NCBI GenBank assembly: GCA_027579435.1
Contig: JANBPK010001193.1
Location: forward strand, 1 to 64,000
DNA from: Candolleomyces eurysporus
Taxonomy: Eukaryota; Basidiomycota; Agaricomycetes; Agaricales; Psathyrellaceae
Length of the DNA stretch: 64,000 nucleotides
Reading direction: 5' to 3'
Position numbers and translations under genes: made by a program. Shown in pieces: positions 1 through 64,000 of this stretch. The notes beneath the pieces are model-generated. The model was not told where the DNA came from. It saw nothing but the letters and a program-made list of their open reading frames with translations, and did not search any database. The first letter of the stretch is position 1. The number at the start of each line of letters is the position of its first letter.

Positions 1-292
1 GGTAGGCTGGTACATCGGATCGGATGGCTCAGACGGTACGGTAGGCTGGTACTAGGTTTCCTAGATTCAGGTGCATGAATCTGTCATACAGACAATCCCA
101 CGACCTGCGATTGATGATTCAACATCTCACTGCAACCTGACAGGCAAATCGACACCTATTCAACCCAAACACTCGGCAGTCACCCAAGGCTCCATATACG
201 CTAGAGATTCACCTGCAGAACTACAGAAAGATCATGGGCAAAGGACGTGGTAACACCTTTCTGCCTAGGCCGCATCGGAAATCAAATAGAGC

Positions 293-2206
293 CTATATGA
301 GTGGAGCGGTCGCGAGATTCCTGCACATGATAATATCCCTGACTGTAAAGGACGGAAACGAGTGGTGAGCAAAACAAAGGTAGGTTGAATGAGACGGTGA
401 CGCGCCAGTTGATATAAAAATCGTAACAGCTTTGAAATCCTGCAGTAAAGAAAAAAAGAGTTTAGAGGGGTGAGACTCCGATGGTGGGGAGCACTCGCAA
501 CGAATGTCACGCACCACAGTAGAAACCCAGTGTGTATGGAGATCGGTTCTTTTACGAACGTCATTCTTAGCTATGTCCCTGAACTTGTCTCTGAAATCTA
601 GACTCTGAGCTCAGCGGGCATCGAGGTGACTGAAACAAACATGAGCTCACATTTTGAAACCGTTCTAAACTCGTTATCTCGGTCTCCATAACTAGGGATA
701 TAATCTTTGACCTTGACACCTTTTACAAGCTTGCGTTTCAGCAAATCGCATTTGGTTAGAAAGAGTACGAGGCCGGATTCATCGAGTAAACGGGAGTTGC
801 AGATATCGCGCCAGAGGAGGAGAGAATTTTCCAATCGGTTGACCCTCGGAGCCTCCGGTAAATGCTCGTCGAAATCTGAGATGGCTGGGTGAAGCGTTAG
901 CTACAGCAGTGGCGCTCAAGTCGTTCAGGATACGTACAGGCGACTTTCGGGTTTGAAACAGCAGTGAGACAGACGCAAGGGAGGAGAAACGCTGATCCAC
1001 TTACAAAATACAACAGTGTCCACCCCTTCAAAGTATGGCATCCATGTGGGTCGTGCCATACTCCAACTCGCAATATCATACAAACACATGTCTTCGCCAG
1101 ACCTATACGCTCTGATCATCGTTCTCTCGAGTGTTATACGGTATTCTTGGATACTGGTTCTTGAGCGAACACGCGCGACGTCTGCATCAGAAGGCACGTA
1201 GCCACGAGAGGCGATTCGATCTAGATCTTCTAGAAGACTGTGAGATACGCCAGTGAGTAAGAACATGATAACAGCGTCGGAGAGAAACAAATATTGGAGG
1301 AAGGCACGTACAACTGAGCCGATTCCTCTAACTCGATCTTCCTCTTCCTCATGACTGACTTCACCGTCTCGTCCGTCAACAGGATTGTGATATCTTCTTG
1401 ACAGCAAGCTATTAGAACTGTCGCTTCTTCACTCTCCTTTCCAGCATGACAGGGAGAATTTGCCTCAATTGAGGTAGCTAGCCATTTACGTAGCCTCTTT
1501 CCTGCGTGCCTAATAGGAGACAGTCGCATCAGCAAACGCCGGTGCTTGTCCTGGATGCTCCCATCGTCGCCGGCCGGGATATCGGCGTCATTGCCCCCAG
1601 AAGAGGATGATTCGAGTCTACCTGAGGGTGCGGCGTCTGGACAGGATGGCATCTCAAAAGGATACTCGGTTGCCACATTCGAGTGAGTGTCATCCAGAGG
1701 AGATTCCACAAGAGCTTCACCGTCCAATTCGGACTGCAATGAATCAAGGATCGTCACAATTGCTATGAGAATCTTGAGCTGGATCACGTATTTCCACTTT
1801 GCCAGCTCTGCGTTCCATTCATCTGGAGCAAATCTCATTCGCAGATCTGCAGAACCAGCGAGAGCTGCCGGTCGGTCGGTATGACTGGGAGTGATAGAAG
1901 GCGTACTCACGCTTGACCATATCTAGCCTCCCTGCGAAAAGATGTGGTTCAGGAGATGCCAGTCTACATTCGAATGAGGAAGCACGACGTACCACTTTCA
2001 GAGTCTCCAATGAACACCGCCTTCACCTCGTTTCTTCTCCTCAAGTTCTGGCTCTCCGTCCTCAGCGCCTGGTCAATCTCATCGCTCCTCTGCTTGGCCT
2101 CGGCTTCACGAGCTTCACGCGTAGCACGCTCAGTAGGAGTCTCGTTCTCGGGTGGCTTCAGGGAGACGACAAAAGGATTGTCACCATGATCCGCGTCTTC
2201 TGCCAT
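293..2206 (-). CDS. G-alpha-like protein with degenerate GTPase motifs
   Basis: Multi-exon gene resembling heterotrimeric G-protein alpha subunits. Exon 1 (2206-1993) has a charged N-terminal helix and ends in the P-loop region. A 21-base exon (1931-1911) completes it, giving VFIGDSESGRLDMVK where the family has GAGESGKST: the nucleotide-binding Lys and Ser are lost. The next exon reads HLRMRFAPDEWN and continues into the helical domain. The switch I region keeps RSRTSIQ. Switch II, normally DVGGQ, reads DIASWS, so the catalytic Gln is absent. The G4 motif is TKCD instead of NKxD. FLTKCDLLKRKL and PSYGDRDNEFRTVSK match the G-alpha C-terminal half. The C-terminal exons are less certain; the frame closes after NLATAPLI. 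Start chosen at the only Met heading this frame. A paralogue lies at 47883-49587. Probably a pseudo-GTPase of an agaric-expanded family rather than a classical signalling subunit. Confidence 0.75.
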
Positions 2207-3229
2207 GCCAGGATGACGTGTCCAGGTTTATACGCGAGCTGCGGACAATTTACAAGAGCCTGAGCGTTTGGGCTACCCAGTGGCGAGAAATCCTTTGGTT
2301 TGATAGTCTTGCTGGCCGAGGGTTACAAGCTGGGGGTGAGGGTAGGGGACAGTCTGACATTTGGAACGCTCCAGCGAGTTTCCGGTCCGCAATGATAGAC
2401 GCTCAGGAATTTCGGACCTCAACTCCAGACTCGCGGATCAAATCGGATGGCATTCAATCAGCTGGCCACTTCGTATAGACAACCTCTTCCAACAAAGGGC
2501 AAGGATGTTCCGAAATTGCCTTGATTGTCAGAAAAGATTTCGAAATCTGATGAGGGAACGTGGGTTGCGAGGCAGACATTAGTGTGAGGTTGGGGAGTAG
2601 GCTTCGAGTGTGAGCATGAATGCAAATATGGAGGTATACGTACCTCACATTGCCCTCTTGCCTTGCTTATGGGTTGCACCTGCTCGCATCGCATCCAGCT
2701 TCAAGTTTACTGACCTATAGGGCGCCACGCGGAGGCATCCTGGCATCAAGTCCAGGTCATATGTGATGCCTAACCAACCTGGTGGCGTGCCATGAATTAC
2801 AGCCATCGAGTTCGACATCCATTTTCCACCCACTTCCGATCTCTCTCGTTGGAACCATTTCATAGTGCCCTCTGCGCTTTGGCAAAGCCAACTCCGTTTG
2901 TGTGATGTACAACCGAAAAGTTGCACTCAGAGGCTCATCCAACTCACCCTCGGCTCCAGTGCACATACGTCGTTCGTCGTTCATAGAAGAGCGTGTTCTC
3001 ACCCGACAAGTGAAGAAATATATGTATACCTCGTCAAAAGCTAAAAGATCAGGTGTTCTCAATATCTTAACCTGCCTGTCACCGCCGCATGTACTTACGA
3101 GAGATTGATATCATTCGATAGGAAATACAATCTAGTATTTAAACCCAATTGACCAAGGCTCCGTAGGGGATGGTACAGAGGTTTGGAGGATGTAACAAAT
3201 GTGCTTCCAGATATATCTAGCTCTTAGGC
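2207..3229. other. intergenic, possible hypothetical minus-strand gene
   Basis: No recognised gene. On the minus strand 2757-3062 is open for 101 codons, and a second open frame at 2645-2926 overlaps it. GT-AG pairs around 2700-2950 could join parts of these, but no domain is recognisable and neither frame is clearly preferred. Treat as unassigned. Confidence 0.3.
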
Positions 3230-3691
3230 ATGATCTCATGTCTCCCCTCCATTATCTATTCATTCAATGTGTTAGATCCTTTCTGTATAGTCGCTAAATA
3301 GCTGCAATCATGATTTATAGTAGGTTCGGTTACTTCCTTTCCAACCACCGACCTACAATGGACAGACGAACGAACATACGAGCCTCCCAAATCGGATACT
3401 GCCTTGTTCGAGGAGCAGGGATCAAGGATTTGATTCAATTTACTTTGAATTTTGCTATCGGAAGCGGGATGGGAAAGACTAACGTCAGGAACAGCTTTCG
3501 TTGCCGCACCTTTCCGAAGAAATAAAAATGATCCTTGATAAATACAGGAAGGGGGGTGTATTCTGGGCTTGAGTGACGAACCAGGATTAACAACCACCCT
3601 CTACTCTCCCGAAAAACAGCTACAGCTTCTATATCTTTAAACCGAGCCTCTCTGCCCCCCACTCCATTACCTTGCATCTCTCAATATTACC

Positions 3692-3905
3692 ATGCATTTC
3701 ACCCGCATCCTCTTCGCTGCCGTCCTTGCTGCCATCGCTGGTACGCCCCTTGTCCAATTTGCCTTTGAGCGTGGAACTTGGTTAATAGTCTGATTTTGTG
3801 CAATTGATAGGCTCATCGTTCGTTCTTGCGTCGCCCATCCCTGCACCAGAGCCCGTTGCAGAGGCTCAACCCCAGGCTTGCCAAATCTTGAACTCCTGTG
3901 GCTAA
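3692..3905 (+). CDS. secreted octapeptide precursor, copy 1
   Basis: Two exons, 3692-3740 and 3811-3905, joined over a 70-base GTACGC...TAG intron (phase 1), encode 47 residues. Residues 1-23 form a signal peptide (MHFTRILFAAVLAAIAG, then SSFVLA). The rest is SPIPAPEPVAEAQPQA followed by CQILNSCG and stop. The 16-residue pro-segment is exactly eight dipeptides, each ending in Pro or Ala (SP IP AP EP VA EA QP QA). This is the substrate pattern of Ste13/DPP-IV-type dipeptidyl aminopeptidases, as in yeast alpha-factor leaders and bee promelittin. Stepwise trimming would release CQILNSCG, which could close a Cys1-Cys7 disulfide. The family is not recognised and function is unknown. A possible donor, GTGAGT, lies just after the stop and may start a 3' UTR intron. 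Splicing is inferred, but the structure is identical in copy 2. Confidence 0.72.
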
Positions 3906-4925
3906 ATGTGAGTTTAAGTCTGCTCCTTACAGGTGTACACACGGACTCACGGAAACAGACTTAGAGTCACTCAGTAGATCTACCACCCAGCACTTAATCT
4001 ATCTTCCACAAGATTTTGTGGATCGCCATTCTTCTGTCACCGTCATCTTTCGTACTTCTCGGGTTTCATTTTGGGGTTATTTGTCATGTCTCCACACTTT
4101 TTTTGCTCTACTGTATGTAAAAATCACTGTGGCTACTTAGGAATGTCATGGTCTTTTAGCTGGCGGGAAGGTTCTAAACAGCGTGTGAGGATACGAATGA
4201 ATCGTGTACCTCTAGAAAAGGGAATGTCGACTGAAAATGAAAACTCACTGCGATGCCGGTCATATACTTCAACTCTGCATCAGCGTGAAGATTGGAGTCA
4301 GTGAAAGCTCTGTTAGTCCACCTTTGACACGGCACTGCTGCGTTAGACACTTTATTTATGTCTCATCCTCCCAGAAGCTCGATATACCAATCCGGCAGCA
4401 TATTGATTCGGCGAATTGACGATACCATGCAAGGGTTTCTCAGCGCCGAATTTGGGCATGCTCTCATGTCTCGCCTGTATTCTCTATTCATTCAATATAT
4501 TAAATCCTTGCTGTATAGTCGCTAAGTAGCTGCAATCATGATGGATAGTAGGCTCGGTTAATTCCTTCCTAACCACCAACATTCAGTTGATGAACGAAAG
4601 AACATACGAATGTCCCAAATCGGGTACTACCTTGTTGGAGGAGCAGTGAGTGAGGAATTGATTCAATTTAATTAACTCTGAATTTTGTCATCGGCGGAGG
4701 GATGGGAAAGGTTAACGTCAGGAACAGCTTTTGTTGCCACACCTTTTCGGAGAAAGACAACTGATCCTTGGTAAATACAGGAAGAGGGTATATATTCTGG
4801 GCATGAGAGTGGACCATGATTAACAACCACCCTCTACTCTCTCGAGAAACAGCCACAGTCTCTATATCTCTAAACCGTACCCTTTCGCCACTCTACTCCA
4901 CTATCTTAGAGCTTTCAATATCACC

Positions 4926-5139
4926 ATGCAGTTCACCCACATCGTCTTTGCTGCCATCCTCGCTGGGTTCTCTGGTACGCCCTTTCCAATTCGCCTTTGA
5001 GCGTAGAACTTGGCTAATGGTCTGATTTCGTACTGAATTGATAGGCTCGTCATTCGTTATTGCGTCGCCCATTCCTGCACCAGCGCCTGTTGCAGAGGCT
5101 CAACCCCAGGCTTGCCAGATCTTGAACTCCTGTGGCTGA
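4926..5139 (+). CDS. secreted octapeptide precursor, copy 2
   Basis: Exons 4926-4974 and 5045-5139 with a 70-base phase-1 intron, again encoding 47 residues. The signal peptide is MQFTHIVFAAILAGFSG plus SSFVIA. It is followed by SPIPAPAPVAEAQPQA, again eight X-Pro/X-Ala dipeptides, and the identical end CQILNSCG. Compared with copy 1 the substitutions fall in the signal peptide, plus one Glu-to-Ala change that keeps the dipeptide rule. The C-terminal octapeptide is unchanged even though the stop codon differs (TGA here, TAA in copy 1). This suggests selection on the mature peptide and on processing. The upstream GTATATATTC near 4785 could be a TATA-like element. Confidence 0.72.
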
Positions 5140-5851
5140 ACGTGAGCTTTTATCTGCTCCTGTCGGGTGTACACCCGAACTCATGAATCAGGTTTACAGC
5201 CACTCGGTAGAATCTACACCTAACACCTCAATTCTCAATTTATCCAATCGATCCCGCAACATTTTCTAGATCACCATTCTGTTGTCACCACTATCTTTCG
5301 TACCACTCGGTTTCATTTTTGGGTTATTTGTCACGTCGCCACTCCCTTTCGTTGGTCCGCTATTCGTCGTTATCCCATCGTTGTTTTCCGTACCCCGGCC
5401 ATCATTGTATTATTTGCTCACTCTCTTGCTCATTTTTTACCTACTCGCTCTACTAGATAAGCATCTATTTGATTGCGCTCTTTGACGTCTTCAGATAGTG
5501 GCACACTGCTCAGTCTAATTATTATCAAAATAGACGTGAGAATTCCTGTGTCTCCGTCGATAAGTTGCTGAAATTGTGATGGATAGTATGCTCAGTTGAT
5601 CGCTTCCCAGCCTCCAACACTCAGTGGTACTGCCTTGTTTGAGGAAAAATGGATTGCCTAGCTGATTCCGTTTAATTATCTTTGGATTCTTCACGAATAT
5701 CAGAGAGTCTTCCTGTATATGACACGTCGCTAAGAACAAGCGCCAGCATCTGAAATATTCATTTTTTCAATCAAATTCACCGTCTCTGATCAGGATGGTC
5801 CTTTATGACAAGTTCTCGACGAAGTCACTACTTAAATAGAGCTCGAAAATA
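5140..5851. other. intergenic with partial third copy of peptide upstream region
   Basis: No gene seen. Bases about 5550-5720 resemble the upstream region of the two peptide genes but are not followed by a peptide exon. The rest is A+T-rich and unassigned. Confidence 0.5.
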
Positions 5852-7070
5852 TCAGGGGGGCATGTGTACATGTACAGAAAACAGAATCATCAAGTAGAAA
5901 GGGGAGTTCACTTTGTAAATACAAGCACTAACCATCAGCATCAAGCGCTGAGCAGGGGCCCAAGTCGGCTTGAAAGGAATATCTGGCCAGTTGTCCCATC
6001 CATCTGGGAGAATCGCGCATTCCCCTGTCTCTTGTAGAGACACAGATGAAGTAGTGTGCATGAGAGCCAAAACTTCGATGGCGTTGTTAGCAACACATTT
6101 AAATTACGGCAGGCACCATGAAACTCACACTGTAGAAAAANGTTTGTCCATGCGTCATCCTTGGGGCTTCGGTAGACGACGCAGCGCACGGCGACTACAA
6201 GTGACAATCCATAATAAATCGCTCCGAGCCATATCGGTGGGCTAGAGAAAGTCGTAATGAATGTCGTCCAGAGTGGGAGAAGGAACAACAACAGGAACCG
6301 AGATGAGACGGGAAACATCATCGGCACGGTGTTCCGTCCAATCTCACGATCTCCCTCGACATCTTGAAAGTCTTGCGCATGAACGGTAGTGGCAATCACA
6401 AGGGAGAAGACGATGAGCTCAGGATACTTCTTCCAGTCGAGAATCTCGGCCAAGGGTGCGGGACCGGGGCACTCTGATTGTGCGATGGGTCAGTAACGAA
6501 TCGCGGATATATGTATCTGAAAAGGAGACCTACCTGCAACGAGCACAGCTCCGAGAGCCATGTTAGGGTACCCGTAGGCGAGCATGAAGATTTTCATGAA
6601 CCCATTGCGGTCCCAACCAAGGTAGTTATATACGAAGACGAAGCAGGTGAAGAATGCGGATGGAATGAGGACGGCCTTTCGAAGATAGAAGGAAAGGAGG
6701 CAGCAATAAACGACACTAATCCATCGCAGGATCATTGCATTTCGCAACGAAATACGCCCCGACGGAATCGGTCGCCATGGCTTATTCTTCGCGTCCTCCT
6801 CCGGGCTTATAGCCTGATTATTGATGTTGAACTGCAATAAGATTGACCAAAGCCAAAAGACCGCCTTCACGCCATTTAAGATAGGGCTAGAAGAACAGAC
6901 TTGGGCTATTCCGAGTCCCAACACGCTCTACCGAAGATGGCGTTAGCCCCCGTCGAATCTACGGACCAGGAAAAACTCACTACTGGGATCAGCGTGGTCT
7001 TGATATCCGACCAGGTGAACAGCACGAGAGTCCAGAGATGGTACCTAAGGAGCTGGAGAGCCTTTCGCAT
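5852..7070 (-). CDS. UbiA-family prenyltransferase
   Basis: Integral-membrane prenyl-transfer enzyme that would attach an isoprenoid chain to an acceptor. Exon 1 starts at 7070 (MRKALQLLRYHLWTLVLFT, WSDIKTTLIPV) and ends at a GTGAGT donor. The next exon (from about 6927) carries the first Asp-rich motif in the form NQAISPEEDAKNKPWRP. After another intron, HAQDFQDVEGDREIGRN is the second Asp-rich motif. Several hydrophobic segments fit UbiA helices. An N at 6141 lies in the penultimate exon beside a homopolymer. The last exon, read through a GTGAGT donor at about 6130, continues as LALMHTTSSVSLQETG and has an uncertain end. The substrate cannot be deduced; no terpene cyclase is visible nearby. 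The call to the superfamily is firm, the 3' end is not. Confidence 0.8.
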
Positions 7071-8447
7071 CCTTATGATGAGCTGACAGGCAAAGTGGGA
7101 GAGGATGGGAGGTGTTTGGAATTTGGGGGATTTGGGCCGGGTCGTATTTAAACGTTTTGGCAGTAGGCTCAGGTCACAGCTACAGACAGGCCCATTAGTA
7201 GCCCTCTATGCATTCTTCATTGGTACACTTGATCGGGGATTCCTGGAGTGTTATTCGGGAACGGGCGACTCGGATCGTCAGCTGCCCAATCAGCACTCAA
7301 CGCAACGCCGTCCCTCAATAAGCGCTCATCTTGAATGTTCTGATTTCGCCAAGTCATATTCACCCCAGTTATCAGTAAATCTAAAATTTAAATATGGGCT
7401 TTTTGTTACTTCTAAGCCCTTTCCGGCCATTGCCCCCGCCAAATTTGGTCTAGCTTTTGCTAAAACTGACGTGAACTTGTCAACTTCTGACTTGCTAGCT
7501 TTTTCCAGCTTCGGGGCACTTGAGAACGCTCCTAGAGGAGCAGAAGTAATGTGCACGTTTTTTGATGTCACTCATGGTGCTAAAATGAACGCACAGTACG
7601 GATCTTTGGCCTCCCCTTTTGCAGATAAGTCTTTGCTGTCACTTCGTACCCACCCACCTATGAAGTTAGACCAAGTGCAGTATTGAGGGGCGGCTGCTTG
7701 TCTGGGCCGAAGCCTCACTCTTCTGATCGTGAACGATCAACTTTACATGCCGTGCCGTCACGTAACGTGAAACAAATTGCAGATACATAGACGCCCGCAT
7801 GCTCGCCGTGACAAGGTCGGTGAGAAGGTACCCAGCTCTCATGACCCTATGATATCCCGCCCTGTATTGTAACATTTCTTTTCGTGAGTCGCAAATTGAA
7901 AATACCCTGTGCCCTTGCCCAGACTCGAGTATTATGAAAAGAATATTAGGCCGCTCTGTGCAATTAAGCGCTCTGGGCTCTCATTCAGTCCAGCAGGCAC
8001 TGATCGGGCTGTTGTATTCACTGCCAAATCTGTATATCATTGCCCTGCTCTGCGTAAATAAGTGTTCTGAGTTCCCATTAGGTCTTGTCAGGCTCTAAAT
8101 GAGACGGACAAATCTTCCACGGACAAGTTCGTATGGTATGGCCCTCGATCATCCGATGGTACCGGCAGTACCAGCGGCAACAAGGCTCAGAGTGTGACCA
8201 ATGAGCCAGAAATGGGGATACAAAACAGGTATACTCAAGGGGTAGACTGTAGATATGAGCTCCGTCCGCGAAATGCTGAAATCAATGTAAATTATTGAGC
8301 CATATGGGATGTGCCTCTGAGGTGCTGTACCACGGCGAACACAACTCAATCAACCGAATGGCAACCCCCCAAGGAGAGGAAGGGATGAAAAGGGAAGGAC
8401 TCCACAGATCTCACATTCAACTAGCTCGGTCTCTCGATCCGGACTCC
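7071..8447. other. intergenic, one doubtful short ORF
   Basis: The stretch 7326-7571 is open on the minus strand (81 codons, with KLEKASKSEVDKFTSVLAK), and the overlapping plus-strand frame 7105-7686 is also open. Neither has a recognisable domain, and only one, if any, can be real. Nothing else is seen. Confidence 0.3.
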
Positions 8448-8888
8448 TCAATCACGACATCCAAGCACCCCGACCTCACCGGCATTAGTGAAAAGGTGTG
8501 GTACCTTGGCTGATTGCTCATGCCTCGACGCCTCATTTCTCGCTTGATCGTCCGAATCAAGCGGCGAGGAGGCATCGGCGGATGATGAGGGGTGGAGACC
8601 CAAGTGCTCAACTTTGCCACCCTCCTCGATAACAATTTCCAAATCAGAATATGTACTCCATCTTGAATTGAAAGGTCCGGAAGCCACGGCGTAAACAGTA
8701 TTCAATGCGCGCCCCGGTATCTCTCTCAGATCCACTTCCTGGTCGCATTCACCATCGTCAGGGAGGCAAGATGGAAGGCATCGCATTGAGTTTGGAAGAC
8801 TGATTGTCGGAAGAACAATGTTCATCGTTGAGAGGTGTGGAATGCTTGGGCAACGAGGATTAAGGAGTAGATGACTGGTTTTCTCCAT
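8448..8888 (-). CDS. hypothetical protein (doubtful)
   Basis: Open for 146 codons on the minus strand. The middle part (residues about 60-100, including VASGPFNSRWSTYSDLEIVI) looks protein-like and is followed by a Ser/Asp-rich low-complexity tail. No domain is recognised, no signal peptide is present, and no paralogue exists in the window. It could be a fragment of a larger spliced gene or chance. The start is not secure. Confidence 0.25.
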   Translation of the reverse strand: MEKTSHLLLNPRCPSIPHLSTMNIVLPTISLPNSMRCLPSCLPDDGECDQEVDLREIPGRALNTVYAVASGPFNSRWSTYSDLEIVIEEGGKVEHLGLHPSSSADASSPLDSDDQARNEASRHEQSAKVPHLFTNAGEVGVLGCRD

Positions 8889-10015
8889 TGGGTACTGTTC
8901 CAGCTCGTTCGACGAATGTGATCCTCAACATCTGTCACCTCTGGAATCGATTGGCCTTCGTTGTGGCAGTCGGCATCGAGTAAACGAAACAAGGTGATGA
9001 GATGGTCGACTATAAGGGCCTCGCGTTAAATACGCAACCGAATAGTGAACTATGTCGTTCTCGTCACGAGTGAAATGAGGCATCTGAGTCGGAGTATACA
9101 GAGGACAAATCTTCGGCACCTAGGGTGAAATAATGATCCATTGGGGAGACGGATCTATCGTACGGGGTTGAGATAGGAGGGTTGAGATACATCAAGGAGT
9201 AAGAAAAAAAGCGGGAAAGCACTGCCTGGAAGGACTACGGTGATCACAACGGCCGGCTAATTGGTAGGAATGAAATTCCCGTCTCTCAACTGCGCAGCAC
9301 CCAGGGACGAGGATAATTGATTCAATAGAAGAATCATCGCCATTAGGAAGAGGCCTCTCCTTTCCCTGAGAGCCATTTTTAGGGAAGATGGAAGCAAGGG
9401 TGGCGAGGGGTAGAGGAATGGAGAGCGAAAGGAATGCAGGTTGGCCGATTGAATAGGCGTCGATACCTTTGCGCTTTGGGATGAATTTCGGGGGGTCTCG
9501 AGGGGCACTCTGATTATCCAGGCCGCTGATGGGCTCTTTGGCGGAGCAGACGACTCCCCAGTTCCAGGGGAGGAGTATCGACGCTATGGACGTTCCCGTC
9601 GTCACCATCCCCGTCACCGTCGTCGACTCGGCCATCTGGCCCAGCACGAGATTTGATGTGACAGACCTAACCCTATCACAACCTCTCCAACCTCATCGTC
9701 CTCTCGACCCTAAGAGGCGGTGGATATGGATAGCCTCTATAGATCTTGAGATCAAGAGGGTCAAGTCGAGGGGACCTTCTTTGAGCAGGTCGAATTCCCT
9801 GATCGACTGTCGCAGGACCACAGTTGATAACATCGGACTTTTCCTACTGATCCTCAATGGCGACGTTGGCAAGTCCAACGACCAGTCGAGTGGGCGGGGT
9901 CGGGAGCCTCGTCGTTCGCGTCCCTTCTTTCCCCTTCCTCCCCATTTCCATGCTCTAATTCCCGTTTCTTCGATGCTTCGTCATCTCGAACAGTACTTTC
10001 GTCTCCATCGTCTAC
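8889..10015. other. intergenic / possible 3' part of the SH3 gene
   Basis: On the minus strand, directly after the TGA at 10016-10018, the same frame stays open for about 50 more charged codons (VDDGDESTVRDDEASKKREL onward, to about 9860). Further minus-strand open stretches at 9192-9647 are Ser/Pro-rich and unassigned. No other gene is supported. Confidence 0.3.
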
Positions 10016-10838
10016 TCAGCTGCTTTCCTCCCCGTATCTAACCTGCTGCAGCTCCTCGGCCTGTTGTTGGACAAGCTGCCGTTCAAGAATACTTGCTCTA
10101 TTCCATGAGTTGGATGCTTTGGACTCCGGTGTGGACGAGAGGTGTGGTAGTGGAAATACGAACGAGAACAAAGGAAACTTCGGAGTTGTCGACGATATCG
10201 AATCTGACCTCTTCGCACTCGCACTGGTAGTTTGTCCTGCGCCTAAACTCGACTTCTGCCGATGTAAGAGGACTATCCTACGACTCCCTCGAGTTCGTCC
10301 TCACGGACGCACTGCTGGACCCCGGGGTAGACGGGGGTCTCTAAAGACGTTGGCGTTACAGTCGCTGCAGACCCAAACGTCGGTGTAGGACTAACAGCTA
10401 TTAGCGGACCGCTCGAAGTCCCTTGGGCAGTAGCCGATTTGCTGTTAGTGGAGGCGGGAGAGGATTGTTTCAATATGCCACGTTTTTTGAGCTTTGTTAG
10501 GAAAGAGACGTCTTCGGCATTGAAGAGACCTATTACGCCTTCGCAGTAGCCCTGCCGATAGTTCATGGTCAAATCAACGACGAGAGTACGAGGGGAGGAA
10601 CGCAGGAAATGAACATCCCCGTCTGCCCTTGCTTGCATTAACACTATGATCTCGTCGCCCTGATAGTATACGTATACAACCATAAGCAAGCTAAACGTAA
10701 AAGGAGAAGGAGAACACGCACCTCAAGGAACATAAGGTCATCCCTATACTCTGCGAAACGATCACATGTCGCTATGCACTTCCCAATTCCGCCCTTCATC
10801 GCAAACTTCGTCCACCGTGCGAGGTCTGCTGGGCGCAT
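10016..10838 (-). CDS. SH3-domain protein
   Basis: Exon 1 (from 10838) reads MRPADLARWTKFAMKGG, IGKCIATCDRFAEYRDDLMFLE, then a GTGCGT donor. After the intron, which ends CTATCAG, it continues GDEIIVLMQ, and about 40 residues later GYCEGVIGLFNAEDVSFL. Together these make an SH3 fold: ALYDF-like start (ATCDRF), the acidic RT loop, GDEI, and GLFNAEDV in place of GLFPSNYV. The WW pair of the canonical SH3 is not evident. A Ser/Thr/Pro-rich tail follows, and a second intron (about 10272-10240) leads to KSSLGAGQTTSASAKRSD and a helical end, ILERQLVQQQAEELQQ. The upstream AG at the Met may be an acceptor, so the true start could lie further 5'. A decayed copy lies at 34440-34943 and a scrap at 23150-23260. 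Confidence 0.55.
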
Positions 10839-12512
10839 ATTTCTGCCTTCAAGGTCCTACATGAGGATATCCTATACTGCTTCCCTGCTTGGTATGCAGT
10901 GTCGTCGATGGTGGCTGATGATTCTAGGAAAAAATACAGAAAGGGAAGAGCACCAATCAACAGTCGGAAGGAGGACGTCCTCGACCTCGCAGCACGAAGC
11001 CAACGATGGACCAGGACAGACAAGAGCTTGCATGCTGGGCGCTCCTGATCCGCCTGATCCGTTGTCCATCAGAAGCTGCTGCCAAACAGCGGGCAAAGCG
11101 ATGACAAAGCCCAAACTTTTCCCGCTTCCCGATTCCGAGAGTGCCAGTAAGCCCTGTTAGCTACAGCGCCCGTGTGGTGTGAGACTTGAAGCGAGCCACC
11201 ATACTCACGAGCAACTGCGCATTTCGCACAATCAATAAATACGCTCAGCGGAGTTAATTTATTGCCAGTTACAAACATGATGACATCGATCTCTTCGAAA
11301 TAACGTATCCATTAGTAATTCTGCATCCCGTTTCTCGTCTAGATCTCGTCTCGACGTGAATTTGCAACGCCCTGCGTCCAAGTGAATCCGCCGTGGCAGC
11401 AGCTCCAGCCGGTACTCTTGAACGACTGCTGGCGATGACGAGCGAAATTCTTCATCAAATGCATCGTCGTTACAAGAAAAAAAACTGTCAATATCCTCGG
11501 GGAGCATGCCAGAGACTGTGGTGGGCGGATTGTACGGCGATAAGGTGCTCGTGAACTATCCTTAGCACCAACAATACTAAGGTCATTTTCCCGGGAACTC
11601 GATCACGCCCATGGAGGTCCCGTAAATTTAATGAACTCTGTCGTTCCGTTGTTTTGAACCACTCCCAACGACTGCGACCGTTTTCTACATGGGAGTCAAC
11701 CAGTCCCACATTGTTCTTGTAAAATTGGGAAAAGAATGTCAATCAAAGAGTATTTCATGGAGCCGTCTACTCCCTTTGTGTTTAGTGACCAAGCGCCAAC
11801 ACTGCGGCTGCAAGGTAGGTATCCTACTCAGAGAAACCACTTGCTCAAGTCTCTGGCTCCATTATGAAATAATACTTGTAAGTCCCGTACCATCGAGCGT
11901 ATCTAGATCGAGCCAGAGGAAGGTCTGTACTACCGTGAGCGTGTGGTGAGGTCAGAGAGAAGTACATGCTCAGGGTTGCCGAAGCTCAGAACCCACGTTT
12001 CTCACAGCTGTTGCGTTCCCCACATCACATTGTTCCGTCCTTCCGTTCGATTCTGATCTTGGAGCAGAATGGTGGAGTCAGCAATCAAACAACGAGCTGT
12101 GCATGGTGGGGACGCGCGCCACTGTTGCACAAAGTTTCCATTCAATCATTTCCATGTATATTTTGACCGGCGCGTAACCGCCCGTAGCCCCGCTCGCCCG
12201 ACTGAGCGCTGAGCCCAGAGCTCGTCTCGGGTCGCGCCCTAGGCTGGGCAAGCTCGTTTGTCAGCTGGCCTAAGGCTGCATTTCCGATTTGGTGGAAGGC
12301 GTCTTTTCGGGCTTCAAGGATAGAGTCAAAACATGCCGACTGTGATCAAATGATGATCCGGTGTCCAATGTCCTTGTCGGCTATTCGACATCATCGTTGA
12401 TTGGAGTGTTCGCCTTGTTACTTTGTCACCTTTGCTCGAGAACACCGCCGAAAGGATCGTGTGGGGTTATTGGGTATGGGAAAAAAATGTTCAGTGCGCA
12501 GCTAGCCAACGG
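10839..12512. other. intergenic with weak minus-strand coding signal
   Basis: Minus-strand frames 11488-11742 (FYKNNVGLVDSHVENGRSRW) and 11259-11507 (MLPEDIDSFFSCNDDAFDEE, ending in a basic stretch) look protein-like and could be exons of one hypothetical gene, but no domain is recognised. From about 11690 the DNA is homologous to 20740 onward, the left edge of the duplication carrying the zinc-finger gene. Confidence 0.3.
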
Positions 12513-12519
12513 TATAAAA
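12513..12519 (+). promoter_or_regulatory. TATA box of zinc-finger gene copy 1
   Basis: TATAAAA, 98 bases upstream of the ATG at 12611. It is conserved at the same position in copy 2, inside a well-conserved stretch that begins TTCAGTGCGCAGCTAG. Confidence 0.6.
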
Positions 12520-12610
12520 TCTGCAGCGGAATCGCTTTCCAACGACATCCAAAACCAACTTCCAATCTCTCTAGCACACTTACAACCAACCCCAACTACT
12601 CTTTACAAAA

Positions 12611-13133
12611 ATGCGATTCTCGACATTGACTGTCATTCTCGCCTCTGTCGCTGCATTGTACGCCTAGCGTCTCACTGAGCCCTTGCCTTTCCCTTTATGC
12701 TGATACGAATGTCCTCACTGTACAGGAGCTACGCTCACCAAGTTGACCAGCCACTCGAAGCCCGCAGCGACGACGTCGTTCTCAATGCCCGAGAGCTCCT
12801 TGAAGACCTCGGCATGCACGCTCGTGCCCTCAAGGGTGCCGCCCTCTCCGCCAGGCGTCTCGAGCAACTCGAGGCTCGTATGCTCGATATCGAGGACGAC
12901 CTCGAGGACCTCGTCTCCCGAGCGAAGAAGAGCGACGCTTATGTTTGCTCCGTCTGTGATGCCACCTTTGCCACCTCCAAGGAGTTGACCGTACGTTTTT
13001 CATTTGCCATTTCCGTGTCCTGATTCCTCTGCGAGCTTTTTTCGCTGACTGCCGTGTTCTCTAGTCGCACAAGGACTCTGCCGGACACCACAAGGCTATC
13101 GCCCCTGCCGCCCGTGCTCGCAGACGCCGCTAG
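12611..13133 (+). CDS. small secreted C2H2 zinc-finger protein, copy 1
   Basis: Three exons: 12611-12657, 12726-12990 and 13065-13133 (126 residues). Residues 1-19 (MRFSTLTVILASVAALSYA) are a signal peptide. Residues about 25-85 form a charged, Leu/Arg/Glu-rich amphipathic helix (ARALKGAALSARRLEQLEAR). Then comes CSVCDATFATSKELTSHKD with SAGHH after it: C-x2-C-x12-H-x5-H, a C2H2 finger split by the second intron just after the helix-forming ELT. The protein ends with a basic tail, AARARRRR. A C2H2 finger behind a signal peptide is unusual, because this fold normally binds nucleic acid in the nucleus. Either the finger binds metal extracellularly or the hydrophobic N-terminus is not cleaved. 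The start has clean A-rich context (AAAAATG) after a TATA box. No known family name can be given. Confidence 0.75.
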
Positions 13134-13697
13134 ATGCTTTATCAACAGATAGGCCGACGGGAGGATTGGTTTTAAGTTATTATATTTAGTCATTATCATC
13201 CGACCAAATTACTTCGTTTACTTCCCAACCCGATCGTCGCTCATTTTGTCTGTAATTCAATAGCTACAACATCCGCATTTGTTACGTATCTCTTGCGATG
13301 TATGTAACTTTAATTCACCCTGTTTTACTTCGACCCAACTCCAACGAGGAGTACTTCATACAGATTGCCATCGTCGCGTCAGAACTCGAAAATATGGAAG
13401 TATGGTATGCATCTCGGGACTTTAGCAGACCCTTTGGTAACCTCATCACACATCAATCACATTTCGTCACTATAGTACTAATAGTAGAAATGACAAGCAT
13501 GTACTTAGGATTGCCATCGACTGGCAATGTGTCCGCTGATATTGATTATGTCGCCTACACGTCGGGGACCTCTCCAAAACTCTCACAACAGCTCCAACTC
13601 TTTGCACGAGGATCAAAGTTCTTTTGATGTCCCTGAATTCATGCTCTATTCCTCTCGACCATATCCATAAGCCGTGTCGACAGAAATGGAGTATGCA

Positions 13698-13746
13698 GAC
13701 CTATTTCAAGTTTAAGAGCGGATCCCTAAGTATCTTGAAATAGGTC
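13698..13746. repeat. 13-bp perfect inverted repeat
   Basis: GACCTATTTCAAG and its exact complement CTTGAAATAGGTC flank a 23-base loop. It sits at the left edge of the DNA present only in module A copy 1. Confidence 0.7.
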
Positions 13747-14655
13747 GTCGATCAGTTTACTACTGTTTACGCCTTGGCAGTGTAAGACAGATAGAATCGG
13801 TGGGTGCGAACCACCGATCTAGACGAGGGAGGGTCGCGAGTAATCGACCTAGGGGGTAACTAGACCAATCTCCGGGGTCTGGTGAGAAATAAGGATTAGT
13901 TCGGAGAGTAAGGGATAGAGGGGGAACGGAAGGAAGGAGAGTGAGCTGAGGGGAAAGCTAGCTATTGATACAGGAGATAAGTGAAATACCTTTATACCCT
14001 AAAGATATCACAAGGATCGGGATAGCTATTCCCGTTCCGGAGAATGGAGACGGAACGGAACCGGTGAGTGCACGCGCACACGGTGTGCACTCTCCACAGC
14101 AGCCTCTCCTTGGACCACCACTTTCCAAGTTTGCCCGTTCTGCATTCTGCGTGACCGGTATTGTTCCCGCTTTAACCTCAGTATTATAGCAAGGGCCTAC
14201 TATGCGTCGTGATACAGACCAAACTGCCCAAACTCTTATCTTCTGTTATAAGGTCTCACTAAAAAGGTAAGTTCGAAAGCTGTGCACCGATTTAAATTCA
14301 GGGATTCTAACTATGCCAACAGATGGAATTCAAGAGAGCGGCATTCCCTCTAGCCAGTATCTCTGCGCCTCCTCTGTGATCTCTGAAAGACGGTGTCGCA
14401 ATGACCAGATACTGTTAGCACACGCCCTCGATGCACTCAAACCGGGGCCCATGATAATATGCAGACTCACTGACTGACATTGTATTCAAAGCTAAGCCAT
14501 GAGCACAACCGCTGAACGTTTTACATCGAGCGACTCACAAACTGAGCTATATCCTCAAAGTAAAACACTTTTATCATATTCAAAGCCAGTCAACATTGGA
14601 ACAGACAAAGCAGAGCCTCATACCGGATCCCAACGCCATAGGAAAGCAAGGCAAG
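13720..14655. mobile_element. insertion-like segment of unknown class
   Basis: About 0.94 kb that interrupts homology between the two zinc-finger modules. It contains more small inverted repeats (ATCGGTGG...CCACCGAT near 13798; GAGTGCAC...GTGCACTC near 14065) and purine-rich stretches, but no open frame of note. It could be a decayed non-autonomous element, or conversely copy 2 may have suffered a deletion. Boundaries are estimated by eye. Confidence 0.35.
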
Positions 14656-14939
14656 CCTTGTGTAAATTATCACTGCACTGGAGCAAAAATACCAGGTGAG
14701 CACACTTGTGATCTACAAATACAAGACGTTGAATGCATGTTTAGAATCATCCAAATTTGCGAATGGGAGATGCTACACTAATTGACTCATATTCGGCGTC
14801 TCCTTTGTTTTCAAAGACACTCTTCATATACTGCAAAAGGGACAGAAATTGCGCCAGTTAGGTCGAAACGCAAGCGAAAACGCTTTCCCAAAGCAGAGTC
14901 TCAAGAAATCGAAAATTGAAAATGGCGGCAGAAGCTGCG

Positions 14940-17900
14940 ATGGTCTCGGGGATCCATCTTCCGGAGGGAAAGAGCATTGACGACAACAGGAGGAGAAGGT
15001 TCTCGACCTAACCCACCAAGCCAACCCAACGAGAAGGGACGACGACAGGGAGCAATCGTGGACATCGGAAGCCATTGCCAAATAGTGGGCAAGTGATGAC
15101 GCACTGCCAAGGTTTAGAACGGCCCTTTCCCGCCATGCGGGTTATTGCGTTGATCTCCAGGGTTCATTGGATTTCTCTGCCTCTTTGCTTGCGTTCCTGA
15201 GCCGATTCAATAATATTTCGAAAGTAAGATATTCAGGACGTGCGTGCACAATGATACCTCTACGTTTACTTTTAATTGCTCTCAGTAGCTATGCCCTTGC
15301 TCTACACGGCTCATTAGTACAATATATGTCGGCTGTGGATATGCAAATCGCATACCCATTCGGAGTCGAATATCCTCGAAGCCTCCATGAAGATCGACTG
15401 TGTGGTGCGTCAGTGACTTGCAGAGACTTCATCTTCTGTGCGTTCTGGACAGTGAATCGAATCAGGAGCACAGATCCAGTGCCCACAGAATCGGAGCCTC
15501 TGTTCGTGACTAGCTGTTGAGCGACTGACCTCAGAGAGCACATTGACTAAGACGGCGATGTCAGGCTCAACGTCTGTTGACTCTTTGGAGGGACGGTGAA
15601 CTGAGGCAGTGCTGAGCTACGAATCAAAGACTAAGATGAATGGTGGAGAGGCGGCTTTAGCTGCTATTTAGAATCAATGAAGACCGGTTATTCTGGTTCA
15701 ATCATCTCCGAGGTTATCCCTTTTTATTCCTTCTAGCTGCAGCGCAACGTCCAAATCTCCTCAAATCTATCACTTCAAGCCTCAGCGGCAATTGCGGGGC
15801 GCTCAACTTGACTCCCGCAGTTCTCAGACTTTCTTCATACATCAGCGAAATCCGCAACATCTTACGCTCGCTAGCGAAGATTTGAGGGACTCTACAACCT
15901 TCTTCACCTTTGTTCATCACCCTCTCTCTCTGGCGCTATTCGCTGTACTTCAGTTTGGTGCCGATCCGAAAGATCTTCTGACTCCTCCCTTGGATCAAGT
16001 AACCGGATTAAATATCTCTGACAATTCGCTATGTATCTCGCCGTAACTATCACTCTGTATGATTATGATTGATTCCAGACCTGGGTTCGTCTGAAGCTGC
16101 GCGTACACTGCGTTCGAGCGATTATCGGTCATTCTTCTTCTTCCACGGTAAATCGGGGACATCGTTTTTGTGTTCGAGCTTTCTACCCTATTGACTGGAC
16201 TGTATATGCCGAACCGCGAGTATCGTGTACTTCCAGAGTTGGAGAGATATACGAACGGTGACTTGAATGTGATATTTTGAACACTCCTTATTTGATCCGC
16301 CGAAGGTTCGGTCCACTACCTCAGCTTGCTGTCATCTGGAGTTAGCGACTGGAGCCGCAGCGACGCTTCTAAGATATTGAATTGTTGCTGCTGTGGTAAT
16401 GGAATTGCGCATGCATGGCAAAGAGCCTCCTGAATGGGCTTTACAACATGTACATCATCTGACCAAGCGCATGGCTCAGCTAACCGCTTGACGCACGTCT
16501 GGCCGGCAGATTGAGAGAGATATCTCATCGCAGGGAGGGTTGTTCTGATGGGTGTATACAGCTGCGGTCTTTTCTACTCCGAGTAGTCCCGTTATCGTTT
16601 CTAGTCTCATATACGTAGCAACTGTCACTCGGATGAAAGTGCTTGTTCCCTGAGCATAGATCGAATTCGGAGGATATCTATGGTATGAAGCTCTTATAAC
16701 TACCTCTGGCCACATACTCCATATTGCATGAGGTAGTCCTCTAGGGCACATTGTGGTCAACTGTCAGACGTGAGGAGGGATGTGTTGTGCCATGTTTGGT
16801 AAAAACTTCAGGTTCAGCCTCTGTTGTCGTTGACCAGATAACGCGTCGATTCTCCCAATTACGATGCCCGCTCGTCCACGACGGCTCGCAGAAGCACAAC
16901 TACTGAGAAATCAAGCAAGCAGGGCTTCCTTCAGCCAGTCGGGCAAAGTGAACAACACGAATCCGTTGGATTATAAGCTGCGAGGTAGGGTGATAATCAC
17001 CATGATGGTATATTGCTGGCGAACGTAGTAGGGATGCCTGGGTCTGCGAGGTGAGCAGACCCATCTGAAAGGTCACCTCTTCAATCTGCAGACTCCGTTC
17101 TCTCAATAGTAGCACCCGAGGGGCTCGAATATATTCGGTAGTTCCAGTCGATTGGGACCTTCGACTTCTCTTCGTTTACCATGGCTATGGCACCGTCCTT
17201 CTTCAGCGATTCTGCTCGCTCTGGCACTGTTTGGTCCCTCTATCCTCCTCGTCACGCTGCCTGGTTAGATTAATCTCGCTTCGAATCTCGCCCGATAAAG
17301 ATTGGATGGAGCCTTTGACCTGGGTTGTTGTTATCGGGATGGCCCTGCTCGTTTTTTCTGATCCTGTGCATCGGCAACCATCATAAGTTCCGCGAAAGTG
17401 GTGGTCGAGATGGATATATTGCCTCCATAATGCACAGTTCACTGCGGTGAGGTAATTGTTCGCTTCTGAAGGGTTCTCATCGATGGTTCCGTGCTCCACG
17501 TCGAGAGCTGTGTGCAATGGGTCTCGTTCTTCTCTGGGTCAGACGCATCTCATCTGCAATGCCGTGATCTCCACCCCGTGCTCTGATTAATTTCTGAAAA
17601 GCATCCTTAGAAAGGTATGCCAAGGCTGCTTGTCTAGAGAATTGCTCATAGCATCCGCTTTTTCTCAAATCCGAAGTACATATGCAAGGCCAGAGGGTCA
17701 GCGCGTACTACTGATGCCAGACTGACTCAAATACCGATCCTATGATTGGACGGCAGGCGCCGTTTGCAGGGTAAACATTCGATTGCTTTGACAAATTATT
17801 GATTGGGTTACGAGACTTGGTCGTAAGTGCGCAGGACGATAAGCATCAAATAGTCTTCCTGGCTGCCCATCCGACTGACGCTGACGGGGTTCTTTACCAA

Positions 17901-18290
17901 CTTTGAAGGATCGAGACTGAGAAAGAGAGAAGCAGGAAGGCGACTTTTTTCTATCCGACCCATCTACGGTAAGAAAAAATGTCAAGAATCCTAGTGAAGC
18001 AGATCCATAGACGCTACTCCGGGTATCATCAAACCGAATATGTCACCAGGAGCTGCGGCTGGTATAGGAAATAGCGGGGTGTACCGCTTTTTGGTCATCA
18101 TACTTACGACTGGGCCGGCGAGTGACAACGTTAACTCTCAGAGCAAGGCAGAGATAGGTGTCGAGATAATCCGCAGTTTCAAGCGAACCGAAACCTGGGA
18201 ACTCAGGGGTAGGAATGGTGAATCTACCTCGTATGCGCATTTAGAGAGATGGCAAGCGTGGTATAAAAGGCTGACCCTTTGCTCATGAGC
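14940..18290. repeat. segmental duplication module B, copy 1
   Basis: Homologous in order to about 23400-26800 and 29100-32290, each ending at the promoter of a UPO gene. No intact gene. Coding-like remnants on the plus strand include a signal-peptide-like start at 15251 (MIPLRLLLIALSSYALALHG) followed by IAYPFGVEY, a short stretch near 16195 (DWTVYAEPRVSCTS), and a hydrophobic segment near 17320 (LTWVVVIGMALLVF). These recur, differently broken, in the other copies, so the block probably derives from a lost gene. Confidence 0.65.
18262..18269 (+). promoter_or_regulatory. TATA box of UPO1
   Basis: TATAAAAG, 107 bases before the ATG at 18369. The same element recurs at 107-109 bases before UPO2 and UPO3. 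Confidence 0.65.
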
Positions 18291-18368
18291 TGTATAGAAC
18301 TCACTCCTACACCAGAGCCAACGCGTTCAACTTACCTTCAAGCTCTTGTCAAGCACCACAGCTCACCG

Positions 18369-19773
18369 ATGGTTTCCAAACCTTTCGCTCTTCTCACAGC
18401 CTTGCTTTTTACCCTCGGGTCCCTCTCCACCTCGTTCGCGTTTCCTAACCTCCAGGCTCCCAACGGCAGCTTGTTGAAACGTCAGGAAGTAGAGGACTCG
18501 ACTGCTTCTCAAACAGGAGGACGTCCTGGACAAGGAGTCGATCCACCTCCACCACCTGGTCCTATCAGTTTTACGGGGACAAAGTTGGTCAACGATCGTG
18601 ATCACCCTTGGAGGCCGTTGAGAAGGGGAGATATTCGCGGTCCTTGCCCAGGATTGAATACTCTGGCTTCCCATGGTGTAAGTTCTACCAATCATCCTTG
18701 TACATTTCCAACAGTGACTGACAACGCTTGTTCAGTATCTTCCTCGTGATGGCGTCGCCACTCCTACCCAAATCATCAACGCCGTTCAAGAAGGTATCTC
18801 GATGAAACGATGCATGTGCTGTATGATTTCTGACTCTCTTGCTCCGTACTAGGGTTTAACTTTGACCATGACGCCGCCGTCTCCGCGACATACCTCGGAC
18901 ACCTTTTGAACGGAAATCTGGTCACCGATCTTCTTAGTATCGGCGGCAAGACTCAGAAGACTGGACCTCCTCCCCCACCTCCCGCCCATGCTGGTGGACT
19001 CAACGTGCACGGAACTTTCGAAGGTATGTACTATGCTGTGCCTGACAGTCGATAGAGTCGATATCTCTTGCTACAGGTGACGCTGGTCTGACTCGTGCGG
19101 ATGAATTCTTCGGGGATAACCATAGCTTTAACCAAACTTTGTTCGATAAGGTTCGTTCTTTCATTTTCTTACTATCAGCCAAGGATTTACAAGGTACTGA
19201 CGACTTGGTATTATTCTTCAGTTTGTCGACTTCAGCAACCGTTACGGCGGAGGTTTCTACAATCTCACCGTTGCAGGCGAGCTCCGCTACTCGCGTATTC
19301 AAGACTCCATCGCTACCAATCCCCAGTTCTCATTCAAGAACGTTCGTTTCCTCACTGCGTACGGTGAGACCGTCTTCCCCATCAACTTATTCGTCGACGG
19401 ACGCCAAACCGAGCGTAAGCTCTCGATGGACCATGCAGCAGCCTTCTTCAGGGATATGAAGTTCCCACCTGACTTCCACAGAGCTGCTCAGCCCTCGAGT
19501 GCCGAAGGCGTCGAAAAAGTTCTCGAGGCCCACCCTTGGCTTCCTGGTAATAATGCGGATGGTCAGCTCAACAACTACGTCGTTGATCCCAATTCGGCAG
19601 ATTTCCTCGATCCGTGCAGCTTGCATAGGTTTGTGATTGGTAGTTTGCAGGAGCTGTATCCGAGGCCGACTGGTATCTTGAGAAGGAACTTGATCAAGAA
19701 CATCAATTATTGGTACACGGCTGCCTTTGCGCCTTCGGGATGCCCTGAATTACTCCCTTACGGCCAGTTGTAG
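18369..19773 (+). CDS. unspecific peroxygenase (UPO1)
   Basis: Secreted heme-thiolate peroxygenase: uses H2O2 to insert oxygen into C-H and aromatic substrates. Exons 18369-18677, 18736-18793, 18853-19023, 19077-19150 and 19222-19773 give 387 residues in frame. The signal peptide is MVSKPFALLTALLFTLGSLS plus TSFAF. The pro-segment ends at LLKR, a Kex2-type dibasic site before QEVED. A Pro-rich linker precedes RGPCPGLNTLASHG, whose Cys is the axial heme ligand. FEG|DAGLTRADEFFGDNH supplies the EGD heme/Mg site, split by an intron. NVRFLTAYGETVFP holds the Arg and Glu of the peroxide-cleaving pair at the R-x6-E spacing of long UPOs. NLTVAG is an N-glycosylation site. The total length after processing fits long UPOs. 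It is the first of three adjacent paralogues with identical intron phases (0, 1, 1, 0). Confidence 0.92.
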
Positions 19774-20739
19774 GGTACCATCGTACAGATTCCTCATATA
19801 TTCTCACATCCACGGACATTGATTGATTCTGTGTTTTCATTGCTTATTGGTCTTTTATTTGGACGACCTCTGGGATCACATTTTATTAATCGTATAATTG
19901 TTGTGTTTGCAGAATCCGGATTTAGTAGACCTCAGAGCACTCGCTTAAAAGGTAATATCGGATATCTAATGTTTCAAGATACAACAGCTTTCTCCTGGGC
20001 AACTCGTGTCTGCCATCTGATCGATCCAGCTGTGGATTGGCCACAGATGCGTTAAAAGGCCATGGCCGTTTCAATCATCGAATAACTCTAGAAGCTTCAT
20101 TTATGAGAATCATAAGCTGTAGCTGGCTCATTGGTTGCGAATGAGAGTGTGTCATTGAGAGAGGTCATTGAATATTTCAATCATGCTTCATCCAGTGGAT
20201 GTAGGGAGTTTCAGTCAGCATGCATTGATCGTTTCACCGGTCAGCTTCAGCATTGTTCACTGAGTGCTTTTCCGATTTGTTCAGTGTGATTTATACATGT
20301 GTCTGCTATCTGATTAAACCAAGTATTTCAATGGAGGACTAGTATATCAATGCGCAATATCCCACCATTTTATTGCTTGAGGTTCGAGCGCTTCAATGCC
20401 CGGTATCCCACCGCTTGTCCGGAACGGGAGCGTTTCATTTGCCAGGATTTCAACATTTCAATGCCAATTCTTTCACAGATTCATTGGTTAAAATTTAAGC
20501 GTTTCATTGGCCTGAGGCTAAGCGTTTCAATGCGCAATATTCCATCGTCGAGTCCTGTGCTACGCTCAGATGCTACAAAGTGAGTACAGCACGACTACAC
20601 TACTATTGAAAGGGCTACTTTCACGAGACTTCCCGANCCCCGTGTATTGCGCCCTGGTAAATATGATTGAACTCGCGATTCAGAAGATTTTATTCAAGGG
20701 TATTCAACGGCGGGTTGCGCCATATGAGGTACAATGGAG
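19774..20739. other. intergenic with degenerate TTTCAAT repeats
   Basis: The first 0.2 kb matches the DNA downstream of UPO2 and UPO3. From about 20065 to 20540 the motif TTTCAAT recurs irregularly, often as GCGTTTCAATGCGCAATAT or close variants (for example 20349, 20390, 20521). An N stands at 20637. No gene is seen. Confidence 0.5.
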
Positions 20740-21392
20740 CTCATATCTGTGGAGTTGCACGACTCCTACATCAGTTCTGTTAAATTAAAAAGAAATGTCA
20801 GTCAATTACTACTTGGAGCGGTTGGCTCCTGTTCTGTCGAAAGATCAAGCTGCCAGCGAGATATGTATCCTACTCAGGCAGAAGACTTGCAAGCCTCTCG
20901 TTTCCCTGTGAAATTATGCTCGCGAGTTTGTGACAAGTCACAAATCGTCGGGTGCGTCTAGGTGAAGTCAGCAATCAAATAAAGAGCTGTGCAAGGTGGG
21001 AACGCGCCATGGTTGCCTCAAGTTTCAATTCAATCGTTTACCTATATACTTTGACCGACGCGTAACCGCCCGTACCCGACTGAGCGCTGAGCCCAGAGCT
21101 CATTTCGGGAAGCCAAGTCCCCAATGCTGGCTGAGCTCGTTTGTCAGCTGGGCTAAGGTTCCATTTCCAATTTGGCGGATAGCGTCCTTTCGGGCTTCAA
21201 GGATAGAGTCAAAACATGCCGAGTGTGATTGAATGATGATCCGGTGTCCAATATACTTGTCGGCTATTCGACAATCGTTGATTGGAGTGTTCGCCTTGTT
21301 ACTTTGTCACCTTTGCTCGAGAACGCCGCCGAAAAGATCGCGTGGAGTTGTTGGGTATGGGAAAAAATGTTCAGTGCGCAGCTAGTGAAGGG

Positions 21393-21400
21393 TATAAAAG
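21393..21400 (+). promoter_or_regulatory. TATA box of zinc-finger gene copy 2
   Basis: TATAAAAG, 92 bases before the ATG at 21485, in the same context as copy 1. Confidence 0.6.
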
Positions 21401-21484
21401 CTATAACAGAATTTTTACCAACGACATCCGAAACCAACTCACAATCTCTCAAACACATTTGCACCCCAACTTCTCTTTATCAAA

Positions 21485-22007
21485 ATGCGATTCTCGACAT
21501 TGACTGTCATTCTCGCCTCTGTTGCCGCATTGTACGTCTAGGTTCTCACTAGCCCCTTGCCTTCCGCTTTATGCTGACACGAGCGTCCTGACTGTGCAGG
21601 AGCTACGCTCAACAAGTTGACGAGCCACTGGAAGCCCGCAGCGACGACGTCGTTCTCAATGCCCGAGAGCTCCTTGAAGACCTCGGCATGCACGCTCGTG
21701 CCCTTAAGGGTGCCGCCCTCTCCGCCAGGCGTCTCGAGCAACTCGAGGCTCGTATGCTCGATATCGAGGACGACCTCGAGGACCTCGTCTCCCGAGCGAA
21801 GAAGAGCGACGCTTATGTTTGCTCCGTCTGTGATGCTACCTTTGCCACTTCCAAGGAGTTGACCGTACGTTTTTCAATTGCCATTTCCGTGTCCTGATTC
21901 CTCTGCGAGCTTGTTTCGCTGACTGCCGTGTTCTCTAGTCGCACAAGGACTCTGCCGGACACCACAAGGCTATCGCCCCTGCAGCCCGTGCTCGCAGACG
22001 CCGCTAG
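21485..22007 (+). CDS. small secreted C2H2 zinc-finger protein, copy 2
   Basis: Exons 21485-21531, 21600-21864 and 21939-22007, again 126 residues. Differs from copy 1 at only a handful of positions, notably QQVDEPLEAR in place of HQVDQPLEAR just after the signal peptide. The finger (CSVC...H...H), the amphipathic helix and the ARARRRR tail are unchanged. Intron 2 differs at only about two of 74 bases, whereas the flanking DNA on both sides is much more diverged. This points to recent gene conversion of the transcribed part or a very recent local exchange. Confidence 0.75.
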
Positions 22008-22920
22008 ACGCATTATCAACAGATAGGCCGATGGGAGGATTGGTTTAAAGTTATCATATTTAGTCACTATCATTGAACCAAGTTACTTCGTTTACTTCCC
22101 GACCCGATCGCCGTTCGCTTTTGTCTGTAATTCGACAGCTACAACATCTGCTTTTGTTATGTATCTCTTGCGATGTATGTACCTTTAATTCATCCTGTTT
22201 TACTCCAAGGAACATTTTGGTTCACCACCAACAAGGAGTGTTACATACAGATTGCCATCGTCAGAATTCGAAAATATAGAAGTATGGTATGCATCTCGGG
22301 TCGCTAGTAGACCCTTTGGTAGCCTCACGACACATCCATCAATTTTCGTAACGGCTACTTAGAGTGGAAATGACAAGCATGCCGTTGGCTGGCAATGTGT
22401 CCGATCTGATATTGATTATGTCGCCCACATGTCGGGGATCTCTCCAGAACTCTCACACTTAACTCTTTGCATGAAGATCAAAGTTGTTTTGATGTCCCTG
22501 AGCTCATCCCAAACTTCTATCGGCGACCATATCTATAGCCGTGTCGACAGCAAGGGACTACGCGTGGTCATTGCAAAGAGCTATTTCGAGTTCACGAATA
22601 CATCGGTGAGGGGATGTCAATTATACTCCTGAATTACCGCACTGCGGCAAGGGTACCAGGTGAGCTTGAATTTAGCTCGTTTGGGATCTATGAATACAAG
22701 ACTGAATGCATGTTTAGAATAATCCAAATCCGCGAATGAGAGATGCTACACGAGTTGACTTGTGTTTCTTTTTCAATGCTCTTTTGATATACCGCAAACA
22801 GGGACAGGCATCGCGCCAGGGCTTCCTGGGCTTAGGTCAAAACGCAAGCGAAAACCCCTTCTTAAAGCAGAGTCTTGGCGGAAGCTGTGACGCTCTCAAT
22901 GATTCATCGTCTACCATCAA

Positions 22921-23400
22921 AGTCGAAGACTCGAAAAACATCATCGTCAATTTGGCCTTCGAGATCGTGCTCACGGACGAGAGTACCAGTCTCCGAAGAC
23001 GAAGACGAAACCAAATGCGACGCCGTTATCGACTCGTCCAACTGTCTACTCCCGAGCCAAGGACTCTTTGATTGCCAAGGAAGGATAAATTTTCGGGGTT
23101 CGTATGGGGCCTGGCAATATTTCATGTTCAACTGAATAAATGAAAGGGAGGTGAGGGATGATAACCCCTATCACAAACTACCACACACTCTCCGATCCCA
23201 CCTGCTATCGCAGACGTTATCCACCGCGCCCGGAAATCTCAATCTATAATCGTTTCAGTCAGTAACAAATGGCGGTATCCTCCATCGATCAAAACATGGT
23301 CGGTTGGGTTGGTTTATCCTCCAAGGGTGTGGGGTGTCGCTAGACATCGTCAGCGGTGGCAATCTCGATGGAGATCGTATCTCTGAAAGGAAAGAACGCT
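22921..23400. pseudogene. remnant including an SH3-gene scrap
   Basis: Bases about 23150-23260 match the first exon region of the SH3 gene (compare 34870-34940: ACACTCTCCGATCCCACC against ACACTTTCCTATCCCACC). No reading frame is preserved. The part from 22875 to 23071 is open on the plus strand but Arg-rich and unassigned. Confidence 0.4.
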
Positions 23401-26400
23401 GACGACGACAAGAGGANGGAGTTCTCGACCTAACCCACCAAGCCGAGCCAGAGAGNAGGAGCGACAGGAGCGATTGTGGACATCAGAAGCCGTTGCCAAA
23501 TAGTGGGCAAGTGATGACGCGACCGTCACTAGGTTCTAGAACGGCCCTTTCGACGTTCCCGCGCATGCCTACGAGGGCGAGTCACCGCTCCGTCCGCGTT
23601 GAGCTCCAGGGCATGTTGGATTTCTATGCCTCTTTGCTTGCGTTCCTTAACCGATTCAATGTCATTTCGGAAGCGAGATTTTCAGGACGTATGTGCATAA
23701 TGATGCCTCTACACGTACACGAATTGTACAATGTATGTTGGTTGTGGATATGCACATCACATACTCATTCGGGATCGAGTAGTTCCTCGAAGCCTCCATA
23801 TACATCGATTGTGTAAAGCGTCGATGACTTGGCGAGACTTCAATTTCTATGCGTTCTGGACAGTCAGTCAAATTGGGAAAATATATCCGGCCGACAGAAT
23901 CGGAACCTCTGTTCGTGACTAGTTCTCGAGCGATCGACCTCAGTGAGCAGATTGACTGAGACAGCGATGTCAGTGCTAGGATCTGTTGACAGTTCGGTGG
24001 GACGTTGAGCTAAGAAAGTGCTGGGCTACGAATCAAAGGCCAAGATGAGTTGGGAAAGGTCGCTTTGGCTGCTATACTGGTATATTTCTCTCGTCAACCT
24101 TTGCTGTGCACTGGGCAGTGCATGGTGCCAGATATCCTCCATTCCGCGTAATAAACTCCTCGGCCTCCATTACAACAAGTCGTGGGCATCAAGTATGATA
24201 TAGAATCAATGAAAACCGGGTATTCTGGTGCAATCATCTCCGAGGTTATCGCTTTGGATTCCCTCTGGTGGCAGCGCAACGTTCAAACCTCTTCAAATCT
24301 GTTACTCTAAGCCTCAGCGGCAATTGCGGAGCACCCAATTTGACTCCCGCAACACTTAGGTACTTTCTTCAAACATCAGCGAAACCCACTACATCCGACG
24401 CTCGCTAGTCAAGATTTGTGGGACCCTCAACAATCTTCTTTCCCTTGTTCATCACCTCACTCTAGCACTATTTGTTGTACTTCAATGTGGTGCCAATCTG
24501 AAAGATCTTCTGACTCTTCCGATCTTGGATCAAAGGGCCCGAGGAATGTCTCTGACAATTCGTTACGTATCTCCATGCAACTACCACTCTATTAGGTTAT
24601 GATTGAGTCCATGCCTGAGTTTGTCTGAAGCTGCGGGGGGCTCGTACACGGCGTTAGAGTGATTACCGGCCATTCCTACTCCACGTTAAATGAAGAATTT
24701 CGTCTTTGTGTTCAAATTCTCTTCTCTAGTGACTGTATTGCATCTGCCGAGCCGCTAGTATCGTGTACTTCCAAAGTTGGCAAGATGTATGTACGGCGAC
24801 TTGAATGTGATTTTTTGAGCACTCATTGTTTATTCTGCTGGAAGACTGGTGCACCAGCTCAGCCTGCCTCCATTTGGAGTTAGGGACTGGCGCTAAGATA
24901 TTGAAATTTGCTGAGCCTGCTGTGGTAATGAAATTGCGCATGTATGGCAAAGAGCCTCCTGAATCAGCTAACCACATCGTCTGACCAAGCGCATGGCTCT
25001 GCTAACCGCTTGACGCGCGTCTGGCCGGCAGATTGAGAGAGCAATACTCATCGTAGGGATGGGGGTTTTGATGTGTGTGGACAGTTGCGATCGTTTCTAC
25101 TCCGAGTAGTCTCGTTATTGTTTCCAGTCTCATATACGTAGCAACTGTCACTCGGGCAAAAGTGGTTGCTCCCTGAGCATAGATCGAATTCGGGGGATAT
25201 CTATTGTATGAAGCTCTTGCACTTACCTATTGCCACATACTGCATAGTGCATGAGACAGTGTTCTAATCGACCGTCAGACGCGGAGGGATATGTTGTGAC
25301 ATGTTTGGCAAAAGCTTCAGGTTCAGCGAATGCGCTGGCGTTAACTAGGCATTCAACGTTATTCAACCACCACGCCCGCGCATCCAAAACATCCCGAAGA
25401 AGCACGATTATTGGGTAATCAAGCAAGCAGTGCTCCCTTCAGCCAATCTCCCGAAGTGAGCAACACAAATCCGTCAGATTATGCGCTGCGAGGGAGGGTG
25501 ACGATCTATGATGGCACACCGTGGCGAAGGTAGGATGCCTGGGTCTGTGAGGTAAGCAGACCCATCCGAAAGGTCACCTCGTTAACCTGCATACCGCGTT
25601 CACTCAATAGTAGCACCCCCGGGATTCGAGTGCATCCGGTGTTTCCAGTCGATTGGGACCGTCAACCTCTTTCCATTCACCATGGCCATGGCACCGTCCT
25701 TCAGTTATTCTGCTCGCTCTGGCACTGTTTGTTCCCTCTATCCTCCTTTAAATTGCCACGCTGCCTAGTCAGGTCATTCTCGCCTCGAACCTCCCCTGAC
25801 AGTGATTGGATGGAGCGTTTGACCTGGGCTGCTGTTATCGGGATGGCTCTGCTCGTTTTTTCTCGTCCTGTGCATGGGCAACCGGCACCAGGTCCGGGAA
25901 AAGGGAGGTCAAGATGGCTATCGTTCCTCTATGGAATGCACAGCGCACTGCCGTGAGGTAATTGTTCGGCTCTGAAGGCTTCTCATCGATGGTTCCGTGC
26001 TCCACGCCGAGACCTGTATGCAATGGTCTGATTCTTCTCTTGGTCGGATCGCGTCTCATCTGCGATGCCGTGATCTTCACCCTGCGGTCTGATTTATTTG
26101 ACAAGAAGCCTCCTGGTGTGCTAACGACGCTTCTGTGGAGAATTGCTCAAAGCCTCCGCTTTCGTTCAAATCCGAAATACGTACACAAGACCCGAGGGTC
26201 AGAGCGCGTACTACCGATGTCAGGCTCGCTCAAATGCCGATGGTATGATTGGACGGTTGTGCCGTTCGCAGGGTATACATTCGATTGCTTTGACAAATCA
26301 TCTCTTAGGTTACGGAACTTGGTCGTAAGTACGCATGATGATAAGCATCATCTACTCTTCTTTGCTGTTCATCTGACTGACCCTGACGGAGCTGTTAACC

Positions 26401-26800
26401 AACTTTGAAGGGTCTAAGCTGGGAAAGAGAAAAGAAGCGAGGCGAATTCATGCTATCCGACCTCTCTACGCTAAGACAGAATGTCAACAGCCCTTACGCA
26501 GCAGATTCATAAACGCTACTCCGAGTATCATCAACCCGAATATCGCCCTAAGGACTGCGGTTTGTATAGGAAATGGCGGGGTGTACCGCTTTTTGGTCAT
26601 TACACTTACGACTGGGCCGCCGGGTGACAAGATTGACTCTGAGAGGCGGAGATGGGTGTTGAGACCATCCGCAGCTCCAGGCGACCCGGAAATTCGGAGC
26701 TCACGGGTATGAATGGCGAGGATCCATGCGAATCTACCCCATATGCGCATCTAGAGACATGGCGAGCGACGTATAAAAGCCCGGCCTCTGCTCATGGACC
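23400..26800. repeat. segmental duplication module B, copy 2
   Basis: Second copy of the 3.2-kb decayed block, with Ns at 23417 and 23456. The hydrophobic stretch is best preserved here (25809 onward: MERLTWAAVIGMALLVFSRP), but the upstream signal-peptide region is broken by indels. No intact gene. Confidence 0.65.
26772..26779 (+). promoter_or_regulatory. TATA box of UPO2
   Basis: TATAAAAG, 109 bases before the ATG at 26881; the same surroundings as UPO1 and UPO3. Confidence 0.65.
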
Positions 26801-26880
26801 GTATAGAACTCACTCCCTCCCACACCAGAGCCAACGTGTGCACCATACCTTGAGTTCTTGTCAACCACCAAAGCTCACCA

Positions 26881-28289
26881 ATGGTTTCCAAACCTTTCGC
26901 TCTTCTCACCGCCTTGCTTTTTACCCTCGGGTCCCTCTCGACCTCTTTCGCGTTTCCTAACCTCCAGGCTCCCAATAGGAACTTGTTGAGACGCCAGGAA
27001 GCCGAGGGCTCAACTGCTTCTCAAGCAGGAGGAGGACGTCCCATCCAACCAGTCGATGCACCTCCACCACCTGGTCCTCTCAGTTTTACGGGAACCAAGT
27101 TGGTCAACGATCGTGATCACCCTTGGAGACCATTGAGAAGCGGTGACCAGCGCGGCCCGTGCCCAGGGCTGAATACTCTTGCGTCCCATGGTGTATGTTC
27201 GATCCACTATGTTCATACTTCGAAGAGTGACTGACCATGCTTGCTCAGTATCTTCCCCGTGACGGCGTTGCCACTCCTACCCAACTCATTAATGCCATTC
27301 AAGAAGGTATGTATCTCGATGAAACGACCTAAATGTGGTTTGCTTTCTGACTCTCTTGCTCCATGCTAGGGTTCAACTTCGACCATACTGCCGCTGTCTC
27401 CGCGACATACCTCGGACACATCTTGAACGGAAATCTGGTCACCGATCTGCTTAGCATCGGCGGCAAGACTCCAAAGACTGGTCCTCCTCCTCCAGCTCCT
27501 GCTCACGCTGGTGGACTCAACGTGCACGGAACTTTCGAAGGTATGTACTATGCTATGTTAGGACGTCGACGAGATCAATAATCCTTGTAACAGGCGACGC
27601 TGGTTTGACTCGTGCAGATGACTTCTTCGGGGATAACCACAGTTTCAACCAAACTTTGTTTGACAAGGTTCGTTTTTTCATTCTTTCTCACTATTAATTA
27701 AGCTACAACCCGCTGACGACTTGGTATTACACTTCAGCTTGTCGACTTCAGCAACCGCTACGGTGGAGGCTTTTACAATCTCACCGTTGCAGGCGAGCTC
27801 CGCTACTCGCGTATTCAAGACTCTATCGCTACCAACCCTCAGTTCTCATTCAAGAACGTTCGCTTCCTCACTGCGTACGGTGAAACCGTCTTCCCCATCA
27901 ACTTGTTCGTCGACGGCCGCCAAACCGAGCGTAAGCTCTCGATGGACCATGCGGCAGCCTTCTTCAGGGATATGAGGTTCCCACCCGATTTCCACAGGGC
28001 TGCTAAACCTTCGAGCGCCGAAGGCGTCGCAGAAGTCATCACAGCCCACCCTTGGCTTCCTGGTGGTAACGCGGATGGTCAGATCAACAACTACGTCGTT
28101 GATCCCACCTCGGCGGATTTCACCGATCCATGCAGCTTGCACAGGTTTGTGCTCGGCAGTGTGCAGGAGTTGTACCCGAACCCGACTGGTATATTGAGGA
28201 GGAACTTGATCAAGAACATCAATTATTGGTACACGGCCGCCTTTGCGCCTGCGGGATGCCCTGAAATATTGCCTTATGGCCAGTTGTAG
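26881..28289 (+). CDS. unspecific peroxygenase (UPO2)
   Basis: Exons 26881-27192, 27249-27306, 27370-27540, 27594-27667 and 27738-28289 give 388 residues, with intron positions as in UPO1. Signal peptide as in UPO1. The dibasic pro-site is LLRR before QEAEG. The heme-ligand motif is RGPCPGLNTLASHG, then YLPRDGVATPTQLINAIQE, FEG|DAGLTRADDFFGDNH and NVRFLTAYGETVFP, so all catalytic signatures are intact. A Leu replaces Phe at the first residue of the last exon (LVDFSNRYG). It lies about 7 kb downstream of UPO1 after one copy each of modules A and B. Closest to UPO3 by eye. Confidence 0.92.
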
Positions 28290-28499
28290 GGTGCCATCGT
28301 TCGGACTCCTTAGATATGCTTACATCTGTGGATATTGATCGAGTCTGTGTTTTCAGGGCCTCTTGTTCTGGTCACCTGTGGTATTAGATCTTCGTAATCG
28401 TATAATCTTTGTGTTTTCAGAATCCGTCTGACCTGGCAGACTTCAAAGCACTAGCTTAAAAGGTAATACCGGAGGAATCTATCCATTTCAAGACAAGCC

Positions 28500-28730
28500 A
28501 GCTTTCATTTGGACTGTCCAACCGGACCAGATCTGGTCAAACTCGTAGAACTGGAGTCTCTTGCCGAATCAGACGTTTGAAAGGGAGAGAGGAAACCTAA
28601 GGTAGAAAATAGTCTCGAGCCCTTTTGAACCGAATCCGAGTAACTGCCCCACTCAACGACGAACCTGCCATACATCACCCTCGTGCACGGTAGCCAGCTT
28701 AAGGGTCCAAGACCTGCTGGTGACGATCTC
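28500..28730 (+). pseudogene. tRNA ligase 3' fragment, decayed copy
   Basis: Short stretches match the phosphodiesterase-domain part of tRNA ligase at 52740-52920: AACTCGTAGA followed by CTGGAGTC, and later CATCACCCTCGTGCACGG with CAGCTTAAGG. Frame and surrounding sequence are lost. It sits right after UPO2, as its sister fragment sits after UPO3. Confidence 0.55.
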
Positions 28731-29100
28731 GGAGGAGCCACTATTAACGTGAAAAATTGAGGCACTATGATGCAGTACTCGAGTCAAGGTCTCCATTGTT
28801 TGAAGGAATGGAGCAATTTAAAGANGGGGGGTGGCCAATATACCTTCGGACGGACGTCTCCTAACACCTCCCGACTCATACGTTGAGAACAGAGGCCGAA
28901 CTTGGGATCGAAGTTTGTGGCTCCAGGTCCTCTGGTCGCCTGTCGCAGTTGAGTAGTAGATTGCATCAAGTCTAACTATCATCGTGTGTAGCACGCGACT
29001 TTGACTTCGACGCCTTCCGACGACACCACCTGGAGACAGCATGGAACCAGATATTGCTGTTCATCAGACTTTTTCAAGACCGTCGTCACGGACACACTAC
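28731..29100. other. duplicated intergenic DNA
   Basis: Matches 34135-34440 (shared GGCACTATGATGCAGTACTC and ACACCTCCCGACTCATA). An N lies at 28825 beside a G run. No gene is seen. Confidence 0.5.
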
Positions 29101-32100
29101 TAAATTCTGGGATAGGCAGTCTCCGAAGGTGTTGGCGTCAAGTCCTTTCCCGACGTCCTGCGCATTTCTGTGCGGGTTACCGCTCAATCGGTCTGCCTTA
29201 ATCCCCATCTCCATGGTTTGTTGGATTTTCCACCTCTTTGCTTGTGTTCCTTGGAAAATTCAAGCGCATTTGCGTGCATGACGAGAACTCTCCGCGTACT
29301 TTTCAACTGCCATCCGTAGTTATGCCCTTACTTTACACGAATCGTACAACGTATGTTGGTTGTGGAGATGTAACATACCCATTCGGAATCAAATACTTCT
29401 TCGAAGTCTCCATAAAGGTTGGTTCTGTGGTGCTTCGGTGACTTGGAGAGACTTCATTCCTATGCGTTCCTGACTGTCAACTGGTCGGGAAGGCATATCC
29501 AGCGCCCACCGATTCGGAGCCTCTAGTTCTCGAACGAGAGACCTCAGCAAGCAGATTGCCTCGGACGGCGATGTCAGGCTCAGCATTTGTTGATTCATTT
29601 GTGGGACGGTGAGCTAAGGAAGTGCTAAGCTACGAATCAAAGGCCAAGATGAACGGAGGAGAGGCTGCTTTAACTTCTATACCTGGTCTATTTCTCTCGT
29701 CAACCGTTGCTGTGCTCTGGGCGTTGCATGGTGCCGGATGTTCCCCATTCCGCTCAGTCAACTCCTCTCCCGCCATTACAACAAGTTGTGGACATCAAGT
29801 GCAATATAAAACCAGCGAAGACCGGTCATTCCGCTGCGATCATCTCCGAGGTTATGCCTTCTATTCCCTCCACTCGCAGCACAATCTTCAAATCTCCTTA
29901 AATCTACGACATCTTTTCCTCTTCAAACGTCAGCGGTAACTACGGAGCGCCCAGCTTGATTGCCGCAGCGAAGGATCCTCCGACGGTTCCAATCTTAGTA
30001 AAGAAACCGGATTAAATGTCCCTGATGACTCATTACGAATCTCGCTGCATCGCTCTTCACGGTTATGAATTGGTTCTATACCTGGGTTCGTCTGAAGCTG
30101 CACGTTTCAAATCAGCTATGGTATCGACAAAGTCTCTTTTGGATTAGCCGCGACTGGAGGGCGCATACACTACGTTCAAGTGGTAACCAGCCATTTTTGC
30201 TCCATGGTAAATTCGTTTTTGTGTTCGAAGTTTCTGCCCGAGTGACCGGACTGTATATGCCAAACCGCGAGTATCGTGTACTTCCAGAGTTGACAAAATA
30301 CACGAATGGTGACTTGAATGTGATATTTCGACTTAATCATTGTTTATTGTGCAGGAGGTTTGGTGTACCACCCCAGCTTGGCTCCAGCTGGAGCCAGCGA
30401 CTGGCGCCACAGCAGGGCCGCTACGACATTGCGCATAAATGGCAAAGAGCCTCCTGAAGCGGCTTTACTACATCGTCTGACCAAGCCCACGGCACAGCTT
30501 ACCACTTGACGCGCGTCTGGGCGGCAGATTGGGAGAACAACTCGTCAGATGGATGTGTCCTAATGGGTGCTTACGGGCGCGCTGTTTCTACTCCAAGAAG
30601 TCTCGTTATCGTTTCCAATGTCGAATACTTGGCAACTGTCACTCGGATGAAACAGCCTGTCTCCTGAGCAGAGATCAAATTCTGACGATATCTATGGTAT
30701 GAAGCTCTTGAGCTTGCGAACTTCCACATACTGCATAGCGCACGAGATAGTGCTCCTAGGGCACGTTCTGGTTAACCGCAGACATGAAGAGGGGTGTGTT
30801 GTGACATGTTTGGCAAAAGCCTCAGGTTCAACGTCTGGGTAGTCGTTGAGCAGACACGCGGACTCCCCAACCACCACGCCCGCTCGTCCAAGACAGCTCG
30901 CAGAAGCACGATCATTGAGTAACCAGCGCGTTAGACTATGCGCTGCGAGGTACGGTGACTATTACTATGGTGGTCTATCGCTGGTGGGATGCCCGGGTCT
31001 GTGAGGTGAGCAGACACTCAAAGGTCACCTCTTTGATCTGCATACTTCTCTCACCCAATAGCAATCCGCGGGATTCGAATATATTCGGCGTTTCCAGTCG
31101 ATTGGGACTTTCGACCTCTTTTCGTTCACCATGGCCATGACGTTCTTCCCCAGTGATTCTCCTCTTTCTGGCACCATTTGGTCCCTCTTTCCTCCTTCGC
31201 CACGCTGCTCAGCCAACTTCGAATGTCGCCTGATAAAGATAGGATGGAGCCTGTGACCTAGATTGCTGTTATCGGGATGGCTCTGCTCGTTTTTCTCATC
31301 CTCTCCATGGGTAACTGGCGCAAGGTCCGCGAAGAAGGAGGTCAAGATGGGCGTTTTTCTGCCCTCCATGGAATGCACAGCTCACTGCGGTGAGGCAATT
31401 GTTCGGCTCTGAAGGGTTCTCATTGATGGTGCCGTGCTCCACGCCGAGACCTGTATGCAATGGTCTGGTTCTTCTCTTGGTAGGATCGCGTCTTATCCGC
31501 ATGCCGTGATTTCCACCCCGTGCTCTGATTAATTTCAAAAGAAGCCTCCTTAGAAAGGTGTGCTAAGGCTGCTTCTCTGGGGAATTGCTCAAAACATCCG
31601 CTCTTGTTCAAATCCGAAATACGTACACAAGGCCCGAGGGTCATAGCGCGTACTCCGACTGACTCAAATGCCGACGGTATGATTGGACGGTCGGTGCCGT
31701 TCGCAGGGTATACATTCGATTGCTTTGACAAATCATCCTCAAGTTACGAGACTTGGTCGTAAGTACGCATGATGATAGGCATCGTCTACTCTTCTTTGCT
31801 GTTCATCTGACTGACCCTGAGGGAGCTTTCAACCAACTTTGAAGGATCGAGACCGGGAAAGAAGGAAGAAGCGAGGCGAATCCGTGCTATCCGACTCTCT
31901 ACGCTAAAGCAGAATGTCAAGGGTCTTACGAAGCAGATTCATGAACGCTACTCCGAGTATCATCAACCCGAATATGGTACCAGGGGCTGGTGTGGAGGAA
32001 ATGGCGGGGTATACCGCTTTTCGGTCATTATACTCACGCCTGGGCTGCCGGATGACAAAATCGACTCTCTGAGCAAGGCGGAGATGGGTGTTGGGACCAT

Positions 32101-32290
32101 CCGTAGCTCCAGGCGAACCGGAAACTCGGAATTCACGGGTAGGAATGGCGAGGATCCATGCGAATCTACCCAATATGCGCATTTAGAGAGATGGCGAGCG
32201 ACGTATAAAAGCACGGCTCTTTGCTCATGGGCTGTATAGAACTCACTCCTACACCAGAGCCAACGTGTATATCGTACATTCGAGTTCTTG
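29100..32290. repeat. segmental duplication module B, copy 3
   Basis: Third copy of the decayed block. It best preserves the motif NRTTYVGCGDVTYPFGI (29339-29390), but the preceding signal-peptide frame has a stop and the downstream frame closes soon after. No intact gene. Confidence 0.65.
32204..32211 (+). promoter_or_regulatory. TATA box of UPO3
   Basis: TATAAAAG, 107 bases before the ATG at 32311. Confidence 0.65.
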
Positions 32291-32310
32291 TCAACCACCA
32301 AAGCTCACCG

Positions 32311-33709
32311 ATGGTTTCCAAACCTTTCGCTCTTCTCACCGCCTTGCTTTTTACCCTCGGGTCCCTCTCGACCTCTTTCGCGTTTCCTAACCTCCAGGCT
32401 CCCAACGGGAACTTGTTGAGGCGCCAGGAAGCCGACTCAACTGCGTCTCAAGCAGGAGGAGGACGTCCCATACAACCAGTGGATGCACCTCCACCACCTG
32501 GTCCTCTCAGTTTTACGGGAACCAAGTTGGTCAACGATCGTGATCACCCTTGGAGACCATTGAGAAGCGGTGATCAGCGCGGCCCGTGCCCAGGATTGAA
32601 TACTCTTGCGTCCCATGGTGTAGGTTCAATCCACTATGTTCATATACTTCCAAAAGTGACTGACCACGCTTGCGCAGTATCTTCCGCGTGACGGGGTTGC
32701 CACTCCTACTCAACTCATCAATGCCATTCAAGAAGGTACGTATCTCTATGAAAAGACGCGAACGTGGTTTGATTTTCTAACTCTCTTTCTCCATGCTAGG
32801 GTTCAACTTCGACCATAACGCCGCCCTCTCCGCGACATACCTCGGACACATCTTGAACGGAAATCTGGTCACTGATCTGCTTAGTATCGGTGGGAAGACT
32901 CCAAAGACTGGACCTCCTCCTCCAGCTCCTGCCCATGCCGGTGGACTCAACGTGCACGGAACTTTCGAAGGTATGCACTATACTGTGTTCGGAAGTGGAT
33001 TGAGTCAATAACCCTTGTTTCAGGTGACGCTGGTATGACTCGTGCGGATGAATTCTTCGGCGATAACCACAGCTTCAACCAAACTTTGTTCGACAAGGTT
33101 CGTCTCACTGTCAGCCAAGCATTTACAACGTGCTGAAAAATTCGCATTACGCTTCAGTTTGTTGACTTCAGCAACCGTTTCGGCGGAGGCTTCTACAATC
33201 TTACCGTCGCAGGCGAGCTCCGCTTCTCGCGTATCCAAGACTCCATCGCTACCAATCCCCAGTTCTCATTCAAAAACGTTCGCTATCTCACCGCGTACGG
33301 TGAGACCGTCTTCCCCATCAACTTGTTCGTCGACGGACGCCAGACTGAGCGTAAGCTCTCGATGGACCATGCGGCATCCTTCTTCAGGGATATGAGGTTC
33401 CCACCCGACTTCCACAGGGCTGCTCAACCTTCGAGCGGTGCAGGCGTCGAACAAGTTATCGCGGCCTACCCTTGGCTTCCTGGTGCTAACGCGGATGGGA
33501 AGGTCAACAACTACGTCGTCGATCCCACCTCGGCCAATTTCACCGATCCTTGCAGTTTGTATAGGTTTGTGCTCGGTAGTGTGCAGGAGTTGTATCCCAG
33601 TCCGACTGGCATCTTGAGGAGGAACCTGGTCAAGAACCTCCATTATTGGTACACGGGTGCCTTTGCGCCTGCGGGATGCCCTGAACAATTCCCTTATGGC
33701 CAGTCTTAG
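32311..33709 (+). CDS. unspecific peroxygenase (UPO3)
   Basis: Exons 32311-32619, 32678-32735, 32800-32970, 33024-33097 and 33158-33709 give 387 residues. Signal peptide, LLRR pro-site, RGPCPGLNTLASHG, FEG|DAGMTRADEFFGDNH and NVRYLTAYGETVFP are all present, so the enzyme should be active. Differences from UPO1 and UPO2 cluster in the last exon (for example RFGGGFYNLTVAGELRFSR, and HPWLPG changed to YPWLPG), a region that in UPOs helps shape the substrate channel. Ends EQFPYGQS. The last of the first UPO array. Confidence 0.92.
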
Positions 33710-33909
33710 GGTATCATCGTTCGGACTCCGTAGATATGCTTACATCTGTGGATATCGATGATTCTGTGTTTTCGTTGCATATGAGTCTCTCTGGTTTGGG
33801 TGACCTGTAGGATCGCATCGTCATAATCATATAATCATTGTCTTTGCAGAATCCGTTTGACTTCGCAGACTTCCGAGCACTGGCTTAGAAGGTAATACCG
33901 GAATCGGAA

Positions 33910-34125
33910 GGGACTGTCTAACTGGACCGGATCTAGTCAAACTCGTAGAGTCAACGCTGGAATCTCTGGCCGAATCGGACGTTTAGAAGGGCGAGAGGAA
34001 CACCAAGGTATAAGACAGCCTCACACCTTTCGGACTGAATTCAAGTCAAGCAACTGCCCTACTCGGCGACCACACGTCAGCCTCGTGCAAAAGAGCCAAC
34101 TGAAGGGTCCAAAACCTGCTGGCAA
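33910..34125 (+). pseudogene. tRNA ligase 3' fragment, decayed copy
   Basis: AACTCGTAGAGTCAACG and TGGAATC match 52743 onward of the tRNA ligase gene. Further on, CCACACGTCA, CCTCGTGCA and CCAACTGAA match its HxT-bearing region. The frame is interrupted (TAG near 34005). Equivalent to the fragment after UPO2. Confidence 0.6.
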
Positions 34126-34439
34126 CGATTTGGGAGTGGTTGCTAGTAACGTGAAATCAAGGCACTATGATGCAGTACTCGAAGAGTAAAGGTCTCCATC
34201 GTTTGAAGTCAGGCTGGAGACCTCGGTACGGTACGAGAGAGTTATGGTCGATGTACTTTTGGACGTACGTCTTCTAACACCTCCCGACTCATATGTCGAG
34301 AATGGGTGTTGAGATTGATAGTATCGAAGTTTGTGCTGTATCTTCCTTTGAACTTCAAGTCGGGCTCTCTATGCGCCTGTCGCAGTCGAGTGATTTATTG
34401 CATCAAGTCTAGCCACCAGTATGTAGCACGCGAGTTCGT

Positions 34440-34943
34440 CATCACATACGCACTACTGAAGCCCAGGACAGGCAAAGAACAGGGAGTCGTTTGGCCATGG
34501 CGAGTTTTGTGCCTGAACGAGAGTACTTCCTGCGAATTCAAATTCACTCTCATTGGAGTACAGTTTTGCGATACAAAGACGTATTCTAGAGGAAGGAGAC
34601 GTCTGTTGCGTAAAAACGGCCCAACACGCCATCGCAGTAGCCCTACAGATAGTTGGTGTCATCAACAAAATGAGGATAGTAGACGAGAGGAGAGGGTACA
34701 GACGCACTAGATAGACACCCTTGGTACTCGGAACTCGTGATAACACGATAATTTCGTCGTCCTGGTATTAGCGTATACAGCCCTCAAGCAAAGCGAGCGT
34801 ACAAGGAGAAATGAGAAACACACCTTGAAAAGCATAAGGTCACCCCTCTCTTCCGCTATGCGATTACATATCGCCACACACTTTCCTATCCCACCCTCCG
34901 TCGCAAACCTTCTCCATCCCCCCAGGTCAGCTGGACGCATCAT
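34440..34943 (-). pseudogene. decayed SH3-gene copy
   Basis: From 34943: MMRPADLGGWRRFATEGG, then IGKCVAICNRIAEERGDLML, parallel to the SH3 gene at 10838. After the intron the SH3 second half is recognisable only by switching frame (CRATAMACWAVF where the intact copy reads GYCEGVIGLF), and the Ser-rich tail is lost. Most likely a pseudogene; its first exon is well preserved. Confidence 0.55.
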
Positions 34944-35774
34944 TCTTTCGTGTTTCTAGTTCCAGGAGAAAAAAGGGTCGGTCGGGTATATTATCCACCA
35001 GGGATATGCGGTGTCGCCAATCGTGTTGGTGGTGCCAATCCTGAAGAAGAGGGCATACGTTGATTTAACCCACCAACGAGCAATGGTAGAAACCCGTTGC
35101 CTTCCTTGCTGGAAGCACATGTCCCATCAGAAGCTTTCGCCAAACATCGGTGCAAAGTGATGACAAAGCACTGTTCTCTTCCGAAGCTTCCCCGGTCTGG
35201 GAAAGGCTATGTTTTGGGCGAGTTGCCACTCGATACGAGGCTCCGGTTAACCATTTTGAAAGACCTCAAATTTCTCACTCATATCATGAAAGCTCACCAA
35301 AATCCCCTCTCCGTACCCGACACCAAAAAAAATGTCCCTGACGGGGTCCACAAAGCATGACAACTGATTTCTCCGACGACTATTACGCTGATGGGATGCC
35401 GATGCGCTGGTGCGTGTGCGAAGGTACCTCATTGAACGTAGTGCGCTGGAGAACAAGCAGTGACTTGCAAGTTGGGCCCATTCGAGCCGATCTCGATTGT
35501 GCTGAGTGATACTGTCAAGCAGATCGTTATACCCGCCCAGGTGCGGCTACAAATGTATTCGAGAACATCCAACAGAATATACAAGGGTTCCAATGAGAAA
35601 ATAGCTGATGAGTTCAACTCGTTCCTAGACTTTCCGGGCAAGGTCCATCATACTCGATTTAGTGGTTAACCGAGGCAAGGCTAAGAGAATATTCGCTTAG
35701 ATATCTCTAAATTCACAAGGAGCAAAGGAACATACATTCAAGTATACTTTGTATTGTCTCCGCGTCTGCCACGG
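34944..35774. other. intergenic
   Basis: Resembles the DNA upstream of the SH3 gene (CATCAGAAGC, CAAAGTGATGACAAAGC also occur near 11075-11110). No gene is supported. Confidence 0.4.
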
Positions 35775-36771
35775 TCATAAGTCAACTTTGAAACCGGCAG
35801 TACTATATTTCGAGCATGATGAGCCATCAGCAGATAAACTGGGAGGACAGTGCGTACGCAACGGGCTGAGGCTTCTCGCCATGACGACCTTGAACACCTG
35901 CGCCGCTATGTGCTAATCATGAGCCGGCTTCGCATGACCTGCAAGGAAAATGCTTACGCAAACCAGCTGGCGCGGCCCTCACCACCTTTCAAACCGACAT
36001 TGCTATAGATCGTTCGTGAGCCGTTGGCATCTGTAGATATCCTTTGAAAACGGTGCTTACGCCTCGAAGACAGGTTTCTCCCCAGGGCGACCCAGAGCGC
36101 CGACGTTCCTAGACATCCATAGTGAGGCATTTTTGAACGTCGAATTCATAGTAGTGCCTACACATATAAGTCCTTGTTCTTGTCCTTTCCAAAGTTGTGG
36201 TTAGCTTGAGCCACGACATTGCTGAACATGGGATGAGCCATGAGCGGATGAATAAGGAGAACGGTGCGTACACATAGGCATCAGGTTGCTTCCCGACACG
36301 AGCTTCAGCATTGAAACCGCTATATATCAGAAGTGAGCCATTCAGCAGCTACGGGCAAGGATAGCGCCTACACATCGAAGCGATTCTTCCCCGCGGAGTG
36401 CTGGACTTGGGCGGCGATATTGCTGTATGGATAATTAGTTGGATGATAAATCATTCAAAAGAATAGCGCCTACCCAAAGGCGTCAGCTTTCCCTCCAGGA
36501 AGCTTGTGAAGGCCGGCAGCACTATATTGTCGACGGTAAGGCCCGTGTAGGTGAATCTGAGTATACTGCCTACCCAGACCACTTCGTGTCCCCCACGGTG
36601 TGCTGAGCTTGAGCTCCTAATCGTTGAGCATTACTATATAAAGAAGATCAACTATCCGGAGATTGCCTCTCAGAGCAGTGCCTACTTGAAATAGTCGATT
36701 TCCCCAGCAACAAGAAGGGCAAAGAGGAGCCCATAGCTAGCGATGACCAGAATCAGGGCTGAGGACCGCAT
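35775..36771 (-). CDS. secreted repeat protein encoded by phase-2 micro-exons
   Basis: Ten exons on the minus strand: 36771-36686, 36633-36574, 36521-36474, 36422-36372, 36319-36272, 36221-36162, 36108-36061, 36002-35958, 35905-35858 and 35802-35775 (522 bases, 173 residues, in frame). Exon 1 is a signal peptide (MRSSALILVIASYGLLFALL, VAGEIDYF). Each of exons 2-9 is 45-60 bases, starts and ends in phase 2, and encodes one module: NAQRLGAQAQHTVGDTKWS; AAGLHKLPGGKADAF; NIAAQVQHSAGKNRFD; GFNAEARVGKQPDAY; NVVAQANHNFGKDKNKDLY; NVGALGRPGEKPVFE; NVGLKGGEGRASWF; GAGVQGRHGEKPQPV. Exon 10 ends TAGFKVDL. The nine introns are 50-58 bases. All start GTANGC, and most end in a TATAG-like acceptor. No family is recognised. 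The modules share a small-residue start and a central Gly next to a basic or acidic residue. The model is manual, but the uniform phases leave little room for chance. Confidence 0.75.
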
Positions 36772-38390
36772 CGGAAACGAGATAGGTGATAGTTTAAGGT
36801 GGAGTGGCACTGATGGGTGGTTTATGAGGACAGGCGTGAAGGTGCTTGGGGAATAATATATATATGCTTTACTGCGGTCACAAGGAACTGTTTGTTTCAA
36901 TTTGTGGAAACAATATACCAAATAGCTGCACGAGACGGTGTGACCCTCCGATTCGCCATCGTTCTGGAACCGACTCGCAACTTGAGCCGCGTGTACCTTG
37001 CAACGAAGGATGGCTTCCCGTCTAGAGCTGCATCGATGCTTGAACGAGTATCGCCAGGGATGATTGGCGCCCATTACAAGTAGTATCCTCCCACTGGAGC
37101 CGCGCATTGGACGATTACAACACAACGAGGCAAACTCATGGTGACTGCGTCAATACATATTCGTCAGGATATCGCCTGTCGGAGTCGCGAGAAGAATGTA
37201 GCTTATCATTGGCGCCCATTTCAAGGCAGCATTCCCTGACTGGAGCTTCCCACTGAACGATCGAAGCACTGCAATGAGGCAAATTTATGATCACTGCGTC
37301 AAAACGATATTGTTCAGATCGCGGATACGGGAATGACTTCGTGAAGCATGAAATGATGATGAAATACAGTGGATGATGTTCTAGACTTGCATACAGCATG
37401 AAACTGCGTCCGCAACGTTACCTCACGGTGCTCATGATAGTAAAAATACCAAATCTCGGGCTGCGTGCCAATTTAATTTAAATTTGGTTCTGTCGAATTT
37501 ACCCTCAAGGCGATAGAGAAGCCGTCGAGGTCGAAGAGGTCCTCCGAACCCGTGAGGTCACACACCAAGTGAACGCACTCCCTGGGAAGCTAAGCCAAAT
37601 GAATTTCTTTTTCTTTCGGCAGTGGGCACTGGAGAGCAGGCTTCAGATCGCTGGTCTGGCCTATGGGTCTAGATTACACCTTGTGTAGCACGTACCAATG
37701 GAGGCATAAGAGTAGCAGCAGTTGAGGCAGCCAGCGAGACAAAATGACTGATTGCGACTTCGAGTGTGGAATCTCCTAGCCACCTGGGTTACCCTTTCTA
37801 CCTCAATTCAAGGTCGAATCTGAATGAGCCGCTCAACAAATGTTCGTCTTCGCTGAAAGGAGGTCGTTTCAGGAGTAATCATCAGCGACGGGGAAGACTT
37901 AGGATTCATCGAGCTCCACTACCACCTGCGCCGTGCAGGGAACCTGACCGGATCCCATATCGCTGTCGAAGCTCGAAGTGAACGGATGGCTGTGGGCAGT
38001 TGGTGAGCTCAGATCGTGCCATGGTATGATGGCATTGGTACCAACCTATCTTTACACGAGTCGGCTAACATTGACCTTTGATTGCCTTACCACTGGCAAA
38101 ACTGCCCCGACTCATATCTATGACTTTTTTTTTCCCATTTTTTTGTCAGAAACTATTATTCCAACCTTCAAATGAGCTGTGTTTCTCATTATACTGACAA
38201 ATAGCGGCTGGGAAATGTGGCTGATATGTGGAGAGGTCTGGAGGTCGAGCCTGGACTGAAGCGATACTAATATTTGTTGTCTCTCTCTGCGCGCTATTAC
38301 CTCAGTCCTGGATGGACGGAGGTATCTAGTCAAGGTCGGTCGTACATCGGCGTTTCCGAGAACCATCTGGGAAGAGACACGTACATATCC
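36772..38390. other. intergenic
   Basis: Upstream region of the micro-exon gene, with no obvious TATA box. Several short open stretches exist (for example 37766-37981, plus) but none has recognisable content. 37081-37140 and 37195-37290 share a diverged direct repeat (GATTGGCGCCCATTACAAG against CATTGGCGCCCATTTCAAG). Confidence 0.4.
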
Positions 38391-39111
38391 TTGACGGCAT
38401 CAGACCATTTCACTTCAGAGACTTTACGGTTGCTATCCCTCCGTTATATACCGACAAGGGATCAATCAAAGAAGTCTCGTTTCTAGTACGTACTGCGCTC
38501 AGTAGCCACAGAGTGACCATTCGGGATTCGCATTGCGGGGTATCTGCTTCTCCGAGCTACGAAATCTTCGGCTGGTGATTGGACGCCGGGCGCTGGATTG
38601 CACATGTATATGTATTTGTGTCTATATGAGACTGGGGAGTCGTGAGACCCGGGAATGCGTAACAGAGTGCCTCTGGTTTCACGGCTGTATAGAATTGTGT
38701 TTGAAGTCTCGGAAATATGATTGTTCAATGCCAAAAAAGTAGTGAAAGGGAGGCCGTAGAGAATCTCACACCTATCGGTGAGATGTAAGCAGGGAAGAGT
38801 AAGCTCCGAAATGGGGGCAAAACATATTGATATGTATCAGACCGTGTATAAGCACATGCAGGATACATACCGAGAAATGGTTCGGGTTTCATGGAACTGA
38901 CCCTAGCCAGAAGCGCCCATCTCGTTCTGGTTGATAATGAATTTAATAGGTCCGTAGTTCAACCTATGCTGGTAAAGAAGCATAGCTAAACTTTCGATAT
39001 GCACTCAAAAATGGCGGAGGAATAAGGGTACGCCATATACTAATTTTCGAAAAGATACTGTACAAAAATTCCACAACAGCGTCCCATCAACCAAGTAGGA
39101 AAATATCCAGC

Positions 39112-40470
39112 ATGATCCCCCAGTTCTTCGTCCTTACTACCCTCCTCCTCACTTTCGGCACCCTTTCCGCTTCGTTAGCGTTCCCCAACAATGTAGATAG
39201 ATCTTCCGAACGACACTGGCGCTCGCACAAGCGGAGCACCTGGCGTAGTCAATCCTCCTCCGCCACCTGGTCCGCAGAATTCATGGGTACCAAGCTGGTC
39301 AACGACCGTGCTCATCCATGGAGGCCGCCGAGGGCTGAAGATGAGCGTGGACCGTGCCCAGGAATGAACACGCTTGCATCTCATGGTGTGAGTATTGTTC
39401 GTTATCTCAATGTCTTTATCACTAAACTTTCTTTCAGTATATCTCTCGCGATCGTGTCGCTACCCCAGCCCAGATCGTCACCTCCGTTCAGGAAGTTCAG
39501 TTTCTCTCAGTGGCCGGTTTAATGCACATAAACCCAGCTCGTTTTCCGTCTAGGATTTAACATGGAGAACAAGTTTGCGATCTTCGTGACCTACCTGACT
39601 CACCTGTTCAACGGGAATCTTGTCACCGACCTGCTCAGCATCGGAGGCAAGACAAGGAAGACTGGACCCTCTCCTCCTCCTCCTGCTCATGCCGCGGTTT
39701 CAACGTCCACGGAACCTTCGAGGGTAGGTCATCTCACGAGTTACTTCGTTCAAACAAAAGATATTGATGGCATGGTACAGGAGACGCTAGTATGACTCGA
39801 GCGGACGCGCTCTTCGGGGACAATCACAGCTTCAACCAAACCTTGTTTGATAAGGTACATGTACTCTACGTTAGCTCAACCATGGGTATCGAGTAATCCT
39901 TGGCTTGTATGCATCAGTTTGTCGACTTCAGCAACCGATACGGAGACGGGTAATACAACCTCACAGTTGCTGGAGAGCTGCGATTCCAACGTCTGCAAGA
40001 CTCTATCGCCACCAACCCCCAGTTCTCGTTCAAGAACGTTCGCTTCTTTGGGGCATACGGAGAGCCGGTCTTGCCCATCAACTTTTTCGTTGATGGGCGA
40101 GGGACAGACAAGAGATTAGACATGGCATCGGCTCTGTCATTCTTGAAGGATATGAGGTACCCTCCCGACTTCTTCAGGTCTCCTATGCTCGTGAGTACCC
40201 AAGGAATTGCGGAAATCTTCGCCATGCATCCATTCCAACCTGGGGGCAACGCTGATGGAAAGGTCAACAACTTCGTGGTCGATCCCACCTCCGCCGACTT
40301 CACGAAACCTTGTGTGCTATACGACGATATCTTGAATACGGTGAAGACATTGTATCCCAACCCAACAGGCGTTCTGAGGCAAAATCTAATCAAGAATCTG
40401 CGATATTTCTATACCGGTGTCCCTACAGTATTGGGTAGCGATTGCCGGGGCAATACGGCCGGGAATAGAT
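39112..40470 (+). pseudogene. UPO4, inactivated peroxygenase copy
   Basis: Clear homologue of UPO5 and UPO6, with signal peptide (MIPQFFVLTTLLLTFGTLSA) and GPCPGMNTLASHG, but carrying several independent lesions. The pro-segment after NNVD is out of frame with its paralogues and regains frame near the FMGTKLV stretch. The donor of intron 2 reads GAAGTTCAGT instead of GAAGGTCAGT (39496). One G is missing in the run near 39693 (GCCGCGG against GCCGGCGG), shifting the EGD exon. GGTTAT has become GGGTAATAC, creating an in-frame TAA at 39951-39953. The C-terminal EQFPYG is lost. The Arg/Glu region (VRFFGAYGE) is still readable. Not expected to make enzyme. Confidence 0.85.
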
Positions 40471-42195
40471 TACAGGTCCTTTCAGGTCACCGGCGAAACC
40501 TATCTCCTAAACCGTTCTTCTATTGTTTTATCGTGCTTCCCTTCCAGTATCTCTTGTAACTTGTCTAGATTTATTCCGAATTTTATTATCTACCTTCCCT
40601 TGAAGCGATTGATTATGAATGTGGATTCTATCAATATTTGAGAACTGTGTTTTGCCGATCATGAATTATGGACCAAATCCCCACTGATGTTCGTTCCACG
40701 TAAGCATAGCCCCGCACTGAGTCCTCATTCAGGCTGATCTGACAAGCATTGCAGAAATGCTCCGGCCTTCGTCCCTTTTTTTGCAGAATCAAGGATGGCA
40801 TGGAGAATGCCAGATGCACGTTCCTATACCATGTCGTGGATTTCACGAAAAGCATTGGACTTGGCATGGCGCTCGCTAACCAAGCCAGTTTTTGACAATT
40901 GGAAAGTAGCTCATTGCCTCCTAGTATCTTTCAATACGTTGAAGATCAGGGCGAGGTGCACGGCTATGAGGTACGATAATAGTCTCGCTGAACACTGAGA
41001 AATGGGGGCGGAACCTTCCGGACAATGAGTCGCGCCTTCGTGCGTTGTTCGAGGCCTGGAGTTGAGTGAGTGAGGGACCACAAGCATATTTCCCAGCGTT
41101 GGCTCATACCCCAGCACGTAGGCTTGTGCTTTCTATGGGTGAGCGTACCTGTTGACAAATGAGAAAGCCTATCTCAAGACCTGGCCTACATGTAGCCTAT
41201 CATAAAACAGTATATGGAACGCATGATGGGCTGGGTAGGCAGCGTAAATCCAGCTCGAAGCCCATCGGAAGCCTAACATGCAGCCTACGGTCATCCATAA
41301 TGCAGTGCAACACGTTCGCTGATTGAGTTAGATTGATTAAGGGCTCATTTGAGCAGACAGCCTGATGTCGATCCTACCAATCGTACCAGTGGATCTCATG
41401 AGTGTGATACAACACGGTCCAGATATAAGGAAAGCCTAGAGCTAGTTATCAAGCTTGATTGTGAGTCCTTGGTCATACCAACAAAGCAGGGACACATTGC
41501 ATAACCTTGACGGCATCAGATAGTTTCACTTCAAAGACTTTACGGTTGCAATCTCTCCATACTGACAAGGGATCAATCAAAGAAGTCTCGTTCTTAGTAC
41601 GTACTGCGCTCAGTAGCCACAGGGCGACCGTTCGGGATTCGCATTGCGGGGTACCAGCTTCTCCAAGCTACGAAATCATCGGCTGGTGATTGGACGCCGG
41701 GCGCTGTATTGCACATGTGTATGTATTTGTGTCTTTACGAGACTAGGTGGACGCGAGACCCGAGAGTGTGTAACGTAATGCCTCTGGTTTCACGGTTGCA
41801 CAGAATTGTATTTGAAGTCTAGNAAAAAATAATTGTTCAATGCTGAAAAAGTAGTGAAAGGGGAGCCGTAGAGGATCTCACACCTATCGATGAGATGCAA
41901 GCACTGGGGGGCAAGAGTGATCTCGGACATATGAGCGGGCAAGAACTTATCGATGTGTATCAAAGTGTGTATAAGCACATGCAGGATACATACTGAGAAA
42001 TCGTCCGGGTTTGATGGAACTGACCCTAGCCAGACGCGCCCATTTCGTTCTGGTTGCAAATGAATTGAATAGGTCCGCAGTTGAACCTATGCTGGTAACG
42101 AAGGATTGCTAAACTTTCAAGATGCGCTCCATAATGACGGATGAATAAGGAGTACTCCATATACTCAGTTGCGAGGAAATACTGTACAGAAACTC
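40471..42195. other. intergenic, repeat-unit spacer
   Basis: Non-coding part of tandem units I and II. Homologous to 43640-45420 and 46860-47690. An N lies at 41823 before an A run. Nothing else is seen. Confidence 0.55.
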
Positions 42196-42202
42196 TATAA
42201 AG
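42196..42202 (+). promoter_or_regulatory. TATA box of UPO5
   Basis: TATAAAG, 50 bases before the ATG at 42246. The corresponding site in UPO6 is CATAAAAG. The spacing is much shorter than in the UPO1-3 promoters. Confidence 0.5.
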
Positions 42203-42245
42203 GCGACCTATTAACCAACAAGGAAAAACAGACCGAATATCCAGC

Positions 42246-43626
42246 ATGATTCCCCAATTCTTTGTCCTTCTAACTTCCTTCCTGTTTATCTTCGGCACAC
42301 TTTCCACTTCGTTAGCGTTCCCCAACAATGTGGACCTTCCGAAGCGTCAAGAAGTTGACGACGCCAGTACTCACACAGGTGGAGCACCCGGCGCAGTCGA
42401 TCCTCCTCCGCCACCCGGTCCCCCGAATTTCACGGGGACCAAGCTGGTCAACGACCGTGCTCATCCATGGAGGCCGCTGAGAGATGGAGATGAGCGAGGA
42501 CCATGCCCAGGAATGAACACGCTTGCATCTCATGGTGTCAGTATTGCTCACTATCTTAGCGTCATTATCGCTGAACCTTCTTTAATTGTTCAGTATATCT
42601 CTCGCGATGGTGTCGCTACCCCAGCCCAGATAGTCACCTCTGTCCAGGAAGGTCAGTTTCTCTGGGTGGCCGGTTTAATGTACATAAACCCAGCTCGTTT
42701 TCCGTCTAGGATTTAACATGGAGAACAAGTTCGCGATCTTCGTGACCTACCTGGCTCACTTGTTCAACGGGAATCTTGTCACCGACCTGCTCAGCATCGG
42801 AGGCAAGACAAGGAAGACTGGACCCTCTCCTCCTCCTCCCGCTCATGCCGGCGGTTTCAACGTCCACGGAACCTTCGAGGGTGGGTCCTCTCGCAAGTTC
42901 CTTCGTTCGAGCAAAAAATATTGATGGCATGTTGCAGGAGACGCTGGTATGACTCGAGCAGACGCGTTCTTCGGCGACAATCACAGCTTCAACCAAACCT
43001 TGTTCGATAAGGTACGTGAACTCTCCATTAGCGCAACTATGGGTATCGATTAATCCTTCCATCAGTTTGTCGACTTCAGCAACCGATACGGAGATGGGTT
43101 TTACAACCTCACAGTCGCTGGAGAGCTGCGATTCCAACGTCTGCAAGACTCTATCGCCACCAACCCCCAGTTCTCCTTCAAGAACGTTCGCTTCTTCACG
43201 GCGTATGGAGAGTCGGCCTTCCCAATCAACTTCTTCGTCGATGGGCGAAGGACAGACAAGAAGTTGGACATGGCATCGGCTCTGTCTTTCTTCAAGGATA
43301 TGAGGTACCCTCCTGACTTCTTCAGGCCTCCTACCCCAATTAGTAACCAGGGAATTGCGGAAATCTTCGCCATGCATCCATTCCAGCCTGGAGGAAATGC
43401 TGATGGAAAGGTCAACAACTTCGTGGTCGATCCCACCTCCGCCGACTTCACGAAACCTTGTGTGCTATACGACGATATTTTGAATACGGTGAAGACATTG
43501 TATCCCAACCCAACAGGCGTGCTGAGGCGGAATCTAATCAAGAATCTGCGATATTTCTATACCAGTGTCCCTACGGTATTTGGTAGCGATTGCGGCGGGG
43601 AGCAGTTCCCATACGGCCAGGAATAG
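42246..43626 (+). CDS. unspecific peroxygenase (UPO5)
   Basis: Exons 42246-42536, 42594-42651, 42710-42880, 42938-43011 and 43066-43626 give 384 residues, with the same intron phases as UPO1-3. Signal peptide MIPQFFVLLTSFLFIFGTLS plus TSLAF. The dibasic pro-site is LPKR before QEVDD. RGPCPGMNTLASHG holds the heme-ligand Cys. The third exon reads NMENKFAIFVTYLAHLFNG, a hallmark of this second subfamily (UPO1-3 have NFDHDAAVSATYLGH). FEG|DAGMTRADAFFGDNH and NVRFFTAYGESAFP complete the EGD and R-x6-E signatures. Ends GEQFPYGQE. Predicted active and secreted. Confidence 0.92.
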
Positions 43627-45420
43627 ATTACAGTTCCTTTCCGGTTACCGGTACCACATGTCTCTTAAACCGTTCTTCCATCGCTTTATCGTACTTCCCG
43701 TCCAGTACCTTTCTCAACTTGTGTAACTTTACCCTGAATTCTATTATCTACTCTATGTGCACCTTTCCTTGTAGCGATGATCATCAATGGAAATTCTCTC
43801 GATATTCGAGGACTGTGCTCTGCCGACCACAAATTATGGGCCAAATCCCTACTGATGCTCTTTCCAACGTGCTCCGCGCTGAGTTATCGGTCAGGCCCCT
43901 GATCCGACGAGCATCGTAGAAATACTCCGGCCCTCGTTCCGTTGTTTGAGAATCAAGCATATCATGGACAATATCGGAAGCAATTGTCTACACCGCGTCA
44001 TAAAATTCAAGAAAAGCATTGGACTTGAAGGGAGATGACAATAGCCAGGCTTTGAGAATCTGCAAGTACCCCGTTGCCTCCAAGCATCGCTCAATGCGTT
44101 GAAAAGTAGGGTGAGGTGCATAGCGTTGAGGTCCGACAACAGCAGTGTCGCCTAACGACGGGAAATGAGGGAGAAGACTTTTATTAAAACCGGACAATGT
44201 CAATGTGTCGCGCCTTCGTGCGTCGTTCGAGGTCTAGAGTTGAGTGCGTGAGGGGCCAAAAGCATATTTCCCAGCGTTGGCTCATACCCCTGGACCAGCG
44301 CGTAGGCTCTAGCCCACCCTGCTCCTCGAGGAACAATAGGCTTGCGCTTCTACGGCGTAGCATACCTGTGGACAAAGTCAACACCTGACCTACGTGTAGC
44401 CTATCATAGAACAGTATATGGAGCGCATGATCGGTGAAGTCGGCAGCGTAGGTATAGCCTGAAGCACACTGGAAGCTTAACATGGAGACTACCGTATCCC
44501 AGTGTGCAGTGCAACTGGTTCGCTGATTGAGGCAGATGATTTAGCGCTCATTGGAGTAGACGGTCCGATGTCGATCCTACCAATCCTACGGGTAGAGTCC
44601 TGAGTGGAACATAAAGGTGTCCAGATGTAAGTAAAGCCTAGAGCTAGTCATTAAGCTTGATTGTGAGTCCTTGGTCATAACAACAAAGCCGGGACACATA
44701 TACATAACCTTGACGGCATCAGGCGATTTCACTTTAGAGACTTTACGGCTGCATTCTCTCCATTGTATTTGCATATTGACAAGAGGCCAATCAAAGAAGT
44801 CTCGTTCTCAACGGTACTGAACTTAGTAGCCACAGAGTGACCATTCGGGATTCGCATCGCGGGGTAGTTCTCCGAGCTACGAAATCATCGGCTGGTGATT
44901 GGACGCCGGGTGCGTATTGTACATGTATATGTGTGTGTGCGTGTGTGTGAATTTGTGTTTTTACGAGACCGGGTAAGACGTGAGACCCGAGAATGCGTAA
45001 CGTAATGCTTCTGGGTTCACGGTTGTACAGAATTTTGTTTGAAGGCTCGAAAGTATGATTGTTCAATGCTAGAAAAGTATTGAAAGGGAGGCCTGAGAGG
45101 ATTTCACACCTATCGATGAGATGCAAGCACTGGCAGGCAGGAGTGAGCATGTGAACGGACAAGAACGTGTCGATGTGTATCAGAGCGTATATAACCACAT
45201 GCGTTGCGGGATACGCACTGAGCAATCGTCCGGTTTTGATGGAACTGACCCTAGCCAGACACGCCCATTTCGTTCTGGTTGCCAATGAATTGAATAGGTC
45301 CGCAGTTCGACCTATGGTGATAACAAAGGATTCCTAAACTTTCGAGATGCGCTCCCTAATGACAGATGGATAAGGAGTACTCCATATACTCAGTTTCGAA
45401 GATATACTGTACAGAAACTC
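43627..45420. other. intergenic, repeat-unit spacer
   Basis: Non-coding part of units II and III. A GT-rich run (GTGTGTGTGCGTGTGTGTG) lies at about 44931-44949. No gene is seen. Confidence 0.55.
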
Positions 45421-45428
45421 CATAAAAG
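45421..45428 (+). promoter_or_regulatory. TATA-like element of UPO6
   Basis: CATAAAAG, 50 bases before the ATG at 45471, at the position of the UPO5 TATA box but with its first T changed to C. Confidence 0.4.
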
Positions 45429-45470
45429 CGGCCCATCAACCGAGTAGGAAAGCCAGACAGAATATCCAGC

Positions 45471-46848
45471 ATGATCCCCCGATTCTTCGTCCTTCTTACT
45501 TCCTTCCTGTTCATTTTCGGCATACTTTCCACTTCGTTAGCGTTCCCCAACAATGTGGACCTTCCGAAGCGTCAAGATGTTGACGACTCTAGTGCTCAAA
45601 CAGGCGGAGCACCTGGCGTAGTCAATCCTCCTCCGCCACCTGGTCCCCCGAATTTCACGGGTACCAAGCTGGTCAACGACCGTGCTCATCCATGGAGGCC
45701 GCTGAGGGCTGGAGATGAGCGTGGACCGTGCCCAGGAATGAACACGCTTGCATCTCATGGTGTTAGTATTTTTCGCTATTTCAATGTCTTTATCACTCAA
45801 CTTTTTCAGTATATCTCTCGCGATGGTGTCGCTACCCCAGCTCAGATCGTTACCTCTGTTCAAGAAGGTCAGTTTGTTCCAGTGGCGGGTTTACTTTGTA
45901 TAAACCCAGCTCATTTTCCGTATAGGATTTAACATGGAGAACAAGTTCGCGATCTTCGTGACCTACCTGGCCCACTTGATGAACGGGAATCTTGTCACCG
46001 ATCTGCTCAGCATCGGAGGCAAGACAAGGAAGACTGGACCCTCCCCTCCTCCTCCCGCTCATGCGGGCGGTTTCAACGTCCACGGAACCTTCGAGGGTAG
46101 GTCAGCTCACAAACTACTCCGTTCAAACAAAAGATATTGAACGCATGTTGCAGGAGACGCTGGTATGACTCGAGCGGACGCATTCTTCGGGGACAATCAT
46201 AGCTTCAACCAAACCCTGTTTGATAAGGTACGTGTACTCTACGTTGGCTCAAGCATGGGTATCGAGTAATTCTTTGCTTGTATGCATCAGTTTGTCGACT
46301 TCAGCAACCGATACGGAGACGGTTATTACAACCTCACAGTTGCTGGAGAGCTGCGATTCCAACGTCTGCAAGACTCTATCGCCACCAACCCCCAGTTCTC
46401 CTTCAAGAACGTTCGCTTCTTCACGGCGTACGGAGAGTCGGCCTTCCCAATTAACTTCTTCGTCGATGGGCGAAGGACAGACAAGAAGTTGGACATGGCA
46501 TCGGCTCTGTCTTTCTTCAAGGATATGCGGTACCCTCCTGACTTCTTCAGGCCTCCTACCCCAATTAGTAACCAGGGAATTGCGGAAATCTTCGCCATGC
46601 ATCCATTCCAGCCTGGAGGGAACGCTCATGGAAAGGTCAACAACTTCGTGGTCGATCCCACCTCCGCCGACTTCACGAAACCTTGTGTGCTATACGACGA
46701 TATCTTGAACACGGTGAAGACATTGTATCCCAACCCAACAGGCGTGCTGAGGCGGAATCTAATCAAGAATCTGCGATATTTCTATACCAGTGTCCCAACG
46801 GTATTTGGTAGTGATTGCGGGGAGCAGTTCCCATACGGCCGGGGATAG
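45471..46848 (+). CDS. unspecific peroxygenase (UPO6)
   Basis: Exons 45471-45761, 45810-45867, 45926-46096, 46154-46227 and 46291-46848 give 383 residues. Nearly the same protein as UPO5: signal peptide, LPKR pro-site (before QDVDD), RGPCPGMNTLASHG, FEG|DAGMTRADAFFGDNH and NVRFFTAYGESAFP. Differences are few, for example HLMNGNL for HLFNGNL, GNAHGKVNN for GNADGKVNN, and FPYGRG at the end. Catalytic signatures are intact. Its upstream TATA box is weakened, so expression may differ from UPO5. Confidence 0.92.
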
Positions 46849-47882
46849 GCTACAGCTCCTTTCAGGTCATCGGCGCCCATGTCTCCTAAACCGTTCTTCC
46901 ATCGTTTTATCGTGCTTCCCGTCCAGTATCTATTATAACCTGTGTAGTTTTACCCTAAATTCAATTATCTATTCTATGTGTTTGGAGCGATGATTATTAG
47001 TGGAGATTTTATCAATATTCGAGGACTGAGTTCTGCCGACGACAAATTATGTACCAAATCCCTACTGATGTTCGTTCCAACTTTAACATAGCTCCACGCT
47101 GAGTTCCGGTCAGGCCGCAGACCAGACAAAAGTATTCCGGCCCTCGTTCCGTTGTGGGCGGAACCTCGTGTCCAAATACCGGAGAATGTGTCGCGCCTTC
47201 GTGCATCGTTCGAGGTCTAGAGTTGAGTGAGTGAAAAACCACGAGTATATTTCCCAGCGTTGGCTCTTACTCCTGGACCAGCACGTAGGCTCCAGCCTAC
47301 CTTGCTCCTTGAGGAACAATAGGCTTGCGCTTACTACGGCGTAGCATCCCTGCGAACAAAGCCTATCTCAAGACCTGGCTTACGTATAGCCGATCATCAA
47401 ACAGTATATGGGTTAAGTTGGCAGCGTACGTATAGCTTGAAGCCCACAGCAAGCCTAACATGGAGCCTACTGTAGTCCAGGGTGCAGTGCAACTGGTTCG
47501 CTGATTGAGTCACATTGATATAGCGCTCATTTGAGTAGACGGCCAATGTCAATCCTACCAATCCTACGGGTGGAGTTTCTGGGTGGGATATAACACGGTC
47601 GAAATGTAATAATAAATATGGCATAAGATGTGATTCTAGAAGCATAGAGCTAGTTATTGAGCTTGATTGTGAATCATTGGTCGTATTAACAAAGGTACAA
47701 TACGTCAGCGGGTAGACAATTCAATGGATCTTCATACTTGTATGCCAGTCTTGAGTGCGATACGCGCAAAGGGTGGAGTGGTAGATCCTAAACCAGGTCC
47801 TCCTTTTCAAGTAATCGTCTTAGATAAACCGATTGCACTACCAAGAGAGCGTTGTTATGAACTTGGAGACGGACAGACCGAG
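46849..47882. other. intergenic
   Basis: Rest of tandem unit III up to about 47694, then unique DNA that should contain the 3' end of the G-alpha-like gene. No other gene is seen. Confidence 0.5.
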
Positions 47883-49587
47883 TCAGAATGACGAACCGAT
47901 TCCAATAATACCCCGGATAGCACCAATATTCTGGCACAGTAGATATGAGGTTGATGGCAGAGTGAAGTGAGATTAGAACGGGTGCAAACTTACCACGTCA
48001 ATAAAAGTGTCAAAACGTCGCCCGCCTGCCATGTGTTTGAATTCAGCTCTGAAATCTGCATCACAGGGTCAGCGTAAATGTGAAAGTGTGGGTGGCCTTC
48101 ACTGCCGTGCTCAACGTGGACTTACATGTGACAACTGGTGCTAGATCATTCGGTCGGTCGCCATAGCTAGGGACATGATCTTTGACCTTTATGCCCATCC
48201 GAAGCTTCTGCTGTAGCATATTGATCTCGGTCATGAAGAGAACAACAGCAGCTTGTTGGAGCAACCGAGAGCTGCATACTGTTTTCCAGAGGGCGAACGA
48301 TCCCGCCAGTCCGGTGAGATTGGGACCCCTCGATGAACGTTCGTTAAAGCTTGACAGATCTAAAGATGCCAGTGCTCGTTAGCCCGACAGCTGACGTATA
48401 GCTCTCAAATCGAAGGTATTCACCAACAACTGAATGGTATGAACGAATAATCAGACATCCACGTTTTAAGAGGAAAGAATGGCACGTTGACTTACAGACC
48501 ATAATAACGCTTAAATTTTTGAAATACGGGATCCAGGTGCTTTTTTCAGTCATCGGCAATTGAATATTGTATAGGTACCACCAAGGTCCCTCGAAGCCCA
48601 CCCGTCCCTTCCTTTTCATCCGGTACTTTTGGACGCCGACCTGAAGTTCTTGTAAGCGAGCATGCGCAATATCTTTAGAGATGGAGTGTAGTCTTGAGAG
48701 GCAATTCTGGGGATGGCTTTGCAAAAGCTGTGAGAGACCATTAGCTAAGAGAGAGAGAGAAGGCATGGGGGATATTCATACTAATCTGCCGAGTGGCACA
48801 ACGGTATCTTTCTCCTTTTCAGAAATGATTGAACCATCTCGTCCATCCATAGCCGTTTAATCCCTTCTTGACCCGCGGCTAATACTTCCGTCGCTTCTTT
48901 ACCAAAATTGCAGGCTACACCTGCATTAGATTCGTCTCCTGAGGCACCTAACCAGTCATATAAGTTCTGTGCGATACGTTTGAAAAGGGTGAGCTGGGTC
49001 AGAAGGAGTTGGTGATTTTCTTTCAGTCGGTTGATCTGGTCGCCCTCGAACAAGGAAGCTACCACCAGTTAGCTGGCAGAGGCTTCAGCGGATGGATCAA
49101 GCGCCTCACCGTCGTCAGATTCTGATTGCATAGCGTCAAGTATCGTGATCACCGATTGGAAGATTTTGAGTTGAATACAGTGTCTCCACTTGGAGAGCCC
49201 CCTGTTCCATTCGTCCCAATCATCGGTCATTCGAAAATCTTTGAAAGGAAGCCGCGTCAGAAGTAAGAGGAATTGGCAATGTGGGCGCTGAAACGATAGT
49301 ATACTTACATTCGGTCATCTCTGCCTTCCCTACGAAGATGTGTTTTTAGAAATGAGGATGCTGAAGAGGGACAGGAGGGAATTGGGCTAACCGCGGAAAT
49401 CCCCTAGCAATGCCATCTCCATCCTGCCTGGGCTCTCTTTTTCTTCTTGCAGCTGTTTGTCAATCGCATCACTCCTCTTCTGAGCGGCAGCCTCGAGAGA
49501 TTTGCGTTTAGCTCGTTCAGCTCGAGTCTCATTAGCCGGCGGCTTGAGAAGCATAGTAAAGGGGTCGTCGCTTTCCGGATGCAACAT
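47883..49587 (-). CDS. G-alpha-like protein, strongly degenerate
   Basis: Paralogue of the gene at 293-2206. Exon 1 starts MLHPESDDPFTMLLKPPANE and ends RMEMALLGDFRG. A 21-base exon (49341 down to about 49321) adds KAEMTE, so the P-loop reads GDFRGKAE: shortened, with Lys kept but Ser/Thr lost. Next exons: KDFRMTDDWDEWNRGLSKWR, and the helical domain. Switch II is YNIQLPMTEKSTWIPYF, with no DxxGQ. The G4 motif is TEIN instead of NKxD, followed by MLQQKLRMGIKVKDHVPSYG and DRPND. The last exons read FKHMAGGRRFDTFIDV and NIGAIRGIIGIGSSF. GTP binding looks unlikely. It lies back to back with tRNA ligase, sharing about 650 bases of upstream DNA. Confidence 0.72.
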
Positions 49588-50239
49588 TACAAAGGAGTTA
49601 TGTGTGCCTGCGGATGAGAAGAGGTGTACGTTGAGCGTTTAAAGCGGCACCCACTCTCACCTGGTAAGATAGTACAGCACTGGCAGGTCTAGATGAGGGG
49701 GATGACGAGACAGCACATGCCAGCGAGCCACTATATACCGTGCGGAGTGATAGACGCCTTTGAGTGTTTCAGTCTATCCTACTAGACCAACTTCCGCGCA
49801 GATCGAACGTTCTCGGTGATACACCTTTACGACAGAATGGCTTATCAAGGCGTACCTGGATGTCAGTCATGGCCCGGGTGCACTACCTCGCACTGTCGAG
49901 AATGAGCTGCAGAGGAAGAATGGGTAAGAAACGAGCCAGGAACAAGACATAACTGTAATAGCGGCCGAGGCAGTTTAAGCGCCGCTAATCGGCACTCTTT
50001 CCGGTGGCTGGCGTTCGATCGCGGGACCGAACTTGTCGAATTCCCACCAACCATCTCGTTCGTAACGATCGTTCACCGTCGCCACCGCTCACCATGACTC
50101 ATTCTCTGCAATTCTACGTTCAAATACCGCCTTCGGTGCGGTGAGGCTCGTCTTCAAGCCCACTAAACCCGTCTCCGGACTTCGCCGGTATCGATATCGA
50201 CAAGCGAGCGCTCTTTTGACTTGGATCGCTCTAGCCACC
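49588..50239. promoter_or_regulatory. divergent upstream region of G-alpha-like and tRNA ligase genes
   Basis: About 650 bases between two divergent starts. A short upstream open frame (50094-50144, 16 codons) precedes the ligase start on the plus strand. No TATA box is obvious. Confidence 0.45.
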
Positions 50240-53200
50240 ATGTCCACGAACGCGCCATCCTACGATCCCTCGTCAGCAAAGGAGGACTCTGATCTCATCG
50301 ATTCACTCGTCCAACTATCGCAAAAGTCGCCGAAACTCGTGAAGGGCACTGAAGCTGCTGTACCAGGATGCGAAGAGATCACCGTACGAAGCTGGAAGAT
50401 GAACGAGTTCAAGTACTATGATATACCTTCTCCGTTCCCCACCCTAGCTCGAGGGCTGTTCACGACGGAAACTAGGACGGATGGTGAGGAAGAGGAGGAG
50501 GTAAAGCATCGGATTGTGGTAAGGGGGTATGACAAGTTTTTCAATATCGGTGAGGTTCCATGGACGACGGTGCGTTATTACCTCCTCTTATTTTGTTCTT
50601 CGCATTGAACTGGTCCCTAAACTCTCGTCTCTTTATAGTGGGAAGCCTTGAAAGAACATACCGCCGCGCCATATGTCCTCTCCCTCAAGTCAAACGGCTG
50701 CATCATTTTCATTGCCGCGATTACACCTACTAAGCTCATTGTTACGTCGAAGCACTCAGTTGGCACTGGGGACGAGACCGTCAGCCACGCTCTGATGGGG
50801 AGGAAGTGGTTGACCATGTACTTGGAGCAGAGGGAGCGGACAGAGGCCGACATGGCGGCGGTGTTATGGAAGAATCGCTGGACGGCCGTAGCTGAAGTGG
50901 GTCTTTCATTTTCTATCGCCCTTCGTTCCTCCCTTCCTCTTCATTCGTGTTCGCGTTTCCCTTCACCCCATCGGCGACCTGTATCCTTCCGCTCATCCTT
51001 GCCATTTCAACCTTGTTCTGCGATCCTGACAAATCTACGTAGCTCTGCGATGACTCTTTCGAAGAACATGTTCTCCCCTACGCCCCTGAAAAAACTGGTC
51101 TTCATTTACATGGAATCAACGTCTCCACAAAGTCTTTCCAAACCCTCCCCACATCCGCCGTGGACGCCTTTGCAGACGAATGGGGCTTCATTAAAACCGC
51201 TACTCTTGTCCTCCCCACCATCGAAGAAGTCCAGTCATTCACCTCCGAGGCTGGGGAGACGGGGGCATGGAACGGAGAAGCGGTGGAAGGATTTGTCGTG
51301 CGCACGCACGTCACCGAACCGCCTACCGAGCAAAAGACTGGAGGGGCGGGCACCACACACCTCTCGACGAATCTATCGCCTTACAAACCCGGCTCCTCGT
51401 TCTTCTTCAAAGTCAAGTTCGACGAACCGTACATGATGTACCGGGATTGGCGCGAAGTCACTAGATCTCTGTTGAGTATCAAGGCGAAGGGCGGGACGAT
51501 GTCGGCTTCTGCACTGCCGAAGAAGAAGATGAAGAGAGCGGAGACGCAGGCTTACGTCCAATGGGTCATTGAAGACATTGAGAGGAACCCGGAGCTGTTC
51601 AGCGAGTATGCGAAGGGGAAGGGGATTATCGCGACGAGGGAGAGATATTTGAAGTACCTCGAAGAGAACGGTGGAGTGGGTGAGGCTGCAGCGGAGACGG
51701 TTGAAGAGGCTGTGGAGATGGGTGATACAAGGGAGTTTGGGAAGACGGTCATTGCGCCCGTTGCAATCCCTGGATGTGGTTAGTTTCTCAATATTAAATT
51801 GATCTGTGAACGTTGATGTTGGCGTCTTGTTCGCGTTTGGACAGGTAAAACGACCGTCTCTCTAGCCCTTGCTTATCTTTTTGGATGGGGACATACGCAG
51901 AGCGATAATATCCAAGTGAAGAAAGCTGCACCGATGTTCATCAAGAATGTTGTGAACCTTGTGCACGACTACGACGTCGTTATCGCGGACAAGTAAGTCG
52001 TTGATTGAGCCATTTACAGCCTCTCATCACTTCCTCTTTATCTTGTTCGTTAACATATTGACCCGCTATCTTCCCGAGTCTCTTCATCGTACTCTACTCC
52101 TCTTTCGATGTTCTGTACTAACGTTTACTCTGCCCTTGAAAAGGAACAATCACCTCAAACAACACCGCCAATCCCTCCGCTCCGCCCTCGCTGAATTCCC
52201 CCAATCCTCCCTACCCATCCGACTGATCGCGCTCAACTGGGACGTCCACTCTCATCCACCAGCTCTAGTCCATCGAATGTGCTCCGAGCGAATTCGGAAT
52301 CGCGGGGCGAGGCACCAAACGCTGATACCCGACCTTATAGGGGCGAAGAGCTACCACGAGGAGGTTATATGGAAGTTCTTGAACGAGGCTGAGGAGCTTA
52401 GCAGGGACGAGGTAGACTATATCGTCGAGATGGATGTTCTTGAGGATACGGTGTCAAGAGAGACGATGGAAGATGTGGAGGAGCCAGAGAGTGGGATGCT
52501 CAGACAAATCCGAAAAGCCGTCGAAGGCGTGTGCGCCATCCTAGAGATGGACGTCCCGAGTGACGAGAGACTCCGGGGGGCTGTCGAGCACGTTAGACGG
52601 TACGAAGACGAGTTGGGGCTGAGGTCCTCGTCGAAATCGACCAAGTATGCCACTGGCAGCAGCAACAGTGGTAGTGGGAAGAAGAACAAGAAGAGCGCCG
52701 TCAGGTACTTCGGGATCGTNCCCCNAAAGTTAGCGTGGTGGAACTCGTAGAGTCAACGTTGGAATCGATGGCAGAGTCTATGGAGTCCCAGAGGGATAGG
52801 GAGGTGCGGCAGAGTCTCGAAGCGATGTGGTCGGGACTCAAGTCAGCCTACCGACCCACTCCCAGGCCACACGTCACCCTCGTGCACCAAAACCAACTGA
52901 AAGACCTTCCTCCCGAGGGCCGTGGAACGCGTAATGCGAAGGCGCTCTGGGACGCGTGCACAGAGGTACACGAGCTAGAAAACTCACCTCAATTCGAAGG
53001 AAGGCTGGGATGGTTGGTATGGAACGAGCGGGTTATGGCTGTTACGTTCGATGACGTAGGACTTTCAACACCACCACTACCGGACGACGATCGAAATGAT
53101 GAACACGAACACGAACCTGCTTCTACAAAGGTTCTTTCGCTTATCAACGACGACAAGGCTTTGAAGAGCCGCCTACATGTTACGATTGGGACGCGAGATT

Positions 53201-53376
53201 GGAGCGTACCGCCTGTCGAGGCGAAGACACTTGTAGAGGAGTGGAGGAGGAGAGGGGAGAAGGAGGGCTTGGACGTGGAGGCTGAGAGGAAGATATGGGC
53301 GGTGCGGCTTGGAGGTGGGGGTGTTAAGGTGAGAGGGGTGGTGAAGGGGTTGATCTCACGAGGCAGTGAGCGTTAG
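50240..53376 (+). CDS. TRL1: tRNA ligase, fungal three-domain type
   Basis: Joins tRNA exon halves after intron removal, and in fungi also splices HAC1-type mRNA. Exons 50240-50569, 50639-50896, 51043-51778, 51845-51992 and 52144-53376, about 900 residues. Start in strong context (GCCACCATGTCC). Ligase domain: YVLSLKSNGCIIFIAA contains the nucleotidyl-Lys motif K-x-N-G. Kinase domain: VIAPVAIPGCG|KTTVSLAL is a P-loop split by intron 3, followed by VHDYDVVIADKNNHLKQHR. Phosphodiesterase domain: PHVTLVH and LHVTIGT are the two H-x-T motifs. Ns at 52720 and 52725 within a C run break the frame (YFGIV then VSVVELVES). Removing them restores one frame, so this is an assembly error and not a mutation. 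Fragments of this gene recur at 28500, 33910 and 56805. Confidence 0.9.
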
Positions 53377-53924
53377 ACTGCTGGGGCATCGGCTACTTGG
53401 GCGTTCCAGAAAATCAAGTCATTTGTCCGACACATCGGAGGGCGTGGCCATCCGTCGAGATCGAGGAGGCTCGTCACAATTTAGCCATACATAAGATACT
53501 TGGCAGAATTATTTCGCCGATCGACATCGTTTACATTCTTCACAAAAAATGTCATACTCATACCGTGAAAAACAGGGTACATAACGATGTCTACACAGAA
53601 TAGCTCGGAGTCAGAAGAAGAAAAAAAANTTTTTGAATTCGGCGACGAATTACCCACCTCAATCACTCAGTGGGATTGCGAAAAAATAGAATCCCAAGAG
53701 ATATAAAACATCGATCGCAATCAACAGGGAAACCATTGAAGAACGACAAGAATACCAGCCTTCAAGATCTAGGGAATCGCAAATTGATAGGCTCCCAATC
53801 CAGCGAGGGAGGGGTTAGGGTTGGATGCGATGAGATCGCGATGACGATGATCGATGCATGTTATTTACTTCCCTTCACTCACCAAGTACTATCTCATCTA
53901 CCACGACAACAACGACAAGAGATA
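53377..53924 (+). other. upstream region or 5' exon of lectin gene 1
   Basis: Contains an open stretch from ATG 53587 (MSTQNSSESEEEKK, then FEFGDELPTSITQWDCE) interrupted by an N at 53629 beside an A run. The same peptide is conserved before the second lectin gene (57303: MPTQNSSGSKKRKN, then AEFGDELPTSVTRWDCE). It may be a 5' exon, but no clear donor links it to the next exon. Confidence 0.45.
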
Positions 53925-55595
53925 ATGAACGACGTACGAGACTGGGAGGTCCACCCATTGATTGGGTTACCCTTTCACAGAAATGAATGCAAGGCATGCG
54001 AAGAGTATCGCAATCATGTAATCGCGATGGACAAAGAGAACGGCGACAGAGTAGCTGAGGACATGGCAAGGCTATGGGGAACACAGGGAGTTTATGATCG
54101 GAGGAAGGAGAACGAGAAGTTGCGAGAAGAGCGCAACGACGTGCGGGCAGAGATTGAGGAACTGAGGAGACAAGTAGAGACATTAAGGAAAGCAGTTAGA
54201 GAGATCGGTAGGTCGCTTCTGGAGTCTAGGGCATCGTCACCGGCATTAAGCATTTCCAAAAAGGGGATAAATCCGCATCGCCAGGCCCGACTGAAACCAA
54301 ATTCGCCGGCTCCCCATGCGACGGGATCATCACTCAGAGTCTTCCAGGTATTGTTTTGTGATTGGTTTTACCTAAAAAATGCCATTCAAACTCACTAACT
54401 AACTTCATCCCCTTTCCTCCAGTTCCCACTCGCCGCGTAGGAAAAGGTGACATCGTTGGCTTTGGCCTCAATGGTGTTACCATCCTCCGCACCAGCCTCA
54501 TGCCCCGTACCACCAAACTTGCAGTACCAGACTTTGGCTACATCGCAGGGGGCTGGCGAACTGACAAACATGTCCGTCTTGTTGGCGATACCACAGGTGA
54601 TGGTCTCAGCGACATCATAGGATTCACCCATGGTGTGTGCGTCTCTCGTAACAATGGAGACTCTTTCTCTNCCCCCCCTCCATGTCCTAGGAGACTTCGG
54701 TTTGATATCGGGCTGGAGTGTCGGTAAACACATCCGCTACGTCGTTGACTTACGCAAGAAGGGTTACGTCGATATCATCGGGTTCGGCGATGAGGGTGTC
54801 CTCGTCTCGCTCAATAACGGGGACGGGACCTATGCGCCCCCGCGTCTCGTCCTAAACGACTTTGGGTTCAACGCTGGAGGCTGGAGGCTGGATCGACACC
54901 TCCGGTTCTTGGCTGACGTTAATGGGGATGGGATCCCTGATATCGTCGCCTTCGGTGAGAAGCGTGTCTTCGTCGCTCTTGGAAACGGGGACGGTACGTT
55001 TGCTGCTCCTAGAACCGTCCTCGACAGGGACTTCACATACTCTGGTTTCGGATGGAGAGTCGATGTGCACCCACGTACGCTGGGAGACCTTACAGGAGAT
55101 GGGAGAGCCGATATCATCGGTTTCGCAAACGCTGGAGTGTACGTCGCGTTGAATAACGGTGACGGGACCTTTCAAAAGCACAAACTCGTTGTCAAGGACT
55201 TCGGCGCGGTTGCTGGAGGCTGGCGGGTCGAAAAGCATCCTCGATTTGTTGCTGACGTCAACGGCGACGGGCGGGGAGATATCGTAGGGTTTGGGGATGC
55301 AGGTGTTTACGTGGCGATTGGAAATGGAGATGGGACCTTCCAAGCCCCAAAACTCGTGATCAGTAACTTCGGATACAACGCTGGAGGGTGGCGAGTTGAC
55401 AAACATCCTCGGTTTGTTGTCGATTTGACAGGAGATGGCGCTGCCGATATTATTGGCTTTGGGCAGGATGCGGTGTGGGTGTCGTATAATGATGGAAAGG
55501 GCAACTTTGGATACGTTCAACAATTTACTGAGGAGTTTAGCTATAACCGTGGCTGGGGAACGAGCAACACTGTCCGGTGGATTGCCAATTTGTAG
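53925..55595 (+). CDS. coiled-coil / seven-bladed FG-GAP propeller lectin, copy 1
   Basis: Model: exons 53925-54207 and 54423-55595, 484 residues once the N at 54671 is removed. N-terminus: MNDVRDWEVHPLIGLPFHRN, a CKAC pair, then a coiled coil (ENEKLREERNDVRAEIEELR). The phase-1 donor GTAGGT at 54208 joins to VPTRRVGKGDIVGFG, the start of seven FG-GAP/VCBS blades, each with D-x-T/N-G-D-G-x-x-DI(I/V)GF (third blade DLRKKGYVDIIGF) and an N-N-G-D-G-T-F loop. This is the architecture of Psathyrella velutina lectin, a calcium-bearing propeller that binds GlcNAc and sialyl glycans. It has no signal peptide, so it is probably cytosolic, as many mushroom defence lectins are. An alternative shorter intron (54348-54422) would end the protein at FPLAA. 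The coiled-coil fusion is unusual. Confidence 0.8.
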
Positions 55596-56804
55596 CGAAA
55601 TCGATGTCTGGATTATTGTAGATCTAGGCAGTTAGTTGAGCCTAGGATTAGTATTAATGGACATTATATTAGGCCACAAGCCCACCTCCGTGCTGCCTCT
55701 CTCTCACACTCTCGGAGGTGAACGAATAAACAGCCAAAATTTTACTTTGATCAGTTACATAACTGTAGGGCATATAACTAAGAAGTACGCCCACCTGCCC
55801 ATACGAATTCTCAAAGGATCAGATGTAAAATCACCAAGTGGATTAGGATGATCATTCCGTCGCATTACCATTCTTTTGAGCTTACACAGAAAGAGAGGAC
55901 CTTACTGGAGTTCAGTACAGGTCGAGCATGGATGACGCTGTGGTGAGCGTAAGCTACCGTTCGAAGATTGGCCACTCAGAGCATGAGCTAATGCTAATGA
56001 CGGTCCTTCATCATTCAAATGATCACGACGCTGACAACACGCGACTGATCAGAATTCAGAAAATGTCAAACGAAACCAATTCAATATAAAACATGCACCA
56101 TCTTTGACCCTGATCAGCGGATGACCGTCGATTCTCCACAGTTCCACTTAGTCACTCTTGCATCTTCTCAAGCGGATAAGGGACCCGAGGAGGAGAATCT
56201 GCATGCGTTCGAGTGGAGGAAGACTTGGGTGGTTGGGGAGAGTGGTTGACGCCATCAAATCAAAGCAAAATGTCAACGTCTGGCTGAAGACATAGCGTAT
56301 CCCCGATGTCGCCCAACAGCTGTTCGTGTGCACGAGCACTCAGACGGAAATTGTACAGCGAGCACGTCCGTTAATCAAATTGTGTTTGAAACGTCCGAGA
56401 CGCCACGCAAGTGTGAATTGACTCGCTAGAAGGTACCGCCCGGGTTAAGAGTGAGATGGAAAAAATGAGGCGCAAACGAGACGCCTTTCCTGAGTTAAAC
56501 CATGCACATGCCATTTCGACACAAAAGCCGGAGCACGCTCTGTAACCCGCGGCCCTTCGTCCCTTGGTATGCCGGGCTCCGAGAGAACACTGATGTTTAG
56601 AGAACGAAGTGAGCAACGAAAAAAAAGCCAGGTCGTTGTCAGACGTTGCAAGATAATGTGGAATCTTACTCTAAATGCCAGCTTCAATGGTATTACATAG
56701 CTCATTGAGCCCGAAAATATCCTACCAGCCAAATATCGGTATCTCGGGCGCATAAGAGTGATGGAGAAATCCGTGCTAACGTGAAGGTATCGATCAACCT
56801 TCAA
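55596..56804. other. intergenic
   Basis: The first part (55596-55850) is closely repeated at 59304-59530 after lectin copy 2 (GATCTAGGCA, GAGCCTAGGA). The rest has no recognisable gene. Confidence 0.5.
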
Positions 56805-57250
56805 AGCGGCGTCTATTCACTTCCGAGGCTGGGGAGACGGGGAAATGGAACGGAGAAGCGGTGGAAGGATTTGTCGTACGCACGCACGTCACCGGACCGC
56901 CTACCGAGCAAAAGACTNGGGGGGGCGGACACCACACCCGTCTCGACGAATCCATCGCCTTACAAACTCGGCTCCTCGTTCTTCTTTAAAGTCGAGTTCG
57001 ACGAACCGTATATGATGTACTGAGATTGGCGCAAGGTCACTAGATCTCTGTTGAGTATCCAGGCGAAGGGCGGGACGATGTCGGCTTCCGCACTGCCGAA
57101 GAAAAAGATGAAGAGAGCGGAGACGCAGGCGTCTGTCCCATGGGTCATTGAAGACGTCTAGAGGAACCCGGAGCTGTTTAGCGAGTATGCGAAGGGGAAG
57201 GAGATTATCACGACGAGGGAGAGATATTTGAAGTATCTTGAGTTGGAGTC
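56805..57250 (+). pseudogene. tRNA ligase fragment, truncated copy
   Basis: Nearly the same sequence as 51238-51660 of tRNA ligase (TTCACTTCCGAGGCTGGGGA against TTCACCTCCGAGGCTGGGGA). It carries a TGA where the gene has Arg (TACTGAGATTGG, about 57019) and a TAG near 57159, and an N at 56918. Homology jumps at about 57250 straight to DNA corresponding to 53560, so the ligase 3' half was deleted during or after duplication. Confidence 0.85.
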
Positions 57251-57633
57251 ACCCTTGACAGAGGATCTTGTATTCATACTCTAAAAGACAAGGTACATAC
57301 CGATGCCTACACAGAATAGCTCGGGCTCAAAAAAAAGAAAAAATATGGCTGAATTTGGAGACGAGTTACCCACTTCAGTCACCCGTTGGGATTGCGAACA
57401 GATAGAGGCCCCGAGAGATAGATGGTGAATCACAGTCAACAGGGAAACCATTGAGGAACGACAAGAATACCAGCCTTCAAATTCTAGGATATCCCAAATT
57501 GATAGGCTCCCAATGCAGCGAAGGAGGGGTTAGGGTTGGATGCGAAGAGATCACGATCACGATGATCGATGCATGTTAATCCTCCACTCACTAAGTACTA
57601 TCTCATCGACCACGACAACAACGACAAGAGACA
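57251..57633 (+). other. upstream region or 5' exon of lectin gene 2
   Basis: Parallel to 53560-53924, including the conserved MPTQNSSGSKKRKN and FGDELPTSVTRWDCE peptide from 57303. A stop before the main start separates the frames unless an unrecognised intron exists. Confidence 0.4.
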
Positions 57634-59303
57634 ATGAACGACATACGACGTTGGGAGGTCCACCCATTGATCAGGTTGCCCTTTCACAGAAATGAGTGCA
57701 AGGCATGCGAGGAGTATCGCAATCATGTAAACGCTATGGACAAAGAGAATGGGAACAGGGTAGCTGAGGACATGGAAAGGCTATGGGGAACACAGGGAGT
57801 TGGGGATCTGAGGAAGGAGAACGAGAAGTTGCGAGAGGAGTGCAACAGCGTGCGTGCAGAGGTTGAGGAACTGAGGAAACAAGTTGAAACATTAAGGAAA
57901 GTAGTAACGGAGAGAGGTAGGTCGCCTTTGGATTCTAGGGCATTGTCGCCGGAATTAAGTGCTTTCAAAAAGGAGATAGATGTGCATTTCCAGGCCCAAC
58001 GGAACCCAAATTCGCCATCCCCCCAAGCGACAGAATCATTAGTCAAAGTCTTCCAGGTACTCTTTTTTAATTCATTTCACCCAAAAAATGACATTCAAAC
58101 CGACCAACTAACTTCATTTCCTTTCCCTTAGTCCCCACTCGCCGCGTAGGAAAAGGTGACATCGTTGGCTTTGGCCTCAACGGTGTCACCATCCTCCGCA
58201 CCGGCCTCATGCCCCATACCGCTAAACTTGCAGTACCGGACTTTGGATACATTGCCGGAGGCTGGCGAATTGACCAACATGTCCGTCTTGTCGGCGATAC
58301 CACAGGCGATGGTCTCGGAGACATCATAGGATTCGGTTATTCTGGTGTCATCGTCTCTCGTAACAATGGAGACTCCTTCTCTCCCATTTGCCTCGCGCTA
58401 GAAGACTTCGGTTTGACAAAGGGGTGGAGTATTGACAAACACGTCCGCTATGTTGCTGACTTGCGCAGGAAAGGGTACGTCGATATCATTGGGTTCGGCG
58501 ATGCGGGTGTCCTCGTCTCGCTCAATAATGGGGACGGGACCTACGCGCCCTCGCGTCTCGTCCTCAACGACTTTGGGTTCAACGCTGGAGGGTGGAGGGT
58601 AGATCGACACCTCCGGTTTTTGGCTGACGTTAATGGGGATGGGATCCCTGATATCGTCGCCATCGGCGAGAAGCATGTCTTCGTCGCTCTTGGAAACGGG
58701 GATGGCACGTTCGCTGCTCCTAGAGCCGTCATGGACAGGAGCTTCACGCGCTCTGGTTGGGGATGGGAGATCAATAGGCACCCACGTACGCTGGGGGACC
58801 TTACGGGGGATGGGAGCGTCGATATCATTGGCTTTGCAAACGCTGGAGTGTACGTCGCGTTGAATAACGGTGATGGGACCTTCAAGGAGGGCCCACTCGC
58901 TGTCAAAGACTTCGGTGCAGACGCTGGCTGGCAGGTCGACAAGCATCCTCGGTTTGTCGCTGACGTCAACGGCGACGGGCGGGGAGATATCGTGGGGTTT
59001 GGGGATGCAGGTGTTCACGTAGCAATTGGAAATGGAGATGGGACCTTCCAAGCCCCAAAACTCGTGATCAGTGACTTCGGATACAACGCTGGAGGGTGGC
59101 GAGTTGACAAACATCCTCGGTTTGTTGTCGATTTGACAGGAGATGGCGCTGCCGATATAATTGGCTTTGGGCAGGATGCGGTGTGGGTGTCGTATAATGA
59201 TGGAAAGGGCAACTTTGGACCCATTCAGAAATTCACTGAGGAGTTTAGCTTTAACCGTGGCTGGGGAACAAGCAACACCGTCCGGTGGATTGCCAATTTG
59301 TAG
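57634..59303 (+). CDS. coiled-coil / seven-bladed FG-GAP propeller lectin, copy 2
   Basis: Exons 57634-57916 and 58132-59303 join in phase 1 to 484 residues without any N, confirming the model made for copy 1. N-terminus MNDIRRWEVHPLIRLPFHRN, CKAC, then a Glu/Lys/Arg coiled coil (ENEKLREECNSVRAEVEELR). The propeller starts VPTRRVGKGDIVGFG and has seven blades, with DTTGDGLGDIIGF, DLRRKGYVDIIGF, DVNGDGIPDIVAI, DLTGDGSVDIIGF, DVNGDGRGDIVGF and DLTGDGAADIIGF. It closes with NRGWGTSNTVRWIANL. Blade calcium-site Asp residues are kept except in the third. It differs from copy 1 mostly in blades 2 and 5 and around DFGADAGWQVDKH. Likely a cytosolic glycan-binding protein; specificity cannot be read from sequence. 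Confidence 0.85.
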
Positions 59304-60600
59304 CGAAATTGATGTCTGGAATTCAGTGTGGATCTAGGCATTTAGTCGAGCCTAGGAGATTAGTATTAATAGACATAATCTTGGGCCACAAGCTCACCTC
59401 CGTGCTGCCTTTCCCACCTTTATACTCTCAGAGGCGAACGGATGGACGGCCAAAATTTTAATTTGATCAGTTACATGATGACTGTAGGGCATTAAACTAA
59501 GAAGTAAGCTCACCTGCCCATACAAGCTCCCGCAGGATCGTTGCGTTCTAGGAAAAGAGGATTGGGTCAACGCTTTTTTGTAGTGTGTTAGAAGGATATT
59601 ATGACATTGCATCGACTATGACCTGGGTCCTGGATGTTTGAGGGTGACGTTCGATGGAGACTAGAACTAGCGGACCGATCAATGTTTGTTTCAAGCAGCC
59701 AGTTCAAACATGGCAATCTCATGGATCTGGGCGGTCTTTCCAATATGAGATATGAACTAGGTCGGACATGCTAGTCCAAGCAAAGTCGTAATCACCAGTT
59801 GGTGGAGCAGCGGCGAATAGTGTCGATGTGTGAGAGACGCCAGTGGAACCGCTAGGACATTTTCAAGGTGTCTGCGAGAAACCTGCCAACCTGACAATCT
59901 TTGCGAAGTCTCACCTGACACAAGTGCAGCAGCAGCGTCCTGACCACCTGAAATGCCACATCCTGTCAACTCTTTCGCATTAAGTTGAACCTGACAAAGT
60001 TAGAACGCTTGTGCTGACATGTTTACGCGCCGACATAGACCCTGTTCACTTCTGTCCCCAGAGGAAACAACCTGACAAAAATCTTTCAATGTTCGGGGTA
60101 AAATCCTGTCAAAAAACAGGCGAATTCAGCGTTTATTTTTTACCCAGTATATATGCCGTACGTTCGATCCCTGGAGGCGCAAGTGTTTTCAGACATCTTC
60201 AGGTTTGAAGCGAGGTCGTAAAGTCCAGGACCTTTCGTGTTGGCAGAGTCGCAAGCTACGTGGCAGAAATATTACCCTTGTCATTTCCATACAATGCTCA
60301 ATGACAATCTCTTATCGAGGTGCAGAAGAAAGGTATGAACAACGAAAATATATCAAATACGGTTTTTGTCCAAGAGAGACCTAACCTCTAGAGTCTAGAG
60401 ATTACCGTAGGAGAATTGCTCCTCGCAGTCAGCGTCTGCAATACCACTGTAAGGGAAACACAAGTTCTTGACCAAATTTCTCCTCAAAATTCCAGTGGAG
60501 TAGGGGTACAGTCCGCGAATGGTCTAGCTGAAAGGCGAAGGTCTGAATTCCCCTTAGGGGTACACAGTATGACGGCTGGCAACTGGTAGGTCCCTTCGCG
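59304..60600. other. intergenic
   Basis: Begins with DNA repeated from the lectin copy 1 downstream region, then unique sequence including the TGACA cluster. No gene is seen. Confidence 0.45.
59892..60111. promoter_or_regulatory. cluster of seven TGACA/TGTCA motifs
   Basis: TGACA at 59892, 59916, 59992, 60015 and 60073; TGTCA at 59964 and 60107. All but the one at 60015 are preceded by C, as CCTGACA, ACCTGACA or CCTGTCA. A TATA-like TATATAT follows near 60148. TGACA is the core site of TALE-type homeodomains, but no evidence here identifies a binding protein. Confidence 0.3.
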
Positions 60601-60979
60601 ATGGTTGCCGCTACTCTCGGTGCAATACAGATTGGGGCCACCCTGGCAATGTTTCTATTTGGTAACCTAACCCTGCGGGTAGAGACAAACTTCCAGCTAC
60701 TGGTGAGTTAACTTTGACTCTGTTGGTGAACATTTGGACTGGGCTGACTGAAAGGTTCAGGTTGCTTTAGTGCAGTATTATGTATCCCTGAAGGCACGAC
60801 ACCATGTACCAACACACGAAATTCAACACACACTCCATCGTAGACGAAACGAAAAAGTCTCTGGCCTCACCTTCGAGCTGATCGTTTGGGAAGGTGACGA
60901 CTATGAGGGTTCTACCAGGATTTATACCTCGAGAAGGGTGTGTCTGAAATTACAAGGTTTCCGTATTTGGGAGACTTAA
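60601..60979 (+). pseudogene. fragment resembling a DUF6534-type membrane protein
   Basis: ATG at 60601 reads MVAATLGAIQIGATLAMFLF, then GNLTL, and stops at a GTGAGT donor near 60711. The pattern LGA-x-x-IG-x(5)-FLFG is the first-helix signature of the agaric DUF6534 seven-helix family. After a possible acceptor (about 60760), about 70 codons remain open (VSLKARHHVPTHEIQHTLHR), but further helices are missing. Probably a truncated remnant. Confidence 0.3.
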
Positions 60980-61030
60980 ATCAACTTTGGACACAGAGGA
61001 AAAGGAGAGCCCTCGGTGACGACGACTAAG

Positions 61031-61617
61031 CTAAGACTCCACTATATCGAAATCTCCGTGCCATTCCGTGTTTGCCCTGGCGTCACTGACCCAACCACTC
61101 AGCTGAGGCTTGATCACATTTTTCGAATCGTACCCAATGACAATGAAGGCAGAAGTTGGATTCGCTGGAGTGGGCACGAGAACCCTGGTCCGAATCGTCA
61201 CCTGGCCTAGACGGTTCGTGGCGGCTTTGAATTCAGTCGCAAGGTGGCCGATGAATTTTTCAGTATCGGCGGCGCGTTTGTCAACAGGAAAATTGGCGTC
61301 GTAGGTCAGTGTGACGCGGTAGAGTGCTTCTGCCATGGCAAGCTCAATCTGACCAGAAAGTCGGTGTCAACAGAGCTAGCTCAAAGAATCTCACAAGTTT
61401 TACGCACCTTGCTTTCGATTGTTGGTATGATATGGGGGTCGGGGGCTTGCTGAAAGAGTGTCTTTGATGGGTAGTCTTTATATATCACACCCGAGGCCCA
61501 GATTCTGTGATTGCACAACCATCTTTGGAAAGTAGGCGCCTGGTGTTGACAATCGCCGGTGCAAACCCTGTGGGGCGTAACTAACATTTCATCTGTCTCG
61601 TTTATTTGATTTGACAC
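61031..61617 (-). CDS. hypothetical protein, two exons
   Basis: Exon 1 61617-61408 and exon 2 61348-61031 join in phase 0 over a 59-base intron (GTGCGT...GTCAG), 175 residues. The first half has a Cys pair (RVCTGDCQHQAP) and an aromatic-rich stretch (FQRWLCNHRIWASGVIYKDY). The second half is a compact alpha/beta-like sequence (YRVTLTYDANFPVDKRAADT, TSAFIVIGYDSKNVIKPQL). It has no signal peptide or membrane segment, and the family is not recognised. If exon 1 is wrong, a Met at 61336 in good context would start a 101-residue protein. Confidence 0.5.
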
Positions 61618-62733
61618 AATGTCAAATGGAATGATGGACCATCAAGCGCCTCTTCATGGCATTCCATTCTAAGCACAGCAAAGCATCTAAGTTCGCTTCG
61701 GGAAGGTGACGTCTCAGCGATGGAACCTGGCAGAGTGAAACAGAGGTCTCGCGAGAATCACACTGGGCAGGGGGAAAGACGAATTCGCCCGCGATCTCAG
61801 TCCAATGAAGGACGAAGCTGGCCCGGACTTTCACCATTACATCTCGCATAGTAACCTCTACAATATACTCCGTGGCCTCGGCTCCTCCAAGACTCCGGAG
61901 CCAAGCTCATACGCTAAAGAGCATGCGCTTCATTGTCCTGTAGTCATCTGCGCTGGCGCAGCTACAAAATATCACTTTGTCTCCTGAATTCGGATGGTCA
62001 TAGGACGATCGGTACTATGCACATTCCGGTATACGGGGACAAGTGCAATGGTTTTCACATATAGTCCGAGTAGTGCGATTTCCTTGTCTGTGTCCCGATC
62101 TTGCTTGGCTGAAATACATGTGAAGAGTGTTTCTGTCTTATTGTCGTCCGTCGTGAGTCCGTTTAGTCACGGCAAGGAGTGGCGTCTATAGATTCAACTC
62201 TTCTAGGCTCTATCCTTGTAGTCAACCTACGTCAAACGGGAGGACAAGGAAAGCTAACCGCATCGCGGGTTTGCTATAGTATGATCTGGACAAAGTGAAT
62301 GAAAGCCATGAGACACGCAAGCACGATGCGGAACAATGGGTTCGGGGTCAGAACAGCACATGGTGCGAACGAGAGTCAATCTTGACAGACGATATCATCA
62401 ACTGACCACGGAGACATAACGTCTACCTGTCACTGAGAAGATGTTAACTTGGCAAGTGCCTACAGTACCCTTACCTTGAGCTGTCAGCGGACCTTGTTCC
62501 TGGACTTGACATGCGTATGTAATGATGGAACGAAAAATGATAAGATGTACATGCCGATCATCTTGCCACAGAAACCCGGATTCATGAAAGCGCCTGCTGC
62601 CAACCAGAGTCAAGGCCAAGTCATACTAAAATCCCGCACAGCATNAAAAAAGCATTAAAACGATTTATAATAGCCAAGAAAGCAAACCCCAAATCAGATA
62701 AATATCCTCAGATGTAAGCATATCTAAGGGATT
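61618..62733. other. intergenic
   Basis: Only short open stretches, with no recognisable domain. An N lies at 62645 before an A run. Confidence 0.4.
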
Positions 62734-64000
62734 CTACGACCGGCCGTAAGGGAACAATTCCGCGCATCCACCAAAGACAACATCAACTCCCGTGTGAAGA
62801 TAATGGAGGTTCTTAATCAAGTTCCTCCTCAAGATGCCAGTCGGGTTCGGGTACAACTGCACCACACTATTCACCACATGCGAATACACACGGCACGGTT
62901 GAGTGAAATCCGCCGAATTGGGATCAACGACGTAGTTGTTGACCTTTCCATCCGCATTGCCACCAGGGAGCCAAGGGTGGGCCGCGATGACTACGTCAAT
63001 GCCTTCGTTGGTTGTAGGTTGACCAGGTCGGTGGAAGTCAGGTGGGAACCTCATATCCCTGAAGAACGATGCGGCAGCATCCATGGAGAGTTTACGATCG
63101 GTTGTTACTCGCCCGTCGACGAAGAAGGTGATGGGGAAGACGGTCTCGCCGTACGCGGTGATATAGCGAACGTCCTTGAATGAGAACTCGGGATTGGTAG
63201 CAATGGAGTCTTGAATACGCGAGTAGCGGAGCTCGCCTGCGACAGTCAGGTTGTAGAAGCCTCCGCCGTAACGGTTACTGAAGTCGACAAACTGAAGTGC
63301 AATGATAATTTTCAGCACATTGTGACTTCTCGGCTAATAGTGGGAGAACGAACGAACGAACCTTATCGAACAAAGTTTGGTTGAAGCTGTGGTTATCTCC
63401 GAAGAACGCGTCTGCACGAGTCATACCAGCGTCACCTGGAACAAGAAATTAGTGATTCAATCGACTTCCGAGCACAGTATATCACGTACCTTCGAAAGTT
63501 CCGTGCACATTGAATCCACCAGCGTGGGCAGGAGGTGCAGGAGCAGGCCCAGTCTTGGGGGTTTTTCCGCCGATACTAAGCAGGTCGGTGACCAGGTTTC
63601 CGTCCAAGAGGTGAGCGATGTAGGTCACGACGATAGCGAATTTGTTCTCCATGTTGAACCCTAGTATGCATCAACAGTATCAGAAAACCATACCGCATTT
63701 GCGTCACGTCGTTGAGGCACGTACCTTCTTGAACGGCTTTAACGATATCGGAAGGACTGGCAACTCCATCGCGAGAGATATACTGAGCAAGCCTTTTTAG
63801 TCCCTCTAAAGTAGACAACTATGGTGGATTGGACTTACTCCATGAGACGCAAGGGTATTCATTCCAGGGCAAGGACCGCGAATATCACCATTTCTCAACG
63901 GTCTCCAAGGGTGATCACGATCGTTGACCAACTTCAATCCCGTAAACCTGGGGGGACCAGGTGGGGGAGGTGGGTCGACTCCCTGCCCAGGACGCCCTCC
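62734..64000 (-). CDS. unspecific peroxygenase (UPO7), 5' end outside window
   Basis: Exons on the minus strand: beyond 64000 to 63839, 63782-63725, 63660-63490, 63435-63362 and 63291-62734, with the same phases as the other UPOs. The visible protein starts in the Pro-rich linker (GGRPGQGVDPPPPPGPPRFT). RGPCPGMNTLASHG carries the heme-ligand Cys. FEG|DAGMTRADAFFGDNH and DVRYITAYGETVFP give the EGD and R-x6-E signatures. Exon 2 (YISRDGVASPSDIVKAVQE) and exon 3 (NMENKFAIVVTYIAHLLDG) look like UPO4-6. The linker and last exon (GGGFYNLTVAGELRYSRIQD) look like UPO1-3. Opposite orientation to the other six. Signal peptide not visible because of the window edge. Confidence 0.9.

Follow-up and report, generated by a model that had tools for sequence, protein, structure and literature searches.

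Does a stretch of about a kilobase in the genome of a mushroom, Candolleomyces eurysporus, hold a gene in which every protein repeat has a small exon of its own, and if so, how would such an architecture have arisen and what would it serve? A sequence-only reading of the 64,000-nucleotide window (the whole stretch of DNA analysed) had proposed a secreted protein built from one-repeat-per-micro-exon modules, reminiscent of the micro-exon genes (MEGs) of schistosomes and the bicycle genes of aphids. The explanation that best fits our follow-up, to which we assign a probability of roughly 0.7, is a functional gene for a small secreted repeat protein that would have arisen by tandem duplication of one exon-intron unit, would be spliced constitutively and would have a binding or surface role outside the cell.

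Anatomy of the gene and chance expectation

On the minus strand, the gene extends from an ATG at 36771 to a TGA ending at 35775, and its 997 bases are divided into ten exons (Table 1). Splicing yields an open frame of 522 bases, that is 173 codons and a stop, encoding a protein of 173 amino acids. The eight internal exons measure 45-60 bases, are each a multiple of three, stand in phase 2 at both edges and encode one module apiece. These modules comprise 15-20 residues, one more at either end of the range than the 14-19 first read. All nine introns (50-58 bases) are likewise in phase 2, open with GTANGC (GTAGGC in five, GTACGC in two, GTAAGC in two) and end in YAG throughout. Re-reading the gene reproduced the coordinates, the strand, the exon and intron counts, the phase, the intron sizes and the donor pattern that had been proposed.

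Table 1. Positions of the exons and introns of the micro-exon gene, of its second copy and of other features of the window
Feature	Positions	Strand	Length (nt)	Remarks
Exon 1	36686..36771	(-)	86	start codon and hydrophobic leader, peak residues 5-23; identical in H1R20_g11908
Intron 1	36634..36685	(-)	52	GTAGGC...TAG; without recognisable CTNAY
Exon 2	36574..36633	(-)	60	phase 2/2, module 1; present in H1R20_g11908
Intron 2	36522..36573	(-)	52	GTAGGC, branch CTTAC
Exon 3	36474..36521	(-)	48	phase 2/2, module 2; present in H1R20_g11908
Intron 3	36423..36473	(-)	51	GTAGGC (second copy: GTACGC), branch CTAAT
Exon 4	36372..36422	(-)	51	phase 2/2, module 3; TAG formed at its donor
Intron 4	36320..36371	(-)	52	GTAGGC, branch GGCTCAC
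Exon 5	36272..36319	(-)	48	phase 2/2, module 4
Intron 5	36222..36271	(-)	50	GTACGC, branch GGCTCAT
Exon 6	36162..36221	(-)	60	phase 2/2, module 5
Intron 6	36109..36161	(-)	53	GTAGGC, branch CTCAC
Exon 7	36061..36108	(-)	48	phase 2/2, module 6
Intron 7	36003..36060	(-)	58	GTAAGC, branch GGCTCAC
Exon 8	35958..36002	(-)	45	phase 2/2, module 7
Intron 8	35906..35957	(-)	52	GTAAGC, branch GGCTCAT
Exon 9	35858..35905	(-)	48	phase 2/2, module 8
Intron 9	35803..35857	(-)	55	GTACGC, branch GGCTCAT
Exon 10	35775..35802	(-)	28	terminal half-module and stop
Second copy of the gene	G000:C942:2782-3778			
Peroxidase_2 (unspecific-peroxygenase-like) tandem array	18417-19767, 26929-28283, 32359-33703, 39166-40445, 42246-43620, 45471-46845	(+)		six members
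Peroxidase_2, seventh gene or piece	62740-63955	(-)		
Peroxidase_2, further fragment	60404-60523	(-)		
PVL-type FG-GAP lectin genes	54431-55613, 58140-59309	(+)		two genes, ~86% identical
Fungal tRNA ligase	50648-53376	(+)		ligase, kinase and CPD domains
UbiA prenyltransferase piece	5941-6453	(-)		
G-alpha piece	925-1407	(-)		just below Pfam cut-off

A branch site of the form CTNAY is recognisable in eight of the nine introns, with its A lying 12-17 bases before the intron end. The GGCTCA element, earlier noticed in several introns and taken as a sign that exon and intron were duplicated together, is indeed found in five of the nine (introns 4, 5, 7, 8 and 9), but it is the branch site. Part of the similarity among the introns is therefore functional rather than a relic of duplication, and taken alone the element is weak evidence for the latter.

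Such regularity is very unlikely to have come about by chance. GTANGC donors spaced 85-125 bases apart form one run of nine in the gene, compared with a longest comparable run of two on the plus strand of the window and of three in 200 first-order Markov windows. A scanner for same-phase micro-exons (donor GTRNG, branch CTNAY, acceptor YAG, exons of 30-75 bases, introns of 45-75 bases and an open frame) returned a chain of eight introns in the gene, and likewise in a second copy of it found in the genome. With the gene masked, the chain was one on the minus strand and one on the plus strand, and Markov windows (20) gave at most two. Ten other 10-kb stretches of the genome, scanned on both strands, gave a chain of one in 17 of 20 cases and of two in the other 3, and of at most three under loose settings; this 100-kb background is not a random sample, since six of the ten lie on the contig of the window and two (on C397 and C1028) were chosen around pattern hits. 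At twelve further pattern-hit loci the chain reached at most two under strict and three under loose settings. Finally, a profile of the exon-intron unit, built from these same units and run over 124 kb (the window, the second copy and 50 kb more), placed 18 of its 18 matches at E<=10 in the array or its second copy.

Divergence between the two copies and the deposited protein

A 10-kb alignment to the window (93.9%, 61 gap openings) takes in the second copy and its surroundings. This stretch is probably the other haplotype of a dikaryon, duplication being the alternative. Over the 997 bases of the gene, the copies are separated by 23 substitutions and zero indels, with the frame and all splice sites kept. 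Changes fall on 7 of 522 exonic and on 16 of 475 intronic positions (Fisher p=0.036). Exons show about a quarter of the mean divergence of the flanks, which differ at 157 of 3204 sites within ~1.6 kb on each side and carry 16 indels (p=5e-5), and the introns do not differ from the flanks (p=0.16). Five of the seven exonic changes are at codon position 3 (p=0.045); three are synonymous and four are replacements (L34F, Y97F, D115E and Y117H). In both copies all nine donors read GTANGC and all nine acceptors YAG, and the one altered donor, that of intron 3, passes from GTAGGC to GTACGC and so remains within the pattern. Both copies carry eight modules, equality in this single comparison.

The low divergence of the gene has to be read against a patchy background. 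There are only 12 changes and no indel in the 600 bases from 36800 to 37399, and 7 changes from 34200 to 34799. At the mean flank rate five indels would be expected in the gene and none is observed (probability of none 0.007); since parts of the flank have diverged just as little as the gene itself, both the low divergence and the missing indels may be partly regional. The contrast between exons and introns inside the gene is free of this effect, but it is modest. When the gene is halved, the contrast is absent from exons 1-4 (p=0.48), and exons 5-10 carry 4 changes in 277 positions compared with 11 in 268 for introns 5-9 (p=0.07). The conservation upstream, at 36800-37399, might reflect a promoter or, again, a regional effect. 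Beyond this segment, the next 600 bases hold 51 substitutions. A run of TATATATATATT lies some 90 bases ahead of the start codon, and further upstream there is an imperfect direct duplication of ~100 bases (37060-37156 and 37205-37305, spaced 145-149 bases, with pieces 90% and 82% alike).

Patchy divergence, with flanks in places as conserved as the gene, would also be compatible with a remnant, decaying or non-coding, that only happens to read as a gene. Such a reading could draw as well on the apparent isolation of the protein, for which no relatives were found and no Pfam or NCBIfam match was returned at E<=10, with HMMER filters that drop most weak matches. A remnant would hardly be expected to give the chain statistics described above or to keep its frame open and its splice sites intact in each of the two copies; we consider it very improbable. 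Taken together, the gene structure is well supported as non-random and reasonably supported as coding.

A deposited protein offers a further view of the same exons. Among six candidates retrieved with an 82-residue query covering exons 1-4, one match was obtained, H1R20_g11908 of Candolleomyces eurysporus, identical over the 82 residues. This record, placed at 36372-36771, implies the same three junctions between exons 1 and 4. Retention of intron 4 yields exactly 82 residues, as the unspliced donor reads GT/G TAG (the slash marking the exon edge). The record could thus be taken at face value, with the product ending at the intron 4 donor and exons 5-10 unused or belonging to a separate product. 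We hold this to be quite improbable, as exons 5-10 maintain their frame, their module pattern and, in both copies, their splice sites, and show the lower count of changes given above for that half of the gene. Instead, H1R20_g11908 appears to be a truncated automatic model that halted at the first donor-made TAG left unspliced. The presence of such a stop after exon 4 in a public protein suggests why genes of this kind escape notice.

Origin of the units and combinability of the exons

The sequence-only reading held that exon and intron had been duplicated together. The exons resemble one another at z ~12 and the intron interiors, which include the branch site, at z ~11, each over 300 letter shuffles. 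The stretch from +7 to +16 of the introns appears to be better evidence for duplication than GGCTCA, as its similarity amounts to 5.19 of 10 compared with 2.5 and 2.9 under two null models (0 of 5000 in each). In addition, a C at position +6 is shared by all nine donors, compared with 1 of 12 in the neighbouring peroxidase introns, a comparison of non-independent donors taken as two introns from each of six related genes. What did not follow is a significant correspondence between the similarity matrices of exons and introns, with Mantel rho 0.24 (p=0.10) for the following intron and rho 0.12 (p=0.27) for the preceding one.

The weak correlation between exon and following-intron distances, together with the short and uniform introns, would suit a history in which introns were gained separately by an older intronless repeat gene, either introner-like or through duplicated splice-site gain. 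Under this scenario, nine introns would have to arrive in one phase and at one position of the repeat, and yet share sequence in the interior and from +7 to +16. Moreover, a strict intron pattern matched 11 times genome-wide, and eight of these matches fall within the gene or the second copy; the three others compare with two for a reversed control and give no sign that such introns have spread. Separate gain is therefore difficult to sustain and was given a low weight, about that of the 82-residue product. Joint duplication of whole exon-intron units is the likelier origin, to judge from the similarities among the units, and would have proceeded by repeated tandem duplication of a ~100-base unit, one micro-exon and one short intron, behind the leader exon.

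The resulting layout would permit modules to be lost or combined freely, as had been claimed of the frame. In silico, all 256 subsets of the internal exons remain open, reach the same stop and give 256 distinct proteins of 37-173 amino acids. Exons 2 to 9 end in GG, GG, GT, GT, GT, GC, GC and GC, respectively. Because these ends open fourfold codon boxes, the residue at the junction (Gly, Val or Ala) is independent of the exon that follows. Only the junction after exon 1, which ends in AA, depends on its partner. When introns are retained instead, seven of the nine stop translation one codon past the boundary. These stops arise because GTAAG and GTAGG donors sit in phase 2, and do not by themselves indicate design.

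One way to read this combinability is regulated module skipping, by which a single locus would yield numerous secreted isoforms, a behaviour reported of schistosome MEGs. The 256 in-frame subsets, the very short exons and introns and the donor-made stops that end the protein at a module boundary in seven of nine retained introns are what such a system would display. The same features are expected without any regulation, as in-frame skipping is automatic after duplication of equal-phase units and the stops follow from the donor sequence and phase; on what the sequence offers, regulated skipping seems rather unlikely. A more far-reaching version, an independently evolved fungal counterpart of the schistosome and aphid micro-exon genes with combinatorial secreted isoforms from one locus, builds on the joining of equal-phase micro-exons with fourfold-box ends in any subset, with frame and junction unchanged. 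We rate it as unlikely, a shade below skipping as such. If it were true, the stop-spelling donors would truncate the protein exactly at module boundaries.

For the constitutively spliced gene that we prefer, the modular layout would most likely matter over evolutionary time, with every exon spliced in. Phase-2 edges and fourfold-box ends would allow units to be gained or lost in the genome with no change of frame or junction. A gene of this kind in an agaric would make it testable whether splicing diversity or plain unit duplication drives such layouts, and in agarics both knock-out and long-read cDNA are practical.

Predicted product, known systems and genomic neighbourhood

Ahead of the micro-exons, the first exon encodes a leader, as proposed, with a hydrophobic peak at residues 5-23 (Kyte-Doolittle mean 2.49), judged by hydropathy alone. 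The protein is thus probably secreted. If cut after residue 23, a position chosen by hand, the mature part would be a basic, cysteine-free repeat protein of 150 residues with a pI of 9.4 and a GRAVY of -0.54. Neither KR/RR nor an N-glycosylation site is present in the whole 173 residues.

The modules follow a common trend, N-V-x-A, then G with K or E, then an aromatic or hydrophobic end in V or A, in which a single G is invariant. The periodicity of hydrophobicity along the modules is that of a strand (p=0.002 at 180 degrees) and not of a helix (p=0.60), suggesting strand-turn-strand steps with the intron in mid-strand. Each micro-exon would then probably contribute one turn, around the G-K/E pair, between two half-strands, which would place the introns inside predicted beta strands and make every unit one further strand-turn step. 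For the 82-residue deposit (P0121), AlphaFold2 run on the single sequence gave helices instead of strands. With a pLDDT of 53-68 beyond the leader, this helical model counts against the strand reading but has little weight. PDB sequences offer no match to the protein at E<=10, and one chance-level match (E 0.96) to the module profile. We hypothesize that the product most likely acts outside the cell as a binding or surface protein, with the number of units setting its size.

The search for relatives leaves the gene an orphan so far. The full-length protein drew 118 candidates, selected as sharing exact 5-residue words and measuring 0.55 to 1.75 times the query length, none of which matched at E<=10. 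Because of these length bounds, the 82-residue record was beyond the reach of this search. C. aberdarensis is in the database, and where it and other relatives lack an annotated homolog, the reason may be gene models that overlook micro-exons. When the genome was searched for paralogs by protein, DNA and GTAGGC array, with low sensitivity for distant ones, the gene and its second copy were the sole finds beyond pattern matches close to or under the level of the controls. Of 19 genome-wide matches to the array pattern, nine belong to the gene or its copy, compared with 32 matches for the reversed pattern. At one place besides, C397:5881-6203, two array hits overlap, but it lacks a micro-exon chain and was rejected. 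Micro-exon genes with other donor classes may be present elsewhere in the genome.

The layout parallels drawn earlier with bicycle genes and MEGs are borne out by the available portions of the corresponding papers. Bicycle genes are described there as having many small internal exons, almost all in phase 2, ~17 exons on average, and as forming large families of putative secreted effectors with CYC motifs and very divergent sequences (PMC9168663). Small phase-2 internal exons are what the present gene shares with this partial description, in eight of eight cases (PMC9168663). It differs in having ten exons, a single locus found, no cysteine or CYC motif in the mature part, a module that equals an exon, introns of 50-58 bases and a fungal host. 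MEGs, in the excerpt at hand, combine a signal peptide with short exons of 6-81 bp, mostly multiples of three and most of them 15 bases, with introns of 0.1-5 kb, in 35 genes for secreted proteins (PMC10526429). The hydrophobic leader and the internal exons of 45-60 bases, all multiples of three, resemble this arrangement as far as it is described there (PMC10526429). The short introns, the longer exons, the single locus found and the exons that are related repeats set the gene apart.

The statement that no fungal example is known requires qualification. Among the matches listed, in a literature scope that leaves most subscription journals outside, no fungal gene that devotes a micro-exon to each repeat was found. 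Microexons and secreted repeats have each been described in fungi. SP7-like effectors, according to a partial description, carry a signal peptide and 6-11 hydrophilic imperfect repeats, each closed by a conserved island; a single conserved intron precedes the first of these repeats, several members have a nuclear localisation domain, and the group is restricted to Glomeromycotina (PMC11333574). To the extent of that description, our gene resembles them in being fungal and in its leader, its eight imperfect hydrophilic repeats and its intron before the first repeat (PMC11333574). Here, unlike in the SP7 layout as partly described, each repeat comes with an exon and an intron of its own, and the host is an agaric of the Psathyrellaceae, not a member of Glomeromycotina. 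For the NACHT-ANK (nank) genes of Tuber melanosporum, the text available speaks of variation through alternatively spliced, codon-sized microexons (PMC4986451). They thus share with our gene a fungal host and multiple microexons, but as portrayed there they encode NACHT-ANK proteins with codon-sized microexons and not leader-plus-repeat modules (PMC4986451). KEX2-processed repeat proteins (KEP) are, like this one, repeat proteins of agarics, with KEX2 sites flanking each peptide core in the portion of the source seen (PMC9769878); KEX2 processing was rejected for our protein, which has no such dibasic site.

We place the gene in none of the MEG, bicycle, SP7 and KEP families, as it departs from each in at least one defining feature. 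Relatedness to MEG or SP7 proteins was likewise not detected, the 5-residue-word search giving no match at E<=10 beyond the gene's own record. What we describe is a micro-exon gene in layout, apparently independent, in a mushroom. If exon, protein repeat and duplicated genomic unit coincide in an agaric gene, micro-exon genes for secreted proteins would have one more independent origin.

A role in host interaction, evoked by the earlier comparison with schistosome and aphid genes, is not supported and is the weakest part of that interpretation. An effector acting like MEG or bicycle proteins would be in keeping with the leader exon, the micro-exon repeats and the lack of known homologs. Orphan status is usual among effectors. 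The single locus found, with no family expansion seen in genome searches of low sensitivity for distant paralogs, and the mature protein devoid of cysteine, compared with the CYC motifs of bicycle proteins, speak against such a role. So does the lifestyle of the genus, given in the part of the source available as typically terrestrial, lignicolous and rarely fimicolous (PMC11277608). We therefore regard an effector as improbable, and return to an extracellular binding or surface protein as the preferred product.

The gene sits between the third and fourth copies of the Peroxidase_2 array, on the opposite strand to them (Table 1). No Rfam family was detected in the window at the gathering threshold. 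Of the PVL-type lectins, one from the window is 100% identical over the query to GenBank H1R20_g11913 of Candolleomyces eurysporus, and many similar Candolleomyces proteins are present in the protein database.
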